Shown: positions 1 through 64,000 of the stretch, piece by piece
How the letters are laid out: the number at the start of each line of letters is the position of its first letter
Position numbering within the stretch: the first letter of the stretch is position 1
Virus record (IMG/VR): IMGVR_UViG_3300022538_000960
Coordinates: 1 to 64,000 of that record
Direction: 5' to 3' (one strand)
Source: a virus
Length of the DNA stretch: 64,000 nt
The notes under the pieces: generated by a model
Databases searched by the model: none
The model's input: the letters and a program-made list of their open reading frames with translations, nothing else
Told to the model about the DNA's origin: nothing
Program-made: the position numbers and the translations under genes

Positions 1-48
1 GGACCCCTTCCCCAGCCCATCTCCCCTACCTTATTCTCCAACAACGAC

Positions 49-339
49 TTACGCACTGGGAAGTGCCCTCCTCAGCATACCTATATGGAGGGAATTCATC
101 CATTGCTTCAGCGTCCCGTCCTTCTTCCTATATGGTCGTACGGGCCCGTCCACCCTGATGAAGTCGCCCTTCCTGACTGAACTAAATAGTGAAGATACAC
201 TGATAAATTCGGTCATGCCCTTGTGATGAATTCCTATGTCGAAGACATAGAACGACTTACCGGATGCCCCGGTCCTCTTCTGGGGATCCTGGCATACATT
301 TCCAACGATGTAACTGTACGTGGGACATTGATCTTTCAT
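49..339 (-). CDS. SSB-like OB-fold protein
   Basis: Protein of 96 residues resembling a minimal single-stranded-DNA-binding OB fold. The order of elements follows bacterial SSB: an opening strand YIVGNVCQDPQ, then SGKSFYVFDIGI, a TEFISVSSLF strand, VRKGDFIRVDGPVRPY and a final MNSLHI strand. It ends there, without the acidic C-terminal tail SSB uses to recruit partners. I start it at 339 because AGAAAGGAG lies just upstream of that ATG; an ATG 66 bases further upstream lacks such a site. Its likely role is binding ssDNA or RNA during phage replication. Similarity is by pattern only, so another OB-fold function is possible. Confidence 0.6.
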   Translation of the reverse strand: MKDQCPTYSYIVGNVCQDPQKRTGASGKSFYVFDIGIHHKGMTEFISVSSLFSSVRKGDFIRVDGPVRPYRKKDGTLKQWMNSLHIGMLRRALPSA

Positions 340-409
340 ATCCTTCTCCTTTCTGGAAATGCCAATATGCCATTTCCGGGAAAATCGTATCACCCCTTGA
401 CACAATGGG

Positions 410-850
410 TTACACGGAATTCCCTTGGTTTCTCCTATTTATTTTGCCACTCCTATGGCGATTGGTAATTAATTCACAGTAGTCGAGGAATTCATTGAGA
501 GTCCTACGGCCCTTGATTGTGTTACATTCATGACAAATTATGGCAATGTTGTTCTTATCAATGAACCTCTCGTTATCTAGCCGGTCAATGGTTGGGCTAT
601 TAGGCATAGTCCTTCCTTTACCCGGTGACCAATCAAGCTTGCACTTGCATAGATAACAATGATTCACGGATTTGATGATATCCGTAAGTTCATCAATTGT
701 TATCCGCATTTCGATTCCTCTCCTACGATGGGATCCAATTGTGCCTTGGGCCCAGGCTGTTCTTGGATGCGCCCGCTTCCATTTCCGACCGTATACTGTA
801 CTCTTTGCTGGCACAACTTTCCCATCAATTCTCTCAATCCTTCGTTTCAA
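410..850 (-). CDS. HNH homing endonuclease, family A (N-terminally short)
   Basis: Free-standing HNH nuclease of 146 residues. The treble-clef/HNH core is visible as CYLCKCKLDW, then SPTIDRLDN, then ICHECNTIKGRRTLNEFLDYC, giving the paired CxxC zinc ligands and the Asp/Asn catalytic stretch. Two more copies of this family lie at 9392 and 29537. Those carry an extra N-terminal CxxC...CxxC finger that is missing here. Start is TTG with GGAGG eight bases upstream. Such genes spread by cutting alleles that lack them and usually do not serve the phage directly. Confidence 0.8.
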   Translation of the reverse strand: MKRRIERIDGKVVPAKSTVYGRKWKRAHPRTAWAQGTIGSHRRRGIEMRITIDELTDIIKSVNHCYLCKCKLDWSPGKGRTMPNSPTIDRLDNERFIDKNNIAIICHECNTIKGRRTLNEFLDYCELITNRHRSGKINRRNQGNSV

Positions 851-1006
851 ACTATCCTCCTTTCTGATCTGAACTCTGATTTCAGAGTCATTGGCCCCTC
901 CCGGCCATCCCTCCCTTGGGAGGGGAGGGGATGGGTGTCGTATACAGGAGCGTATACGAATATCACTCGGTGGCAGGGGATTTGGTGGGTTTGGTGGCAG
1001 GGGCCA
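851..1006. other. Structured gap with three inverted repeats
   Basis: This stretch between two minus-strand genes has no convincing gene but holds three perfect inverted repeats: ACTCTGA/TCAGAGT at 873-888, CCCTCCC/GGGAGGG at 909-924 and TCGTATAC/GTATACGA at 938-959. None is followed by a T-run on the minus strand, so they are not simple intrinsic terminators. They could be an operator, an RNA processing element or part of a replication origin; nothing here decides between these. Confidence 0.45.
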
Positions 1007-1288
1007 TCATACCCCAAGTAGATATCTTCGAGATTCTTCCACATCTTTGAATTCAATCCCCAGCTCCTTCAGAATCTCCACGCATCTACTATGAATATTC
1101 ACTCTCCATTGATCCAAGTCATTGAATTCTATGATGATAGGATCATTATACAGATCCCCATCAGAGAGCCACTCCTTCAGCTCAGGATATCTGATCTCCA
1201 TCTCCTCAATAGTCCTACAGACCCTCTTATATCCGGCTGTAGCAACTTGAAGATGCATCTCCAGAGTATCCCTATCCTTCCTGGTCAT
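1007..1288 (-). CDS. Small helical protein, unknown function
   Basis: Protein of 93 residues, charged and probably mostly helical, with no motif I recognise. Start at 1288 is chosen because GGAAGGAG precedes it closely; an in-frame start 33 bases upstream lies inside the preceding small gene. Its ATG overlaps the stop of that gene in an ATGA arrangement, so the two are probably translationally coupled. Confidence 0.6.
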   Translation of the reverse strand: MTRKDRDTLEMHLQVATAGYKRVCRTIEEMEIRYPELKEWLSDGDLYNDPIIIEFNDLDQWRVNIHSRCVEILKELGIEFKDVEESRRYLLGV

Positions 1289-1416
1289 GATCTCCTTCCT
1301 TTCACTTGAATTACTATGCACTCCTTGCAGAACTTCATAACTCCTAATGGAGTATTGACTTTGACAAGATCCTTCTCATCAAACTTCTTCATGCAAGTGC
1401 TACGTACGTCTTTCAT
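1285..1416 (-). CDS. Micro-protein, 43 aa, with CxxC
   Basis: Short gene of 43 codons with a near-perfect ribosome binding site (AAAGGAGGTGA) nine bases before its ATG. The product contains CKEC near the C-terminus and one earlier Cys, so it could bind a metal weakly. The stop codon overlaps the next start (ATGA). Function unknown; the evidence for translation is the site and the coupled arrangement. Confidence 0.55.
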   Translation of the reverse strand: MKDVRSTCMKKFDEKDLVKVNTPLGVMKFCKECIVIQVKGRRS

Positions 1417-1421
1417 ACAAT

Positions 1422-1910
1422 TCACCTCCTTTCATATGTTTTCAAACATTTCGCCTTCTTTTCCATGAACTTATCTTTGATGTCCATCCACAATCCTTTT
1501 CTCCGTAATACTTCCTCCGCTATCTTCCACGCTTGGACTTCATCCTCAAATATGAGACCAACACCAAATCCATACTTCCTTGCTATCCTCTGCAGATGAT
1601 TCAGAATAGGATGGCGTCGTCCATATATTTGATGTCCCACCTCATGAGCAGCAATAATCATTGCTAATATCTTGCAGTCTGTCCGGATGGCAATCCATAG
1701 TTTCGACCCACTGAGTCCCTGATTTTCACCCAGATTATATAAATCAATGATATGCCTTGAAGCTTCCTCATCCTGAGTTAGCCTCCTCGCAATCCCTGGC
1801 TCAACAAGGTATTTTGTGGTGCCCTCACAACAGACAGCATCCACTGGAAATCCAGCGATGACCTTCTTAATAGCATCCTTAACATCCCTCCTAGCAGATC
1901 CAGTTATCAT
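1422..1910 (-). CDS. HEXXH zinc metallopeptidase-like protein
   Basis: Protein of 162 residues with the zincin signature AAHEVGHQ near its middle: two zinc-binding His and the catalytic Glu. A downstream EDEVQAWKIA helix could give the third, Glu, ligand as in gluzincins and ImmA/IrrE-type proteases. It has no signal peptide, so it should act in the cytoplasm. ImmA-type enzymes cleave repressors, so control of phage or host regulators is a plausible inference. GGAGGAGGTGA lies upstream of the ATG. Confidence 0.65.
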   Translation of the reverse strand: MITGSARRDVKDAIKKVIAGFPVDAVCCEGTTKYLVEPGIARRLTQDEEASRHIIDLYNLGENQGLSGSKLWIAIRTDCKILAMIIAAHEVGHQIYGRRHPILNHLQRIARKYGFGVGLIFEDEVQAWKIAEEVLRRKGLWMDIKDKFMEKKAKCLKTYERR

Positions 1911-1938
1911 CTATTTCACCTCCTCCTGTCTGTGATGC

Positions 1939-1969
1939 CGCTCAGTGCCCCTAGGAGCTCCACTGAGCG
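1939..1969. other. 9-bp stem-loop between genes
   Basis: CGCTCAGTG and CACTGAGCG pair perfectly around a 13-base loop, in the gap between the genes at 1978-2301 and 1422-1910. There is no T-run, so it is more likely an RNA-stability or attenuation element than a full terminator. Confidence 0.4.
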
Positions 1970-1977
1970 ACGATCTC

Positions 1978-2301
1978 TTATTCATTGACTCTGAATCGGC
2001 TGAATACAGGCCAGCGGTCAACGGTTCCTTCGACCTCCCGGTCCTCGGTCTCAATCCAGACCCGAGTCAGTCCACTCACATCCCTGGCATATCCAATCAG
2101 ATCAAATTCTCCCGATATGATCTGACCATGATGCTCAATTCTGGTAATCCCTGGAATGACAACCTTCTGCATATGATTCTTAGCAAAGTTATTATCATTC
2201 CGGACGTGTCCTTCCCAGATTGCTGTGCCAGAGTCTATACGGATGGCATGATGACCCCGACTGTCCAGGGTCTTGCCATCCTGAATGAGTCTATTGCACA
2301 T
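1978..2301 (-). CDS. Hypothetical beta-rich protein
   Basis: Protein of 107 residues, probably beta-rich, with several His residues (RGHHAIRI, IEHHGQII) but no known motif. The ATG at 2301 sits five bases after GGAGG; an in-frame GTG two codons upstream is less well placed. It overlaps the end of the preceding micro-gene by a few bases, again suggesting coupling within the left arm. Confidence 0.6.
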   Translation of the reverse strand: MCNRLIQDGKTLDSRGHHAIRIDSGTAIWEGHVRNDNNFAKNHMQKVVIPGITRIEHHGQIISGEFDLIGYARDVSGLTRVWIETEDREVEGTVDRWPVFSRFRVNE

Positions 2302-2419
2302 ATTCACCTCCTTTCCTTTTGGTCAATTCCTCCCTTTCCTGCTCCTTGGTCGCCACCTCCAGTTCTTCAATCTTACTCAGATCGATGATCCGTTGGGCGT
2401 CCCTATCTATGAGCGGCAT
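2291..2419 (-). CDS. Micro-protein, 42 aa, charged helix
   Basis: Gene of 42 codons with TAAGGAGGTAAG directly before the ATG. The product is a single highly charged helix, Glu/Lys-rich, ending KRKGGEYVQ. Its last codons form the ribosome binding site and first bases of the following gene. Function unknown. Confidence 0.5.
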   Translation of the reverse strand: MPLIDRDAQRIIDLSKIEELEVATKEQEREELTKRKGGEYVQ

Positions 2420-2439
2420 CTTACCTCCTTACTGCGACA

Positions 2440-2619
2440 TTATGAATAGGTTCTCTCTTCCTTCCGGAAGAATCCAATGATCCAGATGCCGGTCCGCAGT
2501 GCAAGACACACTGCAATGATCAGCATCCAATGATCTACAACAGCATACATGGCTTTCTCAATGGTATACCAATTGAATATACCATGGAGAATAGTTACAA
2601 GTTCTTCTGCTGCTCCCAT
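2440..2619 (-). CDS. Small single-pass membrane protein
   Basis: Gene of 59 codons with GAAAGGAGGTGAAGT before the ATG. One hydrophobic segment (WMLIIAVCLALRTGIWIIGFF) is followed by a charged tail, so it is probably an inner-membrane protein. It overlaps the end of the gene at 2595-2915 by 25 bases in another frame. Function unknown; small phage membrane proteins often act in lysis or superinfection exclusion. Confidence 0.55.
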   Translation of the reverse strand: MGAAEELVTILHGIFNWYTIEKAMYAVVDHWMLIIAVCLALRTGIWIIGFFRKEERTYS

Positions 2620-2915
2620 ACTTCACCTCCTTTCAACGTCAACCTTAGTTGATTCTTCGTTCCTGTCTTCCGGAGAGACCGTATCTCATTAGCTACCATG
2701 GTCTTCATTCCACGTCCGATGAGAGGCTCCCCGATACATAGGACCCAGGTTCCAGGCTCCAGATCCGACCTGTCAGTAAATACCCTGACATAGTGGGATT
2801 CCTTGCCTCTTTTGGTTATGATCTGGATATAGGGCATATTCTTCCCATCCAGAACTCCAACCTGCTGTCCTCCAACTACCCCTCCAAAGAGGGAGATCCT
2901 ATTTGTGAACATCAT
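2595..2915 (-). CDS. Hypothetical protein, possible small beta-barrel
   Basis: Protein of 106 residues beginning ISLFGGVVGGQQVGVLDG, followed by alternating hydrophobic strands and ending in a charged tail. The strand pattern could fit an OB-like barrel, but I see no decisive motif. GAAAGGAGGAT lies directly upstream of the first of two consecutive ATG codons. Its 3' end overlaps the following membrane-protein gene. Confidence 0.55.
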   Translation of the reverse strand: MMFTNRISLFGGVVGGQQVGVLDGKNMPYIQIITKRGKESHYVRVFTDRSDLEPGTWVLCIGEPLIGRGMKTMVANEIRSLRKTGTKNQLRLTLKGGEVWEQQKNL

Positions 2916-2924
2916 ATCCTCCTT

Positions 2925-3053
2925 TCAGTTATAGATATAAGTATTGTTGATTGGATATGCCATGTCATGCATGATCTCGCCCTTCTCCAACCTCATCTTC
3001 CCATAGTTAAGACAGAATACGAAGATGAGGAACGGCGGTGATTTCCAATACAT
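2925..3053 (-). CDS. Micro-protein, 42 aa
   Basis: Gene of 42 codons with TTAAGGAGATCTG before the ATG. The N-terminus has a hydrophobic stretch (FLIFVFCLNYG) too short to be a clear membrane helix, and the rest is polar. Function unknown. Confidence 0.45.
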   Translation of the reverse strand: MYWKSPPFLIFVFCLNYGKMRLEKGEIMHDMAYPINNTYIYN

Positions 3054-3077
3054 CAGATCTCCTTAAGTTAGAAGGTT

Positions 3078-3131
3078 GCCATCCTATGGCTACTCTAGTT
3101 TACACTCTTAAGAAGAGGCCATCCTATGGCC
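3078..3131. repeat. Two copies of the palindrome GCCATCCTATGGC
   Basis: The near-palindromic word GCCATCCTATGGC occurs at 3078-3090 and, extended to GGCCATCCTATGGCC, at 3117-3131. An inverted copy lies at 5988-6001. Each can form a short hairpin (GCCAT/ATGGC). Both flank gene ends in the left arm. Confidence 0.5.
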
Positions 3132-3141
3132 AATTTGATAA

Positions 3142-3351
3142 CTACTCACCATCAACATTCGGCTCAATCCTCGACTCAATCCTGGTATTGACGTTGTTCA
3201 ATACCTTGTGAGTCAGAGTCAAGCTCTTGAGAGTCAAGCGATTGGCTCTCGATGTCACTGCATGAGAAGCAGACATCACTGCCTTCTCAATCTTCGGCTG
3301 ATTCTCGTCACAGAAATCAGCAGCTTTCCTGATAAGGTTTCCTAACTGCAC
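3142..3351 (-). CDS. Hypothetical helical protein, 69 aa
   Basis: Protein of 69 residues, probably two helices, with no known motif. Start is GTG after GAAAGGTGGTGA. Function unknown; it sits in the run of short left-arm genes. Confidence 0.5.
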   Translation of the reverse strand: MQLGNLIRKAADFCDENQPKIEKAVMSASHAVTSRANRLTLKSLTLTHKVLNNVNTRIESRIEPNVDGE

Positions 3352-3393
3352 CTATATCACCACCTTTCAATATGTTACAGGTTCATGATTACA

Positions 3394-3507
3394 CTACTCC
3401 TTCCACATCCAAAGGAGCAGCATTGCCATTACTGCACATACCAATATCCAATCCACATCGCGTAGCACTATGTGTAGGTTGGATACCAGTAACCATATGT
3501 TACTCAT
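3394..3507 (-). CDS. Micro membrane protein, 37 aa
   Basis: Gene of 37 codons with GAAAGGAGGTGAAGTAG before the ATG. The C-terminal half is a single hydrophobic segment (ILVCAVMAMLLLWMW) followed by KE, typical of a one-pass micro-protein. Function unknown. Confidence 0.5.
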   Translation of the reverse strand: MSNIWLLVSNLHIVLRDVDWILVCAVMAMLLLWMWKE

Positions 3508-3545
3508 CTACTTCACCTCCTTTCAATAGCATAGATGATTACATC

Positions 3546-3716
3546 CTATTTCTTAGGATCGATATCATCCAGATGTAAGATCGTATCAATCCCATTTCTT
3601 ACGGCCAGTAAAGCTTTCCTTCCTATCGGATCAACTACGTGATTCATGAATCCGCAATAATAATCAATAAGCTTATTCACTTTACTGACCACATTGGATT
3701 TCAATGTCTTTTCCAT
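3546..3716 (-). CDS. Small helical protein, 56 aa
   Basis: Gene of 56 codons with GAAAGGAGGTGAATTAG before the ATG. The product is amphipathic and basic at its N-terminus, with no known motif. Function unknown. Confidence 0.5.
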   Translation of the reverse strand: MEKTLKSNVVSKVNKLIDYYCGFMNHVVDPIGRKALLAVRNGIDTILHLDDIDPKK

Positions 3717-3747
3717 CTAATTCACCTCCTTTCAACATGATAATGGA

Positions 3748-3900
3748 TTATATCTTGGTAGCAAGATAACACACTATTGCAGCACCTACTGTGAAGTAGG
3801 GATGCCTTATAGCATAAAGTATTATATTAAAACTAAACTTTATGATATAATAGATAGCAACAGCGACGAACATCGGTATCCGATATATCATCTTCAACAT
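3748..3900 (-). CDS. Small membrane protein, 50 aa
   Basis: Gene of 50 codons with GGAAGGAGGTGG before the ATG, the first gene of the leftward arm. Two hydrophobic stretches (MFVAVAIYYIIKFSFNIILY and FTVGAAIVCYLAT) suggest a small hairpin membrane protein. Function unknown. Confidence 0.5.
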   Translation of the reverse strand: MLKMIYRIPMFVAVAIYYIIKFSFNIILYAIRHPYFTVGAAIVCYLATKI

Positions 3901-4066
3901 CCCATCCACCTCCTTCCAACAGTATAAGGTTTATATTTAGACGTCGGGCATGAAACGAAATTCTCAATTCCTCTCTATATACATCCTGGACGTCAAATTA
4001 TCCATCCTCATTTCTGATCCCTACGCGCGAAAATATTGTGGAAGATTTTTTCGTCAAATCGGAGAT

Positions 4067-4082
4067 TTTGAACTATAACATA
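4067..4082 (+). promoter_or_regulatory. Promoter-like motif, copy 1
   Basis: TTTGAACTATAACATA, identical over 16 bases to the copy 44 bases downstream. It contains TATAAC, close to a -10 box, but no convincing -35. The same core recurs at 32130 and 47255. Confidence 0.5.
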
Positions 4083-4110
4083 TGTAGGAAATAAATTGTG
4101 TCAGGATGGA

Positions 4111-4126
4111 TTTGAACTATAACATA
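4111..4126 (+). promoter_or_regulatory. Promoter-like motif, copy 2
   Basis: Second copy of TTTGAACTATAACATA, 76 bases before the first rightward gene. Placement at the head of a transcription unit supports a promoter or activator site. A weak TTGTGT lies 16 bases before TATAAC. Confidence 0.55.
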
Positions 4127-4202
4127 AATATACGAGTGGAGGGCACAGCCACACCTGACGACTATGCCCTGGAAGAAAAAAAGAGGAAGGGGGTGAAAAG
4201 AG

Positions 4203-4403
4203 ATGAACGTTTGGATCATAAAACACTTTCCCGTAACCGGGGAAGCCATAGTGGTTGACAAGTGGTTCGGAGATGCCCTTGATACCGCTGCATCAAAAGA
4301 TTCAGCTGACGGTCGGGTTCATGCTATAGCTATGGAAGGAAAAGAGAAACAGATGCTGGATATGGCACGGGAGCTGGAGAAAGAAGAGCAGAAGAACAAT
4401 TAA
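4203..4403 (+). CDS. Hypothetical small protein, 66 aa
   Basis: First gene of the rightward region, with a purine-rich GGAAGGGGGTG ribosome binding site. The N-terminal half looks like a beta hairpin (WIIKHFPVTGEAIVVDKWF); the C-terminal half is a charged helix ending EKEEQKNN. No recognised family. Confidence 0.55.
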   Translation: MNVWIIKHFPVTGEAIVVDKWFGDALDTAASKDSADGRVHAIAMEGKEKQMLDMARELEKEEQKNN

Positions 4404-4428
4404 CCCATTAATTTGAACAGGAGATTCT

Positions 4429-4569
4429 ATGTCTGACAAAAAGTCCGTTCTTGGAAGGCTGTGGAATGGTATTCGTAATGTTGGGATGGTTGTAGCTATC
4501 CCCGTAAATCTCCTTTGTCACTTTGGGAAGTATGTGTTTAGTAAAGACTTTTGGAAGGATGGAATATGA
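4429..4569 (+). CDS. Small basic protein, 46 aa
   Basis: Gene of 46 codons with ACAGGAG upstream. It has a basic N-terminus and a moderately hydrophobic middle (VGMVVAIPVNLLCHFG), so it may be membrane-associated. Its stop overlaps the start of the protease gene (ATGA), implying coupled translation. Function unknown. Confidence 0.5.
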   Translation: MSDKKSVLGRLWNGIRNVGMVVAIPVNLLCHFGKYVFSKDFWKDGI

Positions 4570-5573
4570 ACCTAGAAAATGTAAAGGCTTTGGGGTTGGT
4601 TGACCTCCGCGACCTGTATACCGAAGACTTATTGACCCGGTCTGGTGTGGTGGGCGTTGGAATAGGAACCAAAAAAACGAAGGGGATCGACACCAACAAG
4701 CTCGCAATAATAGTATATGTGAAGAAGAAGCTAAAACTTGTTGATCTCAATGATAGAGATAAGATTCCTAATATATTAAATTCCCGATGGGTTGCCTTCC
4801 CTACGGATGTCGTCCAGGTTGGTGAATTTCGGGCCCTATCTAGGACAGACAGGGTTCGCCCATGTCCTGGAGGCATGAGCATAGGACATCATAAGATAAC
4901 CGCCGGGACCTTTGGATTCGTGGTGAAAGACACGGATAGCGGCACAAAGCTGATCCTGAGTAATAATCACGTCCTGGCAAATTCTAATGATGCCATGGTT
5001 GGTGACGCCATTCTACAACCGGGGCCCTATGATGGTGGGATCCTAAGTGACAAGATAGCCGGGCTCCTAAGATTTATCCCTATACAATTTGCCGAGGATA
5101 CCTGCCCGATGACCAATATTTATATCTGGCTCGGGAATCTCTTTGCAAGGCTGTCCAGGAGTAAGAGTCGGCTCTATGCCAAGAGGCAGATTGAGAACTA
5201 CGTTGATTGCGCGGTTGCCGTTCCGGATCCTGATGATGTTCTTCCTACAATTTTGGAGATAGGAGAAGTGGCGGGAATAAATGAGGATGTTTCTGTCGGG
5301 ACGAAACTTAAGAAATCTGGAAGGACCACAGAACTTACCTTCGGCCACGTCCAATCAATAGGAACGACCGTGATGGTAAATTATGGCGGGAAAAATGCCT
5401 TATTCGTTGATCAAATAATCTCTGATGTGGGATCCGATGGGGGTGATTCCGGGTCGGCAATCCTGGATGACGATAATAAATTTGTAGCTCTCTTATTCGC
5501 TGGTGGAGAAGGGACTACCATAGGGAATCGGGCCAGGTTGGTCATGGATTCTTTGAATATCTCGATTTTATGA
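4566..5573 (+). CDS. Trypsin-like (chymotrypsin-fold) serine protease
   Basis: Protein of 335 residues with a complete serine-protease triad in the right order: His135 in ILSNNHVLA, Asp214 in YVDCAVAV and Ser295 in GGDSGSAIL. The N-terminal GVVGVGIGTKK...LAIIVYV segment resembles the accessory strand domain of bacterial trypsin-like proteins. There is no signal peptide, so it should act in the cytoplasm or inside the virion. I start it at ATG 4566, after GGAAGGA and coupled to the previous gene; a TTG lies 15 bases upstream. Substrate unknown: maturation of a virion protein, or attack on or defence within the host, are both possible. The head gene set has its own protease, so capsid maturation is less likely. 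Confidence 0.75.
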   Translation: MNLENVKALGLVDLRDLYTEDLLTRSGVVGVGIGTKKTKGIDTNKLAIIVYVKKKLKLVDLNDRDKIPNILNSRWVAFPTDVVQVGEFRALSRTDRVRPCPGGMSIGHHKITAGTFGFVVKDTDSGTKLILSNNHVLANSNDAMVGDAILQPGPYDGGILSDKIAGLLRFIPIQFAEDTCPMTNIYIWLGNLFARLSRSKSRLYAKRQIENYVDCAVAVPDPDDVLPTILEIGEVAGINEDVSVGTKLKKSGRTTELTFGHVQSIGTTVMVNYGGKNALFVDQIISDVGSDGGDSGSAILDDDNKFVALLFAGGEGTTIGNRARLVMDSLNISIL

Positions 5574-5616
5574 CAAAAATCTTCGACTGGCGAGAGAATA
5601 AGGCCGAATAGGAGGA

Positions 5617-5904
5617 ATGATGATATTTCGTTGGGCCAAGGATCACTTCTTTACCAAGTCCCTGGAATTCGATAAGCTCTATCATTTCGTAGGTGGAGGT
5701 TGGTGGTTCGCAATATTATTTATCATAGGCACCCCCACATTATGGTGTCTTCTTGGTTCATCCTTCTTTTCCCTCCTATGGGAAATCAAGGATGGATTGA
5801 AGCATAATTTTATATCTTCTGAATCAAAAGAAGGATTCAGCTGGAAGGATCTCCTTTGTGGTATCCTGGGTGCAGTCTTATTTTTCATAATCAACCTACT
5901 ATAG
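5617..5904 (+). CDS. Small membrane protein, VanZ/DUF2279-like pattern
   Basis: Protein of 95 residues with three hydrophobic segments. The spacing of DKLYHFVGGG near the start, WEIKDG in the middle and GFSWKDLLCGILGA near the end resembles the VanZ/DUF2279 pattern (DK..HF, E..D, DLL.n..G). AGGAGGA precedes two consecutive ATG codons. It likely sits in the inner membrane; the role is unknown. Confidence 0.5.
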   Translation: MMIFRWAKDHFFTKSLEFDKLYHFVGGGWWFAILFIIGTPTLWCLLGSSFFSLLWEIKDGLKHNFISSESKEGFSWKDLLCGILGAVLFFIINLL

Positions 5905-5916
5905 AAAGGAGGGAAA

Positions 5917-5982
5917 ATGTTCGTATGGACTGATAGGAATTGGCAACTGAGGCCAATTTCGAATTGTGCGAAGGGATGCTGA
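5917..5982 (+). CDS. Putative micro-gene, 21 aa
   Basis: A 21-codon reading frame preceded by AGAAAGGAGGG five bases before its ATG, as good a ribosome binding site as any in the window. The product has two Cys near the end (NCAKGC). It may be a true micro-protein or a leader. Function unknown. Confidence 0.3.
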   Translation: MFVWTDRNWQLRPISNCAKGC

Positions 5983-5987
5983 ATTCT

Positions 5988-6001
5988 GGCCATAGGATGG
6001 C
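5988..6001. repeat. Inverted copy of the GCCATCCTATGGC repeat
   Basis: GGCCATAGGATGGC is the reverse complement of the repeat found at 3078 and 3117, again in a short gap between small genes. Confidence 0.4.
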
Positions 6002-6021
6002 TGCATTTAAAGGGAGAAAAA

Positions 6022-6075
6022 ATGAAAGTGACAATTTTAGATCGGTTTAAGTTTCTCATTTTTAACAAACTGTAG
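6022..6075 (+). CDS. Putative micro-gene, 17 aa
   Basis: A 17-codon frame with AAAGGGAGAAAAA before its ATG. The product is basic and hydrophobic (MKVTILDRFKFLIFNKL). It may be a peptide or only a chance frame; the ribosome binding site is the sole support. Confidence 0.2.
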   Translation: MKVTILDRFKFLIFNKL

Positions 6076-6095
6076 TACTCTTGGCTGGAGGAAGT

Positions 6096-6404
6096 ATGTT
6101 TGGAGAGATCTTCGTATTAACAGCTGCTCAGACATTCATCATGGCATTTGTCATAGGCACCGCTGCATTCATCATCACGAAATCCAAATTATTCGAGAAT
6201 TTTCGTGACCAAATTACCCACCCATTTTTCAAAAAACTTATAAATTGCCCTTATTGCCTCAGCTTTTGGCTGGCGGCACTGTGGATAGGACTCTATTTCT
6301 TCGAAATCTTCCTGGCACTGGCATTGTTGATATTTCTGATTGGAGGCCTAGGTGGCATCGCTGCAATCCTGATCACATGGATATGTAAGAAGGCAGATCT
6401 ATGA
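6096..6404 (+). CDS. Small membrane protein, DUF1360-like
   Basis: Protein of 102 residues with three hydrophobic segments and the central motif LINCPYCLSFWLAALW, typical of the DUF1360 family (CpyClsfW). The ATG at 6096 follows CTGGAGGAAGT; an upstream in-frame TTG is less likely. Function of the family is unknown; an inner-membrane location is likely. Confidence 0.6.
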   Translation: MFGEIFVLTAAQTFIMAFVIGTAAFIITKSKLFENFRDQITHPFFKKLINCPYCLSFWLAALWIGLYFFEIFLALALLIFLIGGLGGIAAILITWICKKADL

Positions 6405-6414
6405 GAAAATACAA

Positions 6415-6615
6415 ATGAAAAAACTCTTCAGAGACATACTGACATCAGATGGAAAGAAGATAAGCCTAGGAAGAGTATCATTCTGCATCGCTTTCATTAT
6501 ATCTATGATAATGTATGTCCTCAATGGTGTCATTTCCGCATCCATGATCACCCTCTTGGGATTACTACTTGGGTATGGAACATTATCGAAGGTTCCAGGA
6601 ATTAAAAGGGGATAA
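6415..6615 (+). CDS. Holin-like small membrane protein
   Basis: Protein of 66 residues with a charged N-terminus (MKKLFRDILTSDGKK), two hydrophobic segments separated by a short polar turn, and a basic tail (KVPGIKRG). This layout fits class II holins, but the endolysin is 15 kb away, so the role is uncertain. Confidence 0.45.
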   Translation: MKKLFRDILTSDGKKISLGRVSFCIAFIISMIMYVLNGVISASMITLLGLLLGYGTLSKVPGIKRG

Positions 6616-6616
6616 T

Positions 6617-7600
6617 TTGAGAGTAAACAAAAGTAAAACCTTATTTAACCTGGTTCTGTTATTTTTTCTTCTGGCAAATTCAGCCTATAGTGCAGACCAG
6701 ACAGTTCATACCGCAGCATTTTTTGACCGGGATGGACCGGGAACAACGTCTGCCAATTTTTTGAAAATCGGAATAGGGGCTAAAGCCAGGGGTATGGGCG
6801 GTGCCTTCGTGGGTTTAGCCGATGATGCTTCTGCTATCTTTTGGAATCCTGCCGGTCTGTCTCAGCTCGGCTCTCCCCAGGTCATGTTTGTACATAACCT
6901 GTGGGCACAGGATGTAAGACATGAATATCTTGGTTATGCTTTGCCCATTGATACAAAGAACACTGTGGCGGTTGCCGTTATGTTCCTTCACATGGGTGAA
7001 ATTTTGGGATATGATGAGAATGATAAGCCCACCTCATTTTTCTCGGCCTACGATGCGGCCATGCTTTTAGGATACTCCAGAAAAATCTCCTCACATCTTT
7101 CCTTAGGTTGGACAGCTAAAGGCATTTTAGAGAAGCTGGAAGATCAGAAAGCGCAGGCGGTAGCATTTGATATGGGACTTTTTTACGATTCATACATTCT
7201 CTCTTTTGGTCTCTCTTTAAGAAACTTGGGAACAAAATTGAAATTCATGGAGAAAGAGCATCCTTTGCCCACAGACTTAAAAGTTGGAATTGCCTTCAAG
7301 GCTTTGAACAATCACCTTCTTCTAAGCACAGATATAGACTTTCTCACTGATACCTCGCCTGTATTACAGCAAGGAATTGAATGTAATTTTCAAAATGTTT
7401 TGTTTATAAGAAGTGGTGTCGAGTATAAGACCCAAAATCAGAGCTTGGGAAACTCGACCAGCCCAGCTGTAGGAGGGGGCATACGAATTTCAAAGTTTCA
7501 ATTTGACTACACCTATTCTTCCGTGAAACCCTTAGGGGACCTGCACAACTTCTCGCTGATTTATAGATTTAATGATAATTTAAATAAAAATGGGAAATAA
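6617..7600 (+). CDS. PorV/UPF0164-like outer-membrane beta-barrel
   Basis: Protein of 327 residues. The N-terminus is a typical signal peptide (basic start, LFNLVLLFFLLANSAYS, cleavage near Ala-Asp). It is followed by the family hallmark: IGIGAKARGMGGAFVGLADDASAIFWNPAGL, which I place at about residues 50-80. The rest alternates strands as in a 14-strand FadL-type barrel, ending in aromatic LIYRF. PorV-type proteins are outer-membrane components of type IX secretion and related systems in FCB-group bacteria. The start is TTG at 6617, two bases after the previous gene. It is out of place in a phage and was probably taken from a host; surface exclusion or receptor decoy roles are inference. Confidence 0.75.
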   Translation: MRVNKSKTLFNLVLLFFLLANSAYSADQTVHTAAFFDRDGPGTTSANFLKIGIGAKARGMGGAFVGLADDASAIFWNPAGLSQLGSPQVMFVHNLWAQDVRHEYLGYALPIDTKNTVAVAVMFLHMGEILGYDENDKPTSFFSAYDAAMLLGYSRKISSHLSLGWTAKGILEKLEDQKAQAVAFDMGLFYDSYILSFGLSLRNLGTKLKFMEKEHPLPTDLKVGIAFKALNNHLLLSTDIDFLTDTSPVLQQGIECNFQNVLFIRSGVEYKTQNQSLGNSTSPAVGGGIRISKFQFDYTYSSVKPLGDLHNFSLIYRFNDNLNKNGK

Positions 7601-7682
7601 ATGGAAATTTCATCATTTTTTGCCAATTTTTTTCATTAAATATCCAAATTTTGTCAATTTCATGGTAATAAACAAGGAAAAT

Positions 7683-7710
7683 TTGGCATTTTTATTCATA
7701 ATATTATATT
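7683..7710 (+). promoter_or_regulatory. Candidate sigma70-type promoter for the glycan cluster
   Basis: TTGGCA and TATATT, each one base from consensus, are separated by 16 bases in the very A/T-rich gap 7601-7734 and end 24 bases before the ATG at 7735. Placement at the head of a long co-directional run supports it. It is unlike the TTTGARCTATAAC motif, so host polymerase may read this cluster. Confidence 0.4.
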
Positions 7711-7734
7711 TTTGGATCTGAATGGAGGTAATTT

Positions 7735-8409
7735 ATGTTGTATATAATCGGGGCGAGCGGCCACGGCAGGGTTGTGCTTGATGTCTTAAATGCCATGCGG
7801 GAATTTTTTTCTGGAGAACCATTACATCCAATGACGATGCCCATACCAGAATTGTATACCGATAAAATTTGTTTTGCCGATCAAAATTCAGAGCTGGCTG
7901 GCAGATACCTGGATGGGCACAAGATTCTATGTATGAAAACGTATGCCTTACATGATGTCAGTTTCTTTTTTGTTGCCATTGGTGATAATGGAGTCAGACA
8001 GAAAATCTATGATGAATTGAAGTCGCGGGGCTACCCCACGGGTGTTCTTACAAGCCCCTTTGCCTATGTATCTCCAGAAGCAACCATAGGAAATGGAACA
8101 TTGATCAATCATGGGGCAATTATTCAACCGGGGATCCTAATTGGAGAAAATTGTATAATCAATACTGGCGCCAAGATAGATCACGACTGCAAAATTGGAA
8201 ATCATGCGCATATTTCACCGGGAGCAACGCTGTGTGGAAGCGTCCATATAGGGAATAATACAATGGTGGGGGCGGGAACAATCATAAAACCTGGTGCATC
8301 AATTGGCAGTAATTGTTTTATTTCGATGGGTTCCAAGATTAAATGTGATATTCCTGATGGATATATTGTGAATACCAAAGGGGTGATCAAAGAAAGGAGC
8401 AAATTGTGA
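7735..8409 (+). CDS. NeuD/PglD-type sugar O- or N-acyltransferase
   Basis: Protein of 224 residues. The N-terminus has the small Rossmann-like domain of the NeuD/PglD family (YIIGASGHGRVVLDVL). From about residue 110 it becomes a left-handed beta helix with many I-G-x-x hexapeptide repeats. A His in KIDHDCKIG matches the catalytic His of PglD. The family acetylates amino sugars or sialic acids using acetyl-CoA. With the SDR and aminotransferase that follow, it most likely acetylates an amino-sugar nucleotide. The stop overlaps the next start (GTGA), so they are co-translated. Confidence 0.8.
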   Translation: MLYIIGASGHGRVVLDVLNAMREFFSGEPLHPMTMPIPELYTDKICFADQNSELAGRYLDGHKILCMKTYALHDVSFFFVAIGDNGVRQKIYDELKSRGYPTGVLTSPFAYVSPEATIGNGTLINHGAIIQPGILIGENCIINTGAKIDHDCKIGNHAHISPGATLCGSVHIGNNTMVGAGTIIKPGASIGSNCFISMGSKIKCDIPDGYIVNTKGVIKERSKL

Positions 8410-9383
8410 ATATTCTCGTCACTGGCTGTGCTGGATTCATAGGGAGCCATTTTTTGAAATACGTATTCAAAAATACAGATTGGAAAATTTTTGGACTTGA
8501 TTCAATAACATATGCTGGGCAATTAGAAAATATAGGTGACGAAATACTCGAAAATTACAGATTTAAATTTATTTACGATTCTATTCAAAATGTCCAAATT
8601 GTCGATAAGTTGATGTCCAAATGTGATTATTGTGTCCATTTCGCAGGAGCAACTGATGTTAATAGATCAATTGAAAATGCGGATGATTTTATTGATACCA
8701 ATGTTGGAGGAACGAAAAACATATTGGATGCGCTGAGAAAATATAATTTAAAGCGCCTTATCTATATCTCAACGAGTGAAGTATATGGCGCGGTGAAAAT
8801 CGACCCAATGACTGAATCTCATCCTTTGGATCCTAGATCTCCATATGCTGCAACAAAATGTTCAGCAGACAGACTTTGCCAATCATATATAACGACATTT
8901 GATGTCCCTATCACCATAATTAGACCATTTAATAATTATGGACCTAATCAGCATCCAGAAAAATTGATACCTGGCGTTATTACATCAATATTGCAAGGGA
9001 AGCCGGGGAGAATATATGGGAGCGGACAAGCTGAAAGGGACTGGCTTTTTGTCAAAGATAATGTACGAGGAATATTTGAAGCAATGATAACTGACGTTGC
9101 ACACCAAAAAATAATAAATTTAGCAACAAATGAGTCTCATTCTGTTAATGAAGTCGTTGATATAATAATACAAAAAATTGGCGGATCAGTTGAACATATC
9201 GATGCAAGACCAGGGGAAGTATCGGCACATCGGGGGTCATACGATCTTGCAAAAACAATGCTCGATTGGTCTCCAAAGGTGAATTTAGAATCTGGCATAG
9301 AGCAAACCATAAATTGGTATAATCAAAATCAAGATTGGTGGAAAAGTAAACGAATCCAATTTGGATGTAAATTGGTCGAATAG
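8406..9383 (+). CDS. RmlB-like NAD-dependent sugar-nucleotide SDR
   Basis: Protein of 325 residues, an extended short-chain dehydrogenase. It shows the NAD site GCAGFIGSH (residues 8-15), an RmlB-like LDSITYAGQLENI, the catalytic Tyr147/Lys151 (YAATK), and NNYGPNQHPEKLIP, diagnostic for the dTDP-glucose 4,6-dehydratase branch. However, the usual T-D-E catalytic stretch is T-S-E here (ISTSEVYG), as in UDP-glucuronate decarboxylases. It may therefore be a dehydratase with altered chemistry, an epimerase or a decarboxylase. Start is GTG after AAAGGAGC. No glucose-1-phosphate thymidylyltransferase is present, so the nucleotide sugar would come from the host. Confidence 0.75.
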   Translation: MNILVTGCAGFIGSHFLKYVFKNTDWKIFGLDSITYAGQLENIGDEILENYRFKFIYDSIQNVQIVDKLMSKCDYCVHFAGATDVNRSIENADDFIDTNVGGTKNILDALRKYNLKRLIYISTSEVYGAVKIDPMTESHPLDPRSPYAATKCSADRLCQSYITTFDVPITIIRPFNNYGPNQHPEKLIPGVITSILQGKPGRIYGSGQAERDWLFVKDNVRGIFEAMITDVAHQKIINLATNESHSVNEVVDIIIQKIGGSVEHIDARPGEVSAHRGSYDLAKTMLDWSPKVNLESGIEQTINWYNQNQDWWKSKRIQFGCKLVE

Positions 9384-9391
9384 GTGAGAAT

Positions 9392-9952
9392 ATGATTAAA
9401 CAATGCATTATGTGTAAATTGCATAAAGATGTTTCAGAATTTTATCGAAAAGGCGAAAATCGAAAAGGTAAGATACATTATGCATCTTATTGCAAAAAAT
9501 GTGATGCTATTCGGAGGATGAATTACTACAAAAGTAATGAAAAGATTGTCAAACGGAAAGCTAAGGAATACCGAGAAAAGAATAAAGAAAAATTAACCGC
9601 ATATAGACACAAAAATTGGATACGGAAATGGTGTATCGGGACAATTAATCATCATAGAAATTGTGGCTATGTATTAAAATTTACACTTGATGATCTTTAT
9701 AATTTGGCAATGAATACAAAAAAATGTTTTTATTGTGGTTGCGATCTCAAATGGTATCCAGGAAAACTTCAACCTTATTCCCCAACTTTGGATAGAATCG
9801 ATAATGGCAAAGAATTAGAACGTAATCAAATTGAAATTATATGCAGAAAATGCAATTCAACAAAACAAGATAGGAATTTTCATGAATTTATAAGATATTG
9901 CATATCTATTTCTAATAAATTTAAAAATTCCATATTACCAATGGAGTCTTGA
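9392..9952 (+). CDS. HNH homing endonuclease, family A
   Basis: Protein of 186 residues. An N-terminal finger (CIMCKLHKDVSEFY then YCKKC) is followed by a basic linker and the HNH core (CFYCGCDLKWYPG, SPTLDRIDNG, ICRKCNSTKQDRNFHEFI). It lies between two complete sugar genes whose products have normal ends, so it appears to have entered the intergenic space. It is closely related to the gene at 29537 and more distantly to 410-850. Confidence 0.85.
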   Translation: MIKQCIMCKLHKDVSEFYRKGENRKGKIHYASYCKKCDAIRRMNYYKSNEKIVKRKAKEYREKNKEKLTAYRHKNWIRKWCIGTINHHRNCGYVLKFTLDDLYNLAMNTKKCFYCGCDLKWYPGKLQPYSPTLDRIDNGKELERNQIEIICRKCNSTKQDRNFHEFIRYCISISNKFKNSILPMES

Positions 9953-9953
9953 G

Positions 9954-11030
9954 ATGATTAGATACGTATATCCGGAACTTCCAGATCTTTCGGAAATATC
10001 ATTTGATTTACAAGACGCATTACAAACAGGATCAGTTACGATGTGCTCACAAGTTGGACAATTTGAAAATGAAATTGCTAAATTTTTAGATGTTCCATAT
10101 GCCCTTTGTATGTCCAATGCCACGGCATGTCTGATGCTCATGCTTCGGAACATAGATGGAGATATTCTTGTTCCGTCTTGGACTTTTCATGCCACTTTGG
10201 CTGCATGCTGGTGGAATAAGCTGAAACCAATATATGTAGATATAGATCCAAAAACGTGGACCATTGATGTAGAAGATGCTCAAAGAAAAATGACACCGAA
10301 TACCAAGGCGATTCTGGCGATCAACATATTCGGATTGCCCCCAGATGTTGACGATTTGGTGGAGTTTGCTGATGCAAATAAAATTAAACTATTTTTTGAT
10401 TCCAGCCAGGGTATTGGATCAACATATCATGGCAGGCGCATTGGCAGTTTCGGAGACGGTGAGTGTTTTAGTCTGAGTGCGACCAAAGTACTTACAACGG
10501 GGGAGGGTGGCATTTTTACTACTTCTGATAAATATATGTATGAGTCAATGAAAGCGGGAAGACATTGGGGGGATCCCGGAGTTTCTTTCAATGGAGGAAC
10601 CTATAATCCCAGGACTCCCGGCCTAAATGGTCATATGACTGAATTTCAGGCAATTTTAGGTAAATGGGGACTAAGTCATTTAGACCGTTGGATTGAGGAG
10701 AAACATAAGCTCGTGGACATATATAAAAAATATCTTGGCAACCATGTGGTATATCAAGAAATTCCTCCTAATAGAACAACCACTTATAAAGATTTTTCAA
10801 TTTTAGTGCCACTGCAAAAGCATGAAGCAGTAATGGAAAATTTACTTAGAAATCTAATTCAGTTCAAGAATTATTTCTATCCTTGTCACTGGACCGATGC
10901 TTATAAAAATGGTACCAGCCTGCCGATTACCGAAGAATTTTATTATAGATCCATTTCCCTTCCAATATATAATAGACTCCCGGAAAAGGAAATAAAGTTC
11001 ATATGCGACGTCGTTTTGGAGATGTTATAA
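9954..11030 (+). CDS. DegT/DnrJ/EryC1 sugar aminotransferase
   Basis: Protein of 358 residues of the PLP-dependent fold-type I sugar aminotransferase family. The cofactor Lys178 lies in SATKVLTTGEGG, the Asp149 that contacts the PLP nitrogen in FFDSSQG, and PSWTFHAT is the usual substrate-side loop. Such enzymes transfer an amino group to a keto-sugar nucleotide made by an upstream dehydratase, here probably the RmlB-like SDR. The product would then be acylated by the NeuD-like enzyme. A GGAG lies before the ATG. Confidence 0.85.
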   Translation: MIRYVYPELPDLSEISFDLQDALQTGSVTMCSQVGQFENEIAKFLDVPYALCMSNATACLMLMLRNIDGDILVPSWTFHATLAACWWNKLKPIYVDIDPKTWTIDVEDAQRKMTPNTKAILAINIFGLPPDVDDLVEFADANKIKLFFDSSQGIGSTYHGRRIGSFGDGECFSLSATKVLTTGEGGIFTTSDKYMYESMKAGRHWGDPGVSFNGGTYNPRTPGLNGHMTEFQAILGKWGLSHLDRWIEEKHKLVDIYKKYLGNHVVYQEIPPNRTTTYKDFSILVPLQKHEAVMENLLRNLIQFKNYFYPCHWTDAYKNGTSLPITEEFYYRSISLPIYNRLPEKEIKFICDVVLEML

Positions 11031-11055
11031 TGAAAGTTTCAATAGGAGGATACAC

Positions 11056-12114
11056 ATGAGAGTTTTGGTAATCGGATTCTATGGAATGGGTAATACAGGA
11101 GACGAAGCTATTCTGAATGGATTAGTTGTAACTATGCGCAGAATTGATCCCGATATTGGAATTGATGTGGGGACGGAATTGCCATTTATATATTTTGGTG
11201 ATTATAATGAATGGAGAGGTGTCTCGTCATTAATGAAAGACGGCATTTATTATGACGTAGGATCTAGGTCGTTAACTAATTATGCCTTTGGAGAAGGAAC
11301 GGAGCGGATTGGATTGGTCATACTTGGGGGTGGTGGGCTATCAATTGGGTATGGGTATGGCCTGGTCATGCGTGCAATGGATGCGGGAATTCCTGTAATA
11401 AATATGGGAATTGAATATAGAAATGAATGTAGAACTTTCTCTTTATTTCATGAATTTCTTAAACGGTTTTCTGATATTGCGGTCCGATCTCGAGATTCGA
11501 GTAATTTTCTAACTTCTCTGGGAATTCATCACCATCTTACTTTTTGCCCCAGTTTGCAGGTTGATCCTGTAACGTGTGATCCATTGCCTGACGATTACAT
11601 AGTAATAACTCCGAGACGCACAAATGATTCTGACGATGAAATGCAAGTGCAGATCATAGTCGATAAATTGAAAGAATTGAACAAACCGGCGATTCTGATT
11701 CCATTTAGTAAATACGATTTAGCTGGATTCCCGATAGATATGAAAATTTGCGAAGAAGTGAAGTCTCAATATCAGAATTCATCTATAATTCCGAAACTTG
11801 ATGGATATAAACCTGGGTCATATAAATTTATTATTTCCAAAGCCTCTCTGCTTATAAATTCTGGAAGATTTCATGCATCCATATTCGCGGCGGAATTTGG
11901 GGTTCCAACAATCCATAGCTGTCCTGCGGACAGTGCGGACAAAATTTACAATTTTCTCTCTGAATTTGGAATTGAAAAACGCCACTCATGGGCAGATGGA
12001 TTTGGTCCCCCAGTTGATTTTGGTAGTTTGGAAAACAAAGATATTATGAATAGATTTCGTGGACTGGAAAAAATGAATTCGGAAATTCTAAAAACATATA
12101 TTCCCAGTTCTTAA
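11056..12114 (+). CDS. Polysaccharide pyruvyl transferase-family protein
   Basis: Protein of 352 residues. It opens with VIGFYGMGNTGDEAILNGLV, the GNxGDEA signature of the CsaB/pyruvyl transferase family, then shows ILGGGGLS, AVRSRDS and, near the C-terminus, LLINSGRFHASIFAAEFGVPTI (R-x-H-A-x-I-F). The family adds pyruvate ketals to cell-surface glycans using phosphoenolpyruvate. Some members have unknown acceptors. AATAGGAGGATACAC precedes the ATG. Confidence 0.8.
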   Translation: MRVLVIGFYGMGNTGDEAILNGLVVTMRRIDPDIGIDVGTELPFIYFGDYNEWRGVSSLMKDGIYYDVGSRSLTNYAFGEGTERIGLVILGGGGLSIGYGYGLVMRAMDAGIPVINMGIEYRNECRTFSLFHEFLKRFSDIAVRSRDSSNFLTSLGIHHHLTFCPSLQVDPVTCDPLPDDYIVITPRRTNDSDDEMQVQIIVDKLKELNKPAILIPFSKYDLAGFPIDMKICEEVKSQYQNSSIIPKLDGYKPGSYKFIISKASLLINSGRFHASIFAAEFGVPTIHSCPADSADKIYNFLSEFGIEKRHSWADGFGPPVDFGSLENKDIMNRFRGLEKMNSEILKTYIPSS

Positions 12115-12154
12115 AATTTTTTTGGAATAATTTTGACATTAACGCGGAAGGATA

Positions 12155-13075
12155 ATGAAAATTTCAATTATTTGTACTTTGTTTAATCGCTTAAGTTATT
12201 TGAAAATGCTGATGTGGAATATATTTAATTACCAAGATTTCAATAAATCACAATTAGAATTTATTGTTGTTGATGATGGGGGATCTCAAGATATTTTATC
12301 GTATTTGAAGACCGACTATGCAGGAAAAAATGTTCAGTACATCAGGACAAACAGAAAAGCGAGAGCTGGATATGGTAATCTGCCAGCTGGGCGAGCAATT
12401 CCCACAAATTTAGGTGTATCTTTTTCAAAAGGCGAAATAATTCTTATTTGTGACGCAGAAGATTTTATGTTAGACCCGAATCATTTGTCATTTTTTTGTG
12501 AAAATTTAGAAGACCCAAAACAAATTGCTGCGGCCAATGCAATGGAAACATTGACAATTGGCGAATTATCATATGTTAGAGAAAATTATAAAAATGTTTC
12601 ACTTATTAAAAAATATATAGCCGAACGCCGCAATGTGGATCTTTCTAGAGAGCATTATTTTGCTGGAAGACATTCTGGCTATTGGGCGCAACCCCGCGAA
12701 GGATTTGTTTCTATTGGAGGATTTGATGAAAGATTAATTGGTCTTTGCGGTGATGATTCTGAATTTAACTATAGGCTTAGAAAATTAAATTATACATATG
12801 TGCCTTCTCCTTTATTTATAGTACATAATTATCATGGGGAAAATGTCGGTGGACCTATGCGTCATTGGGGAGATGAGTTTAATAATGTAAATCAATATAC
12901 CCCCGAACTTAAGGCAAAGAATAGTAAATTTACAGAGAAACATAATGAGATGGGAAGAATAATTAATGCCGAACAAGACTCTGGAAAAAGACAACTTAAA
13001 TTACGGATGGGGGTAAAATTTTATGATGATGATATTCACATCGATTTATCAAGATACAAAAAGGAGAAACAATGA
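12155..13075 (+). CDS. GT2 glycosyltransferase (paralogue A1)
   Basis: Protein of 306 residues with a GT-A, family 2 fold. The N-terminal strand is MKISIICTLFNR, the nucleotide-sugar stretch is FIVVDDGGSQD, the metal motif lies in ICDAEDFML, and the C-terminal acceptor side is GGFDERLIG...GDDSEFNYRL, like the Glyco_transf_7C pattern. It is clearly paralogous to 17017-17916, with long shared stretches such as YLKMLMWN and AIPTNLGV/SIPTNLGV. The donor and acceptor are unknown. Confidence 0.85.
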   Translation: MKISIICTLFNRLSYLKMLMWNIFNYQDFNKSQLEFIVVDDGGSQDILSYLKTDYAGKNVQYIRTNRKARAGYGNLPAGRAIPTNLGVSFSKGEIILICDAEDFMLDPNHLSFFCENLEDPKQIAAANAMETLTIGELSYVRENYKNVSLIKKYIAERRNVDLSREHYFAGRHSGYWAQPREGFVSIGGFDERLIGLCGDDSEFNYRLRKLNYTYVPSPLFIVHNYHGENVGGPMRHWGDEFNNVNQYTPELKAKNSKFTEKHNEMGRIINAEQDSGKRQLKLRMGVKFYDDDIHIDLSRYKKEKQ

Positions 13076-14040
13076 AAGTATCTATAACGATCCCAATTTG
13101 GAATCGGGCAGCATATCTTCAGTATTCGTTATATTTGTATGCGAAACAAACTATCAAGGATTTTGAAATTATAGTGATCGATGATAATTCGGATGATAAT
13201 CCATATGATGTGTGCAAAATTTTCAAGGATCATATGAATATCAGGTTTTTCAGATGCGGAAGAAAGGAAGACCAGTCCCTTCCTCAAGGTTGTGGTCCAT
13301 TGTTAAATTTTGCAGCAAAAAATGTAGCGAAAGGTGAGATAACAATCTATGCCGATCCAGAAGTTATGCCATTTCCCGATTTTGTGGAACAACACTATTT
13401 ATCTCATCAGCCCGGACATATTATTAAGGAACCAGACTTTATAGCGCCGGGGGTTCCTGGGAAAATTAGAAATCCAATAGCAATCGAAATGGAAACATAC
13501 TACAATATCAAAGGATTGACATTAAAAACATGGATTGAGCATAGAAACCTATTTGGAACTTTAGAAGGTTGGATGAAAGAGGGAAGAATAAAAGATATTG
13601 TCAGTATGTGGAATTGGATGTGGTCCATTATAATGAAATTGCCAAATGATCATACCGGGGAACATAACAAAGATTCCAGTTATAGAAATGGGGATCAGTC
13701 TTTTTGGGGGTTCCAAGGATCACAAGCAGGCTGGTCATACAGAACAGATAAATATGTTGAACTGAGAGGTTGGAATGAAGACTGTTCTAAGCTTGGCTAT
13801 TGGATGGCTGAAGATTGTGAATTTGGAGCAAGGATGAGGCGCGCAGGTATTCAGTCCATTGAAAATGCTAATATTCGCGCAATTCATTTATGTCATCCAA
13901 AAGCGACTATTGGTTCCGATGAAATGATAGATAACTGTGTCCGAGATCCATATGAACGAAATGAAGATTGTATTATTGGCAATGTCGGGCACAAGTGGGG
14001 TGATCCAGAGATTTTAAAAATTGAAGAGATTAAGTTGTAA
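13072..14040 (+). CDS. GT2 glycosyltransferase
   Basis: Protein of 322 residues, GT2 type: SITIPIWNRAAYLQYSL at the N-terminus, EIIVIDDNSDDNP for the donor, IYADPEVMP at the metal site, and a C-terminal RGWNEDC...GYWMAEDCEFGARMRRAG acceptor segment. Start overlaps the previous stop and follows AAAAAGGAGAAAC. It has a longer middle insert than its neighbours. Specificity unknown. Confidence 0.8.
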   Translation: MKVSITIPIWNRAAYLQYSLYLYAKQTIKDFEIIVIDDNSDDNPYDVCKIFKDHMNIRFFRCGRKEDQSLPQGCGPLLNFAAKNVAKGEITIYADPEVMPFPDFVEQHYLSHQPGHIIKEPDFIAPGVPGKIRNPIAIEMETYYNIKGLTLKTWIEHRNLFGTLEGWMKEGRIKDIVSMWNWMWSIIMKLPNDHTGEHNKDSSYRNGDQSFWGFQGSQAGWSYRTDKYVELRGWNEDCSKLGYWMAEDCEFGARMRRAGIQSIENANIRAIHLCHPKATIGSDEMIDNCVRDPYERNEDCIIGNVGHKWGDPEILKIEEIKL

Positions 14041-14063
14041 CCAAATTTAAATGGAGATCATGG

Positions 14064-14645
14064 GTGAGATTCGAAGAATCACAAAAAAGAGTAATGGCAA
14101 TGGGAGGACAGGATAATAGTTTAGATCTCGGTTATAGATATTTATATGATGTCGTTATGGATAGCCCAGATGGGGCTGTCGTCGAAATAGGCGTTTTGGG
14201 TGGAGTTGCCGCTGCCACTTTATGTGCTGCTGCAGAAGAAAAAAATGTTAAATATTATGGAATTGATCCGTGGGACATGTTAACTTCAAATGATCATTTG
14301 AGACATTTGGTTGGAGATCCGGTAAAAAATGAAGAACTGGCTAAAAAAACCATGTCTGAGTTAAAATTTACAAACTACGAATTCATTAAGGGATTTTCCT
14401 ATGATGTTGCAAAAAATTTTAACGAATCGATTGGATGTCTATTTATTGATGGATGCCATTGTTACGAATGTGTAAAAAAGGATTTTCTCCTATGGCAGTC
14501 CAAAATAGCTTTGAATGGCACAATCGTATTTCATGATGCAGGGTGGGATGGTGTTGGAAAAGTAATAGAAGGCATAGTAAAAAACGACCATAATTTTGTA
14601 GAAATACAAAACGTTCAAATTGAAACATATAAAAAAATTTCATAG
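14064..14645 (+). CDS. SAM-dependent methyltransferase (Methyltransf_24 type)
   Basis: Protein of 193 residues. The SAM-binding motif I is AVVEIGVLGGVAAA, followed by YYGIDPWD. The family hallmark LFIDGCHCYECVKKDFLLW ... GTIVFHDAGWDGVGKV is present. Such class I enzymes often methylate sugars or sugar-bearing metabolites. Start is GTG, weakly supported by GGAG upstream. It is paralogous to 16449-17015. Confidence 0.8.
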   Translation: MRFEESQKRVMAMGGQDNSLDLGYRYLYDVVMDSPDGAVVEIGVLGGVAAATLCAAAEEKNVKYYGIDPWDMLTSNDHLRHLVGDPVKNEELAKKTMSELKFTNYEFIKGFSYDVAKNFNESIGCLFIDGCHCYECVKKDFLLWQSKIALNGTIVFHDAGWDGVGKVIEGIVKNDHNFVEIQNVQIETYKKIS

Positions 14646-14660
14646 ATTGCAAGTGGTGTT

Positions 14661-15419
14661 ATGGTTCCAAAAATGTCTGTTGGAATTGATTTTTTCCATG
14701 ATAGGAAACCGTTTATAAAAAGTCTAATACATTCATTAAACTCGCAAACGTTTAGGGATTTCGAAGTAATATTTATGGATGATGGACCCGAATGTGGTGC
14801 ACTTGATGAATTAAAAAACCTAAAACATTTTTTTCCTATAAGATATTATTATGTGAATAGGAGACCAGAAGCGGAAACTTTGGAAAATCCATCATTTCTT
14901 GCATGTGGGAATCTTACAAATTTTGTTGTAGATAATATGAATTCGGATAAATATATAAGATGTGATCCAGAAGTGATACTACCACCAAATATATTGTATA
15001 ATTACTATATAGCTCTATATGTTTCGCTGTTACATAATATAAAGAATTTTTTTGTTTGCGGCAGATATTGTGCAGAAAAATCATCCGAAGAATTTTTGCT
15101 CCATAATTGGAATAATATTCCAGCTATGATGAAACATTGTGAATCAAATTGTCCAACAGATTGTGGATATTTTTCATGCATGGCAATATCTAAATCCGAT
15201 TTCCAAGATATTGGTGGATTCACCACAAATGAAAAAGGATGGGGAGGCATAGACCAGGAGTTTACAGCAAGAGCGACAAAATTAAAATATAGGCATCATA
15301 GTTTACCTATGTTAACTATTCATCAATGTCATAAAAGAAATAGCGACTATAAAATGAGTAGTGGTATCGATCATCCGATAACGAACCCAAAATTAACAAT
15401 TTTAGAATCAAATTTATAA
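14661..15419 (+). CDS. GT2 glycosyltransferase, short
   Basis: Protein of 252 residues, GT2-like: FRDFEVIFMDDGPECG at the donor strand, KYIRCDPEVILP at the metal site, and GGFTTNEKGWGGIDQEFTARATKL as the acceptor segment. It is shorter than its neighbours at the C-terminus but keeps the core motifs. Specificity unknown. Confidence 0.75.
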   Translation: MVPKMSVGIDFFHDRKPFIKSLIHSLNSQTFRDFEVIFMDDGPECGALDELKNLKHFFPIRYYYVNRRPEAETLENPSFLACGNLTNFVVDNMNSDKYIRCDPEVILPPNILYNYYIALYVSLLHNIKNFFVCGRYCAEKSSEEFLLHNWNNIPAMMKHCESNCPTDCGYFSCMAISKSDFQDIGGFTTNEKGWGGIDQEFTARATKLKYRHHSLPMLTIHQCHKRNSDYKMSSGIDHPITNPKLTILESNL

Positions 15420-15427
15420 AATTTTTT

Positions 15428-16447
15428 ATGAACCCAATAATATCTGTGATATTGGAAACTGCGCGATATGGCGGTCTTGATTGGCAATTAAAACTGCTTG
15501 CAAACCAGTCATTCAAGGATTTTGAATTAATTCTTATTGATGGATGTTATAATGAACGAAAGGAATTTGTTTTAGTTCTTGCGGAAGAATTAAATATAGA
15601 TTTGATATATCTAGAAGAACAATTTCCATTTAAAACTTCGCATGTGCGTCCTTTGAATGTAAATACCTGCATGAAATTCGCAACAGGTAAATATTTTGTT
15701 TTTCTTGATGATTATCATCTTTTTCCAAATAATTTTTTGGAAGAGCATTATAAAATTTGTGAACACGGGTGTGGCGGGATAGTTCAGTGGCTTGGTATTA
15801 AATATGAAGATCAAATAGATTATTCGGAAAAGTCTCCAATAATTATTGATAAGGATCCAAGAATAGATTATTTTTTAGATCACATTAATGATTTTGTAAA
15901 GTTTGACAATTGGTATTTGGGCGTTCCTTGGGATTGGTGGTGGCCAAATTCTGTAAGCATCCCGGCTAAATATATACGAACAGTAAATGGTTTCAATGAG
16001 ATATATTGTGGGGGAAGTGGGGGAGAGGACAATGATGTTGCATATAGGATGTTTTCTACCGGGGCGAAATTTGCTTTCAATCCAATTTTAATTGCTTATC
16101 ATGTACAACATAGGAAGGATGATATTCCCATGCGAGAACCCCCTCATAGAATTGGATTAAATTCTGTACCAGATTGTAGTTTTGCTCATGATCGACGGCC
16201 ATTTACAAAGAATGAATATTGGCCGCATGGTGACCCTAATTTAATAGAAAATGATCAATTGTTTACATGGTTTGAATCCGGGTACAAACTTTTTCAATGC
16301 AAACATTGCGGCGAATTTGGATGTGTGGATGGGCACCAAATGTTGCAAAATACTAAAATTCGATATGCTCAAAACAATCAGATGCCACCAGATGAAATTC
16401 ATTTTTCTGACGGAACAACCCATAAATGTATAAACATAAGGAAATAA
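15428..16447 (+). CDS. GT2 glycosyltransferase with C-terminal Cys/His motif (paralogue B1)
   Basis: Protein of 339 residues. The GT2 core shows ELILIDGCYNE, VFLDDYHLFP and NGFNEIYCGGSGGEDNDVAYRM. Past the catalytic domain, around residue 285, is FQCKHCGEFGCVDGH, a CxxC plus later Cys/His arrangement that may bind zinc. The paralogue at 17958-19001 has the equivalent CKCKVCGWMG. The added finger could bind the acceptor or partner proteins. Confidence 0.75.
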   Translation: MNPIISVILETARYGGLDWQLKLLANQSFKDFELILIDGCYNERKEFVLVLAEELNIDLIYLEEQFPFKTSHVRPLNVNTCMKFATGKYFVFLDDYHLFPNNFLEEHYKICEHGCGGIVQWLGIKYEDQIDYSEKSPIIIDKDPRIDYFLDHINDFVKFDNWYLGVPWDWWWPNSVSIPAKYIRTVNGFNEIYCGGSGGEDNDVAYRMFSTGAKFAFNPILIAYHVQHRKDDIPMREPPHRIGLNSVPDCSFAHDRRPFTKNEYWPHGDPNLIENDQLFTWFESGYKLFQCKHCGEFGCVDGHQMLQNTKIRYAQNNQMPPDEIHFSDGTTHKCINIRK

Positions 16448-16448
16448 A

Positions 16449-17015
16449 ATGAAGTATGAAATAATGAAAGAGCTATGGATTAAGCATCACCCTGATTGGC
16501 TTGGCGATATTCCGCAAGTAGAGTTTTTATATAATGCTGCGATGGATGCGCCCACAGATTCCAAATTTTTCGTAGAGATTGGAACCCAATATGGAGAATC
16601 GGCACTGATGTTAACTGCCGCCGCCGAAGATAAAGGACAAATTTTATATTGCATTGATCCATTTGATCTTCATTCTCAAGGCCAATCTCAGACTGAATTA
16701 ACGTTCCGTAAAAACATGGAAACAGTTGGTCTTACTAATTGGATTCTTATCAGAAAACTTGCGGAAGACGCTGCACCCACCTTTGAATTTTCAATTGCTT
16801 TGTTATATATAGATGGAAATCATAACTACGAGTACGTACTAAAAGATTGGGAATTATGGGCGCCGAAATTAATTCCTGGAGGTGTATTGATCTTTCATGA
16901 TCGTGATTGCGACGGCGTATCTAAAGTATTGAATCTAGTTAGACAAGATCAATTATTTTGTAATGAGAAAATTGGGCCCGATCCTTTGATTTCATTTGAA
17001 AGGAAAAAGAATTGA
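16449..17015 (+). CDS. SAM-dependent methyltransferase (Methyltransf_24 type)
   Basis: Protein of 188 residues with motif I KFFVEIGTQYGESALML, ILYCIDPFDL, and the hallmark LLYIDGNHNYEYVLKDWELW ... GGVLIFHDRDCDGVSKVL. It is paralogous to 14064-14645 and lies in an equivalent position next to a pair of GT2 genes, suggesting the cluster grew by duplicating modules. Confidence 0.8.
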   Translation: MKYEIMKELWIKHHPDWLGDIPQVEFLYNAAMDAPTDSKFFVEIGTQYGESALMLTAAAEDKGQILYCIDPFDLHSQGQSQTELTFRKNMETVGLTNWILIRKLAEDAAPTFEFSIALLYIDGNHNYEYVLKDWELWAPKLIPGGVLIFHDRDCDGVSKVLNLVRQDQLFCNEKIGPDPLISFERKKN

Positions 17016-17016
17016 A

Positions 17017-17916
17017 ATGAAGATTTCAGTGATTACGGTAGTTGCTAATAGGTTGGCATACCTAAAGATGCTAATGTGGAATTTATTTAATTATCAAGAT
17101 TTAGCTCATTTGGAATTCGAACATGTTATCATTGACGATGGTAGCATAGAGGATATTTTATCTTATTTGAAAACTAATTATTCCGGAAAAAATGTTCAGT
17201 ATGTTCGGACTAATAGAAAAGAACGTCGTGGTATGCCAAATGTCCCCGCCGGCCGCTCGATTCCTACCAATTTGGGTGTCAAATTTGCCCGTGGTGACAT
17301 TATATTAATTTGTGATGCGGAAGACTGCATGCTTGAACCTAGTCATTTATCCGAATTTTGTAAAAGAATTGGGCCAAATCAAATAATGGCAGCGATACCA
17401 ATTGAAACACAAAACGAAAATGACTTAATGTATTATGAAAAAAATTATAATGATCCATTGGGGTTTAAAAAATATTTGGAAGGATGCTATCCGGATTCAA
17501 TGCACCCGTCAAACATACCTCCGCATGATCGATTATATTCTATGATCGATGGAAATCTTCATTATTTGTACAGATGTTCAGGATATTGGGCGCAACGCAA
17601 GGAGGATTATATTTCTATTGGAGGATTTGATGAAGAAGCCTGGGGGATGGCCGGAGACGACTATGAATTATCTTATCGTCTGGACAAAGCAGGTTTTACA
17701 TATATTGCATCTCCATTGTACATAATACATATCTTTCATGGTCGAGGGATGGAAAGACATTCTTGCTCTGAAATCAACGAGGAATTGATCAAAGAGAGTA
17801 TGAAAATTCGCGATGGATTTTTTGAAAGAATGGAGAATAAAACGCTACCGATATCTATAAAATTTGATCCAAAGTTCCATTATGATGACGTTTACGTTGA
17901 TATATCGAAAGTGTAA
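17017..17916 (+). CDS. GT2 glycosyltransferase (paralogue A2)
   Basis: Protein of 299 residues, paralogue of 12155-13075. The core is MKISVITVVANRLAYLKML, HVIIDDGSIED, ICDAEDCMLEP and GGFDEEAWGMAGDDYELSYRL. It has an insert before the C-terminal third (about residues 145-180) that the A1 copy lacks. Start is the ATG after AAAGGAAAAAG, one base after the previous stop. Confidence 0.85.
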   Translation: MKISVITVVANRLAYLKMLMWNLFNYQDLAHLEFEHVIIDDGSIEDILSYLKTNYSGKNVQYVRTNRKERRGMPNVPAGRSIPTNLGVKFARGDIILICDAEDCMLEPSHLSEFCKRIGPNQIMAAIPIETQNENDLMYYEKNYNDPLGFKKYLEGCYPDSMHPSNIPPHDRLYSMIDGNLHYLYRCSGYWAQRKEDYISIGGFDEEAWGMAGDDYELSYRLDKAGFTYIASPLYIIHIFHGRGMERHSCSEINEELIKESMKIRDGFFERMENKTLPISIKFDPKFHYDDVYVDISKV

Positions 17917-17957
17917 ATTTGATACAGTGAAAGAAGTAAAACTATAAGGAGCTTAGT

Positions 17958-19001
17958 ATGAAAATATCTGTTTGTCTTTCGACACGAAGATATGGTGGGT
18001 TGCTTCAGCAATTAGAATTTTTTAGATATCAAACATTTCCGAAACAAGATTTTGAAATTGTTATTATTGATGGTCTCTATTGGCAACGAACGCAAAGTGT
18101 TATAGAAAAAGCAAAAGAATGGGGCCTAAACATAGTTTATGATGCGCCAAGAAAATTGAATTGGAAAGTTTCTATTGATCATTCGTCTACAAGAAATGAT
18201 GCGTTGGCATTGGCAAATGGGGAACTCATTGTGTTTTTTGATGATTATCAAATTCCTGTTGAACACTTGCTGGAGGAACATTGGAAGATATATCAACAAG
18301 GATATTGTTGCCAAGGTCGCCAGCATTATTTCGAGGCAACCGATTTCGATAATGTGAAAGATATTAAATTAAAAAAATCCGGGAATCCTGATTTGGGAAG
18401 TGTTGAAAGAGAGATGCCCCCAACAACTTTTTATACTCACAATTGTTCAGCCCCGCTGGCCGAATTAATAAAAGTTAATGGCTTTGATGAACGATTTAAT
18501 AGCGCAAACGGCGGGGAAGACTATGAATGTGGTTCTCGTTTGAGCCGGATAGGAAATAAAATGAAGTATAATCCAAAGGCATTATGTTATCATATGAGCC
18601 ATGAAGCTATTAGGATTTATCCTGCAGATCCGACAATTTGTTCTTTTATATATGATGCAAAGACAAAAGAAACTTTCCTCGAATTATATCCTACAATCAG
18701 TGAGAATGAAATTGAATGGATAGATTGGGTCAATATTGAAAAATATAATGGGAAAAATCATGATAGAAGCCCCATTTATTGCCATCCAAATTTTACCGGC
18801 ACATTCAAGACTGAAACGCTCGAAACTTGGGACGAAAATGGATTAATTTTTTGCAAATGTAAGGTTTGTGGATGGATGGGCGTAATTGATAGTATACCCT
18901 TGTTTCATTGGAATACCCAACATAATATTGTTGAGGCGCCAAAGAAATATTTTGATTTAATAAAAGCAAGGGAAAATATTCACGTGTCGCCGGAGATATA
19001 A
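17958..19001 (+). CDS. GT2 glycosyltransferase with C-terminal Cys/His motif (paralogue B2)
   Basis: Protein of 347 residues, paralogue of 15428-16447. GT2 core: EIVIIDGLYWQ, VFFDDYQIP and NGFDERFNSANGGEDYECGSRL. The C-terminal extension has CKCKVCGWMG followed by FHWNTQH, giving a likely C2H2 zinc site. ATAAGGAGC precedes the ATG. Confidence 0.8.
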   Translation: MKISVCLSTRRYGGLLQQLEFFRYQTFPKQDFEIVIIDGLYWQRTQSVIEKAKEWGLNIVYDAPRKLNWKVSIDHSSTRNDALALANGELIVFFDDYQIPVEHLLEEHWKIYQQGYCCQGRQHYFEATDFDNVKDIKLKKSGNPDLGSVEREMPPTTFYTHNCSAPLAELIKVNGFDERFNSANGGEDYECGSRLSRIGNKMKYNPKALCYHMSHEAIRIYPADPTICSFIYDAKTKETFLELYPTISENEIEWIDWVNIEKYNGKNHDRSPIYCHPNFTGTFKTETLETWDENGLIFCKCKVCGWMGVIDSIPLFHWNTQHNIVEAPKKYFDLIKARENIHVSPEI

Positions 19002-19034
19002 TTTTTCCAATGAAACTATAAATTTCAAAGATAT

Positions 19035-19574
19035 ATGCCTTCGAGTTATTTTACATTTGAAGTTATATCCCTTACAGAACAGTTATCTCATAAATCAATC
19101 CTAGATGTTGGTCCAGGATTCGGAAAATATGGGATGTTACTGAGGGAATACTTGGATATTTGGTTTGGTAGATATCACAAAAAAAGTTGGGAGTGCCGTA
19201 TTGATTGCATTGAAGCGTTTAAAGATTACATCACCCCGGTCCATGAATACATCTATAATCAAATTTATATTGGTAAGGCCGAAGAAATGATAAATCAATT
19301 GCCTTCATATGATTTAATATTAATTTTAGATGTCATTGAACATTTGGAAAAAGATATAGGAATTAATTTTATAATAGATTGCAAGAAGAAATCATCTGCC
19401 ATTATAATTATGACACCAAAAGGATTTACAGAACAAGCGCCATATATGAGTAATCAATTTGAAATTCATAGATCAGGTTGGATAGAAAAAGATTTCGAAA
19501 CACTAGGGTTTAATTATAAAATTATCAAACCATGTCATGATAAAATTTTAGCACATTGGATTAAGAAAGATTAA
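19035..19574 (+). CDS. Class I SAM-dependent methyltransferase
   Basis: Protein of 179 residues with motif I SILDVGPGFGKYGMLL and motif IV-like YDLILILDVIEHL, typical of small-molecule class I methyltransferases. It differs from the two Methyltransf_24 genes in the cluster. No strong ribosome binding site is visible. The substrate is probably a sugar or glycan end. Confidence 0.75.
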   Translation: MPSSYFTFEVISLTEQLSHKSILDVGPGFGKYGMLLREYLDIWFGRYHKKSWECRIDCIEAFKDYITPVHEYIYNQIYIGKAEEMINQLPSYDLILILDVIEHLEKDIGINFIIDCKKKSSAIIIMTPKGFTEQAPYMSNQFEIHRSGWIEKDFETLGFNYKIIKPCHDKILAHWIKKD

Positions 19575-19581
19575 ATTAGAA

Positions 19582-20424
19582 TTGGATAATTTAAGTATAA
19601 CATATATAATAAATACATGTAATCGGGGATATTTTTTAAAACAGAATATACAAGATCAAATTCTTTCGAAACATTTTGATATAGCCGGAATCAATTTTGA
19701 TATAATTATCGTTGACGATGGAAGTATTGACGGCACGTTTGGTAAAATTAAACCGTTGTGTGTTGGAAAATTGGGAATCCCAATCAAATATATATATCTA
19801 AAAAGACGAATACGCAATTGTTATTATTCTGATTCAGTGCCCAAAAATACTGCTGTATCATATAGTAATTCAAAATTTATTTACGTGGCAGATTCCGATT
19901 GTTATATATGCAATTCTGATATTTTTCATCATTTATTTGAACTTCATGAAAATGAGTATCTGTGTCCAAATATGTTTCGAATTAATTATAAAAAAGAATT
20001 CTATGATTTTTGTTCGAAAAATTGGATGCACCCATTAAAATGCCTTGAACATTTTAAGAAATTCGGGCACATATCTACGGAGTGCTATTATCCTACGATA
20101 TACGATGAAAAAGCGACCCAAGTTATTCCATTTAAATCTGGGCTCTTTGGGATGCATCGAGAAACATTTCATAATATTGGTGGGATTCCGCCGATTCGAA
20201 CACCCTTTGGAACAGATGAAGTGATGCAGGGATTAATTAAAGAACATAATATAATATTAAATGAAGACGCAAATTCAAAATTATTCGTCGTCCATTTTCC
20301 GATCAAATATGCCAAAGATTTTTTCTCGATATGTTCTCCTTATATAGACGAACATTATGAACAAATAAATGGAATTACTATTCTCAAAAAGGAATTTTTG
20401 GATGTATATGAATTAACGTTATAA
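19582..20424 (+). CDS. GT2 glycosyltransferase, last in cluster
   Basis: Protein of 280 residues, GT2: SITYIINTCNRGYFLKQNI, DIIIVDDGSIDGTF, YVADSDCYIC at the metal site, and a C-terminal GMHRETFHNIGGIPP segment. The start is TTG and weakly supported. It ends the glycan cluster; the next gene is a nuclease. Confidence 0.8.
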   Translation: MDNLSITYIINTCNRGYFLKQNIQDQILSKHFDIAGINFDIIIVDDGSIDGTFGKIKPLCVGKLGIPIKYIYLKRRIRNCYYSDSVPKNTAVSYSNSKFIYVADSDCYICNSDIFHHLFELHENEYLCPNMFRINYKKEFYDFCSKNWMHPLKCLEHFKKFGHISTECYYPTIYDEKATQVIPFKSGLFGMHRETFHNIGGIPPIRTPFGTDEVMQGLIKEHNIILNEDANSKLFVVHFPIKYAKDFFSICSPYIDEHYEQINGITILKKEFLDVYELTL

Positions 20425-20437
20425 AAAGGAATATTAT

Positions 20438-20908
20438 ATGAAAGAAAGCGTTTTTGCTGGCGAGATGAAACAGAGTTTGTTGCATTATTATCCAGATGCG
20501 ATGTATATCAAGATCCCCGACAGTTTTGGTCAACGGTTCGGAACTGAAAAATTTTTTGATGCATTTTTCTACATCGATGGGCGATTCTTTGCCTTTGAGT
20601 ACAAGCAGCACAAATCGCATAGGGCATTTCCCTTGTCGAAGATAAGACCCATACAAGAAGAATATCTACAGAAAGCAAAGAATAATCGCGGGGTTGCATA
20701 TTTTGTTTTTAATATTAGGTATAAGGAATCAAAGCGGGTTGACGTAGCGATTTTTATAGATATAGACACTTGGAGTATATTGAAACAGGAATTGGGTTCT
20801 AGGAAGTCAATTCCCTTGGATGTCTTAATGGATAATGGCATCACGATCTCATATGAGCGAATTGAGGGGAGAAAAATATGGCAAGTGGACGGGATTATAC
20901 AAGCATAA
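20438..20908 (+). CDS. RecU-like Holliday-junction resolvase
   Basis: Protein of 156 residues with a PD-(D/E)XK nuclease core arranged as in RecU: Asp41 in KFFDAFFY, Glu54 and Lys56 in FAFEYKQHKSHRAFPL, then IRPIQEEYL (where RecU has HQ...L) and RGVAYFVFNI. RecU cuts four-way DNA junctions; phages use such enzymes to clear branched DNA before packaging. AAAAGGAATATT precedes the ATG. Confidence 0.7.
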   Translation: MKESVFAGEMKQSLLHYYPDAMYIKIPDSFGQRFGTEKFFDAFFYIDGRFFAFEYKQHKSHRAFPLSKIRPIQEEYLQKAKNNRGVAYFVFNIRYKESKRVDVAIFIDIDTWSILKQELGSRKSIPLDVLMDNGITISYERIEGRKIWQVDGIIQA

Positions 20909-20964
20909 ATTCTGGAACGGCATATGAGAAAACAAGTTGCGAAAGAAGGTATGATGAGCTATAA
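20878..20964 (+). CDS. Putative micro-gene, 28 aa
   Basis: A 28-codon frame beginning inside the end of the resolvase gene, with GAGGGGAGAAAAAT before its ATG. The product is polar with no motif. It may be an overlapping micro-gene or chance. Confidence 0.2.
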   Translation: MASGRDYTSINSGTAYEKTSCERRYDEL

Positions 20965-20965
20965 C
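20953..20965 (+). promoter_or_regulatory. Weak copy of the promoter-like motif
   Basis: GATGAGCTATAAC matches the core GARCTATAAC of the motif at 4067, 32130 and 47255 but lacks the leading TTT. It precedes the VSR-like nuclease gene by 11 bases. Confidence 0.25.
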
Positions 20966-20975
20966 AACCCTGAAA

Positions 20976-21467
20976 ATGAATGCGCATGTTTGTCCATTAT
21001 GCCTGTCAGACGCGACCGATACTCTGTGTAAGCTATGTAGAACCAAATATTTATTGGATAAAAAATATAAAATATTTAGGAAAAAACTAAATACTACTAG
21101 GACGAAATATAAGACTCAACATTTGCTCTACGAGATTTGTAAATTATTATATGGCACGGCATTCGAAGAAGTTGCATTTCCAAAATGCTACAGTGAGAAG
21201 GGGGCGCTTCTTCGTTTTGATATCTATATTCCAAGTAAAAAACTTCTTATAGAATATCAAGGACAGGCACACTTTGAATACAATAAATTTTTTCATAAAA
21301 CTAAGAAAGAGTTTAGGAAAGCCCAATTACGGGATCTTAGAAAGAAAGTGTTTTGTTCAAAATATGATTATGCATTTTTGGAATTTTTTCCTACTGATAA
21401 AATTTTTGCTCATGAAGTAAAACAAAAAATTGAAGCTATAATAAAAAATGAAAAAAAAGTGGTCTGA
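20976..21467 (+). CDS. VSR-like (EDxHD-type) homing endonuclease
   Basis: Protein of 163 residues. An N-terminal zinc finger (CPLC ... CKLC) is followed by LRFDIYIPSKKLLIEYQGQAHFEYNKFF, the Asp ... Glu-x-x-G-x-x-His arrangement of VSR-like and EDxHD homing nucleases. The C-terminal helix is followed by FLEFF. It is next to an HNH gene, so this is a mobile-nuclease hot spot. Start is ATG with little ribosome binding site. Confidence 0.65.
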   Translation: MNAHVCPLCLSDATDTLCKLCRTKYLLDKKYKIFRKKLNTTRTKYKTQHLLYEICKLLYGTAFEEVAFPKCYSEKGALLRFDIYIPSKKLLIEYQGQAHFEYNKFFHKTKKEFRKAQLRDLRKKVFCSKYDYAFLEFFPTDKIFAHEVKQKIEAIIKNEKKVV

Positions 21468-22023
21468 AAAACACAATCTTGATTCATGCAAAAATTGTGG
21501 AACTAAAGATCAATCGCATCACGCGAAAGGATTATGCAGAAAATGCTATATGCAACAAGATAATATTAAAAAATATTATCGATCATATATGTATGAATAT
21601 AATCGCTCATCTGAAAAAAGTAGAAAATATCAGCGGGAATATAAAAAATTACGCCGGTCTGAAAAATATAAAAGAAACCAAGAACAATATCAAAAAGATT
21701 GGGCAAAATCTCCAATTGGTCGAAGCATCCATCGATTTCATGATCGGAAAAGAAGAGCGAATAAAAAATTAGTAGATTTTTGGACAAGATCAATGGAAGA
21801 TTGTTGGGGATGGATGCTAGATGCAACCGAGGGATATTGCATAAAATGTGGCGATTATTATGGAATAGATAATCTTACTATGGACCACATAGTTCCATTG
21901 ATTCTCGTAGATAAGTTGGGCACCCAAAAAGCAATTGAAATTGGTGCAATTCATCATATTGATAATGTTCAAGTATTATGCAAAAGTTGCAATAGTAAAA
22001 AACATGATGCAAATAATATTTAA
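21448..22023 (+). CDS. HNH homing endonuclease, family B
   Basis: Protein of 191 residues. An N-terminal Cys finger (CKNCGT ... CRKCYM) leads through a long, very basic linker to the HNH core: GYCIKCGDYYG, LTMDHIVPL and GAIHHIDNVQVLCKSCNSKK. A close relative lies at 39795-40430. It overlaps the end of the VSR-like gene and the start of the endolysin gene. Confidence 0.85.
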   Translation: MKKKWSEKHNLDSCKNCGTKDQSHHAKGLCRKCYMQQDNIKKYYRSYMYEYNRSSEKSRKYQREYKKLRRSEKYKRNQEQYQKDWAKSPIGRSIHRFHDRKRRANKKLVDFWTRSMEDCWGWMLDATEGYCIKCGDYYGIDNLTMDHIVPLILVDKLGTQKAIEIGAIHHIDNVQVLCKSCNSKKHDANNI

Positions 22024-22798
22024 CTTTTTAAATAAATTATTAGCACGTTCATCAATAATTGACAGCGAATCGAAGAATCCATCAAGAAACATCGTAAGGC
22101 TCATTAGTGTCGTTATTCCAAGTATCTATATGGTTCGAGGCAAACGAATCGACTTACCGCCACCCCTTAACAAATTGGTCGTGGGCGCAGCAGAGACTCT
22201 TAATTTGATGGAACAGGATGTCTTGGCTGCTGGGGGCAATTTGTATCTTTCCGATGCATTCAGGACACATGATATGCAACTTCAGGCTCATCTGGATTAC
22301 GTGAATAAAAAGAAGAAGTCATATTCACCCCTACCAGGCAGTTCATTCCATGAAGCAGGAAGAGCCATCGACATAGACGTTGGAAATCTCGGAATCAGTC
22401 TTGCTGAATTCTGGGAAATTGCAGGTAGATATGGATGGAGTCCAATTATTGAAGGACCCAATCCCAGAGCGAGTGAATGTTGGCATTTTGATTACAGAGA
22501 ATTTTGGGATATAATTGTCAAGTATGCTGGCTACAAGATTGCCGCAAAATTAGCGATTATGGATATTGACATAGATTGTGATCCTATATGGATCATTCAG
22601 GGGCATTTAGCCATCCAGAAAATATACGAGGGGAAGATTGATGGCCTTTATGGTCCATTGACGGAAAAGGCAATTTTATCCTTTAAACACAATAATGGAC
22701 TGACAATAGATACCTCATATGATCCAAAATTTATTGAGCAGTTGAAACTTAAGACATATGATTTCTGGGAAAAAGGAGTCAATAATGAAGAAGGATGA
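22004..22798 (+). CDS. Endolysin: M15 peptidase plus peptidoglycan-binding domain
   Basis: Protein of 264 residues. The peptidase M15/VanY domain has the zinc ligands His116 and Asp123 in SSFHEAGRAIDIDV and His161 in ECWHFDY, with the usual SDAFRTHDMQLQAH loop upstream. The C-terminal part (about 195-250) matches a peptidoglycan-binding repeat: IQGHLAIQKIYEGKIDGLYG followed by AILSFKHNNGL. It cuts peptide bonds in peptidoglycan, for lysis or perhaps entry. There is no signal peptide, so a holin or pinholin would release it. The start is uncertain between two adjacent ATG codons. Confidence 0.8.
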   Translation: MMQIIFNFLNKLLARSSIIDSESKNPSRNIVRLISVVIPSIYMVRGKRIDLPPPLNKLVVGAAETLNLMEQDVLAAGGNLYLSDAFRTHDMQLQAHLDYVNKKKKSYSPLPGSSFHEAGRAIDIDVGNLGISLAEFWEIAGRYGWSPIIEGPNPRASECWHFDYREFWDIIVKYAGYKIAAKLAIMDIDIDCDPIWIIQGHLAIQKIYEGKIDGLYGPLTEKAILSFKHNNGLTIDTSYDPKFIEQLKLKTYDFWEKGVNNEEG

Positions 22799-23990
22799 AT
22801 CCAAGCGATTATATAAAGACACAATTGCTGACAAATCTATCGAACCATTCAATAAGCATTTAGAAGTCCCAATTGACAACCAAATCGATATCGAACTGGG
22901 ATTTAGTGGATTAAGAAGCGTGATGGCGGCATTGGCTATGGAAAAATTAATTCCATATGCATCGAAAATTATAAGGTATGGGGATAAAGGAGAAGAACTG
23001 AGACCAATATATAAGTCCTTCACCGTTGATTATAAAAAAGAAAAAACGCTGCCATGGATGCTGAGTCTGCATGGAAAATTTGGAGACACTCCATATGTGG
23101 CATCTATATCTCCTGGATGGAATGGATGTTCCATAATTTTTACATTTAATAAGGATTCGAATTATCAGCCGTTCGTTGAAAAATTCCGAGCGTCTGTCCG
23201 AGCAAATAATATCTATAAGGGAAAGGTATTTTCTTCCAGTGGAAGATTCATTCCCAGAAAAGATCTTATCCTTGATAACATTTATTTGCCTTCGGAAACG
23301 AAAACATTGATTAAAAATAATGTTTTGAATTTTTTCGATAAAAAGGAAATATTTGAAGCTAATGATATACCATTTAGGCGCGGGATTCTTTTAATAGGTG
23401 CGCCTGGAACGGGAAAAACATATTTGGGCGGAATATTGTCTTCTATTATGAAAGACATTAGTTTTGTTTGGACAAAGGCTGCAGATCTTGATTATCGACA
23501 AAGTTTTCAAATGATTGCGGAATTTGCATCTACCGTAGGTCCAAGTGTTTTATTTTTTGAAGATATAGATTATATAGAAACTCAAAATCGTATTGTCATG
23601 AGTGAATTTCTAAATGTATTGGATGGACAGCCAGCATTGGAAAACGTTTTGTTCATAGCGACGTGCAATTCTGATAAATTGCCTCCCAATTTGGGTGATC
23701 GTCCCGGAAGAATCGATTGCAAAATTAAATTTCCTCTCCCGGATGAAAGCCTGAGATTAATATATCTACAGGATTTTGCAAAAGCTAAAAATTTAATTTT
23801 TGATGATTCCGAACTGCAGGAATTGGCAAAAAAGACTGAGGGATTTAGCCCCGCCCATCTGAAAAATTTTATAGAATTTTCAATTCTGTTGGCAATCAAT
23901 GAAGATTCTCTCCATGAAGATAAAACTGTAAAGATGAGTATTGGCTTGGCGAACAGAGCTCTCGAAATAATAAAAGATGGCCGACCATGA
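22785..23990 (+). CDS. AAA+ ATPase
   Basis: Protein of 401 residues. A beta-rich N-terminal half (1-190) without a recognised domain is followed by a classical AAA+ module: Walker A GAPGTGKT (205-212), Walker B VLFFED (255-260), sensor 1 at Asn295 and Arg finger region DRPGRID. The style resembles Bcs1/FtsH-type ATPases. AAAGGAGTCAAT precedes ATG 22785. Its last bases overlap the next gene (ATGA). Next to packaging and virion genes it may act as a remodelling factor or assembly chaperone; the function is inference. Confidence 0.8.
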   Translation: MKKDESKRLYKDTIADKSIEPFNKHLEVPIDNQIDIELGFSGLRSVMAALAMEKLIPYASKIIRYGDKGEELRPIYKSFTVDYKKEKTLPWMLSLHGKFGDTPYVASISPGWNGCSIIFTFNKDSNYQPFVEKFRASVRANNIYKGKVFSSSGRFIPRKDLILDNIYLPSETKTLIKNNVLNFFDKKEIFEANDIPFRRGILLIGAPGTGKTYLGGILSSIMKDISFVWTKAADLDYRQSFQMIAEFASTVGPSVLFFEDIDYIETQNRIVMSEFLNVLDGQPALENVLFIATCNSDKLPPNLGDRPGRIDCKIKFPLPDESLRLIYLQDFAKAKNLIFDDSELQELAKKTEGFSPAHLKNFIEFSILLAINEDSLHEDKTVKMSIGLANRALEIIKDGRP

Positions 23991-24793
23991 TAGAATACCC
24001 AATGAAATCCTCACATGCTATAAAAATGGGCATAGCTTCAATTGAAAAAGTGCCAATATCTGGATTCACGGAATTCGATTTTCTGAAAGACTATTTTCCA
24101 GAGAAATATTTTGACAATTATGTAATACCAAAAGAAAACCAGCGAAAACTTTTGATTCAACTGGACAATATAACGAGTTCACTATATGGCGGAATTCCTG
24201 TAATTTGTGCCGGTCCAAAATGCGAGATGAAGCATATTTGTCCTTTCGATAAACAAGGAATTGCCCCAGTGGGCTATCAATGTCCATTGGAAAGGATTTT
24301 TTTGGAGAAAGCAATCAGAGGATATATTGAAAGCGAAAGCCTAAATATGAGCAACAAGGATGAAATGGAGAAAGCCAGGGAATTAGCTGAATGCGACTTA
24401 TATATCAAATTCCGCACTCCCGCCATACTAGCTAAAAATCCCACGGCATTTCAAGAAATCGCAAGACGATATCATCCAGAAACCGGGCAATTGATTGAGG
24501 AAAAGACTGAAGTTTCGAAAGCGATGGACGTGCGCATGAAAATGACGAAGAGACGGGATCAAATCTTGGAAGAACTTGTATCTACTCGAAAGGGAAAACT
24601 TAAACATAAACTCATCAGGCCTGGCGAGGATTATGCTACTGCCGCTGCGAGATTATTGAAAAAATTGACAAATATTGAGATAAAAGATACTGAATTCGAA
24701 ATTGTCGAGGAGAGTAAAAGCGATGAAAATGGCAGGGACTCTGAGGGAGATAGCTCGGGGAAAATTGCTCCAGACGATTCAGACAATTCATAA
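23987..24793 (+). CDS. Cys-rich protein, possible small terminase subunit
   Basis: Protein of 268 residues. Around residues 70-100 four Cys lie in CAGPKCEMKHICPF and APVGYQCPLE, a likely metal site. The middle is helical and the C-terminus very acidic (ESKSDENGRDSEGDSS). Its place upstream of the terminase large subunit and the CP....APVGxxCPLE pattern suggest a small terminase subunit or packaging adaptor, but the link is weak. Co-translated with the AAA+ ATPase. Confidence 0.4.
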   Translation: MIEYPMKSSHAIKMGIASIEKVPISGFTEFDFLKDYFPEKYFDNYVIPKENQRKLLIQLDNITSSLYGGIPVICAGPKCEMKHICPFDKQGIAPVGYQCPLERIFLEKAIRGYIESESLNMSNKDEMEKARELAECDLYIKFRTPAILAKNPTAFQEIARRYHPETGQLIEEKTEVSKAMDVRMKMTKRRDQILEELVSTRKGKLKHKLIRPGEDYATAAARLLKKLTNIEIKDTEFEIVEESKSDENGRDSEGDSSGKIAPDDSDNS

Positions 24794-25049
24794 TTTATCA
24801 CCAACGGCAAAACGAAAATTAGCAGTATATGGAGGCATTGCTGCAGGATTCGGGGTCCTGGGCATAGCCAATAGCTGGAGAATGAATCGATACCGTGGCC
24901 AAATGACTCGGGATCAATATCAAAGATTCTTGCAAAGTCAGGGATATGTTCAACGGTTGCATAATGATAGGCGAAAATCTTATATGATGGGGCGCTCACT
25001 CCAGGAAGATCAGCTTCAACGTTTATTCCAGACTGGAGGCGTCCGGTAG
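24723..25049 (+). CDS. Small protein with Gly-rich hydrophobic segment
   Basis: Protein of 108 residues. A basic N-terminus leads to one membrane-like segment (LAVYGGIAAGFGVLGIANSW), then a Gln/Arg-rich tail. It overlaps the previous gene by 71 bases; ATG 24723 is chosen after GGAGAG, with an in-frame TTG further upstream. It may be an inner virion protein or membrane peptide delivered with DNA. Confidence 0.55.
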   Translation: MKMAGTLREIARGKLLQTIQTIHNLSPTAKRKLAVYGGIAAGFGVLGIANSWRMNRYRGQMTRDQYQRFLQSQGYVQRLHNDRRKSYMMGRSLQEDQLQRLFQTGGVR

Positions 25050-25561
25050 TGGGAACCCACGCATCTGTACTCAAATCGGTATCCTCTGCATTAAAGTCTG
25101 TTAAATCCAGAGTTACTAGACCTTCCGCTCAGATTGTTAGTAAGCCGGACGAAATGCGGATCATTCGGCATTTAAAACATATGGAAGGTAAATTGCCATT
25201 TAAGGTCGAAGGGAATATAATACGGACCGAAGGCCAAAATATCAAATTTGTTGAAAAACCAATTGGATCTATGGCAATAGCTGAGCATAGTAAACCTTGG
25301 TTTCCGTCCAATATTTCTCCGATGGAGAAACTCATATCCACCATACATGAAGTTGGCCGGGTCAAAGATCCATATCTGAATATCTATCCAAAAAGCGTAT
25401 TGGGTTCCAGATGGAGGGAATTGACAATATTGAATAATCCGACCAGGCTTGGGCCTAAGAGCTATGAGAAATTCACAAAAGGTGTTCAATTGTCATCAAA
25501 AGATAATATGCACGATTTTATTATCAGACAAGTTAAGGCTAAATATAAAAAGGTGGAATAG
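25049..25561 (+). CDS. Hypothetical virion-region protein, 170 aa
   Basis: Basic protein with no recognised motif. Start is GTG overlapping the previous stop (TAGTG), so it is translationally coupled. It belongs to the block of co-oriented unknown genes between the ATPase and the terminase. Confidence 0.5.
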   Translation: MGTHASVLKSVSSALKSVKSRVTRPSAQIVSKPDEMRIIRHLKHMEGKLPFKVEGNIIRTEGQNIKFVEKPIGSMAIAEHSKPWFPSNISPMEKLISTIHEVGRVKDPYLNIYPKSVLGSRWRELTILNNPTRLGPKSYEKFTKGVQLSSKDNMHDFIIRQVKAKYKKVE

Positions 25562-25569
25562 GAACTGGT

Positions 25570-26028
25570 ATGGGAATTTTTGGGCCGACTCGCGTATCCG
25601 TATTCGGTGCAGTTCAAAATCAATTGAAGCGAGGATATAGAAAAATTGTACCAATACAATCAGAATTTCCAAAATTGGTTGAGAAAAATCTTAAAAAGTT
25701 GGGAGCTACCAGGAAATATCATCCATTTACTATGAGGAAGGGCGCAAGAAAAACATATGGATACGAAATTGCGGACTACGCTAAGCCTCCCACTGAAGAT
25801 AAATTAACTCATGCTCTTGCTACTCATATAAATCAGATCAAGGGACGACCCCTATATCGTAAGCCATTGAATAATCCGGCCGTGATGGGAGGACATTGGA
25901 AATTCAAAATGGAAAGATATATGAAATTCGGCCAGCATCTATTTCCAACCCTTGGTGAGCATGTGCCACTGAGTTCTGCTGGAAGAATACTTCAGGGCAA
26001 AAAGCCATTTGTAGCAAAAACTGGATAA
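25570..26028 (+). CDS. Hypothetical virion-region protein, 152 aa
   Basis: Basic protein of 152 residues with no clear domain (MGIFGPTRVSVFGAV at the start). Part of the same tightly packed operon. GGAATAGGAACTGGT precedes the ATG. Confidence 0.5.
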   Translation: MGIFGPTRVSVFGAVQNQLKRGYRKIVPIQSEFPKLVEKNLKKLGATRKYHPFTMRKGARKTYGYEIADYAKPPTEDKLTHALATHINQIKGRPLYRKPLNNPAVMGGHWKFKMERYMKFGQHLFPTLGEHVPLSSAGRILQGKKPFVAKTG

Positions 26029-26037
26029 GGAGTTGGA

Positions 26038-26196
26038 ATGATGAAAGATAAACTTAATTTAAGAGGACTCAAGATTAAATATCCGAACAAAAAACAAATC
26101 AAGAGGTTTCAGAGGAAAATCGAGGAATTTGACAGAGCGATGGATGAAGCCATGAGAGTTACGGGAAAAGATCTTCGGCGAGAGTTTGAAATCTAA
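26038..26196 (+). CDS. Small charged helical protein, 52 aa
   Basis: Gene of 52 codons with AAGGAGTTGGA before two ATG codons. The product is a very basic N-terminus followed by an acidic/basic helix (KIEEFDRAMDEAMRV), perhaps a coiled coil. Function unknown. Confidence 0.5.
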   Translation: MMKDKLNLRGLKIKYPNKKQIKRFQRKIEEFDRAMDEAMRVTGKDLRREFEI

Positions 26197-26216
26197 TATA
26201 GGGAGAAAAATTTGAT

Positions 26217-26561
26217 ATGTTTGCAAAAGATATAAATTCTTGGCGGTCCATCGGCCGTTTCGTAAGCAGGTGGCTCGGACGACCAGCGGCTCAAGTATTG
26301 AGACACAAATGGCCAAGGAGATTAATTGCTGGTGGTGGTATGGGGGCATTCGCTGGCTATAAAGGTTTAACTGGGATTGCCTCCGGCTATAATATGATGG
26401 TTCAAAGTCCGGAAGATATGGCGAATCGAGCAAGGAATTACGGAATTTATGGGGATGAGCAGTTTTTTAGACGGCAAGGCAGGATGCCTAGCGCACATCT
26501 CGGCCATCCGGGCATTGGCTTGGCGATGTCTCGATTGAGACACGGAACTGGACTAAGATAG
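26217..26561 (+). CDS. Small Gly-rich membrane-like protein, 114 aa
   Basis: A basic N-terminus (WLGRPAAQVLRHKWPRR) is followed by a Gly/Ala-rich segment (LIAGGGMGAFAGYKGLTGIA) and a polar tail. The layout matches 24723-25049. It may insert in membranes as an ejection protein; function unknown. Confidence 0.5.
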   Translation: MFAKDINSWRSIGRFVSRWLGRPAAQVLRHKWPRRLIAGGGMGAFAGYKGLTGIASGYNMMVQSPEDMANRARNYGIYGDEQFFRRQGRMPSAHLGHPGIGLAMSRLRHGTGLR

Positions 26562-26599
26562 GATGACAATTATGAACGTCCAATCTGAAGGAGCGGACT

Positions 26600-26776
26600 A
26601 TGACAGACGGACTGATATTTGTGGGGATCATTATAATTTGGGATATTTTCAGAAGTTGGATCATTGCCCCCCGGAAAACAGAAAAGCGAATAAAAAAGCA
26701 CTTAATAAAATTGGAAGAGATATTAAAACGGCTGGAAAATAATCAGAACCATTGTATGAAAAATGGAGAGGAATAA
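26600..26776 (+). CDS. Small membrane protein, 58 aa
   Basis: Gene of 58 codons with GAAGGAGCGGACT before its ATG. One N-terminal membrane helix (LIFVGIIIIWDIFRSWII) and a basic coiled-coil tail resemble small anchor proteins. The next start follows directly (TAAATG). Confidence 0.5.
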   Translation: MTDGLIFVGIIIIWDIFRSWIIAPRKTEKRIKKHLIKLEEILKRLENNQNHCMKNGEE

Positions 26777-27616
26777 ATGTTAGGATTTTTAGCGACGTCA
26801 TTAATGTATATGAATTTAACGAAATCGAGATCCTTATTGAATGCTGCAATGTCTGGCAGTCCCGGAATAGTAGGAATGCGCTGGCTTGGCGCCGGCAAAT
26901 GGTATGATCCGCTCAGATATGCTAAGGGTCTTTTACTTCCTGGCGGAAAACCCCGAACTGATATCCTTGCTATAAATCCAGAAGGCCGATTGGGAACAAT
27001 GCTAACTAGAGGGTTTGCCGGCATGGCGGAAAGATTTCCAAGTCCGTGGACCAGAGGTATGGCAACTGTTACCGGAGCCCCGATTGGCGGGGGTCTCCGC
27101 TTCGGTGCATTTACTGGGCAAGGAATGATGTCTGCTGAATCCGCGTTGGCTGTCAGAACAAGTCTATCCAAGATGAATTATAAACAATTATTGAAAATGA
27201 CGGAAGGGGATGCTGGGAAATTATTGATGAGGACTGATCCGGCTCGTCTTACAGTTGCTGGAGCGAAGGGATTGGCTCCATCTCTGACTAGTAGTGCCAA
27301 AATGGCTGGAAGACTAAGAGTTGTAGGTGGGGTTGCCACACCATTAAATTATTTAATGTGGGGGTGGCTATTCGGATCATTGGCATATGGGGTCGGCCGA
27401 GGAGTTGGCGCAGTTGCCGGTGCGGTGCAGACATCGGCCGAACGAGTGGTGGGCCAAATCCGGAGCTTAGAGTTCGGTGGAGGTATGGCCCCAGCATTTC
27501 AAACTAGACTTGCGATAACCGAGCGGCAAAGAGCCATCCAAGAGATCGGAAGACACTCGCTTAATGCGCGTAGCTTGATGGGCCAAGAAGGCCGCCACAT
27601 GCAGGACATATATTGA
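26777..27616 (+). CDS. Gly/Ala-rich membrane-active-looking protein, 279 aa
   Basis: Protein of 279 residues with two hydrophobic, Gly-rich regions (GTMLTRGFAGMA ... GAPIGGGLRFGAFTGQG and YLMWGWLFGSLAYGVGRGVGAVAGAV) and a polar C-terminus ending GRHMQDIY. The composition resembles parts of the giant protein at 50200-56256. It may be an inner virion or ejection protein. Confidence 0.5.
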   Translation: MLGFLATSLMYMNLTKSRSLLNAAMSGSPGIVGMRWLGAGKWYDPLRYAKGLLLPGGKPRTDILAINPEGRLGTMLTRGFAGMAERFPSPWTRGMATVTGAPIGGGLRFGAFTGQGMMSAESALAVRTSLSKMNYKQLLKMTEGDAGKLLMRTDPARLTVAGAKGLAPSLTSSAKMAGRLRVVGGVATPLNYLMWGWLFGSLAYGVGRGVGAVAGAVQTSAERVVGQIRSLEFGGGMAPAFQTRLAITERQRAIQEIGRHSLNARSLMGQEGRHMQDIY

Positions 27617-27632
27617 CAAAGGGAAATTGACA

Positions 27633-29516
27633 ATGCCTCTTGAAAAATCAGAAGCTAGGAAAAAATTAGCATTACTAAAAACTTTGACTCCGGCTCAGTT
27701 AAAATCCGCGAAGTTAACTCAGTCAGATATGGATTATCTTGAAACTCTGTTGGATCCACTGAAGTGGGTGAAAAAGAATCTTAAAAATCCGGAGGATCCA
27801 AATAAAGGATTTATACCTTATGTTACTCAGGAATATATTATCTCGGAGGAAGCCTCCAAAGTTGCTGTAAGAACCTCAAGGCGCACAGGAAAGACAGTTG
27901 GAATAGCGGCAAAAGCTATTTACTTGGCATATACTGAGCCCAATACGCCTATTTTATTCATAGCACCCTACCAGGCTCAAATCCAAGAAATTTTTAGGGA
28001 CATGCAATCGTTGATTTCGGATACTCATTTGCGGGATTCAATAAAACGATCTGTGGAGCACCCCTTTTATCAAATTCACCTAAAAAATGGATCCACCATA
28101 TTTGGAATGACTGCTGGAGCCAAATCTGGTAGACGAGGCACAGTGGTGCGAGGCCAGGGGGCAAAGTATTTATTTCTGGATGAGTTCGACTTCCTTCCGG
28201 AGGATGCTGTTGCAGCCATATTGATCATTATGAAATCTAGGAAGGATTCCCATCTATTTGTAACATCCAATCCTTCTGGCGCACGCTCATATTTTTATCA
28301 GTGGTGTAATTTTCCGGACAAACATGGATTTACTACCACACATTTTGGGAAAGAATATATACCGAATTGGACAGAAGAAGATGATAAATTTTTTATGGAA
28401 AACTATTCCACAAATGCGTGGTATAGGGAAGTTCTTGGAGAATTCGGCGAGGAAATGGTTGGGGTGTTCCCTCATCGATTCATAGACATGTCATTATTCG
28501 AATATGACTATAATATATTGGCACACAATCAACAAAACGCCTATATCATAGGGGTAGATTGGAACGCATCCCAAATAGGAGTGAAAATAATTCTTCTGGA
28601 ATATATTAGGAATACGGTTCCTACCCAGTCTGATAAATTATTCTTGAAGAGTGTCAATGGGATGAGGGATGAATTGAATCGCCAAGAAAAAACCAAAAAT
28701 TATGATAAATTGGATTGGGATTATTTTATTAGTAAATATCGCATATTTAGAATATATTCGATTGAGGGGGAAGAATTCACACAGAATGCCGCCGTTGATA
28801 AAATTCTTCGGCTATATAAGGAATATAATCCGGCATTTATATATGTTGATCAAGGGTACGGCGACGTTCAAATCGAATTACTACAAAAACAAGCATCTGA
28901 GTGGAACGATAAATTCCTTGCCAAGAAAGTTGTTGGGTGTAATTTCAGTACTACCATAGATGTTAAGGATCAATGGACAAATAAGCCTGTGAAGAAACGC
29001 CTTAAGAATTTTATGGTAAATTTGTCTGTTCGGACCCTTGAGCAATATCAGCTTGCACTTCCATATTCGGAAGACAATAAAGGATTGCTGGTTGGTCAAA
29101 TGAGGGAATATCGTGTTACAAAGGAAGGACCGACTCCCGCATACTCTTCTGAAAATGATCACTACTTGGATGCACTCATGTTGGCGATTTTGGGGTTTGA
29201 ATCGAATTTTGGTGAACTCTCTTCTGTTGCCAGAAAGAGGGAACCAATAAACATCCGAAAATCCTTCATTCCCATTATGGTGCAGCCCAAGGGAAAAGAA
29301 AATAGAATCATGGCTACAGCAACCCATGATGGGAGGCTGAAACCATTTGCTGATGAAATGGGTCTTCCATATGAATACAAGGAAGGGACCATACCAGATT
29401 TTACGTCAAAGCCAAGATCGAAAGCAAAAGCAAAACAGTTTAGGAAACCATTTAAACGAAGATTCACCGGAGTTCAAGGGAGAAAATGGCCACATTCTCG
29501 TTTAAGCTGGGAATGA
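27633..29516 (+). CDS. terL: Terminase large subunit
   Basis: Protein of 627 residues, the ATP-driven DNA-packaging motor. The ATPase domain has Walker A RTSRRTGKT (80-88), Walker B YLFLDEFDFL (179-188) and the coupling motif TSNPSG. The RNase H-like nuclease domain shows IIGVDWNASQIG (Asp309), AFIYVDQGYGD and a C-terminal Asp in ENDHYLDALML. Length and order are normal. ATG 27633 is preferred to an in-frame TTG two codons upstream. The HNH gene downstream is one of several mobile copies, not necessarily a packaging partner. Confidence 0.95.
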   Translation: MPLEKSEARKKLALLKTLTPAQLKSAKLTQSDMDYLETLLDPLKWVKKNLKNPEDPNKGFIPYVTQEYIISEEASKVAVRTSRRTGKTVGIAAKAIYLAYTEPNTPILFIAPYQAQIQEIFRDMQSLISDTHLRDSIKRSVEHPFYQIHLKNGSTIFGMTAGAKSGRRGTVVRGQGAKYLFLDEFDFLPEDAVAAILIIMKSRKDSHLFVTSNPSGARSYFYQWCNFPDKHGFTTTHFGKEYIPNWTEEDDKFFMENYSTNAWYREVLGEFGEEMVGVFPHRFIDMSLFEYDYNILAHNQQNAYIIGVDWNASQIGVKIILLEYIRNTVPTQSDKLFLKSVNGMRDELNRQEKTKNYDKLDWDYFISKYRIFRIYSIEGEEFTQNAAVDKILRLYKEYNPAFIYVDQGYGDVQIELLQKQASEWNDKFLAKKVVGCNFSTTIDVKDQWTNKPVKKRLKNFMVNLSVRTLEQYQLALPYSEDNKGLLVGQMREYRVTKEGPTPAYSSENDHYLDALMLAILGFESNFGELSSVARKREPINIRKSFIPIMVQPKGKENRIMATATHDGRLKPFADEMGLPYEYKEGTIPDFTSKPRSKAKAKQFRKPFKRRFTGVQGRKWPHSRLSWE

Positions 29517-29536
29517 AAATATAGTATGGAACAGAA

Positions 29537-30082
29537 ATGGAAACTATAATTACAAAAAAATGTTGTAGATGCAAGGAAATAAAATCCATAACAGAATTCT
29601 ATAAAAATAGATCAAAACGTGGTGGAATAGTTTCATTATGCAAATCTTGCGCAAGTATGGCTATAAAGGATTTACGGAAAAATGATCCTGAAAAATATCG
29701 GAATCAGATTCGCCATTTTTATGAAAGAAGACCTTTTTATGCTTGGGCACAAGGAACAATACGTCATCATAAAGATAATGGGATAAAAATAGAAATAAAT
29801 GTCAAAGAATTGGAAGAATTGGCGATCAACACCAAATATTGTCCCTTATGCGGATGCGAATTAAAACGTAATAATGGAATAGGACCAAATAATACTTCAC
29901 CGACTCTTGATAGAGTGAATGGTGAAAAAGTAATAAAAAAAGATAATATAATGATAATGTGTCATAAGTGTAATGCTACCAAAAGGGATCGAAGCTTAAG
30001 CGAATTCATACAATATTGCGAACATATTGTTTCTCTGAAAAATGCGATTTTGATTCGCATAAACCAATCTGCTGCGGAATAG
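29537..30082 (+). CDS. HNH homing endonuclease, family A
   Basis: Protein of 181 residues with an N-terminal finger (KCCRCKEIKSITEFY, CKSC) and the HNH core (CPLCGCELKR, SPTLDRVNG, MCHKCNATKRDRSLSEFI). Close relative of 9392-9952. Adjacent HNH and terL genes are common in phages, but multiple copies here favour a mobile element. Confidence 0.85.
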   Translation: METIITKKCCRCKEIKSITEFYKNRSKRGGIVSLCKSCASMAIKDLRKNDPEKYRNQIRHFYERRPFYAWAQGTIRHHKDNGIKIEINVKELEELAINTKYCPLCGCELKRNNGIGPNNTSPTLDRVNGEKVIKKDNIMIMCHKCNATKRDRSLSEFIQYCEHIVSLKNAILIRINQSAAE

Positions 30083-30110
30083 GACGTAATATAAACTATT
30101 AATTTTGAAA

Positions 30111-30128
30111 CCCTTGCTGTGGCAAGGG
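30111..30128. other. 7-bp hairpin before structural gene
   Basis: CCCTTGC and GCAAGGG pair around a TGTG loop, 28 bases before the gene at 30156. There is no T-run. It may adjust translation or mRNA stability. Confidence 0.3.
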
Positions 30129-30155
30129 ATGTGCCCGAAAATTTAAAGAAATAAA

Positions 30156-32105
30156 ATGAGTACATTTTCATTTAATGCCATAATTAGATCAATCAAATCT
30201 TTCAGAAAAGACCCAAAGTATAGTAAGAAAAATACTCTTGGGGAAGAATCTGAGCAAAAACGATGGATCACAGAGGGAAATAAGAAGGAAGTTAATAGAC
30301 TATTAAGTCCTTCCGTAAAAGTTGCCCATTTAGGTGCAGATGAGTCCCCAGCAGAAATGAGCAAGAAGCGGGATGCCGAGGATCGGAAATCCAAAATAAA
30401 CTCCGCGAAACAATTAATTGAATCTATTGACGATAAGTTCAATGATATAGAAAAATTAATTAATGACAGCGTGTCTACATTTTACATATTATTTGACCCT
30501 GATAAGTATCCTTTGGTATCTGATGCAGTTTCATTTTTTAGCGATGAAAGAAAAAACAACTTTATTGATTGGGACATATATGCCAAAGCTAAAACTAATT
30601 ATTTTATTGAGTTAAAAAGAGTTGGAAAGCAATATTCGGAGATAATGCAAGATGGTGGCCCCACTGCTATGTCGATTACACAGCAAACCGCCAAAGTCAA
30701 AAAAACGAATGTAATACTATTAGCATTTAAAGTTTTATTGGAACATTTGGAACAATGGTTTTGGGGTCTCCCAATTATCAAACAAGTATGTAAAATTAAA
30801 GTCCTGGGAAAACGATTGTTTAAATGTGAACAGAAAAGAAGTGATTATACCGGACGGGACGGCCAATTGTATATCCCAAAATCTCATGTTTCGAGTTCTA
30901 GTCTGGCAGATGCGGAACTGCTCGTTTCCAATGCCAAATACGTGCTGGAATACGTGCGAGGCGCTGCGTCTGGAGAAGAGGAATATATTGAGGCCGAATG
31001 GGGGAAAAACAAGCAGGTTTTTTTAATTGGTTATCTTCTTGAACCTGTCAAGATGGTTTTTACTAATTCGGCACATATAGCTTCTGGGGTGACAGATGAT
31101 GATCGAATAACTGCTATTGGATCCCAATCTTTATTTTACTCATCCGAGTTGCAAAAAGCCACAGCCAAAATTTCCATGGATACTAAGGATTTGGATTTGC
31201 TTCTGCATGGCAAATATTTGGAAGAATTGGATAGAATACTGGGCAGAATCATCAAGATATTGCATGGGTGGTACTTAGATCCAAGAACATATTGTTGCCT
31301 GATTAATGCATTCGGCGGGATTAATCGGGCAGTGCCAGAATGGCTGAGAACTATCAAATATGTCCTGGGTGCCGGAATGATTTTCTGTGAATTGGAAATG
31401 GATCTAAATGAAAAGAAATTGACTAATATTTTGAATCTGCTAATTACCAGCGCAACTGGATCCATAATTAATTCATTGGGAAATTTCCTAAGGGGATGGA
31501 CCAGGCAAAATGAAATTAAATTTATGAAATCTTTTTTGGCAGATAAATCGAAATTTATGAGATGCTTACCATTTGATCAATTGATAACTGAATTTGGCTT
31601 TTTCTTTGATGAAATGATCAATGATCTGGAGCATCTTTTGAGACAATATACGGAGTATCTTACAATTTCAAATTTAAATTTTGGAATCTATGTGTATGAT
31701 TTGGAAAGAAAGCAAAGACTCCAAGTACTATATGAATTTGTAGATCGATTTATTAATGCGTGGGATTGGGGGTACTTGTGCTCTGATCGTACTTCAAGAT
31801 CAGATGTAAGATCTACAGTTGATAGAAAGAAATATGATCCCCCAATGGTCGAAGCTGATGTGACAACATATGACAGGGATCCGGATGGAAGTTTTACTGC
31901 TGAAAAATCAGCGATGCAACCTATCGTGTCCAAAAGCGAGGCAAATTATTTCTTAAGACATGTTCTGAATGTCGAGCAGGATGTGATTGATGAAGTTATG
32001 ACACTGTACGAGGATCCAGATCAAATCGCAAATTGTTTGGAGGGTTGGGGAACCCAAGATGTTGAAATTTTGAAGAGACAGATAGAAAAGTTAGTGAATT
32101 TGTAA
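30156..32105 (+). CDS. Large hypothetical head/packaging-region protein
   Basis: Protein of 649 residues between terL and the portal. It is mostly helical with charged N-terminal coiled-coil-like segments (residues 60-120) and no enzymatic motif I can identify. It could be a head-completion or internal capsid protein. No strong ribosome binding site is visible. Confidence 0.55.
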   Translation: MSTFSFNAIIRSIKSFRKDPKYSKKNTLGEESEQKRWITEGNKKEVNRLLSPSVKVAHLGADESPAEMSKKRDAEDRKSKINSAKQLIESIDDKFNDIEKLINDSVSTFYILFDPDKYPLVSDAVSFFSDERKNNFIDWDIYAKAKTNYFIELKRVGKQYSEIMQDGGPTAMSITQQTAKVKKTNVILLAFKVLLEHLEQWFWGLPIIKQVCKIKVLGKRLFKCEQKRSDYTGRDGQLYIPKSHVSSSSLADAELLVSNAKYVLEYVRGAASGEEEYIEAEWGKNKQVFLIGYLLEPVKMVFTNSAHIASGVTDDDRITAIGSQSLFYSSELQKATAKISMDTKDLDLLLHGKYLEELDRILGRIIKILHGWYLDPRTYCCLINAFGGINRAVPEWLRTIKYVLGAGMIFCELEMDLNEKKLTNILNLLITSATGSIINSLGNFLRGWTRQNEIKFMKSFLADKSKFMRCLPFDQLITEFGFFFDEMINDLEHLLRQYTEYLTISNLNFGIYVYDLERKQRLQVLYEFVDRFINAWDWGYLCSDRTSRSDVRSTVDRKKYDPPMVEADVTTYDRDPDGSFTAEKSAMQPIVSKSEANYFLRHVLNVEQDVIDEVMTLYEDPDQIANCLEGWGTQDVEILKRQIEKLVNL

Positions 32106-32129
32106 GATTTTTGTTGCAAAGGTGAGTGA

Positions 32130-32145
32130 TTTGAGCTATAACTCA
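32130..32145 (+). promoter_or_regulatory. Promoter-like motif, copy 3
   Basis: TTTGAGCTATAACTCA in the 120-base gap before the portal gene, with TTGCAA 17 bases before TATAAC. Same core as 4067, 4111 and 47255. Confidence 0.5.
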
Positions 32146-32225
32146 ACTGAATTGGCGAAAATTAATTTATTCAAAATATTATGCAAATCATGTAGTAGCT
32201 TGAAGCGTGGTTGTATGATTTAAAA

Positions 32226-33650
32226 ATGAAAAATTTTTTCATATTTAATCCCAGGAAAAAAGTTCGCGATAAGGTAAGAAAGAGACAGATCGCAGTTGGA
32301 AAATTTTTAAATGCTATCGCGAGTAAATTCCATCGAGCTAAGTTTGAATCCCCCGAATATAATTTCTTTGTAATCAGAGATGCTCTTAATGAAGAGAGTT
32401 TGTTCCGAAGAGCTGTTGATAAATATCAAGAGCAAATTTGGAAAAATGGGTGGAAATTTAGTGGGAAGAATTCCAAAACTCTTAAATTAGTTCAGAAGAG
32501 ATTTCGGGAAATGGAAGTTGTCACCGGAATTTCTACGCATGATCTACTTGAAAGAATAAGTCGGCAATTGATAACATTTTCAAACAGCATGATTGTCAAG
32601 GTCAGAAATAAGAATTCTACCTCGGCTCATGCCTATCGGACATTTGATGGAAAGCTGCGGCAGCCAGTTGCCGGATATTTTGTCCAACCCATGGAATATA
32701 TGCAAATTTGTCGGGATGAATCTGGGAATATTGAAAAATATAGGTTGGGTTCCGATGCAAAGAAGGAATGGGGCCCTGAAGATGTTATACATGTATCAGT
32801 CCATAAGCATGAGGGTTATGCATTTGGAACCCCAATGGTTGTGCCAGTGATGGATGATATCTTATCATTGAGGCAGGTTGAAGAAAATCTCCAAATTTTG
32901 GTATTTCAGCATGCCATACCCCTGTATCATTTCGTAATTGGCACTGATGATGAAGAAGGGCATACAGATGAGATTGCAGATCTAAATCTTCAACTCGAGC
33001 AAATGCCAACGTATGGCTCTCTCACAACTACGAATAGGGTAAAAATCGATGTACTGGGTGCCCAGCGGGAGTCTATGGATCTGGAGCCCATACTTGACTA
33101 CTGGATAAACAGAGTTTTGGGTGGATTCGGAATGTCTAGTGTTTCCTTCGGTCGCCCTGATACGGCAAATAGAGGAACGGCCACCACCGTAGTTAAGGAA
33201 TTTCAAACAACCACCGCGATGTTTCAGCGGGCTATCAAGCATGCGGTGGAATTTAATATAATCCGTGAAATCTTAGAAGAAGGTGGATATAATTACTTAA
33301 CCCTCAAAGATCGCGATAAAGTCGAACTGTATATACCGGAAGTTGACCTTGATGAACAGATAAAAAGGGAGGTTCACGGTATTTATAAATATGAACACAA
33401 TTCGATTTCCGAGAGTGAAATGCGAGTTGATTTGGGAATGGACCCCATTGATAATGAAAATCGTCAGTCCATGTATATATGGCTCGTGAGAATTCCATTG
33501 GCATTAGTTGGTGCCGGGGATGAAACATTGGCTGATTATCCTAGTCTTGCAGAAATCTATGGAATTAGCTCAAAAGCAACCAGTAATTTAGAGCAACCAG
33601 CTAATCAATACGGACGAAAGCCCGTCAAAAATATGCCGAAGAATGATTAA
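32226..33650 (+). CDS. Portal protein
   Basis: Protein of 474 residues. The helical stem/crown pattern of HK97-type portals is recognisable: QVEENLQILVFQHAIPLY, then KIDVLGAQRESMDLEPILDYWINRVLGGFGMSSVSFGR and AMFQRAIKHAVEFNII. It forms the dodecameric DNA channel at one capsid vertex and docks the terminase. Position between terL and the prohead protease supports this. ATG 32226 is chosen over an in-frame TTG five codons upstream. Confidence 0.85.
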   Translation: MKNFFIFNPRKKVRDKVRKRQIAVGKFLNAIASKFHRAKFESPEYNFFVIRDALNEESLFRRAVDKYQEQIWKNGWKFSGKNSKTLKLVQKRFREMEVVTGISTHDLLERISRQLITFSNSMIVKVRNKNSTSAHAYRTFDGKLRQPVAGYFVQPMEYMQICRDESGNIEKYRLGSDAKKEWGPEDVIHVSVHKHEGYAFGTPMVVPVMDDILSLRQVEENLQILVFQHAIPLYHFVIGTDDEEGHTDEIADLNLQLEQMPTYGSLTTTNRVKIDVLGAQRESMDLEPILDYWINRVLGGFGMSSVSFGRPDTANRGTATTVVKEFQTTTAMFQRAIKHAVEFNIIREILEEGGYNYLTLKDRDKVELYIPEVDLDEQIKREVHGIYKYEHNSISESEMRVDLGMDPIDNENRQSMYIWLVRIPLALVGAGDETLADYPSLAEIYGISSKATSNLEQPANQYGRKPVKNMPKND

Positions 33651-33713
33651 TAAATATGAAACTTTATTTGCTAGTATGGAAATTAAAACAATTAACTATT
33701 CTATGAAAGAGAG

Positions 33714-35282
33714 GTGATAGCGAAATTGTATATTCGAGAGTCGTACAAATTTGGCAAGGATTATATAGTTCGTGCGAAATCTGGTGTTAAGGTAACCGAC
33801 GGGGTCTACCCGGATCGGCTCCGAGTCAGGGTACCTGGCACCCATGGTGGATTCGTCAATAAGAATGGATACTTTTATAAGGTTGACGGTATGAAAAAGG
33901 CTTATAAATCTTGGGTATCACCATATAAGAAACCAGTATTAATTGGGCATGGCGATAACGAAGATCCGATAGGCCGAGTTGTCACCGCAAACTTAATAGA
34001 AGACGATCCCATGGATTATGTGAATAGATTTGGACGAACAGATAATATTCCTGCAGCTCATATAGATATGGAGCTCGAAATTACAGATCAAGAGAGCATC
34101 GGAAAAATATTGAATGGCGTATATCTTACTGTTTCCCAGGGAGCGGATTGTGATGAGGTGAAATGTTCAATTTGTGACCAAAATATTTCTGAAGAAGGCC
34201 CATGTGATCATAAGAGAGGAAGAACCTACGATGGAGAATTAGCCTATTGGATTTTTGGTCCTTTGAATTATCAAGAACTTAGTATTGTTAATGTTCCCTC
34301 TGATGAGTTCGCTATCCTTGAGCCTGTAAAAAATACTAATATGGAAAAACAAGAGGTTATGACTTTTCAGCCACCCGCAATGGATATGAACTGCGGCTTG
34401 GAATTCATAACAATTAAAGATTCAAAGGAGGACAAATCATTGGCTAAGAAGACTCCGAATTTCGATGATTGGACTGAGGAAGATGTGAAGCTGAGCCAGG
34501 AAATATGGAAGCAGGTTGATGAATTCCTGATGGATGGCCTAGAAGAGGAAGATAAGAAACTCACAGCTGCCGCAAGGAAGAAATTATCCGCTAATGTATT
34601 TTGTGGACCAGAAAGATCTTTCCCAGTTCCAGATTGTCTTCACTATCGTGTGGCCAAAACATATCTTGGAAGATATAAGGGGCCTGGCGATAAGAAAAAA
34701 ATCTTAGCTTGTATTGAGCGGCGCGGTAAACTTCTGAAGTGCGGAACCCAGGCAAAGAAGAAGGACGAACTCTTGGATCAGATCAATGAAGAAGTCAGAC
34801 CTTTCGTGGAGGAGAATTTCATCGCGAAGGACGAATTTGTTGAACTGAATGAGAAATTCGAGGATATTTCCGCAAAACAAGAAGATTCTGCCGGAGAAGC
34901 AGAAATACAGAAAACTAAGATTGGCGGGCTCGAAAAACAAGTAGAGGAATATGAGAAGGAAGTCAAAGATTCCTTAGCCCACCGGATAGTAGATATCCGA
35001 CTTCTCTTTGGTGAGTATCGGTTTACCAAAGAGGATAAGAAAGAGCAATATAAAGAATGGAGTGGTGCATTGGCAGATAGGGCCAAGGAATCTCTGTTGG
35101 ATACATTGACTGATTTGCAAAATAAGATGTTTTCTGGAAAATTGGAACCAGTCATTGATCCCGGTGCTCATACTGTGATTGATAATCTGAATCCTAAACT
35201 GAAAGATAAACCAAAAAAATTCGATTCTACTAAAGATGTCTTACACTTTTTTGTGTTTGGAAAAGAACTAAAAAAAGAATAA
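33714..35282 (+). CDS. Prohead protease fused to scaffold
   Basis: Protein of 522 residues. The N-terminal 210 residues look like an S78-type prohead protease: His79 in VLIGHGDNEDPIGRVV, Ser141 in VYLTVSQGA and ELSIVNVPSDEFAIL. A Cys/His cluster (CSICDQ ... CDH, about 151-166) suggests a bound zinc. The C-terminal half is a coiled-coil scaffold (residues 330-430 are charged heptads). Inside the gene, AAAGGAGG at 34424-34431 precedes an in-frame TTG at 34440, so a separate 280-residue scaffold may also be made. The start is GTG 33714 or a nearby TTG. Confidence 0.8.
   Translation: MIAKLYIRESYKFGKDYIVRAKSGVKVTDGVYPDRLRVRVPGTHGGFVNKNGYFYKVDGMKKAYKSWVSPYKKPVLIGHGDNEDPIGRVVTANLIEDDPMDYVNRFGRTDNIPAAHIDMELEITDQESIGKILNGVYLTVSQGADCDEVKCSICDQNISEEGPCDHKRGRTYDGELAYWIFGPLNYQELSIVNVPSDEFAILEPVKNTNMEKQEVMTFQPPAMDMNCGLEFITIKDSKEDKSLAKKTPNFDDWTEEDVKLSQEIWKQVDEFLMDGLEEEDKKLTAAARKKLSANVFCGPERSFPVPDCLHYRVAKTYLGRYKGPGDKKKILACIERRGKLLKCGTQAKKKDELLDQINEEVRPFVEENFIAKDEFVELNEKFEDISAKQEDSAGEAEIQKTKIGGLEKQVEEYEKEVKDSLAHRIVDIRLLFGEYRFTKEDKKEQYKEWSGALADRAKESLLDTLTDLQNKMFSGKLEPVIDPGAHTVIDNLNPKLKDKPKKFDSTKDVLHFFVFGKELKKE
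34424..34442 (+). promoter_or_regulatory. Internal ribosome binding site and TTG start for nested scaffold
   Basis: AAAGGAGG followed after eight bases by an in-frame TTG, codon 243 of the protease-scaffold gene. It would give a protein of 280 residues containing only the scaffold, as lambda Nu3 is made inside gene C. Confidence 0.5.
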
Positions 35283-35309
35283 AATTTAATTGAAGGAGGA
35301 ACATTAGTA

Positions 35310-36626
35310 ATGTCCTTACTCGATTTCCCAGGGGATAGAAGCCGAAATATTCCGGCAAGGCGGAGACCTAGTAAATATGCGGAAAGTCAGATACGTCCGA
35401 ATATTTTAACTTCGCCTGGAATTTTTGCTGATCGCCCATTCCCTCCTTACAAATATTTGCCTGTGATGTTCAGGGATGTCACGACCGAAGACTATGTTGT
35501 ACTACTCAAAGGAACTATTGTTTCTTGTCTGTCCAACATGAGTTCGGATCCTAAATATAATTTTACGGATCAGGCGGATTTGTCGGGAAAATTTGATCTT
35601 ATGACACCTTCTGGTTGTGCCGATGAAGGCCATATTTATATTGGTCTTGGCGCAAACAATGTCATGAGGCAAGCGGGCGTAGATAGCTCTTACTGGGGCT
35701 ATGAGGATAGTCAGGCGGGGTTGCTCGTTCCTTGTAATGGAGGATTTGATTCCCAATTGCTGTATACCACTGATGACGTTACCGCCCAGACGATTACTGT
35801 GTCTGGTACCGAGGTTACTACCACCAATGTTACCAATGAGTATACAGTTCCAGTGGAAGCCAATTTCCCAATCGGCGTTACATATCAGGACGTGTACCAG
35901 GATATTGAAGGAAAATGGCTGAATTATAATTTGAATCCGAAAGCATCATGGGGCGTTGTATTTGACCATGTCATTGCGATTCCTTACGTTGATAACTATC
36001 AGCTGATTCATGGTGAAGGTGCTCATCCCTCTTGGACCAGAAATTGCTACGTGAATGATCGGAATTTCGATCTATCATGGCCATGGCAAACTGACGGAAC
36101 CTATACGGGTGCGCATAACATCTATGAAAGTCTTAGACGGGAATTTGCATTCTTGTATTCTCCGATCATATCCGACTATTTGGAGGAAGGGACTTTGACG
36201 GACGAAACTGCATTGCTTTATAAGATGCTGCGTCCGGGAAGCGCATTGGTCTCTGATAGATTTGGAAAGTTCATTCTATTGGACTGTTGGGGCACTGATG
36301 ATATTGCAACTGCAGAACTTAGAGGCCCAAGAGATGCTTTGAAGTTCTATTTCTGTCCGCCTTATTACTCCGTTGGAAAACTTATTACCACCGATTGTAG
36401 ATTTCCGAAGATGAGACTGGACACTGTTGACACATATCCAGGCTCTGGACTTACCGGAACTGAAACAGGTGGAATAGATTATCATCTATATCAATTTGCA
36501 TATACTATACTGACTGCGTGCATTGCTGCCAATAGTCTGACTTCTGTTCCGACTATTGAGAATGTTGTAGACTTCATACAATGCGGCACTGTAGGGATGG
36601 CATACATTAATCTTCAAGTAACCTAA
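35310..36626 (+). CDS. Structural protein, possible capsid decoration or minor capsid
   Basis: Protein of 438 residues between the protease and the major capsid gene. It is rich in Tyr, Thr and Asp, probably beta, with no enzyme motif. AAGGAGGAACATT precedes the ATG, suggesting strong expression. A decoration, vertex or head-fibre protein is likely; it could even be a second capsid protein. Confidence 0.55.
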   Translation: MSLLDFPGDRSRNIPARRRPSKYAESQIRPNILTSPGIFADRPFPPYKYLPVMFRDVTTEDYVVLLKGTIVSCLSNMSSDPKYNFTDQADLSGKFDLMTPSGCADEGHIYIGLGANNVMRQAGVDSSYWGYEDSQAGLLVPCNGGFDSQLLYTTDDVTAQTITVSGTEVTTTNVTNEYTVPVEANFPIGVTYQDVYQDIEGKWLNYNLNPKASWGVVFDHVIAIPYVDNYQLIHGEGAHPSWTRNCYVNDRNFDLSWPWQTDGTYTGAHNIYESLRREFAFLYSPIISDYLEEGTLTDETALLYKMLRPGSALVSDRFGKFILLDCWGTDDIATAELRGPRDALKFYFCPPYYSVGKLITTDCRFPKMRLDTVDTYPGSGLTGTETGGIDYHLYQFAYTILTACIAANSLTSVPTIENVVDFIQCGTVGMAYINLQVT

Positions 36627-36641
36627 AGGAGGCTAGCAATA

Positions 36642-38003
36642 ATGAAATTAAAGAAGTTGGAAAAATTGATCCTTACTGACGACGATAGAAAGAAAATTGC
36701 CGAGGATCAAGAGATTACGGAGAATATATATCGCATCTTCACTAATGATGGATATATAGTTGATGCTGGCTTCTCTCAGAAGGTTACGATTAATGACCTT
36801 TTGACATTACCGGATGTCCAAAGGTTCGTACCTCAAGTCGTTACCAGAATTCTTCATGAAGCTCGGGAACCGGCTCTTGTTATTTCGAGCATATTTGATA
36901 AAATTCGACTCGAGAGAGGTCAGACCATTCAAATCGGCGCCATTGGCGCAATAGCTGTTCACGAAGTGCCCGAAGGTGGAGAATACCAGCCATCCGATAT
37001 CGTATACGATTCCGGGAATATGGTAGGACTTTCTGTCAGGAAATATGGAACTTTACTCCAATTTACTGAGGAAATGTTCGAAGAATCCCAATGGGACGTT
37101 ATAGGACTTTGGATGAGAGCAGCTGGTCGTGCTTTTGCTCGGAATAGAGAGCAAAGGGCATCTCTGCTTTTGAATGAGCAGGGGGTCGTATACTTCGATA
37201 ACCGTTCGCCAAGTACTGCTATCTCTGGAGTCACCCATGGTAGGAATATCGCGGGTGTCGCAAATGGTAGTATCACAGCGAATGATATATTCGATATGTA
37301 TGCGTTTCTTGCTATGAGGGGCTTTGTGCCTGACACTCTTCTGATTCACCCGTTGGCTTGGGCGGTTTTTGCAACCGATCCTGATATGAAAGAAATTGTT
37401 CTGGAAAATGGACAACTTACTTCTAGAAGGATGCCAGAAGGTGGACCAGATCCGGGTTGGGGAACGGAACTGAATAGACTTGGATGGAGAACCAAGGCTG
37501 AGGGAGTTGGACTCGGTTCTACTACTGGAGCAGGGACTGCTTATGCTGGATGGACTGATCCCAATATTCCTGCAGCCATGCAGAAGATCGGAGCCATCCC
37601 TTATACTACTTATCTGAGTGCTCTTGGGGCTACTTTCAATGTCCAGCCTCGCTATCTACCCGGACCCCTAACTGTTCTCGTGTCTCCATTTGTTCCGTTT
37701 ACTGCATCGACCAGTGCAACTGGCAATGAGAATACTGTTGCCACATGTTCGGTGATCATGTTGGATTCCAGTGCAACCGGAGCTTTCATTGAGAAAACTC
37801 CATTGACCACGGAGGAATTCAATAATCCGATGACAGATACTCGGAGCCTGAAGCTAAGGGAGCGATGGGGAATGGCACTCTATGAACAGGGTAAAGGTGT
37901 TGTGATTGCTAAGAATCTCGTTGTCACTAGACACTATAATTTCCAGAATACTCATAATGTGACTTTGGGTGAAATCAACGATAGAACTGCAATCGTATCC
38001 TAA
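36642..38003 (+). CDS. Major capsid protein (HK97 fold, probable)
   Basis: Protein of 453 residues in the usual place after portal and protease. HK97-like features include a helical N-arm, IRLERGQTIQIGAIGAIAVHEVPEGGEY (E-loop-like) and LLQFTEEMFEESQWDVIGLWMRAAGRAFARNREQ, a spine helix common in this fold. Later FVPDTLLIHPLAWAVFATDP is typical. AAAGGAGGC precedes the ATG. It would assemble into the icosahedral shell. Confidence 0.85.
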   Translation: MKLKKLEKLILTDDDRKKIAEDQEITENIYRIFTNDGYIVDAGFSQKVTINDLLTLPDVQRFVPQVVTRILHEAREPALVISSIFDKIRLERGQTIQIGAIGAIAVHEVPEGGEYQPSDIVYDSGNMVGLSVRKYGTLLQFTEEMFEESQWDVIGLWMRAAGRAFARNREQRASLLLNEQGVVYFDNRSPSTAISGVTHGRNIAGVANGSITANDIFDMYAFLAMRGFVPDTLLIHPLAWAVFATDPDMKEIVLENGQLTSRRMPEGGPDPGWGTELNRLGWRTKAEGVGLGSTTGAGTAYAGWTDPNIPAAMQKIGAIPYTTYLSALGATFNVQPRYLPGPLTVLVSPFVPFTASTSATGNENTVATCSVIMLDSSATGAFIEKTPLTTEEFNNPMTDTRSLKLRERWGMALYEQGKGVVIAKNLVVTRHYNFQNTHNVTLGEINDRTAIVS

Positions 38004-38017
38004 TCACACTGGTAATC

Positions 38018-38040
38018 GGGGGGTGAATTTCTCACCCCCC
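38018..38040 (+). terminator. Strong hairpin after the capsid gene
   Basis: GGGGGGTGA and TCACCCCCC form a perfect nine-pair stem with a five-base loop, 15 bases after the capsid stop. No T-run follows, so it may protect or pause the transcript and not end it outright. Confidence 0.5.
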
Positions 38041-38063
38041 ACTGCCAACGACTGGAGGAAATC

Positions 38064-38531
38064 ATGGCAGAAGATGTGAAACTTCAAGGAAAATTTATTC
38101 AGCTCAATACTAGGAGAGAGGGAATGTTTTATGATCCCTTGTCGGGGATCCAGATGGATGTTTTTGACAAAGGAACATATAAGGTAATTCCTAAAGATTT
38201 GGAAGACGAAAAGCTGGAGAATATTAAACGGGCATTACAATTTGGTATTCTATTCCTCAAAGAAGTTGCTCCTAAAGTTGTTGTCGATAATGATCAAAAG
38301 ACGCAGCAACTAAGGAACATATTGGCAATGAATGTTGATGCAGTTAGGAGTAGAGTATATAAAGTTAATGATCAAAAACTTTTGGATTTTCTGATGCAGG
38401 AGGAAGAAGCTGGTAAAAACCGAGTTTCTATTATTAAACTAATAAAATATAGAAAACAATCATTGGCTAGTGGAAATATAACAGCCAGGAAGGAAGCAAA
38501 GTACCAGATTAAGAATATCGTGGAGAAATAA
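38064..38531 (+). CDS. Hypothetical head-tail region protein, 155 aa
   Basis: Protein of 155 residues, a beta N-terminal half and a helical C-terminal half, with no known motif. Placed after the capsid gene, where head-completion proteins occur. CTGGAGGAAATC precedes the ATG. Confidence 0.55.
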   Translation: MAEDVKLQGKFIQLNTRREGMFYDPLSGIQMDVFDKGTYKVIPKDLEDEKLENIKRALQFGILFLKEVAPKVVVDNDQKTQQLRNILAMNVDAVRSRVYKVNDQKLLDFLMQEEEAGKNRVSIIKLIKYRKQSLASGNITARKEAKYQIKNIVEK

Positions 38532-38536
38532 AAAAT

Positions 38537-39397
38537 ATGACTGAAGTATTATCCACTTCTCCGAGTGCTGGTGAAGTAAATGTACCATTAACTCAGATTG
38601 TCGAAGTGAAATTCGACGAACCTATGGATCCGTCAACTATAAATGAGTTGACGATCTTGCTATATTATGGGGATAATGTAGTTGTTTCTGGTACTGTCAA
38701 ATATTCAAACTCTACAATGATTGCGTATTTGACACCATCAACATACTTACTCCCAAGTACAGAATATGGCGTGATGGTAATTGGCGACTTTGGAGGATTG
38801 GGATCTGGTGTTAGATCAATAGAAGGGGTTGGATTAGCTTCTAATTATCTATTTTCATTCACCACCGCTCCCGAATTGCCGGAGACTTCTGGTCTGTATG
38901 TTGCAAAGGTTGAGTATTGGATTGATACGACTGGAGTATTTGATGCCGGATCATCCTGTAATCCAACTGATGGATCATATGATTCAGATTGGGAGAGCTT
39001 CTATGCGAATATTGATATTTCCCTATTAGCTACCGGCGATCACTCGGTCTATGTTCACGGAAAAGATTCATTCGATAATTGGGGAGCGATGCAATCAATT
39101 CCGTTTACTGTGACATCCGGAAGCTACCAAAGTAGTTATACTCAGATAGATTACGATCCCAATTATGAAGGACCATTTGTATTTGGATTGACTGTGACAC
39201 CAACTCCTACGGCCGGTGCACCCGCGCTCAATCTTGTTGGAACTGCGACTACAAGAACAGCCTATTGGGAATCCCCCGTGGAGCCAGAAACCGAGCGGAG
39301 TGGATATTTGCAAGTGCGATCTGTAAATCCTGAGAACTATGATTCCCAGGTTTCACCATATATTCCAATAACCATAATATTCAGCGATAATTTATAA
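38537..39397 (+). CDS. Ig-like (Big_5) structural protein, 5' part of a split gene
   Basis: Protein of 286 residues. It begins with a Big_5 Ig-like domain (TSPSAGEVNVPLTQIVEVKFDEPMDPSTI ... LFSFTTAP, residues 6-112), then a second beta domain with GDHSVYVHGKDSFDNWG. It ends in SVNPENYDSQVSPYIPITIIFSDNL, which is only the first half of another Big_5 domain. The second half is found at the N-terminus of 40436-41191, beyond a 1-kb insert. Likely a neck or head-surface protein. Confidence 0.7.
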   Translation: MTEVLSTSPSAGEVNVPLTQIVEVKFDEPMDPSTINELTILLYYGDNVVVSGTVKYSNSTMIAYLTPSTYLLPSTEYGVMVIGDFGGLGSGVRSIEGVGLASNYLFSFTTAPELPETSGLYVAKVEYWIDTTGVFDAGSSCNPTDGSYDSDWESFYANIDISLLATGDHSVYVHGKDSFDNWGAMQSIPFTVTSGSYQSSYTQIDYDPNYEGPFVFGLTVTPTPTAGAPALNLVGTATTRTAYWESPVEPETERSGYLQVRSVNPENYDSQVSPYIPITIIFSDNL

Positions 39398-39438
39398 AGA
39401 TGATTATATGTGATCATTAAATATTAGGATAGCAGACT

Positions 39439-39795
39439 ATGGACAATGACACCAAATTAATACTTGATAGAATAGAGGATCTTAAAAGTTATACAGTTGA
39501 ACGGACAAATGATTTAAAAAAGTTTTACAATGGGAAAATTAATCAATTTAAAGAATTCTATACTGCATCTAGACTTGACATGAAGGAAGATATTGGGGAA
39601 ATAAAACAGAGCAATAAAGAAGTATCGGAAACACTGGATAATTATGTAACCAATCATCAGCGGCATCACAATAAAATCTTAAAGTGGCAGACTAAAATAA
39701 TAATAATTGTTGCAGTAATTGGATTTTTGGCCTCTATAGGGAATCCTTTCGTGCTACCAATAATTATGAAATTTATCTTCGGAATAACATTATAA
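39439..39795 (+). CDS. Coiled-coil protein with C-terminal membrane helix
   Basis: Protein of 118 residues. A long charged coiled coil (about 1-80) leads to IIIIVAVIGFLASIGNPFVL, a single membrane anchor, resembling XhlA-type phage proteins. It lies inside the insert that splits the Ig-like gene, together with the HNH gene whose start overlaps its stop (TAATG). Confidence 0.55.
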   Translation: MDNDTKLILDRIEDLKSYTVERTNDLKKFYNGKINQFKEFYTASRLDMKEDIGEIKQSNKEVSETLDNYVTNHQRHHNKILKWQTKIIIIVAVIGFLASIGNPFVLPIIMKFIFGITL

Positions 39796-40430
39796 TGTCC
39801 TTTCAAAAAGGAAATCAGATCTGGAAGTTAAAAAAGAGAATCGGATGCTGGTCAAGAAGATATGATTGCTGTCAAAAATGTGGGACTACCGAAATCAAAC
39901 ATTGGGCTAAAGGATTGTGCGAAAAATGTTATTTGAAATTAATGGCTCCACGTATGAAACAACAAAATTTGATAAATTCCAGGAAAAGAAATGAAACAGA
40001 TCATAGACGGCAATATATGAAAGACTATGAGCAGGATCCAAAAAATAGGGAAATTATAAAAAGTCGGCGGCAAAGTATAAAATATAGAAATAAAAGAAAA
40101 GAGTATGAACAATCGCCAATAGGAAAAGATCGCAATAGGCAAAATGCGAATCGATATAAAGCCGCAAAGTTATTTGTAGATTTCTGGCAGCCTTGGATGA
40201 CTGAAAGATGGTGGTGGATGATAGATGTAACAGAAGGATATTGTCCAAATTGTGGGAAGTTATTCGATGATGGCGGTCATAAATTGACAATGGATCATAT
40301 AATTCCATTAAATTTGGTGGACAAGTTAGGAAAAGATAAAGCTGTTGAAATTGGTGCAATTCACCACATAAATAATATTCAGGTGTTGTGCAAGAGTTGT
40401 AACAGTTCGAAAAATGGTAGAATAATATAA
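39795..40430 (+). CDS. HNH homing endonuclease, family B
   Basis: Protein of 211 residues, close relative of 21448-22023: an N-terminal finger (CCQKCGT ... CEKCYL), a long basic linker, then YCPNCGKLFDD, LTMDHIIPLNLVDKLG and GAIHHINNIQVLCKSCNSSK. It sits in the insert that splits the Ig-like gene, so it is the probable driver of that insertion. Confidence 0.85.
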   Translation: MSFQKGNQIWKLKKRIGCWSRRYDCCQKCGTTEIKHWAKGLCEKCYLKLMAPRMKQQNLINSRKRNETDHRRQYMKDYEQDPKNREIIKSRRQSIKYRNKRKEYEQSPIGKDRNRQNANRYKAAKLFVDFWQPWMTERWWWMIDVTEGYCPNCGKLFDDGGHKLTMDHIIPLNLVDKLGKDKAVEIGAIHHINNIQVLCKSCNSSKNGRII

Positions 40431-40435
40431 TCTCT

Positions 40436-41191
40436 ATGAACTATCAAGATTTCATTTTTATTCGCCAGTACAACGTTCTGGCTGGAATTTATGAGAGTGA
40501 TGTTTCTGGAACATTCACCCTCGCCGAAAATATTGTTACATTCACTCCGGCTTGTCCTTGGCCATATAATAAAGAAATCCACATCACTATTGAAGCCGGT
40601 CTAGAGGGAGTAAGTACGAATGCTCTGCAAGCTGACTATGAGAGCATCTTTACTACTGTGTTCTATCCGCTCTATTCCAGCGCCATACTTGTAAAGATGA
40701 CCGGGGGAGCATTATTGGATGCAATGAAAGAAGATCCGATTAATAGGCTGATACTCGAGCATTCGATTATAATGCAGAATCTGTGGTATGAAGATATTGA
40801 TGATTGTGATATCCGTTGGTTCATTCCTCGGTATGTCACCTGCAAAGTTGCATATGAGATATTATCCGGAAATATTCAGCAGTTTGTTGGAACTGCGATA
40901 TCAAAACGGCTGGGTGATTTTGAAATTGAAGGAATTCGGGATGTGCCAGGTCTTGTCCGACCCAAGTTGCAGGAATTAGACGCGTGTATCGCTTCGACCA
41001 TGGCTTTCATTTTGAATCAGGGCAAATTGCATGCTGAGCCAAGGTGGAGTGCCAGAGCAAAGCAGGCTCTGGAATCGTCCACACATCTCAATAGAGTTCC
41101 ATTTCGGCAGCCAAGTACGAGGGATATGGAAGATATTAGTTCAGAGAGGTATTACACGGATGGGCCTGGCCCAAAAAGGATCAGATTTTAA
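40436..41191 (+). CDS. Neck/adaptor protein, 3' part of the split Ig gene
   Basis: Protein of 251 residues. The N-terminal 70 residues are the second half of a Big_5 domain (SGTFTLAENIVTFTPACPWPY ... YESIFTT), completing the half at the end of 38537-39397. After residue 80 comes a helical domain of a probable head-tail adaptor. No ribosome binding site is visible before its ATG, consistent with it not being an original start. Confidence 0.7.
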   Translation: MNYQDFIFIRQYNVLAGIYESDVSGTFTLAENIVTFTPACPWPYNKEIHITIEAGLEGVSTNALQADYESIFTTVFYPLYSSAILVKMTGGALLDAMKEDPINRLILEHSIIMQNLWYEDIDDCDIRWFIPRYVTCKVAYEILSGNIQQFVGTAISKRLGDFEIEGIRDVPGLVRPKLQELDACIASTMAFILNQGKLHAEPRWSARAKQALESSTHLNRVPFRQPSTRDMEDISSERYYTDGPGPKRIRF

Positions 41192-41207
41192 TGTATAAAA
41201 GGTGTCC

Positions 41208-41720
41208 ATGATGACAAGATACAGTTCGCAATATCAACCATATAAGCGGTTCGGGCCGGGATTAATTGATTTGCGTGCAGAACTGAAAAAGCTATTTGAG
41301 ATTGATAAAACCGCTCATTGGGTAATTTTGCGACAATTTGACAAGACAAAACCAACTGAACATTTGAATCCATTGACAAAAGAGGCTGTTGGCGGCCCTG
41401 CGTGGGAGTATGACGATCAATTAATTCTTGCCAGGAGATCTTCGGGGAGACAAGTTTTTTTTCCGGGAAGTCAGGAGTCATTCACTCCACCCGGATTAAT
41501 GGATAATACTGAATTTAGATTTTATCTGACTTCTGATGTTACACCATACTTGGAAGATGTAATTTATGAAATAGAGTATCAGGGGGATAAAAAACCCACT
41601 ACTGTTGATTTGCCATTCGTAGCTAAATGGAATATTATAACTATAGTTCCCCTAAGAGAGCAGGAGTATGGGCGTGTAGAATATTGGATTTGTTTCGTGT
41701 CGGCAGAAGGGCACAAATAA
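41208..41720 (+). CDS. Probable neck / head-closure protein
   Basis: Protein of about 170 residues, mainly beta, with two starts (ATG ATG) after AAAAGGTG. Its place between adaptor and sheath matches head-closure or tail-completion proteins. No specific motif seen. Confidence 0.5.
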   Translation: MMTRYSSQYQPYKRFGPGLIDLRAELKKLFEIDKTAHWVILRQFDKTKPTEHLNPLTKEAVGGPAWEYDDQLILARRSSGRQVFFPGSQESFTPPGLMDNTEFRFYLTSDVTPYLEDVIYEIEYQGDKKPTTVDLPFVAKWNIITIVPLREQEYGRVEYWICFVSAEGHK

Positions 41721-41736
41721 TTGAACCCGATGAATT

Positions 41737-42426
41737 ATGAATTATGAAGAATATTTAAGACGATTTCTAATTAAACCGATTATCCTATCTGAAGTACCTG
41801 AATGGATCTCAGATAACATTATTGATCCGGAGAGATTGCGTTTAGGTCAATCTGGAAATATAGCTGATTTTTTTGCAATTTTTTATGCCATTATGAAATT
41901 GGATTCTCCGAGTATTGTGACATGTCCGGCATATCCTGATGCTGTCATACAAAATAAGAATTTTACTCCGACTTTGGATAATCCAGTTCCAAAAATACCT
42001 GCAATTATCACTTGGAAGGTTGTTCGAAGGGCTCCCGCTGCGATCCGGGGGAAGCCATTCAATTCGCAACGACAGGTGAAACCGCGGACAATGGAGGAGG
42101 TTGCAAAAAATAAGAGATATTCTTATATATCAACTATAGTTCAAGATTTTGATAACATTGTACAGTTTGATTGCTGGGAGAAAACTCATTATCAGGCTGA
42201 GATTTTGGCCGATTATATTGAACACAGTATGGTCATCTATGCTCAATTATTTAAAGAATTTGGAGTTAAGGAGCTGTTTTTCAGCGAAAGGCCGGAAGAC
42301 GAAGTACTGAGAGATTTTAAAATTCCAGTGATCCCGATGCGTTACTATGTAAAAACTGAAACCATATATAAATTAGAAAGACATAAAATAGAGGAAATAA
42401 GACTAAAATTAACTACAAAATCGTAA
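41737..42426 (+). CDS. Probable tail terminator / neck protein
   Basis: Protein of 229 residues directly before the sheath gene. It begins with helices and continues with beta strands (AIITWKVVRRAPA, YISTIVQDFDNIVQFDCWEKTHYQAEILADYIE), a pattern close to tail-terminator or joining proteins. Function inferred from position. Confidence 0.5.
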   Translation: MNYEEYLRRFLIKPIILSEVPEWISDNIIDPERLRLGQSGNIADFFAIFYAIMKLDSPSIVTCPAYPDAVIQNKNFTPTLDNPVPKIPAIITWKVVRRAPAAIRGKPFNSQRQVKPRTMEEVAKNKRYSYISTIVQDFDNIVQFDCWEKTHYQAEILADYIEHSMVIYAQLFKEFGVKELFFSERPEDEVLRDFKIPVIPMRYYVKTETIYKLERHKIEEIRLKLTTKS

Positions 42427-42444
42427 TTAAGGAGGTTTTGATTA

Positions 42445-45162
42445 ATGCCTTTTAACGATAGCTCACTGAATCGGATAGGTTCAAACCTGATCGATTTCAA
42501 TCTTCGAGTTACTGCTCAGGCTGATATTGGAAAGAGTTTGCTGATCATTGGCACGTCTAGTGATGGACCTGTTAATGTTCCGATTAGAATAACGGAAATA
42601 GGTGGACTAGGCGCGGCAGCCGAGGTGTTCGGCGATGTTAGCAAAGGTTCTCTCCTGCATACAGCCATGGAAGCTAATCGTGCGAACAGGCGCGCAAAAG
42701 ATATCCGTCTCATGAGAATTAGTAACGGCAATGAAGCACAATTGTGTTTCAAAGAAGTTGATATTTCTGGTGAGTACGGAATATCTCCTCCAGCGAAAAG
42801 TGTTGACGAGGAATCTTATTATTGCACACCAGCTCCGGCAGTTCAAATGCCGGATGTGTTCTGTTTGACTGCAAAATACCCGGGTCAGATTTATAATCAA
42901 GTTTCGGTCAGAGCTGAAACCGGTGATGGCGACCTACATCCTGCGTCTCAATATATTGTGATTTATAATCCGAAAACTGCGAAGGAGTCCTGGTTTTCTT
43001 TTAATTACACAGATTTTGACGCAATTGTTGATTGCCATACTGTTGAAGACCTAGCTGATGCCATTAATGCGGATTCGAATTTGAATAGCATAATTATAGC
43101 AACAGTTAAAGAATTGAACGCAATTTTTGAACTCACCGCTTCTGATCCAAATGATCCAGCAAATACCAGGTGTGACCGGGGTGTTTCATATGACAGCAAC
43201 GGATATTTGAAGATCCAACTTAGTGAAATAACTCCAGTGTTTTATAATGATAATGCGAACTGCTGCATATCGAATGTTACTACCACTGGTGGAACTTGTA
43301 ATGTGCCCACGGCTGGTGATTTGATTGTGCAATTCAATGAGCTTTATGAGGTTCGTGAATATAAAGAATCAAATAAGAAACTCAAAGGACTTACCAACTG
43401 CATTCTTGATCATATTCCTGTAAAAGGTGTTGCTACGATTCCAACGACTACTCTGATAAAATATCGAAGTTTCACCGATGCCGAGTATGCCACCCCGCAA
43501 CTGATCATGCATTACAGAGGAATTGTCATAGCAACCATAACCGATACCGGGACTTTGGCTTTTGAGTTTGCATCCGAGATTTGCCCCGATGATGGCTATG
43601 TGGATGATCTATACTGTTTAGCGACCGATAGTATGTATATGGCAAACTATGGCGCTATTGGTGCCCTTCGCTCTAATGTTCAATTGGATGCTCTTCAGAC
43701 TACGTTCCATTTGTATGGAACAAAAAGTAGTCTTAAATATGAAATTCCATCTGGCCATTATAGGTGCGAATATGTCCCTGGAACTGAAATAGTTACAGTG
43801 AGTTTCTGTTCTGGGGAGGTTTTGCCTGCAGTTGGAACCGTACTGAGCTGCGATTATGATTCTTGCATTGAGGATTTGTCGTCAGAGGCTGGAACTTTGA
43901 CCGCCTGTTTGAACAGTAATGACTGGCATACATGGTTTGTGAGTGGAAAGACACTAACATTTGGTAAATCTCTTCCTGGAAATGCATCCTTCAGATATAG
44001 ATATAAAAATAAATTGGAAGAGGGAGCTGATTTTGTCGTCACGAGTTCGACTGGAAGAAAAAATGATATTGTCCAATTCACAAGTCTTGAAACTCAGCCG
44101 GAATTGAGCGGAGCTATGGATACTTCTGGAGTATTGCTTGGATTTGATTATATTTATCTTCCAGAGTGGATATCAGATGGTGCGGTTAAAACACTTACTG
44201 GTGGCACGAATGGAATTGATATGAGCAACTATGAAAAGTATGAGATTTTGCGCGAAGCTCTTGAAGTTGTCCAAGATTATCCAGTGTCATACATAGTTTT
44301 AGCTGGAATATATTTTGATGATACCAAAATCGTGTATGATCCAGAAACCGGCATTCCGCTGGAAACCAATGCTGGATTTCATACATTGCTTCATAATCAT
44401 CTTGAGGAATTGACCGGTTCGACCAGTGAGACCACTGGAATCATGTCGGCTAAACCCGCTGATGGAAATACGCCGGCAGATGTCAGAGCTTGGGTTGAAA
44501 GACTCACAGTGACAGATGCCAGCGATCCGAATCGGGCAGCGAATATCTTATCAAGTTTCGGAAGCAAATATATGACCATTGTCGGTGGAGAATTAATTTT
44601 CTCTAATGAGGCGGCATATATTCCTTATGCAAATACTACTGAAGGTTTGTATGGGGGACTGCTTTCCGCACTGCCAATAAATACGTCTCCGAGTAATAAG
44701 ACAGTGTTTGGGGTGACGAATGTAAGATATCTGATGTCCGGTGGTGAAAATGGTCAATTGGATCGATTGACAAGACTCAGACTTGTGACTTTCAAGCAAA
44801 AGCAAGATGGTGATATTGCCGTTGTTTCCGGAGTTACTGCTGCTCCATCTGGAAGTGATTATCAACGAGAAATGACCAGGAATACTGTGTTTGAATCGAT
44901 GGCGCTAATCCGTGCAGTCTGTGAACCATTTTTGGGTGAAGGTAATAGTCCACAAATTCGAGCTGCTATGGAAACTGCCATCAATTCGGCGCTCCAGAAA
45001 TTGGTCGAAATGAATCCTCCGGCTCTTAGTGAATATGATTTTACTATAAGATCTACCGCTGCTGATCAAGTACTAGGAATTGTAAACATTGATCTCGTGC
45101 TCGTTCCTGTGTTCGAGCTCAGAGAGATTCGCGTAACTGTAAAGTTGCGAGCTGAATTATAA
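42445..45162 (+). CDS. Tail sheath protein
   Basis: Protein of 905 residues. The N-terminus (SLLIIGTSSDGPVNVPIRITEIGGLGAAAEVFGD) and the C-terminus (NTVFESMALIRAVCEPFLGEGNS ... FELREIRVTVKLRAEL) match phage contractile-sheath proteins. At 905 residues it is longer than most; the middle (about 120-580) seems to hold inserted beta domains that decorate the tail surface. TAAGGAGGTTTT precedes the ATG. It shows that the phage is a myovirus. Confidence 0.85.
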   Translation: MPFNDSSLNRIGSNLIDFNLRVTAQADIGKSLLIIGTSSDGPVNVPIRITEIGGLGAAAEVFGDVSKGSLLHTAMEANRANRRAKDIRLMRISNGNEAQLCFKEVDISGEYGISPPAKSVDEESYYCTPAPAVQMPDVFCLTAKYPGQIYNQVSVRAETGDGDLHPASQYIVIYNPKTAKESWFSFNYTDFDAIVDCHTVEDLADAINADSNLNSIIIATVKELNAIFELTASDPNDPANTRCDRGVSYDSNGYLKIQLSEITPVFYNDNANCCISNVTTTGGTCNVPTAGDLIVQFNELYEVREYKESNKKLKGLTNCILDHIPVKGVATIPTTTLIKYRSFTDAEYATPQLIMHYRGIVIATITDTGTLAFEFASEICPDDGYVDDLYCLATDSMYMANYGAIGALRSNVQLDALQTTFHLYGTKSSLKYEIPSGHYRCEYVPGTEIVTVSFCSGEVLPAVGTVLSCDYDSCIEDLSSEAGTLTACLNSNDWHTWFVSGKTLTFGKSLPGNASFRYRYKNKLEEGADFVVTSSTGRKNDIVQFTSLETQPELSGAMDTSGVLLGFDYIYLPEWISDGAVKTLTGGTNGIDMSNYEKYEILREALEVVQDYPVSYIVLAGIYFDDTKIVYDPETGIPLETNAGFHTLLHNHLEELTGSTSETTGIMSAKPADGNTPADVRAWVERLTVTDASDPNRAANILSSFGSKYMTIVGGELIFSNEAAYIPYANTTEGLYGGLLSALPINTSPSNKTVFGVTNVRYLMSGGENGQLDRLTRLRLVTFKQKQDGDIAVVSGVTAAPSGSDYQREMTRNTVFESMALIRAVCEPFLGEGNSPQIRAAMETAINSALQKLVEMNPPALSEYDFTIRSTAADQVLGIVNIDLVLVPVFELREIRVTVKLRAEL

Positions 45163-45184
45163 TTCAAAAGGAGGTTAATAAATT

Positions 45185-45838
45185 ATGCCAGTTGGATTGG
45201 AAACTAGTTCAGTAACACGAACATATACGTCTTTTACGGGCGCGGATCTTAAAGCCATCTTCCATAACATCGTTATAGCTGAACTCATTGGTATTTCCTA
45301 TACTATTACCAGAGAAATTGCTCCTATCTATACTACAGGTTCTGCTGATCCGAGAAGTTTTAGCAAAGGCAAAAGAGGAATAGCTGGAACCATGGTAATG
45401 CACAATTTTGATAGGCACGCTTTGAGGAACATCATGGATAAGTCCACGTATGTAGCGAAGAATGACGACTTTCAAAGTGTAGGTTGGAAGCCAATAGATG
45501 AAATCAGTGGAATCGCTGGTGAAGGAAGATTAGGGGTCAGACTTGCAAATCCAATATATGTTGATCAGATTCCGCCATTTGATATTACAATTGCGTATGC
45601 GAATGAAACAGGACAAATGGCAACTGAGAGACTGATGGGGGTGCAAATTCTGAATGAAGGTCATGGGATCTCTATCGATGATCTAACAAATGAGACTAAT
45701 ATGACCTTTGTGTGCAGACATATTCAGGGTATGATCCCGGCGGAAACCATTAGCCCGTCAACTCAAGACCTGGAAAGACCTAACTATTCACCGTGGCGCA
45801 ACCTCGGAGGTGGAGCATTTACAGCCCCCGGTGAATAA
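45185..45838 (+). CDS. Tail tube protein (paralogue 1)
   Basis: Protein of 217 residues immediately after the sheath, with AAAAGGAGGTTAAT before the ATG. It contains SFTGADLKAIFHNIVIAELIGISYTI, a KGKRGIAGTMVMHNFDRHAL strand-turn typical of myovirus tubes, and IDQIPPFDITI-like VDQIPPFDITIAYAN. It forms the inner tube below the sheath. Two diverged copies follow. Confidence 0.8.
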   Translation: MPVGLETSSVTRTYTSFTGADLKAIFHNIVIAELIGISYTITREIAPIYTTGSADPRSFSKGKRGIAGTMVMHNFDRHALRNIMDKSTYVAKNDDFQSVGWKPIDEISGIAGEGRLGVRLANPIYVDQIPPFDITIAYANETGQMATERLMGVQILNEGHGISIDDLTNETNMTFVCRHIQGMIPAETISPSTQDLERPNYSPWRNLGGGAFTAPGE

Positions 45839-45932
45839 AGCATTTATTTGGAGGAAAACTTCTTCATGGATCCTCCAGCCACGGTTGTGGGAGGGCCACT
45901 CCCCATGGTCCTCCTGCAGCCGAAATAAATTT

Positions 45933-46121
45933 ATGAAAAAAATCATTGAATATACGTACGATGAGGAATCGGACGTTATGTATATATCCTTTGGTAAACC
46001 CAAACCTGCCGTTTGTCATGAAGTAGAAGAAGGGATGCTGCTTCGTAAAGATGCTGGTACGGGAATGTGGTGTGGTTTGACTATAATAAATTTTAGTAAG
46101 CGGTGTAATAAAGAAAAATGA
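45933..46121 (+). CDS. DUF2283 protein, copy 1
   Basis: Protein of 62 residues with the DUF2283 pattern: YTYDEESDVMYISFG, then VEEGMLLRKD and WCGLTIINFSKR. The family is widespread in bacteria and of unknown function, sometimes linked to toxin-antitoxin sets. It lies between two tail-tube paralogues, an unusual place. Start chosen at the in-frame ATG 45933. Its stop overlaps the next start (ATGA). Confidence 0.65.
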   Translation: MKKIIEYTYDEESDVMYISFGKPKPAVCHEVEEGMLLRKDAGTGMWCGLTIINFSKRCNKEK

Positions 46122-46297
46122 TTACATGGAATTACGATAAGAAAGCTGATGTAATGTATATCACTTTCGGTAAACGACAAAAAGACAATATTGATCACCA
46201 AGTTGAAGGGGGTATATACCTCAGCAAAAGCATAAATAATAAAAAGTGGTGTGGTCTAACAATTGTTGATTTCAGCAAGCGATGTAATTCGACATGA
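46118..46297 (+). CDS. DUF2283 protein, copy 2
   Basis: Protein of 59 residues, a tandem copy of the gene before it (WNYDKKADVMYITFG ... WCGLTIVDFSKRCN). It overlaps both its neighbours by ATGA junctions, so all three are translated together. Confidence 0.65.
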   Translation: MITWNYDKKADVMYITFGKRQKDNIDHQVEGGIYLSKSINNKKWCGLTIVDFSKRCNST

Positions 46298-47172
46298 AAA
46301 TACAACATAGACAATATGGGAAGGTGGGAAATCTGCGGCCTGCGGCGTATGATTCTCCACAGTCTATAACCACATTCACTGGGGCTGATATTACAGCTGT
46401 CGCCTATATTCATGATCAGCTTAAAGTGTTGGGTGAATTACAGACGATCTCCTATTCGATTCATCGTGAGAAAAGTGCAGTCATGCTTTTAGGGAGAATA
46501 GATCCTCCATGTTTTACTCGTGGTCCTCGGACGGTGGCCGGATCATTAATCTTTACAGTTTTTGATCGGGAAGTATTGGAAGAACTTCTTAATACATATC
46601 CGGACGATACCGTTGATAATGATTTCAGTACGCTCCTATTGGATCAGATTCCCCCATTTGATGTAACAATTTCGTTTATGAATGAGGATGGGTATCTATC
46701 CTCTATGGTTATCTACGGACTTGAAATTGTTGATGATGGGCAGGTTATGTCGATCAATGATATGATCATAGAAAATGTTAAAGCATATAAGGCTCGCGGA
46801 ATCGACCTGATGTATAAGAAATCTGGTGGAGTCTGGACTCCAGCTAGAAAATTTAATCCATCTGCTCGATTCGAATCTCTGAATCCAATGAAAGTTAGGA
46901 ATATTGAGGGGGATTATATAAAATATGTTGAAGAATTGGATGGTCAAATCGATGTTCTATACGCGCAAATAGTGGTTCTTAGTTCCGAGAATACTAGACT
47001 TGAGCTTACGGGCGGAAGCCAAAATGATATGGATGCAAATGAATTGGAAATTGTGAAATTGGAGGCACAAATTGAAAATTTGAGAAGAGAAAAGAGAACC
47101 ATAGAAGTTAAACTTGGAATTGAGGAAAGAAGGAAGGATTTAGGTTTATTGGGAACGAGCTGGGTTTCATAA
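46294..47172 (+). CDS. Tail-tube-like protein with coiled-coil tail (paralogue 2)
   Basis: Protein of 292 residues. The first 160 residues are paralogous to the tube (TFTGADITAVAYIHD, ISYSIHREKSAV, RTVAGSLIFTVFDREVLEEL, LDQIPPFDVTISF). The rest is a coiled coil (about 210-280). It may be a tube-initiator or tail-completion protein that meets the baseplate or tape measure. Ends just before a terminator. Confidence 0.7.
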   Translation: MKIQHRQYGKVGNLRPAAYDSPQSITTFTGADITAVAYIHDQLKVLGELQTISYSIHREKSAVMLLGRIDPPCFTRGPRTVAGSLIFTVFDREVLEELLNTYPDDTVDNDFSTLLLDQIPPFDVTISFMNEDGYLSSMVIYGLEIVDDGQVMSINDMIIENVKAYKARGIDLMYKKSGGVWTPARKFNPSARFESLNPMKVRNIEGDYIKYVEELDGQIDVLYAQIVVLSSENTRLELTGGSQNDMDANELEIVKLEAQIENLRREKRTIEVKLGIEERRKDLGLLGTSWVS

Positions 47173-47205
47173 GTTCCTATCTTACTCATATTCAATAACT
47201 TATCG

Positions 47206-47238
47206 GGCGGATATAAATTTTAATATCCGCCATTTTTT
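47206..47238 (+). terminator. Intrinsic terminator
   Basis: GGCGGATAT (47206-47214) pairs perfectly with ATATCCGCC (47223-47231), followed by ATTTTTT. It lies 34 bases after the stop of 46294-47172 and directly before a promoter-like motif. Confidence 0.85.
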
Positions 47239-47254
47239 GTGGGAAAATTGGGAA

Positions 47255-47270
47255 TTTGAGCTATAACATT
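47255..47270 (+). promoter_or_regulatory. Promoter-like motif, copy 4
   Basis: TTTGAGCTATAACATT, 17 bases after the terminator T-run and 16 bases before the ATG at 47286. A transcript would start close to the ATAGGAGC ribosome binding site. This is the best-placed copy to be a true promoter. Confidence 0.6.
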
Positions 47271-47285
47271 CGATAGGAGCAAATT

Positions 47286-48605
47286 ATGAATAAATTTCGT
47301 AGTGGAGAAAAATTGTCATCCATTGATATAACCAGTGAACGGAAGTTTGATCTTGATCAAATCCGATTAAAGCAGTTACGTAAGCTGAGAGAATATTACA
47401 CCGAATTTTATTCCGGGCAACAGGTAAAGGTGTATATTAACGATGTTCTTCTTGATTTAGTGGCTATTGCGTGGAATGCTACACAGAATAAGATGCCGGT
47501 GTATGGATTTGCCTCGCAGCTCTTTGATGCCGTTGCCGAAGGAACATTTATTGTCAATGGGGAATTTACATTAGCCTTCAAAGATGTTGCAACAATGCAT
47601 TTCATAAATAGACATATCAAAGGTCAGGAATATGATGCAGAGACTTATGCCGCAAATATTAAAAAACTGCGGGCACTTCCTAGCGCGTCGGTCATACATG
47701 AAATGGGACCGGGTTCCGTTGGACTTACCCCGGTGGTTGCTCAAGTTCAGGAACTTACAATAGATGAAGAAGGGAATGTTGTTCCAGACGGAACCAAGGG
47801 CAAAATATACGTATCAAAAAATCGAGTAGAAGATCTTTTTGGTGGGCCAGATAATTTTGATGATCTATGTGATGCGATGGAGGATTCTATTTGGGGGATC
47901 GGAGACTACTATAAAAATCAATATAAAAGGCCTGACGAAATTGATAAGGAACAGAGATTTGATTCATATGGAATAGGCTATGATGTTGCAGGAAAAGGGT
48001 TTAATTTATTAGTCACATATGGTAATCCAAATAATTCTGAATCTGAACATACATTGAAAACGCTAAATGATGTGCATATCCTGGGTAGTGCCCAATCTAT
48101 AGATCCAAATGCTGGATTCATTATCGAGACATATTCATTCTTTGCTAGGAATATGGATCAGCCCATGTCCAACTATAAGGGATTTGATAAACCGAATATT
48201 CCTACAGACAGAATTGGAAGGAGCCCAACTGTTCTTAATTTTACAGTTCCTCTCACCGCATTTGATCACTGCAATAGGGAATTTTTTGAAGAGCCAACAA
48301 GCATGATTCTGTCAATAAAAGATAAAATTTGGGATTTAAGGAGGGAGGACAAAAATTCAAAAACTTATTTTATAAGGTCGGAAATATTAATTCCAAGTGA
48401 TTGGACCGTTGATAATCCAGAAAATGAAACTAGAATTATTGAAAAAGGCCCCGTTACCAGAAAGAATCTTCTCAATTATTTTGCCAGCAAAATACATGAG
48501 GTTATTAAAGATGCTGCCAGGGCAACTGAGACCACTTTTTCATTCGTTACTAATATTTCATCTTCTCTTAAAACTGAATTTATCATAAATGTGTCGATTG
48601 AGTAA
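47286..48605 (+). CDS. Tail-tube/tube-initiator-like protein (paralogue 3)
   Basis: Protein of 439 residues. Residues 40-110 match tube-type or tube-initiator domains (YSGQQVKVYINDVLLDLVAIAW, KMPVYGFASQLFDAVAEGTFIVNGEFTLAFKD). The C-terminal half contains further beta domains. ATAGGAGC precedes the ATG. It likely joins tube to baseplate. Confidence 0.6.
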   Translation: MNKFRSGEKLSSIDITSERKFDLDQIRLKQLRKLREYYTEFYSGQQVKVYINDVLLDLVAIAWNATQNKMPVYGFASQLFDAVAEGTFIVNGEFTLAFKDVATMHFINRHIKGQEYDAETYAANIKKLRALPSASVIHEMGPGSVGLTPVVAQVQELTIDEEGNVVPDGTKGKIYVSKNRVEDLFGGPDNFDDLCDAMEDSIWGIGDYYKNQYKRPDEIDKEQRFDSYGIGYDVAGKGFNLLVTYGNPNNSESEHTLKTLNDVHILGSAQSIDPNAGFIIETYSFFARNMDQPMSNYKGFDKPNIPTDRIGRSPTVLNFTVPLTAFDHCNREFFEEPTSMILSIKDKIWDLRREDKNSKTYFIRSEILIPSDWTVDNPENETRIIEKGPVTRKNLLNYFASKIHEVIKDAARATETTFSFVTNISSSLKTEFIINVSIE

Positions 48606-49233
48606 AATCGTAGAACTTCAAAGAAAATATACGGATATTTATTTATCAAACTTACGTGGTAAGACCTATATTTTTAGAGATCCTACTTTGGGCGAATGGA
48701 TGAAGCTGGAGAAGTTTGAATTTTCAAAATTGAATGCCAGCGCATACTTGGTCGATACCTTATTGCTTCATCCTTCGAAAGAAAGCCTACTAGCGGGCGA
48801 GATCCTATCATTAGGCAATGAAATTTATAAGGTTGCTTCCAAATTTGCAGATGATAATGTAATTGCTGGAACGTTGGATACGATATCAAAGGACCTGAAT
48901 AGTGGAGATAGTATAGAAAGTGTTATTATGATTATCTGTTCGGCATTTCCATCCTATAAACCCGAAGACATATATGAATTCAATTTTGATAGATTGATGA
49001 CAAGACTAGCTCAAGCTGAAAAAATTCTTTCCCCACCGGAAGTTCCAGGGACTGTTGGAGATGGAACTCCTATTTTGCCGGAACAGGCTTCAGGAATTGC
49101 CAGATCGAAAAATGATTTGCAAATTGCATTGGCAAAACATAGAAGCCAAATAAAGAAACTTACGCCACATAAAGATTCGAAACCTTATCAAGATCTGAAC
49201 ACGAAAAAACCTAATAAGTTAAGGAGGGAATGA
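48589..49233 (+). CDS. Probable tail assembly chaperone
   Basis: Protein of 214 residues, first strands then helical, with a low-complexity acidic/proline middle (LSPPEVPGTVGDGTP). Size and position before the tape-measure-like gene fit tail assembly chaperones. It overlaps the previous gene by 17 bases. No slippery sequence is obvious. Confidence 0.5.
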   Translation: MCRLSKIVELQRKYTDIYLSNLRGKTYIFRDPTLGEWMKLEKFEFSKLNASAYLVDTLLLHPSKESLLAGEILSLGNEIYKVASKFADDNVIAGTLDTISKDLNSGDSIESVIMIICSAFPSYKPEDIYEFNFDRLMTRLAQAEKILSPPEVPGTVGDGTPILPEQASGIARSKNDLQIALAKHRSQIKKLTPHKDSKPYQDLNTKKPNKLRRE

Positions 49234-49234
49234 A

Positions 49235-49483
49235 ATGAGTTGGAAGATATGCCCCGCGTGCAAAGGAAAATGTTATATAATTTGCAAAGATTCGGATGGG
49301 AATGAAATTCCTCATAAATGCCCGGTTTGTGATTCTAAAGGCGAAATTTTTGTTGACGAAGTAAATCCCTACAGATGGTGGAGCCATCCATGCTATCCTT
49401 GTTACCCCATTTCTCCATGCATTGAATCAGATAGTACCGGGAATTGGCCGCCCGATGGCATAATTATTCAATATCAATACTAA
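49235..49483 (+). CDS. DnaJ-type zinc-finger protein, 82 aa
   Basis: Protein of 82 residues with CPACKGKC and CPVCDSKG, the CxxCxGxx pairs of DnaJ zinc fingers, then a Pro/Tyr/Cys-rich tail (HPCYPCYPISPC). AAGGAGGG precedes. Likely binds zinc; it may help tail assembly, by inference from position. Confidence 0.6.
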   Translation: MSWKICPACKGKCYIICKDSDGNEIPHKCPVCDSKGEIFVDEVNPYRWWSHPCYPCYPISPCIESDSTGNWPPDGIIIQYQY

Positions 49484-49499
49484 GGAAGGAAGGTAAATT

Positions 49500-49739
49500 A
49501 TGGATTTCCAAACTGGTGTATATTATTATCATTCAAAAGAAAAAAGAAATTACTTGTGTGTTGAAGTTAATAAAAGTCCGCATTGGGTTGAACCCGAAGA
49601 ACATGCTGCGGATGAAATACTTTATTCATTTAAGAGATGCAAGAAAAATAGTACTGCAATCGAAGATCATATCCCGGTCTATATATCTGATAGGCGATGG
49701 CTTAATCAATTAATTAATCAATTAAAGGAGGTGGAATGA
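49500..49739 (+). CDS. Hypothetical tail-region protein, 79 aa
   Basis: Protein of 79 residues with a beta N-terminus and a helical C-terminus, no known motif. AAGGAAGGT precedes the ATG. Overlaps the next gene by four bases. Confidence 0.55.
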   Translation: MDFQTGVYYYHSKEKRNYLCVEVNKSPHWVEPEEHAADEILYSFKRCKKNSTAIEDHIPVYISDRRWLNQLINQLKEVE

Positions 49740-50143
49740 TGTCTGTGGATCAGAAAGAAGAACAGACAGAATGGACATACCCGTTTACTGCGGAAATGAT
49801 GAATGGCTGGAAAGAAAAATTCAAGGATGTTTTTTGTCTTAAGATTAATGATAAGTTTTATGCTTATAAACCCTTGAGCGTGGGGGAACTTAGGGAACTT
49901 CAAGTTGCCGAGATGAAAACAATCAGAGAGCTGGAGTCAAATAATGAATTAACTGACGATGAAAAAATGACTTTTGTCCAAAGCAAATCGATGGAGCGGA
50001 CGGTCGCCACATGTGTCCTCTGGCCGGAGGATTTTAGTTCGCAATTAGATAGTGTCCCATGTGGAGTCGTTGATAGGTTGAACGCAGAAATATTCAAAGT
50101 TTCCGGTTATGAGGAAGCCACAACTGAGCCGATGAAATTATAA
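49736..50143 (+). CDS. Probable tail assembly chaperone, 135 aa
   Basis: Protein of 135 residues, mainly helical, after AAAGGAGG. It contains YKPLSVGELRELQVAE and a strand-helix end as in small chaperones that sit before tape-measure genes. Followed by a terminator-like hairpin. Confidence 0.5.
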   Translation: MMSVDQKEEQTEWTYPFTAEMMNGWKEKFKDVFCLKINDKFYAYKPLSVGELRELQVAEMKTIRELESNNELTDDEKMTFVQSKSMERTVATCVLWPEDFSSQLDSVPCGVVDRLNAEIFKVSGYEEATTEPMKL

Positions 50144-50185
50144 TGGGTAGGCTGGGGAGATAATAATTTCATGATATAAAATTAT

Positions 50186-50218
50186 GGCGGGAGGATTTGA
50201 TGATTCCCCCGCCTTTTT
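50186..50218 (+). terminator. Terminator-like hairpin overlapping a start codon
   Basis: GGCGGG and CCCGCC, extended by GGA/TCC with one bulged A, form a stem followed by TTTTT. The stem contains the GGGAGGA ribosome binding site and the loop the ATG (50200) of the next, giant gene. It could end upstream transcripts, mask that start, or both. Confidence 0.65.
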
Positions 50219-53200
50219 CATTAATACTTATGTACCAAGACTATTTTTACGAGCAAAGAGAGAATCTGGATTATAGGGATCGGCAACTACCCAGTCCTTT
50301 GAAAACTATAGGGGCTGGGGCGTTTTCACTCCTGGCTTTTGTGGTCATCAGGGGGGCGGCGGTTCGTGGGTCTTCTGCTGCGAGCAAAGCCCTGTCTCGC
50401 AACTTGGCAAGAGTAGTAAGATCAGTTCAAGCCCCGGCATGGGCTAAATCCTATAGGAATTTAAGAGCTGCGGCGATAAGAAGTGGCCGGGCTGAAGCTA
50501 GGGAATTTGGAGTATTGGCTCCCAAGGATATTGGAATAGCCGCCACGGTAAAAGAAATACCCTTAATTCATAGAGCTCGAGCCAAATTTACAACTACCTT
50601 TGCAAAGCAAATTGAATCCAGGCGGCAGTATTATTATAGGGACTTAGGCTTACGCCAGAAAGAACTGTACGCCGCATTAAAGCATGGCCATCACCCAAAA
50701 TCTCTTGATCAAAGACTCAAGGCTTTAAAAACATTCATGAAACCCGATGGGGCATTTTCTGCCCGTTTCATGGCCGCTGCTGGGAAATGGGGCGAACGAT
50801 ATGCCAAGATGATCCCTGGGTTTTATGTTGCGGATCAAGCATTGGGTCTATTTTCAAAGGCGCGACCAGAACACCTGAAACCAGCATGGTATAATATACC
50901 CGGACATGTCGCTGGGATGGTCAGATTTGGAATCGAATTTGCTCCAATTGATTTAGCATTTAGTGGTGCTTTGCGGGTGCTTAGATATGGCAGAGCCGTA
51001 GCTGCAAGAAGTGCCCAATTGGGCGTCCGCGAATTCCCACACGTAAGAGAGGGATTTACAAAAGCCGTTGAAACCTTGCACATAAAAGGTGCTCAATGGC
51101 ATGCGTCTATTTCTAAGCATTGGGCTACTCGCAGACGTGGAGCATGGCCTTCGATTCAGGAACTCAAACGTGGCATCAGAGATCGCAAGGCTCCGCATTC
51201 AATGGATATTATCAGATTGTATTCTGATATCGTAAAAGATGCCAAAGTCCAGAGGAAACCCTATTTCAAAATGGAGCAGCAACTTACTCAGATCCTAGGT
51301 GTTCTTGGTATGAGGAAGGATCCCACACTGCTCCGCGAAATGTCTAGAAATACTGAAATCAAAAAGGCATTTGATGAAGTTCTTGCAAAATTTGAGAGGC
51401 GACCAAAACAGACATTTATAGAATATGCACTTAAAACTCCGGAGAGGCCGGCGGATTGGGCTCCACGTAGGTTGTCAACTACATCATATATTAAGAGATA
51501 TGCGAAAGAAGCCCAATGGGATCCGGAAACTACAAATAATGCTTTAAAGTTGCTTGGAGGAAAAGAATTATATTATGGCCAAAATATCCTTAGAAAAGGC
51601 AATTTTTCAATGTTCAATGCTAGCTTTGCGGCTGGCAAGGTAATAGATGTAATGGGGAAATGGAAGGTGCCGTTTATTAGCTGGCATCCTTTCAGACGAA
51701 TGATGGTTGCTGGAATTCCCAGAATAGGAATTCCGGGCAAAGGTCCCGCATTCAGAATTCTTGATGAAAAACAATCTGCATTGATGGCTGAGGCTGCAGC
51801 CAATGCCGATCTAAATGTTACTAGGTCTCCGCAACTCAAAGTCGGGGAATATTTCATGAGGATTGGAGATCATCTTTTTAGGCTTAGCCCTGAGAAACTT
51901 ATCGAAAGAGTTTCCGGACATTGGAGAGTCAGCGTTGATACAATTACTGCTGGAGAAAGAAGACATTTCCAAGGTCTGGTTGAAAGTCAGACTGATTATG
52001 AACATACTGGTTGGTTGGGACATCTGCGGCAAAAGTTTGAATTAGGCCGATCTCCTCACTTCATAGGAAAGCGACTTAAAGAATATATTATTCAAGATTT
52101 TAATCCCGAGAGCCCCCACGTATTGATGCATGAAAAAGGGAAATATGTTAATATGCTCAGACATCTCCAAGGCGATAAGATCCTCAGTCCTCGAGAACAG
52201 AAGGAATTTATAAATTATTCAAGAGCGGTGGGTCGCCACTTATATGGATCAGAACAAACGGCTTTAGAAGTCTTTCATAATAATCAAGGTCTCAGAGGGA
52301 AAGTCCTTGATATCTTAGGTGGCGTTGATGCAAAGAAGGCTAAGAAGATTTTAAATGATGCAAATATAGATAGGGTAATTGACGATCTATCCTTATTTGA
52401 CTATGCACTACCAGAAACATATTCCCAAAGAACCATTCAACAAGTTCGCCGAGCACTCCACGATGTCCAAAATCTTACAGGCCCTGATCGAGAATTCCTA
52501 TTAAGATCAAGATCAAGTATTCTTGAACAGTCTAGCAATTTGACCGTGGAAGATTATCTGATGGGGCAGTATTTTAAGAAGACATTGGAAAATTACAGCC
52601 AGGCTGGAAAGATCACGGAAGGCGTCTACGATAAAATTTTCAAATCCATTGATGATACGCTCCTGGCCAAAAGGGAAAAATCTAAGGCAAAATCATTATT
52701 TACTAGTATGAAAATTAATAGGCCTATGTCCGATTATCTGAATGTATATAGTGATCAGGAAGTAATCAATAGTTTGGATACTGTCGGGCATCTTAGGGAT
52801 ATTATTACCCCAAATGAAAGTTTGCTTAGGGAAGTATTTAAATTGGATTATAAGTCTCTTCGGGAATCTATGAAAATAAATAGATTCATGAAGGACACTC
52901 TTGTTCCCCTTGAGATCCAAGGATTTTTGGGACCCATAGATGAGATATGGAGGGTTCAAGGTCATGGAGCTCCAGCTGCTCCAAAGGATCTTTTTGGCGC
53001 CGCCCCAGGATTTGGGGACATGCTTAAAAGCGATTTTAAAAAATTCTTTAGGATTTCTGATTCCGCAACCCAAATAAATTACGAGCCATATGTTACCAAG
53101 CAAAGCATGCTCCTTCATAGATGGGCAATTAGGCCATTCAATATGACATTAGGATGGATTGGTCTGGATTTACATTATAGATCAAACGCTGAATTTATGA

Positions 53201-56200
53201 AAAAATTCTTATGGAAACGCGCTTTGGCTATTCCCGCTGCCATTTATGGTTACCGCGCCCTCGATACCTTCCTGACGGTAAATCCACTCTTAGACCACAC
53301 CATGTTTGATGATGGTTTGACATCCGCTGGGGCGCAGGCAATCGGGAAAGCCAATCTTGCTAGGGCCGAAGTGTTTGACACATTGGGAATAACAGACTTT
53401 GCTCAACATATGGAAGGTCTTATGCCTGGCTCTATGGAATCCCCAGCCGCAAAACTATTTAGGGGTGCCGTCCTTCCACTCTTAGGAAGAAGATTTGGTG
53501 GGGGACCGGGACTTATGATTGGACTAGGAGCCGCGGCTGCAACAGGATTTGGACTCCCAGATCTTACGAGATCTGCGGATGAACTTCGAGATGTTTATTC
53601 TGGACGAAAGCTTTTACCTGTCAGGTCTGGCAGATTTTGGGAGACCTCAAAATTGTCGTATTTTGGAGGAAGAATATCATCATTTCAACCAAGTTGGTAT
53701 ACGAAAATTGTAAGTCAATATAAATACACGGATGCTGCCTTGGGGACTAAATTAGAATCGCTATTATATACTGGTCCTTTGGGTGCAATAACCGATTCGT
53801 ACCACTACGAGCGTGTTCGGTACCACGATAGACCTTATCCCACGACGGCTCCATTGTTTAGCGACATTCCAATAATCGGATCCGTAGCAGATATGACGAT
53901 TGGAAGACTCTTAAAACCCCAGACTATGATGCATGAAGATGAATTAGCTGCTGCCCAGATGGGATTTGATGTGGAGACGAAGAACCGGATTCTGCCGGGA
54001 TATAATAAGAATACAATGCCACCCCTACATGAAGCCCGCCCAGGCTATTTTGCTCCTAGGCATACTGTCCCATCTGTGAGTATGAAGGGAATGTTGGGAG
54101 AGTCATTCTATAGACTTACTGAAGCGGCTGGACTTCGGGGATTTATGACACAAGCAATATTAGGTCGAGAGGGCATCGGTCAATATGCGCCAATATATGA
54201 TGATGCATCTGCAATCACCAGTTTCGGCCGACAATTTTGGGACCTTCAGGCTGGGGGTGGGCTGGCATCGGAAGCCTGGAGAAGATTGTATCCAAGAGAA
54301 AGATTTAAAAATTTGGTAAATCCAATTCGTAATTTGGCTCCGACGTGGTTGCCGGAAGATTTCAAATTCGGAGATCCGTATACAAAAATCAAAGGGGGTT
54401 TGATATTATTACCATCCCGAGCTCATGAGAAACTTTACAAAGTGCGTCATAATTTCCCAGTTGACCTAGAATATTTCGGATACGAACCAGGAGAAGCTGC
54501 TGGGAGGATGCTGAAGCTGATTAGACCAGAGAGAGAAGAGGAATATCATTACTCGTTCATTAAAGAGTTGGTTCAAAAACAATTACTGATGAATAGACAA
54601 TTGCTGAGCAAGGATGTTTTTCAATTTGATCCTTGGAATAAATTGGAGGGAACTGTTGATGCTATAATAATGAATCAATCAGGGAACCCAGAATTGATGC
54701 AGATAAAGGCGACCACTTCTGAAAAGCTTGGATTTATGCAGCAACCGAAGCCCGCGCACGTTGCTCAACTTAATTTTGCCATGAGACAGATGAAACGGAG
54801 ACATGGACAAATACTCTATGTCGCCTCGGATAATCCAGAACTAACTAAATCCTTCTATGTGGAATACAGCTCCGAACGATTTCATAATGACATGGCAAGA
54901 ATGAATGAAGCCCGAGAATTAGCATCGGATATGCTACTCAAGGGAATTGGTCAGGTTGGAGAATCCTATTCTTATCCAGATAGATTGCAGGTGTTGGCAA
55001 ATTCGGCTCCGTGGAGTCCAGAATATAAGAAGGTTTTGAAGCAATGTAAGATGTTAGATAAATTTGGATTGTTGGATGAAGAAGATCGGGTTAAAGTAAA
55101 TGAATCGCGCAGGCAGCACGACGCAATTATGCGGAAGTTTGATTTTTATCCTCATCGATTTAGTCATGGAAAATGGCTTACGCCTGATCCAATTTATAAT
55201 TTGATGTCTCAGAATGTGAATATCAAGGCAGCGGCAGAATATAATGTTGTCGAAAGATTAATGGGAGCGGCATATGAACGACTATTAGAATTTGACATCC
55301 CAGTGGTGCACTCAAAACTGCTACCATATTACACAAGTGAACAAATGTATGAGAGACAGATCGGAGGCAGTTTCAGTGGAAACTGGTCTAGACCCATCCA
55401 TGATTATATAAGACCATGGTGGCATAGCTTCTTATTATCTTCTGGTCCTGCAGAAGCTGCGGCAAAACTTGGATTCGCAGGTGCGCTGTTTGCTGGTCCC
55501 CCCGGCGCCGCCATTGGTGTGAGTGCTGGACTATTATATGGCGGAGGGAGAGCTGTTGCCGGTCGAGGAACTTGGGTCCCAGGAGAAGTTAAGAGAATTC
55601 GGGAAATTGATGAATATTTTGATGCCTTGGAATATATAAAGAATAATCAATTGTATGAACAAACCGGGGATCCGGAATATCTTAAGCGCTCAAGGGAGAC
55701 AATCTATGGGATTACTCCTATGAGCACCCCAGCTGAATTTTATAGAGCAGTGCCGTACATGGAAAGACCATTTTTCTGGTCGTTCGCCTCTATTCAGGAC
55801 AAGGCTCAGCAAAATAGAATTAAACAAAGAGTTTCACCGACTATGAGGACGCTTTTGGAACATTATTGGTCTGGAGATAAGAAATTTACGAATCCCATGA
55901 TAGAGGACTATAATCCAAAATTCCGAATGCCAGCAGAAGATTGGATGGGGTGGAGAGAAGATATTCCTCTGGAAGATATTCAGCTCAAGACCGTTAAGAA
56001 TGAAGGACTTGATAATTTTGACTTTGGATTGGGATGGAAACCACAGGAATTAAGAATGCATAATTCCCCATATGCAATCAAGCCGATAGATATTTCTAGT
56101 CCTTCTGGAGTTCCATATGGTCAGGAAGATTTGGATGCTGGCGACATAAAGAATTTTATTCGAAATGTTTTACAAAGGTATGGCGTAATGAATTCGAATG

Positions 56201-56256
56201 TAACCGTTACAAAATCTCAGGGCAAAGGTGCCCACATATCTTTAAATATTACATAA
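50200..56256 (+). CDS. Giant tape-measure-position protein with embedded PD-(D/E)XK-like domain
   Basis: Protein of 2,018 residues in the tape-measure position. The N-terminus carries a membrane-like segment (GAGAFSLLAFVVIRGAA); other Gly/Ala-rich hydrophobic regions lie near 1,000, 1,110 and 1,750 (FAGALFAGPPGAAIGVSAGLLYGGG). Near 1,480-1,550 is a RecB/Cas4-like nuclease pattern: GTVDAIIM (Asp1487), LMQIKA (Gln1501, Lys1503), then AQLNFAMRQM. The usual acidic residue before Lys is Gln. I take ATG 50200, behind GGGAGGA; an ATG at 50230 is possible. Tape-measure proteins set tail length and are ejected; a nuclease inside one is unusual. It might instead be an inner-core protein. Confidence 0.65.
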   Translation: MIPPPFSLILMYQDYFYEQRENLDYRDRQLPSPLKTIGAGAFSLLAFVVIRGAAVRGSSAASKALSRNLARVVRSVQAPAWAKSYRNLRAAAIRSGRAEAREFGVLAPKDIGIAATVKEIPLIHRARAKFTTTFAKQIESRRQYYYRDLGLRQKELYAALKHGHHPKSLDQRLKALKTFMKPDGAFSARFMAAAGKWGERYAKMIPGFYVADQALGLFSKARPEHLKPAWYNIPGHVAGMVRFGIEFAPIDLAFSGALRVLRYGRAVAARSAQLGVREFPHVREGFTKAVETLHIKGAQWHASISKHWATRRRGAWPSIQELKRGIRDRKAPHSMDIIRLYSDIVKDAKVQRKPYFKMEQQLTQILGVLGMRKDPTLLREMSRNTEIKKAFDEVLAKFERRPKQTFIEYALKTPERPADWAPRRLSTTSYIKRYAKEAQWDPETTNNALKLLGGKELYYGQNILRKGNFSMFNASFAAGKVIDVMGKWKVPFISWHPFRRMMVAGIPRIGIPGKGPAFRILDEKQSALMAEAAANADLNVTRSPQLKVGEYFMRIGDHLFRLSPEKLIERVSGHWRVSVDTITAGERRHFQGLVESQTDYEHTGWLGHLRQKFELGRSPHFIGKRLKEYIIQDFNPESPHVLMHEKGKYVNMLRHLQGDKILSPREQKEFINYSRAVGRHLYGSEQTALEVFHNNQGLRGKVLDILGGVDAKKAKKILNDANIDRVIDDLSLFDYALPETYSQRTIQQVRRALHDVQNLTGPDREFLLRSRSSILEQSSNLTVEDYLMGQYFKKTLENYSQAGKITEGVYDKIFKSIDDTLLAKREKSKAKSLFTSMKINRPMSDYLNVYSDQEVINSLDTVGHLRDIITPNESLLREVFKLDYKSLRESMKINRFMKDTLVPLEIQGFLGPIDEIWRVQGHGAPAAPKDLFGAAPGFGDMLKSDFKKFFRISDSATQINYEPYVTKQSMLLHRWAIRPFNMTLGWIGLDLHYRSNAEFMKKFLWKRALAIPAAIYGYRALDTFLTVNPLLDHTMFDDGLTSAGAQAIGKANLARAEVFDTLGITDFAQHMEGLMPGSMESPAAKLFRGAVLPLLGRRFGGGPGLMIGLGAAAATGFGLPDLTRSADELRDVYSGRKLLPVRSGRFWETSKLSYFGGRISSFQPSWYTKIVSQYKYTDAALGTKLESLLYTGPLGAITDSYHYERVRYHDRPYPTTAPLFSDIPIIGSVADMTIGRLLKPQTMMHEDELAAAQMGFDVETKNRILPGYNKNTMPPLHEARPGYFAPRHTVPSVSMKGMLGESFYRLTEAAGLRGFMTQAILGREGIGQYAPIYDDASAITSFGRQFWDLQAGGGLASEAWRRLYPRERFKNLVNPIRNLAPTWLPEDFKFGDPYTKIKGGLILLPSRAHEKLYKVRHNFPVDLEYFGYEPGEAAGRMLKLIRPEREEEYHYSFIKELVQKQLLMNRQLLSKDVFQFDPWNKLEGTVDAIIMNQSGNPELMQIKATTSEKLGFMQQPKPAHVAQLNFAMRQMKRRHGQILYVASDNPELTKSFYVEYSSERFHNDMARMNEARELASDMLLKGIGQVGESYSYPDRLQVLANSAPWSPEYKKVLKQCKMLDKFGLLDEEDRVKVNESRRQHDAIMRKFDFYPHRFSHGKWLTPDPIYNLMSQNVNIKAAAEYNVVERLMGAAYERLLEFDIPVVHSKLLPYYTSEQMYERQIGGSFSGNWSRPIHDYIRPWWHSFLLSSGPAEAAAKLGFAGALFAGPPGAAIGVSAGLLYGGGRAVAGRGTWVPGEVKRIREIDEYFDALEYIKNNQLYEQTGDPEYLKRSRETIYGITPMSTPAEFYRAVPYMERPFFWSFASIQDKAQQNRIKQRVSPTMRTLLEHYWSGDKKFTNPMIEDYNPKFRMPAEDWMGWREDIPLEDIQLKTVKNEGLDNFDFGLGWKPQELRMHNSPYAIKPIDISSPSGVPYGQEDLDAGDIKNFIRNVLQRYGVMNSNVTVTKSQGKGAHISLNIT

Positions 56257-56265
56257 GGAAAAACT

Positions 56266-58524
56266 ATGAAAATTTCTGCGATAAACCTGACCGTTAATTC
56301 CATCAAGGTTTTGGAGAGAAGGTATCTTAAGAAGGACAAAAACGGAAAGGTCGACGAAACCCCAGAAGAGCTCTTCTGGAGGGTGGCTGAGGTTATATCT
56401 TCTGCGGATAAGGATTATGGAGCTACCGAATCTGAGATAAAGAAGGCCAAAGAAGAATTCTATGAGATGATGGCAAAGTTGGAATTTATGCCCAACTCCC
56501 CCACCCTGATGAATGCGGGTAGACCTCTGGGCCAGCTCTCCGCCTGCTTTGTCATACCGATCGAAGATACCATGGAATCCATCTTCACTGCGGTGAAGGA
56601 TACTGCCCTGATTCACAAAAGCGGAGGCGGAACCGGATTTTCATTCTCAAGATTAAGACCCAAAAATTCGCCTGTGGCATCCACCAGCGGGGTGGCTTCG
56701 GGTCCCATATCTTTCATGAAAGTTATCAATGCCGCAACTGAAGCGGTCAAGCAGGGAGGGACGCGACGTGGAGCTAACATGGCAATATTGAGGGTGGATC
56801 ATCCGGACATTCTGGAGTTTATCTGTTCCAAGGACGATCTGAAAGAACTTACCAATTTCAATATCTCTGTGGCTGTCACCGATGCCTTCACGAAGGCGAT
56901 GGAAAAGGATAAGTACTACGATTTGATCGATCCCCGCACCGGAAAAGAATACAATTTGAACGATAAACCAGTTCGGTATAGGGCCAAAGAGATCTTCGAC
57001 TTGATCGTGGAACATGCCTGGAGAACCGGTGAACCAGGGATGATGTTTCTGGATAAGATGAATCAGGGCAATCCCATTACCAAAGTTGGATTATATGAAT
57101 CCACCAACCCCTGCGGAGAGCAGCCCCTTTTGCCTTACGAAAGCTGTAACTTAGGATCCATCAATCTCTCCAAGATGCTTAAAGTCAGTGGTCAGTCGTC
57201 AGTGGTCAGTGATCAGACCCCACCCACCACTGTTATGGAGGTGGATTGGGACAAATTGGAAACCACGGTCAAAAAGGCGGTTCATTTTCTGGATAATGTG
57301 ATAGACGCCAACAATCATCCGCTTTCAGAAATTAAAAAGAACACCGAAGCCAATCGGAAAATCGGCTTGGGGGTGATGGGTTGGGCAGATATGTTGGTTC
57401 AGTTAAGGATTCCATATAATTCCACTGAGGCGGTGAAGTTAGCTGATAAGGTGATGGGATTTATCAAAGAAAAATCTCACCAGACTTCGTCTGAATTAGG
57501 AAAAGAAAGGGGCAACTTCCCCAATTGGGAGAAAAGCGTCTATTACGAGAAAAAAATCCCCATGCGCAATTCCACCGTTACCACCATTGCGCCGGCAGGA
57601 ACCATCAGCATCATCGCTGGTTGTTCCTCCGGGATTGAGCCGCTTTTTGCCATCTCCTACATCCGCACGGTGATGGACAACACCAAACTGGTGGAGGTAA
57701 ATCCCTTCTTTGAAGAAGAGGCGAAAAAGAGAGGTTTTGACACCAAGGATTTGATGAAGAAAATTGCCCAGAAGGGATCGATTCAGGATCCCGATTTCAT
57801 CGGGATTCCCGAGGACGTCAAAAAGGTATTTGTGGTTTCTCATGACATAGCACCGGAATGGCACGTGCGAATGCAGGCCGCTTTCCAGAAGTATACGGAC
57901 AATGCAGTTTCCAAGACTATAAACCTCCCCAACCAAGCCACGGTGGGGGACGTGGAGACTGCTTATAGATTAGCATACCAATTGGGTTGTAAGGGGGTGA
58001 CCATCTATCGGGATGGATCCAGAGAGGCACAAGTGTTATCCACCAAAAAGGAAAAAGAAAAAGAGCAGGAGAAAATCGCTCCCATGGAGAGACCGGCTTG
58101 CCTTTCCGGCATAACTGACAAGATTAAAACCGGATACGGGAATCTTTATGTGACCATCAACAGCTTAAATGGAAAGCCTTTTGAGGTTTTTGCCCAGATA
58201 GGAAAATCCGGATATTCCACCATGGCCGACACCGAAGCCATCTGCAGGTTGATCTCCCTGGCGCTTCGGAGCGGGATAAGTGTGGAAAAGACCATCGAGC
58301 AACTGATTGGAATTGGCGGCGCATCTCCCATCTATCAGGAGGGCGGACTGGTCATGTCCATCCCGGATGCCATTGCCAAAGTTTTGAATAAGCATTTTGG
58401 TAATGGCCAAAATGCCAATCACGATATAGATCTTACTATGGAATTCTGTCCCGACTGTGGAGCTAAATTGAATCGTGATTCTGGGTGTATTGTCTGCACT
58501 CAATGTGGATTTTCAAAATGTTAA
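56266..58524 (+). CDS. nrdJ: Class II (B12-dependent) ribonucleoside-diphosphate/triphosphate reductase
   Basis: Protein of 752 residues converting ribonucleotides to deoxyribonucleotides with adenosylcobalamin. Key residues: Cys94 in LSACFVIP, Cys283 and Glu285 in NPCGE, Cys294 in ESCNLGS, and a C-terminal zinc-ribbon-like FCPDCGAKL ... CTQCGFSKC tail that should shuttle electrons. TRRGANMA and a C-terminal vitamin-type segment are normal; I see no ATP-cone. An in-frame insert SGQSSVVSDQ (308-317) comes from a CAGTGGTCAGT-type repeat. Its G+C-richer codons differ from both giant neighbours, so recent uptake from a bacterium is likely. Confidence 0.9.
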   Translation: MKISAINLTVNSIKVLERRYLKKDKNGKVDETPEELFWRVAEVISSADKDYGATESEIKKAKEEFYEMMAKLEFMPNSPTLMNAGRPLGQLSACFVIPIEDTMESIFTAVKDTALIHKSGGGTGFSFSRLRPKNSPVASTSGVASGPISFMKVINAATEAVKQGGTRRGANMAILRVDHPDILEFICSKDDLKELTNFNISVAVTDAFTKAMEKDKYYDLIDPRTGKEYNLNDKPVRYRAKEIFDLIVEHAWRTGEPGMMFLDKMNQGNPITKVGLYESTNPCGEQPLLPYESCNLGSINLSKMLKVSGQSSVVSDQTPPTTVMEVDWDKLETTVKKAVHFLDNVIDANNHPLSEIKKNTEANRKIGLGVMGWADMLVQLRIPYNSTEAVKLADKVMGFIKEKSHQTSSELGKERGNFPNWEKSVYYEKKIPMRNSTVTTIAPAGTISIIAGCSSGIEPLFAISYIRTVMDNTKLVEVNPFFEEEAKKRGFDTKDLMKKIAQKGSIQDPDFIGIPEDVKKVFVVSHDIAPEWHVRMQAAFQKYTDNAVSKTINLPNQATVGDVETAYRLAYQLGCKGVTIYRDGSREAQVLSTKKEKEKEQEKIAPMERPACLSGITDKIKTGYGNLYVTINSLNGKPFEVFAQIGKSGYSTMADTEAICRLISLALRSGISVEKTIEQLIGIGGASPIYQEGGLVMSIPDAIAKVLNKHFGNGQNANHDIDLTMEFCPDCGAKLNRDSGCIVCTQCGFSKC
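57184..57216 (+). repeat. GTCAGTGG short tandem repeat inside nrdJ
   Basis: Four imperfect copies of GTCAGTGG/GTCAGTCG in 33 bases, read in frame as VSGQSSVVSDQ. It interrupts a conserved loop of the reductase between motifs, where no insert is usual. Confidence 0.7.
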
Positions 58525-58536
58525 TGGGTGATTCTA

Positions 58537-61500
58537 ATGCCAATTATTTATGATCCGGAAGAAGATCAGTTTGTAGATCGGCACGGATATTTATTTCCAA
58601 CTGTCCTATTAGGTGGCGGGTTCCTGGCTTGGAAAAAATATTATGGATCTCCACAGCTTGGAAGGAAATTTTCGCCCCGAGCATTTGTAGGATTTGTTAA
58701 AGATTTAGACCCTCAAGATTATCTAAGGAAATATCTTACAAGACCAGACAAGCCAGAACTCCCTCTCCAACGTAGGTTGGTAGAAACTGCGGTAGAATAT
58801 GAAAAAAGCAAATCAGTAATAGAATTTCTCACCGATGCCGATATGAAAACTATTCACTCAATCGGCTCAGCTCTTCCGACTCCGATGAAAGCGGAAGAGA
58901 TAGAATTCAAGCGGCAGGTAATTAGACAATTTAATCCGGTAACTTATGACTTGGTAAGATCCAATGTGGAAAAAACCCAGGAGGTATTCAACGAGTTGCT
59001 TGAAAATGTTGAAGAATCTAAACATTTACAAAGTGTTCTTAAACAACAGCTTGAACGATATAGATTTAAAAAATCTCGCCTATTGATATATTCGAAATTT
59101 TCTGAAATTATCAGTCCGGAAATGCTGAAGAGCGAAGCTGGACATCCTGTTTTGATGAGACAGCTATGGGATATGCAGAAGAAACAAGTTCAGGAAGCTA
59201 GGAGATTGGCGCAGATATTACAAAATGAAACTCCGGAAACTATAGTAAACTTAAAGATTCCAAAAGTTTTGGAGCGCATTGATCCAACCACTATCATAGA
59301 CGAGAGACGAGCGAGACTCCAACCCGCAGGGAAAACGATTAGTGATACGGGCATCAAGTTATCTTATACAAATTATAAATCATTTCTTCAGGAACTCCGA
59401 AGAGCGAGGGTCGATTCCAAAGCTGTGGCTGCAATCGAATCTATAGACCCATTACTAAGGCAGCATCTAAATGAACTTGCCCATACAAAACCTCGAATTA
59501 CGTATGCCCTTCGCGATAATGCATTCAACTTACAGGCCGTGATTAAATTATCTATTCAAACTAAAGAGGAAGGCAAAAGGGAGATCATTAATCTGAAAAT
59601 TCCTCTTGCTCGTGGTGGGAGATTAAGAATCAATGGGACCGGGTACATCCCTCAGAGATACCGAGGCATTAAGCCGCTTATCCCAGAAATAGAACGAATT
59701 GAATCTGATATCTACGAGTCGGTGATTCGTAATTTGAATAAGAGATTCAAAAGTGAAGTTTGGCATAAAGTTATGGATGGAGATGCCCGTGGAGGTGAAC
59801 GATCCATTAATGCATTGATTAAGGAACCGATTGATGAAAGATTAATCATCGAATCGGGGCGCCCAGTCCATGATTTCATTGAGCAGAATATAATCCAGGA
59901 TGCTAGACTCGGCTATCTGTCGCCTACACGTGGATTCAGAACTGAAGATGAGCGGCGTGTGGTGCTTGATCGATTCAAAAAAATGCAAAAACTTAAATTA
60001 CTTCTATTGGAGGGTGGAGGAAAGTTAAAATTACCAAATAGATATGCATTTATAGATTTTGAAACATTCGGAACAAAAACGAATTACCTGCCGCATCAAG
60101 TGACCGTAGGTATAATTGAAAATGGCGCAGTCGTTGATTGGTATACAGGAAAAATCGATCCTCGAAGCATTAATACCAACTATGCTTTTCCGGAAGTTGA
60201 TTTGAAGTTGTCATTCAAGGGAAAAACGAGAGAACAAGTTATGAAGGAATTCGATGAAATTGGACAACCTATTAGTAAGATTCGGAGAGATTTGGAAGAA
60301 TTCCTGCGGAAAAATGCCAAAGGAGGAAAGCTTCCAGTTGCTGCTTGGAGTGCTGGATTCGATGTGGATCGGGTAATGGGGCAGCAATTCTTGGGGGCCA
60401 AAGCATATTTGGGAGAAACTTGGGATCCGATGGATCTCCAAAAAGCTATTGATCCAGATGTTCAAGCTTCAGTTTCTCTTAGATCCGTTGGGCGATCTCG
60501 TAAAATCTTTGTGCCAACTTCTTCGAAAAAAGATTTGATTCTTAATAAAAAAGTTATTGAATTATTTAAAAAGAATCGCAATTTAATGTCTATCTTGAAG
60601 GACAAAGATCCTGGATTTCATGGTAAGTTAATGAAGGCAGTTTCCGAAAAACAAATAAGGGATCTGGTAATGCACGAGGCATCAATTGATGTACTTGTAG
60701 CAAATAAGGTCTTTCAGGATATTGCGAAAGATATTAATTTGCATTCATCTGTAGTGATGCGTGATTTGAATGCAATGTTATTGTCTTATCATAGAGCCCT
60801 GACCCGCTCAATAAATCCAATAGGTATCAATCACTGGACAACCAGAGCACTGGGATCTAATTTCCCCTCACTTTCTCCAGCTCAAATTTTGCAAGGTAAA
60901 TTTACAAAATTTGATATCAGAGATTTAGCTCCCCTTACTAGGTTAGGCTTAGATCCAACACGGCCATTTTATCAACAATGGGTTTCAGCGCACTTAATTA
61001 CCAAAGATGTTCCCGACTTGATTACGAAAACGTATAAGAAGATTGCTGATAAGCATGGCGAGCTCTTTAAATCGATAGATACATTAACAATTTTTAATCC
61101 ATTAACTGCAGAAAGTGCAGGCCTAATAGATTTTCAGGCTGCGGATGAAATGGCAATTAAAATGGGGACAAAAGAGATTAGAATTCCGCATACGGGCAAA
61201 TTGAAGCTCATACCCGAACTCAGAGAATATTTTGAACAAATAAAATCAACAAGGAGTCCGAGAGAGCGTGAAATAGTTTTATCTAAATTAAGACAGAAAA
61301 TGGCGAAGTCATATCAAAAGGGATCTCATTTCCAGGAATGGTTGCCTGGGTATACCTTACTTGGAGAAGCAGAAGGATTTACATTTAATACCTCGACTCC
61401 ATTGATGTCAACAATCGAGAACATTGAATACAATAATGAGAACAAGGAAATAGCCATTCGTCTCCAGACGGCGAGCCGTCCTGAAAAGTATGGGCATCCA

Positions 61501-64000
61501 ATGAAAGTTTTTGCCCGTGAACATAAGGGGATGTTGACCCCTGTAGAGGGACTGAGATCCATTACATGGGTTGATGCGGTTCTTCGTAAAGATCTTGTAA
61601 AACGCGGTAGGATGTCATTTATGTTGGGGCAAATTCAGAGATTAACCAGGAATTTTCAAGCAATTCATTCGAAATTAACCCCAGCTCAGACATTTCAATT
61701 TTTCGAAACAGTTAAGACTTTTGTAAGTAAGATAAACTCGATGGGGGGAATTAAATTAGATTGGCAAGTTAACCGAGGCAAACTTCAATTTATAGATGAA
61801 ATAACAGGTAAAGAGTGGCAAAAATTGGATCTTGGGAAAATCGAAAAAAACTGGTTGCAATTTTCCGAAGGTGGATGGGTTAAATTCATGAAAGAATATT
61901 CCCAAAAGATCCGGCATATGATGATTTCGTTTGGAGTTAAATATTCTAGGCATGATCCTCGCCTGCCCTATTGGACTCAGGGCCAAATTGAATCGATGTT
62001 ATCGACTGAGTGGGGTCGACGATTCCCCAAAAAGTTAGTGTTTGCTGATCTGTCCCGGGCTGAACAAAATGCATTCCGAGAGAAAATAGAGGTAGAAATG
62101 CATGATCAGCTATCAAAAAGTGAATTATCCAAGTTTTTTACCAAAGCAGAATTAGAGCGATGGAAATCCGGAACCTTAATGAAAGGTCATCTTTCTTTGA
62201 TTCAGCTCTTTGGTGGTTCTTGGGGGGTTTTAGAAGTTACCCCAGCATCGAGGGCATATGAGGCCGGCGAATTATACGCAAAGGGAACCGATGTTGCAAT
62301 TCCTCGTCTAAGTGAATTAGTTATATCAGGACCAGTTGGACAAAGATTGGCGCGATCATTTACCCCCCAGCAACGTGATATGATGAATTATATGTCAAAC
62401 ATTCAACCCCTTTTAAGATATGGTGTTTTGCCGGAATCCCATTATCCGATTGTAAAAGCTTCGGAAATAAATCTTGACCCTATGACAACTCACTTGGGAT
62501 TTAAGCAAGAAGTTGGGATTATAGAAGATAAATCCTTCAGAATTAAGTGTGTTGAAACTGGAGAAATTTTTAATTCTCTCGAAGAAGTTCCTGGCCGTTA
62601 TTTGAAACAATATACACTGAGGCCCATGGGCATGAATGCCTATATGCATCCTAAAACTTTGGAATCATTGTACGGACAGCAGCCAACCATAGCAGAATTT
62701 AATATAGGGAAGAAGACAGTTTATGTTCCCAGACCAGCATTATCATTTATTCGGGGTGCCCCAGCGAAAGTTACAAAGAGTGGGGACCCTTATACAATAG
62801 TTGGGAAGGAAATCCAAACATTTAAAAACCTCTTTGTGATGGCTGCCGATTATAAGTTAATCGAAGATAAAGAGGCGAAGAAACTTGCCGAACGGGAATT
62901 TTTTGCAAGAGTTGAAGATTATAGAAATATGTTATTGACCGATAAGTCCGCCTATATAAAACTTACCAAGCCGACTATTCCAGGAGTACAAGGTAAAATT
63001 TCCATGGCATTCCCTCCAGGAATGGCCAAGGCATTGGGATTGCCGCAGGATATGTTCGCTCATATAACTACGGGATTTGGAGTCCAGGGTGTGTCCATGG
63101 AGTCGATTGGAGAGGAGTATTTTAATAAGGCCATGGATGCTCACCAGATAAAAATCGGGCCAGACACCGGAAAATTTAGGGGTGGCACAGGATCGATTTA
63201 TCCAAATAAATTGGCATTTAGAGAGTCCCTTAGTAAAGGCGAGGAACTGCTGGCTGGGACCCTTATTCGAATCCCACCAGAAAGTAAATTCGCAGCTTTT
63301 GATACGTTAATTGACGTCAGAAGGGATCAAGCCGCTGGGATGCGTCTTCAGCTTAGAGAGGCTATGATGGCCCATTTCGATTTTGACGGGGATATTGCGC
63401 CACTAGGATTTGCGAATCTTACACCGGAAGACCAGGAGCAGGTTTTGAAGGATCTTGTGAATAAGCAACATATTGATCGCGAGGCACATAAAACATTAGC
63501 TGAAAGAATAAAAAAGTTGCATGCCAATGTTCTTGAATATGAAACCAGCAAAGATGCTGCAACCAAGAAGCAACTTGTCAAAGAGCTTGAGCAAATTCAA
63601 GAACTCGAAAAGACAATGAATGTCAATGTCTATGGCCAGGGTATTTGGGTGAGGGAAGCCAAGCCGGGAGTAACTCCAAAGGAAATTAAATTAGGAGTTG
63701 GCGATGAGATGAGGTTCCGGAAGATGAATTTGCACCAGTTTATGAAGGGATTACCATCTATTGATCTTCCAGGAAAGTTGATTAGCCTTCCGGGTGAAGA
63801 ATTGGAGCTACATCTTTCTAATATGCTTACAAAGACGGCTACAGCGTATTCTTATCGAGAAACAATGAGAATGAGAGCGTCCGGCAGATTATTTGGCGGA
63901 AAGTTGACCCAACAATACTTGGATTTGTATGATCAACTGGTTGGGAAAGTTACCGCATTCAAAAAAATTCCGCTTGCGGATGCAGAGGCTTTGACTCGGG
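58537..64000 (+). CDS. Giant protein: DEDDh exonuclease plus RNA-polymerase-like DFDGD domain (3' end outside window)
   Basis: Open frame of at least 1,821 residues, starting ATG 58537, 12 bases after nrdJ, running off the window. Near the N-terminus is a Gly-rich hydrophobic patch (FPTVLLGGGFLAW). Residues 500-720 show a DnaQ-type exonuclease: Asp507-x-Glu509 in AFIDFETFG, Asp609 in SAGFDVDRV, His713 and Asp718 in HEASID. Around 1,580-1,620 TLIRIPPES precedes AHFDFDGDIA (Asp1615/1617/1619), the catalytic three-Asp motif of the beta-prime double-psi barrel in cellular, YonO and crAss-like RNA polymerases. I infer a single-chain, possibly virion-packaged RNA polymerase with a fused proofreading-like or DNA-trimming exonuclease. 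The downstream bridge helix and trigger loop would lie partly outside. Confidence 0.6.
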   Translation, partial: MPIIYDPEEDQFVDRHGYLFPTVLLGGGFLAWKKYYGSPQLGRKFSPRAFVGFVKDLDPQDYLRKYLTRPDKPELPLQRRLVETAVEYEKSKSVIEFLTDADMKTIHSIGSALPTPMKAEEIEFKRQVIRQFNPVTYDLVRSNVEKTQEVFNELLENVEESKHLQSVLKQQLERYRFKKSRLLIYSKFSEIISPEMLKSEAGHPVLMRQLWDMQKKQVQEARRLAQILQNETPETIVNLKIPKVLERIDPTTIIDERRARLQPAGKTISDTGIKLSYTNYKSFLQELRRARVDSKAVAAIESIDPLLRQHLNELAHTKPRITYALRDNAFNLQAVIKLSIQTKEEGKREIINLKIPLARGGRLRINGTGYIPQRYRGIKPLIPEIERIESDIYESVIRNLNKRFKSEVWHKVMDGDARGGERSINALIKEPIDERLIIESGRPVHDFIEQNIIQDARLGYLSPTRGFRTEDERRVVLDRFKKMQKLKLLLLEGGGKLKLPNRYAFIDFETFGTKTNYLPHQVTVGIIENGAVVDWYTGKIDPRSINTNYAFPEVDLKLSFKGKTREQVMKEFDEIGQPISKIRRDLEEFLRKNAKGGKLPVAAWSAGFDVDRVMGQQFLGAKAYLGETWDPMDLQKAIDPDVQASVSLRSVGRSRKIFVPTSSKKDLILNKKVIELFKKNRNLMSILKDKDPGFHGKLMKAVSEKQIRDLVMHEASIDVLVANKVFQDIAKDINLHSSVVMRDLNAMLLSYHRALTRSINPIGINHWTTRALGSNFPSLSPAQILQGKFTKFDIRDLAPLTRLGLDPTRPFYQQWVSAHLITKDVPDLITKTYKKIADKHGELFKSIDTLTIFNPLTAESAGLIDFQAADEMAIKMGTKEIRIPHTGKLKLIPELREYFEQIKSTRSPREREIVLSKLRQKMAKSYQKGSHFQEWLPGYTLLGEAEGFTFNTSTPLMSTIENIEYNNENKEIAIRLQTASRPEKYGHPMKVFAREHKGMLTPVEGLRSITWVDAVLRKDLVKRGRMSFMLGQIQRLTRNFQAIHSKLTPAQTFQFFETVKTFVSKINSMGGIKLDWQVNRGKLQFIDEITGKEWQKLDLGKIEKNWLQFSEGGWVKFMKEYSQKIRHMMISFGVKYSRHDPRLPYWTQGQIESMLSTEWGRRFPKKLVFADLSRAEQNAFREKIEVEMHDQLSKSELSKFFTKAELERWKSGTLMKGHLSLIQLFGGSWGVLEVTPASRAYEAGELYAKGTDVAIPRLSELVISGPVGQRLARSFTPQQRDMMNYMSNIQPLLRYGVLPESHYPIVKASEINLDPMTTHLGFKQEVGIIEDKSFRIKCVETGEIFNSLEEVPGRYLKQYTLRPMGMNAYMHPKTLESLYGQQPTIAEFNIGKKTVYVPRPALSFIRGAPAKVTKSGDPYTIVGKEIQTFKNLFVMAADYKLIEDKEAKKLAEREFFARVEDYRNMLLTDKSAYIKLTKPTIPGVQGKISMAFPPGMAKALGLPQDMFAHITTGFGVQGVSMESIGEEYFNKAMDAHQIKIGPDTGKFRGGTGSIYPNKLAFRESLSKGEELLAGTLIRIPPESKFAAFDTLIDVRRDQAAGMRLQLREAMMAHFDFDGDIAPLGFANLTPEDQEQVLKDLVNKQHIDREAHKTLAERIKKLHANVLEYETSKDAATKKQLVKELEQIQELEKTMNVNVYGQGIWVREAKPGVTPKEIKLGVGDEMRFRKMNLHQFMKGLPSIDLPGKLISLPGEELELHLSNMLTKTATAYSYRETMRMRASGRLFGGKLTQQYLDLYDQLVGKVTAFKKIPLADAEALTR

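Follow-up and report, generated by a model that had tools for sequence, protein, structure and literature searches.

A RecB/Cas4-type nuclease-fold domain, probably non-catalytic, inserted in a giant tail-module protein of a 0305phi8-36/ME3-like phage

A gene for a giant tail-module protein in a 64,000-nucleotide stretch of viral DNA (the window, itself taken from a virus record of 98,001 bases) encodes, at residues 1404-1606 of its product, an inserted PD-(D/E)XK domain with its linkers (54409 to 55017, on the plus strand, as are all features of the tail module given below), which is found at the same site in seven of 85 non-redundant relatives. It is reasonably probable, in our assessment, that this domain descends from a captured RecB/Cas4-type nuclease and was remodelled, in the lineage of the window, into a module of the tail protein with a DNA-handling or structural role and probably without catalysis. 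The conversion of an enzyme into a part of the virion is a rare change, and here active sites that range from complete through partly lost to largely lost coexist at one insertion site of the family. Since these graded states share a single site, the capture of a nuclease and its re-use by a tail protein become testable.

The gene (50200 to 56256) lies in an open frame of 50197-56256 that begins with TTG; the ATG at 50200 is the likelier start, because a Shine-Dalgarno sequence, GGAGG, is positioned at 50190-50194, and the product from this start is 2,018 aa. By tblastn, the protein is a homologue of gp35 of Acinetobacter phage ME3, CDS0026 of Moorella phage MTATph1 and gp031 plus gp033 of Bacillus phage KLEB27-3, all carrying labels such as hypothetical or (virion) structural protein; the ME3 annotation links genes of that phage to 0305phi8-36. 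Upstream in the window are a tail sheath gene that marks the tail module (42445 to 45162; phrog_16991 'tail sheath', 1.1e-51), three genes in tail-tube position (45185 to 48605, namely 45185-45838, 46294-47172 and 47286-48605; PHROG 9206 matches), which are ordered like the three 'tail tube protein' genes of KLEB27-3, and small open reading frames in the position of tail assembly chaperones (48589 to 50143; weak phrog_344 matches at 0.22 and 0.14). The gene order after sheath and tube matches that of MTATph1, KLEB27-3 and ME3. By homology and synteny, the 2,018-aa protein would thus rank as a virion structural protein of the 0305phi8-36/ME3-like phages.

The initial annotation had put this protein at the tape-measure position, which is close; yet the published tape measure corresponds to the next gene, having been assigned in 0305phi8-36 to orf146, directly before the hub orf147 (PMC2147016). 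Between tube and hub, ME3 and KLEB27-3 have two large genes (the first being split in KLEB27-3), and the gene of the 2,018-aa protein corresponds to the first. As orf146 adjoins the hub, gene order makes the published ruler the second gene and the window's protein the counterpart of the virion protein encoded just before orf146; the window's protein is thus probably not itself the lineage's tape measure. Scanned in full length against Pfam, the protein gave no match, and a PHROG search gave no match to a tape-measure family. A ribonucleotide reductase large-chain gene (56266-58524; Pfam 8.8e-137) separates the two giant tail genes in the window; in two near relatives (L002 and L003) they are adjacent, with no ribonucleotide reductase gene in between.

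To the nuclease motifs GTVDAIIM, LMQIKA and AQLNFAM, which start at residues 1484, 1499 and 1522, respectively, several lines of evidence apply. A PHROG search with the whole protein finds two nuclease families over residues 1476-1578 (phrog_1706, 'CRISPR/Cas system associated', at 3.1e-7, or 9.5e-9 with the domain alone, and phrog_2506 at 7e-4), and therefore the motif is not due to chance. Six of the seven members of the domain family match phrog_1706 (best 1e-21), while the profile of the seven-member family finds Cas4 SSO0001 (4ic1) in PDB at 2.1e-5, with the Asp and ExK positions of SSO0001 aligned. The Pfam PDDEXK_1 cut-off is passed by the domain of one relative (L038); the window domain alone went unrecognised by Pfam, and tblastn of the domain against phage genomes returned no significant match.

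An AlphaFold2 model of the domain, built from six sequences, is low in confidence for the N-terminal 45 residues and predicts a confidently folded nuclease core at residues 1446-1580 (54535 to 54939; model residues 43-177, with pLDDT of 82-91 over most of its length and about 85-91 in most blocks). The predicted topology is alpha-beta-beta-beta-alpha-beta (H43-61, E65-74, E79-88, E94-102, H115-127 and E132-139), and D1487, Q1501 and K1503 sit on adjacent strands of the model. The top Foldseek matches were Cas4 SSO0001, MGME1, LHK-Exo and lambda exonuclease, and VIA-align Z scores were 11.2 for Cas4 SSO0001, 10.9 for DinG, 10.8 for both MGME1 and LHK-Exo, 10.0 for a further Cas4 and 9.8 for lambda exonuclease. 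A search of BFVD ranked A7KUR9_2 best by query TM-score (0.62); judging from its accession block, this may be the homologous protein of 0305phi8-36. The predicted structure thus confirms that residues 1404-1606 form a domain with the fold of the PD-(D/E)XK superfamily. The nuclease-like domain proposed in the initial annotation is borne out, as one of RecB/Cas4/lambda-exonuclease type within a large tail-module protein, and its Asp1487, Gln1501 and Lys1503 fall at exactly the residues named there. Stand-alone RecB/Cas4-family exonucleases of phiYS40 and Streptomyces phages match the L055 and L054 copies (1e-7 and 9e-6), and phage enzymes of this kind are, by these matches, the likely type of donor.

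The 85 relatives were collected by scans with the flanks of the insert. The spacing from the conserved LPG..Y to ILADVAPYS is about 25 residues in most of them and 192-217 in the carriers, which are the window, L002, L003, L012, L038, L054 and L055 only; all hold the domain at one fixed site, and each carrier record has a single copy. In a tree of the flanks (FastTree), the window, L002, L003, L054 and L055 form a clade with a support of 0.998, and L038 and L012 are placed elsewhere. In addition, 40 residues of L106 match the C-terminus of the domain profile (1.4e-8), and this stretch looks like a remnant of the insert. Given the spread of the carriers over the tree and this remnant-like match, an old insertion with repeated loss is plausible, transfer being the alternative.

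Two other accounts of the insert were rejected. An origin from an intein or homing endonuclease does not fit, as no splicing residues are found at its ends and the fold is of RecB/Cas4 type, not LAGLIDADG or HNH. Replacement of the insert by an SNase-like domain, which is seen in the homologous tail protein of other relatives (Pfam SNase 0.0017-0.095, below the cut-off), does not fit either: that domain is located further downstream and co-occurs with the insert in L012, and thus represents a separate insertion.

Other elements interrupt the same tail gene. LAGLIDADG inteins number one in L002 (10001-17209), four in L003 (10001-20845, by eye) and one in L054 (2659-10404), the last sharing its site with the third intein of L003; the tail gene of the window has none. 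A subtilase (peptidase S8) domain of ~270 aa is inserted in the homologous protein of L039 (6069-11885; Pfam 6.5e-63). In KLEB27-3 (gp031-gp033; L005 9121-16274), the homologous gene is split around a small open reading frame, gp032, whose resemblance by eye to an HNH-type endonuclease suggests a mobile intron.

The active site differs in completeness among the seven copies. The full RecB/Cas4 set, consisting of Gly and His (motif I), Glu, Asp, ExK and QxxxY, is present in L038, L054 and L055, whereas the window, L002 and L003 have at those positions Tyr, Lys, Asp, Asp1487, Gln1501-x-Lys1503 and Gln1523 with Ala for Tyr. Asp1487, the motif II metal ligand (54658 to 54660), is found in all seven copies. 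Motif III (Gln1501-Ile-Lys1503; 54700 to 54708) is ExK in three relatives and QxQ in one, so that the signature of Asp plus (D/E)xK is absent from the window domain, owing to Gln1501, and present in L038, L054 and L055. In motif IV (QhxxY), Gln1523 is present (54766 to 54768) and the Tyr is Ala. The motif I metal ligand is His in the three complete copies and Lys in the window, L002 and L003, a loss that could partly be an alignment shift, since the alignment is at its least certain in the motif I helix. In L012, the Asp alone is kept from the whole set, and the Lys is also lost. As for the four cysteines of the Fe-S cluster in Cas4 proper, no Cys is found anywhere in residues 1404-1606. The Gln that the initial annotation had noted in place of an acidic residue is therefore real, and the conservation it had looked for at the catalytic positions holds for the Asp but not for motif III, which varies between lineages (ExK, QxK and QxQ).

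The metal ligands of SSO0001 are His62, Asp99, Glu113 and Ile114, and alanine mutants at the Cas4 motif positions and at the Tyr are inactive enzymes (PMC4176176). Mrr and MspJI use PD-QxK for catalysis (PMC12707154), and type ISP enzymes typically have it (PMC3874165); Gln1501 alone thus does not prove inactivity. The joint replacement of the motif I His, motif III Glu and motif IV Tyr argues for inactivity of the window domain, and makes the active nuclease cargo once proposed for it doubtful in the virus of the window. Selection has nevertheless been maintained on the domain: its pN/pS is ~0.09-0.12, like that of the rest of the protein (synonymous sites being at or near saturation, so that dN/dS values are rough), and the Gln1501-Ile-Lys1503 codons differ synonymously among the window, L002 and L003. 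With constraint equal to that on the rest of the protein, the domain is no decaying remnant in its lineage.

A history consistent with these observations would begin with a stand-alone Cas4/RecB-type PD-(D/E)XK exonuclease captured into a fixed loop of the protein that is encoded, in 0305phi8-36/ME3-like myophages, downstream of the tube/chaperone genes and ahead of the tape-measure gene. As the recipient is a tail-module protein, every tail would from then on carry the nuclease-fold domain. Where the site is complete (L038, L054 and L055), the domain probably works as a metal-dependent DNA nuclease, either within the particle or during ejection. In the window lineage, the His, the Glu and the Tyr of QhxxY have been replaced, with the fold, Asp, Lys and Gln held by purifying selection; there the domain has most likely ceased to cut DNA in the manner of Cas4 and serves the tail as a module that contacts DNA or is structural.

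It is possible, and to us rather unlikely, that the window domain has remained an active nuclease, using a PD-QxK site like that of Mrr or MspJI; it would then travel in the tail and leave it together with the genome, to attack host or rival DNA or to process the ends of the phage genome. Such an activity would agree with the retention of Asp1487, Lys1503 and Gln1523 despite synonymous codon changes, with the strong purifying selection, with the complete active site of three relatives and with catalysis through QxK in Mrr-type enzymes. However, the domain belongs to the RecB/Cas4 type, whose His, Glu and Tyr mutants are inactive, and all three residues are replaced here. Mrr and MspJI do resemble it in having QxK for (D/E)xK with a preceding Asp, but they are cellular, modification-dependent restriction endonucleases from a different branch of the PD-(D/E)XK superfamily and lie outside its closest fold matches. 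We give still less weight to the insert being a dispensable passenger that needs only to fold, tolerated in its loop like the inteins of the same gene and having no role of its own. The patchy distribution (7/85) and the record of the gene as an insertion hot spot, with inteins in L002, L003 and L054, the KLEB27-3 break and the L039 subtilase, are what a passenger would produce; yet the domain is constrained as strongly as the remaining protein, keeps Asp, Lys and Gln throughout the window group, and ends without splicing motifs.

For a captured nuclease remodelled into a virion module, the closest published parallel is the nucleocapsid protein TP1 of TTV1, in which a Cas4-type nuclease likewise became a virion protein and lost the motif III Glu (PMC4625639). 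TP1 belongs to an archaeal filamentous virus and corresponds to the N-terminal half of a split Cas4, whereas the present case concerns a tailed phage, in which a giant tail protein has received a whole domain, and some relatives still have the complete active site. Cas4 SSO0001 (4ic1) itself resembles the window domain in fold, in the Asp-Lys-Gln positions and in its alignment over motifs II-IV, and the stand-alone Cas4/RecB-family exonucleases of phiYS40 and the Streptomyces phages are matched to the canonical copies; unlike these enzymes, the window domain is embedded in a tail protein, has no Fe-S cysteines and is without the motif I His, motif III Glu and motif IV Tyr. Within the same lineage and tail module, the 0305phi8-36-like element BtI1 has a hub protein with a staphylococcal nuclease domain, of a purpose unknown to the authors (PMC2147016). 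There too a nuclease domain is fused to a virion protein, but the fold is that of SNase, the gene is the hub and the fusion is N-terminal, not an internal insertion.

The next giant tail gene (58528 to 64000, running past the window; ORF L007 529-6582), which encodes 2,017 aa at the tape-measure position of the lineage, contains a DEDDh (DnaQ-like) exonuclease domain at 60010 to 60759. The window copy has the D-x-E, FD and HxxxxD motifs, profile matches are significant (Pfam Rv2179c-like at 6.3e-5 for the window copy; RNase_T at 3.3e-9 for the best member of the family; PDB DEDDh proteins at 9.7e-9 with a profile), and the domain is apparently intact; the AlphaFold2 model of it has a pLDDT of 38.8, and the assignment rests on sequence. 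Many relatives carry this domain in their next gene too, at differing positions of the protein, with hmm matches in MTATph1, KLEB27-3 and Alicyclobacillus, Paenibacillus and Oceanobacillus contigs. Taken with the insert, this domain suggests that the tails of a little-known phage lineage incorporate DNA-processing activities, a matter of interest for the handling of DNA by long-tailed phages during ejection and for what is delivered into cells. We raise only tentatively the broader idea that 0305phi8-36-like myophages load RecB/Cas4-like and DEDDh domains into adjacent giant tail proteins, where both might travel with the particle and act at genome entry, the RecB/Cas4-like one having become a non-cutting DNA-handling part in some lineages.

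Several other genes of the window were recorded. A stand-alone RecU-like Holliday junction resolvase is encoded at 20438-20908 (Pfam 8.4e-11), and an AAA ATPase at 22758-23990 (Pfam 4.5e-16); jumbo phages have been reported to encode BCS1-type AAA proteins, proposed as movers of folded proteins (PMC7824862). Four small HNH-endonuclease-like open reading frames, recognised by eye, are scattered among the virus genes (9392-9952, 21448-22023, 29537-30082 and 39795-40430), and a trypsin-like serine protease is encoded at 4551-5573 (Pfam Trypsin_2 1.4e-5, just under the cut-off). An outer-membrane UPF0164/PorV-like protein (6569-7600) adjoins sugar-metabolism and glycosyltransferase-like genes (7735-20424), an unusual cargo for a phage or else a host flank.

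Follow-up and report, generated by a model that had tools for sequence, protein, structure and literature searches.

Genomic context of the giant gene

The window analysed here comprises the first 64,000 nucleotides of the 98,001-bp IMG/VR record IMGVR_UViG_3300022538_000960. A contractile-tailed phage is indicated by its genes for sheath, portal, terminase and baseplate and by its chaperone-like genes. The genes and motifs of the tail module described below all lie on the + strand. A tail sheath gene at 42445–45162 was identified through its match to the PHROG tail sheath family (E = 1e-51). Two small genes at 48589–50143, with weak PHROG matches, occupy the position of tail assembly chaperones, and counterparts at this position are annotated as tail chaperonin in Acinetobacter phage ME3 and in Cytobacillus. 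Downstream lie a giant tail gene of 2,019 aa that accompanies the gene under study, in conserved synteny, in all relatives (50197–56256), a ribonucleotide reductase gene (56266–58524) and the giant gene under study (58537–64000), which encodes a DEDDh exonuclease together with a two-barrel RNA polymerase (RNAP)-like core. The close relatives L005 and L006 have no ribonucleotide reductase gene between the two giants, and that of the window was recently inserted into this structural module.

The frame of the giant gene is open from a GTG at 58528 and an ATG at 58537 through the end of the window, and its stop was located at position 64581 of the parent record, giving a protein of 2,014 aa counted from the ATG. 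As the counterparts in L005 and L006 begin exactly at this ATG (MPIIYD...), 58537 is the likely start. The original prediction, made from the window alone, had described one long open frame with DnaQ-type motifs and a DFDGD motif; these were recovered where it had placed them and its numbering from the ATG was correct. Residue numbers are given here in GTG numbering, that is, ATG numbering plus three, in which the residues in question are D510/E512, D612, H716/D721 and the DFDGD at 1618–1622.

The giant neighbours matched genes of Moorella phage MTATph1, Bacillus phage KLEB27-3 and phage ME3, and the annotation of ME3 draws on its homology to Bacillus phage 0305phi8-36. The window comes from a member of the 0305phi8-36-like lineage of jumbo myoviruses. 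The gene order chaperone, giant, exonuclease/RNAP-like gene, hub is kept in this lineage. In it the exonuclease/RNAP-like gene comes after the tail chaperones and immediately precedes the hub gene, which is the position of a tape measure or virion protein. In 0305phi8-36 the gene at this position, immediately preceding the hub gene orf147, is orf146, which was assigned as the tape measure based on position and tail-length correlation and was not recognised as a polymerase (PMC2147016); the two genes are likened here by genomic position. A homologue of the giant gene, gp034 of KLEB27-3, is labelled a structural protein in its annotation. The tail-module position and this annotation support the earlier proposal that the protein is probably located in the virion.

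Syntenic counterparts were found between the neighbouring giant gene and the baseplate hub gene in roughly a dozen diverse phages and phage-plasmids. IMG/VR members were gathered with a degenerate DNA pattern derived from the neighbouring giant gene and the set was extended by protein searches; it also includes jumbo plasmids of Cytobacillus, Bacillus velezensis and Paenibacillus. Well-resolved counterparts span 1,480–2,453 codons. Nothing matched when the sequence of the window protein was searched against annotated phages and the PDB, and alignment-driven scans plus two genome scans returned no additional relatives.

Further observations were made on the family and the window. The exonuclease/RNAP-like gene is carried by L112 and by the plasmids NZ_CP065512, NZ_AP024502 and NZ_CP118109 (215–240 kb; Cytobacillus, Bacillus velezensis and Paenibacillus). 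Since the Cytobacillus plasmid also carries the neighbouring tail module, these plasmids look like unrecognised jumbo phage-plasmids. The neighbouring giant protein has a PD-(D/E)XK/Cas4-like nuclease signature at residues ~1477–1578 (PHROG 1706, E = 3e-7), so that a nuclease would be present in both giants of the tail module. Inteins, called by Pfam Intein_splicing and LAGLIDADG, were detected in the counterparts of this neighbour in L006 (about four; 132-10001) and L005 (one, at a different site; 2793-10001), and none was detected in the window copy at 50197–56256. At 8406–22000 the window contains a long co-directional block with matches to a nucleotide-sugar epimerase, an aminotransferase and a GtrB-like glycosyltransferase, which suggests phage-encoded sugar or surface modification.

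Predicted exonuclease domain

Residues ~505–740 (60040–60747) make up a predicted 3'-5' exonuclease domain of the DEDDh type (DnaQ/RNase T superfamily). The Exo I motif D510-x-E512 lies at 60055–60063, the Exo II Asp612, in the context W-S-A-G-F-D, at 60361–60363 and the Exo III motif H716-E-A-S-I-D721 at 60673–60690. This is the DxE, D, HxAxxD arrangement of DnaQ/RNase T and Rv2179c exonucleases, to which the Pfam match of the window domain was weak (Rv2179c-like, E = 3e-4, 21 bits against a cutoff of 27). The MTATph1 counterpart scored above the Pfam RNase_T cutoff (26.1 against 24). Both DxE and HxA/GxxD were invariant in all 11 exonuclease-bearing members, MTATph1 included, and the conservation of the catalytic residues bears out the built-in DEDDh exonuclease of the original prediction at the level of sequence. 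The domain is absent from three short members (L107, L095 and ME3) and thus appears to be a widespread but dispensable partner. The MTATph1 counterpart (L009:15513-22869) is split by an IS21-like IstA/IstB pair, with the polymerase region lost and the exonuclease part kept. As its gene is split by this element, MTATph1 was rejected as evidence for a member lacking the polymerase by design.

Probable polymerase core

The motif D1618-F-D-G-D1622 is encoded at 63379–63393, within a region homologous to DPBB-A, the Mg-binding double-psi barrel (residues 1515–1651; 63070–63480). Upstream, at 63268–63276, lies R1581-x-P1583, the counterpart of N-R-x-P-T-L-H in the RNAP beta' subunit. A D-x-D-G-D motif is expected by chance ~0.014 times per protein of the same length and composition, so that its presence by itself is suggestive and the weight is carried by its conservation. 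The original prediction had hinged on such conservation among relatives, and the segment was found in register across homologues of ~20% identity, with R-x-P 35–40 residues upstream. All distant homologues in synteny that still have the region carry DxDGD or one of the variants DHDDD and DHDQD. Where the window has DFDGD, L005 and L006 have DYDGD with differing flanking residues. DYDGD also occurs in KLEB27-3, L073, L096 and L107, DFDGD in L101, DSDGD in L094 and L098, DNDGD in L099, DHDDD in L095 and DHDQD in ME3.

An alignment of the core from 11 sequences, with 13–26% identity between branches, contained only seven invariant columns (E230, R575, P577, D612, D614, G615 and D616 in alignment numbering), and a repeat gave the same set. 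Six of these form R-x-P and D-x-D-G-D and the remaining one is a glutamate. The combination of R-x-P and D-x-D-G-D is the signature of the Mg-binding barrel in two-barrel RNA polymerases. The segment is flanked by a GxVYxS-like strand, and most members share conserved G..IG..[SD]N and [EQ]-x-x-IS-x-K elements downstream of the motif. The L099 segment IVGRYPTEGLRSIEPTWLRV...AIQVTVGDAVAYAADNDGDFMSTLLAHF was set beside E. coli beta'. A conserved lysine pair for the second barrel, DPBB-B, was sought in the core alignments and none could be assigned; the bridge helix and trigger loop were likewise unplaced.

The conservation pattern bears on the possibility that the protein is a tape measure in which polymerase and nuclease domains are decayed or structurally reused, with a structural role only. 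The tape-measure assignment of the 0305phi8-36 counterpart (PMC2147016) fits such a role, as do the fast divergence of the overall sequence, the lack of the exonuclease in three short members and the DHDDD and DHDQD forms of the motif in two. Against it, no positions of either domain are better conserved than the catalytic residues, at an overall identity of ~20%, which argues for retained catalysis, and we consider a purely structural protein improbable.

The assignment of the DPBB-A segment was evaluated further by profile and structure comparisons. A profile of the segment matched 91 PDB sequences at E≤10 (best E = 0.0029) and, among the best 60 of these 91, 59 were RNAP largest subunits. 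Pfam RNA_pol_Rpb1_2 matched the segment (E = 8e-4) and L073 (E = 0.0022), in both cases below its cutoff. A profile of the whole core gave a single PDB match, to the PHIKZ055 subunit of the PhiKZ nvRNAP at the same site (E = 0.083). When full-length profiles of the window trio and of the Bacillus-lineage family were compared without restriction, the best local match fell on the DPBB-A site, in register (P = 2.4e-4); the neighbouring giant gene, used as a control, gave no match. The best profile alignment of the family to the phi14:2 RNAP (6VR4) was likewise at DPBB-A, in register. By these comparisons the segment of the window gene is homologous to DPBB-A of RNAPs. When the five motif columns were masked, the segment profile returned no PDB matches, and the sequence signal accordingly rests on the motif and R-x-P. 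Pfam found nothing in gp96 of P23-45 or in the phi14:2 enzyme, both proven RNAPs, and weak scores from family libraries are therefore expected for such enzymes. A full-length alignment of the family to E. coli beta' was best at residues 1015–1137 (above 40 shuffles), outside DPBB-A; it was dropped as support and weighs against the assignment.

AlphaFold models of both cores, made without templates, were poor (pLDDT 37 and 44). Nearly all of the top 50 Foldseek matches of the low-confidence L073 core model were RNAP beta' chains, with a best E of 6e-3, none at E≤0.001 and a probability of 0.93 for 7ogp_A; in a viral Foldseek library a phage RNAP subunit ranked fifth, with a probability of 0.96. 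For the low-confidence model built from the branch to which the window belongs, Foldseek returned no RNAP.

This last result, together with the lack of matches for the masked profile, would fit an exonuclease that is real and a DFDGD segment that belongs to a different metal-binding domain, with no polymerase present. The spacing of R-x-P, the GxVYxS-like strand, the Pfam Rpb1_2 match and the Foldseek results for L073 speak against such a domain, and we regard it as very improbable. A two-barrel DNA polymerase with proofreading, following PolD-like logic and serving for example to prime entering DNA or to fill its gaps, is suggested by the proofreading-type DEDDh domain on the same chain and by the use of the two-barrel fold in archaeal PolD (PMC4996933). 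The signature found here, however, keeps the three aspartates of RNAPs; for PolD, the description is of a relaxed motif with two invariant catalytic aspartates (PMC4996933). The profile and fold matches were moreover to RNAPs. To our knowledge, the phage two-barrel enzymes known from virions are all RNAPs, and a DNA polymerase is the least probable of the explanations considered. The motif, R-x-P and their conservation in register instead favour the earlier claim that the phage carries a polymerase of its own, most plausibly an RNAP.

A separate PF05183-type RNAP in the lineage

A separate two-barrel RNAP of the PF05183 (YonO/QDE-1) type was found elsewhere in five records of the lineage (G004, G006, G013, G014 and W04), in frames of ~1,165–1,467 aa. 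The record containing the window, which is possibly incomplete, showed no second RNAP. The separate enzyme corresponds to orf99 of 0305phi8-36 (PMC2147016) and to the non-virion RNAP of P23-45 (PMC10770324). A survey of jumbo phages gives only the YonO-like enzyme for 0305phi8-36 (PMC7824862). PF05183 gave no match to the window giant gene or its counterparts, and membership of the giant gene in this family was rejected. YonO, orf99 and QDE-1-type RNAPs are also single-chain two-barrel enzymes with DxDGD and are set apart by PF05183.

Discussion

YonO had originally been put forward as a precedent for the giant gene. PF05183 gives no match to the gene, and the nearest precedent, both by where it is encoded and by its chemistry, is the tape-measure-fused RNAP gp96 of the Thermus phage P23-45 (PMC10770324). 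Both are single-chain two-barrel RNAPs or candidates with DFDGD, a tape-measure position and R-x-P ahead of the motif. P23-45 is a siphovirus whose gp96, of 5,002 aa, has the RNAP in its N-terminal part and also contains a metallopeptidase; the window lineage, in contrast, has a contractile tail and a core that is C-terminal in a gene of 1,480–2,453 codons, preceded in the exonuclease-bearing members by the DEDDh domain. No peptidase match was found in the window giant protein and no exonuclease was found by Pfam in residues 1-1500 of gp96, and there was no significant sequence similarity between gp96 and the giant-gene family outside the motif region. The virion RNAP of crAss-like phage phi14:2 (PDB 6VR4) is also giant with a two-barrel core but differs in having a DFDID motif, in belonging to Crassvirales and in carrying no exonuclease by Pfam.

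The original prediction knew of no described polymerase with such a fusion. The literature searches likewise turned up no DEDDh exonuclease fused to a two-barrel RNAP, with the reservation that the supplementary survey of PMC10770324 may list some such genes. No earlier report of a tail-gene polymerase was found in the moraphage paper. The giant gene is best read as an analogue of P23-45 gp96 that occurs in jumbo phages with contractile tails and whose domain partner is new.

From its sequence and position, the giant gene probably encodes a virion RNAP, tail-associated and likely ejected, that is single-chain and two-barrelled and has a DEDDh 3'-5' exonuclease N-terminal to the core. Its packaging into the virion, RNA synthesis, second barrel and exonuclease target are what we infer in making this assignment. 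Packed in or on the tail, the protein would accompany the genome's leading end into the cell or an envelope pore and transcribe pre-early genes before the host RNAP or a second phage RNAP takes over. The exonuclease may act in cis on 3' ends, most likely those of nascent or backtracked RNA, or alternatively on host, defence or incoming nucleic acid; with both domains on one chain, the favoured role is to rescue or edit the RNA that the enzyme itself makes. That the tape measure itself is the virion RNAP, with the in-chain DnaQ-type 3'-5' exonuclease editing its own transcripts during genome ejection, is a tentative and rather doubtful proposal. P23-45 has a virion RNAP and a second, non-virion RNAP (PMC10770324). 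In the simplest scheme for the window lineage, the giant enzyme would likewise serve pre-early genes during entry and the PF05183-type RNAP later ones.

The assignment of the giant gene as a probable virion RNAP suggests that viruses of this lineage may inject their own transcription machine along with their DNA. The association of RNAP with the tape measure, discovered recently in a single small group of Thermus siphoviruses, would extend to a broad lineage of contractile-tailed jumbo phages and phage-plasmids. The DEDDh exonuclease would be an added partner domain, for which the literature searches returned no precedent in any RNA polymerase. A function is thereby offered for a giant gene that has been called hypothetical or tape measure since 2007, and KLEB27-3, ME3 and other isolated members would allow early, host-independent transcription to be tested directly.
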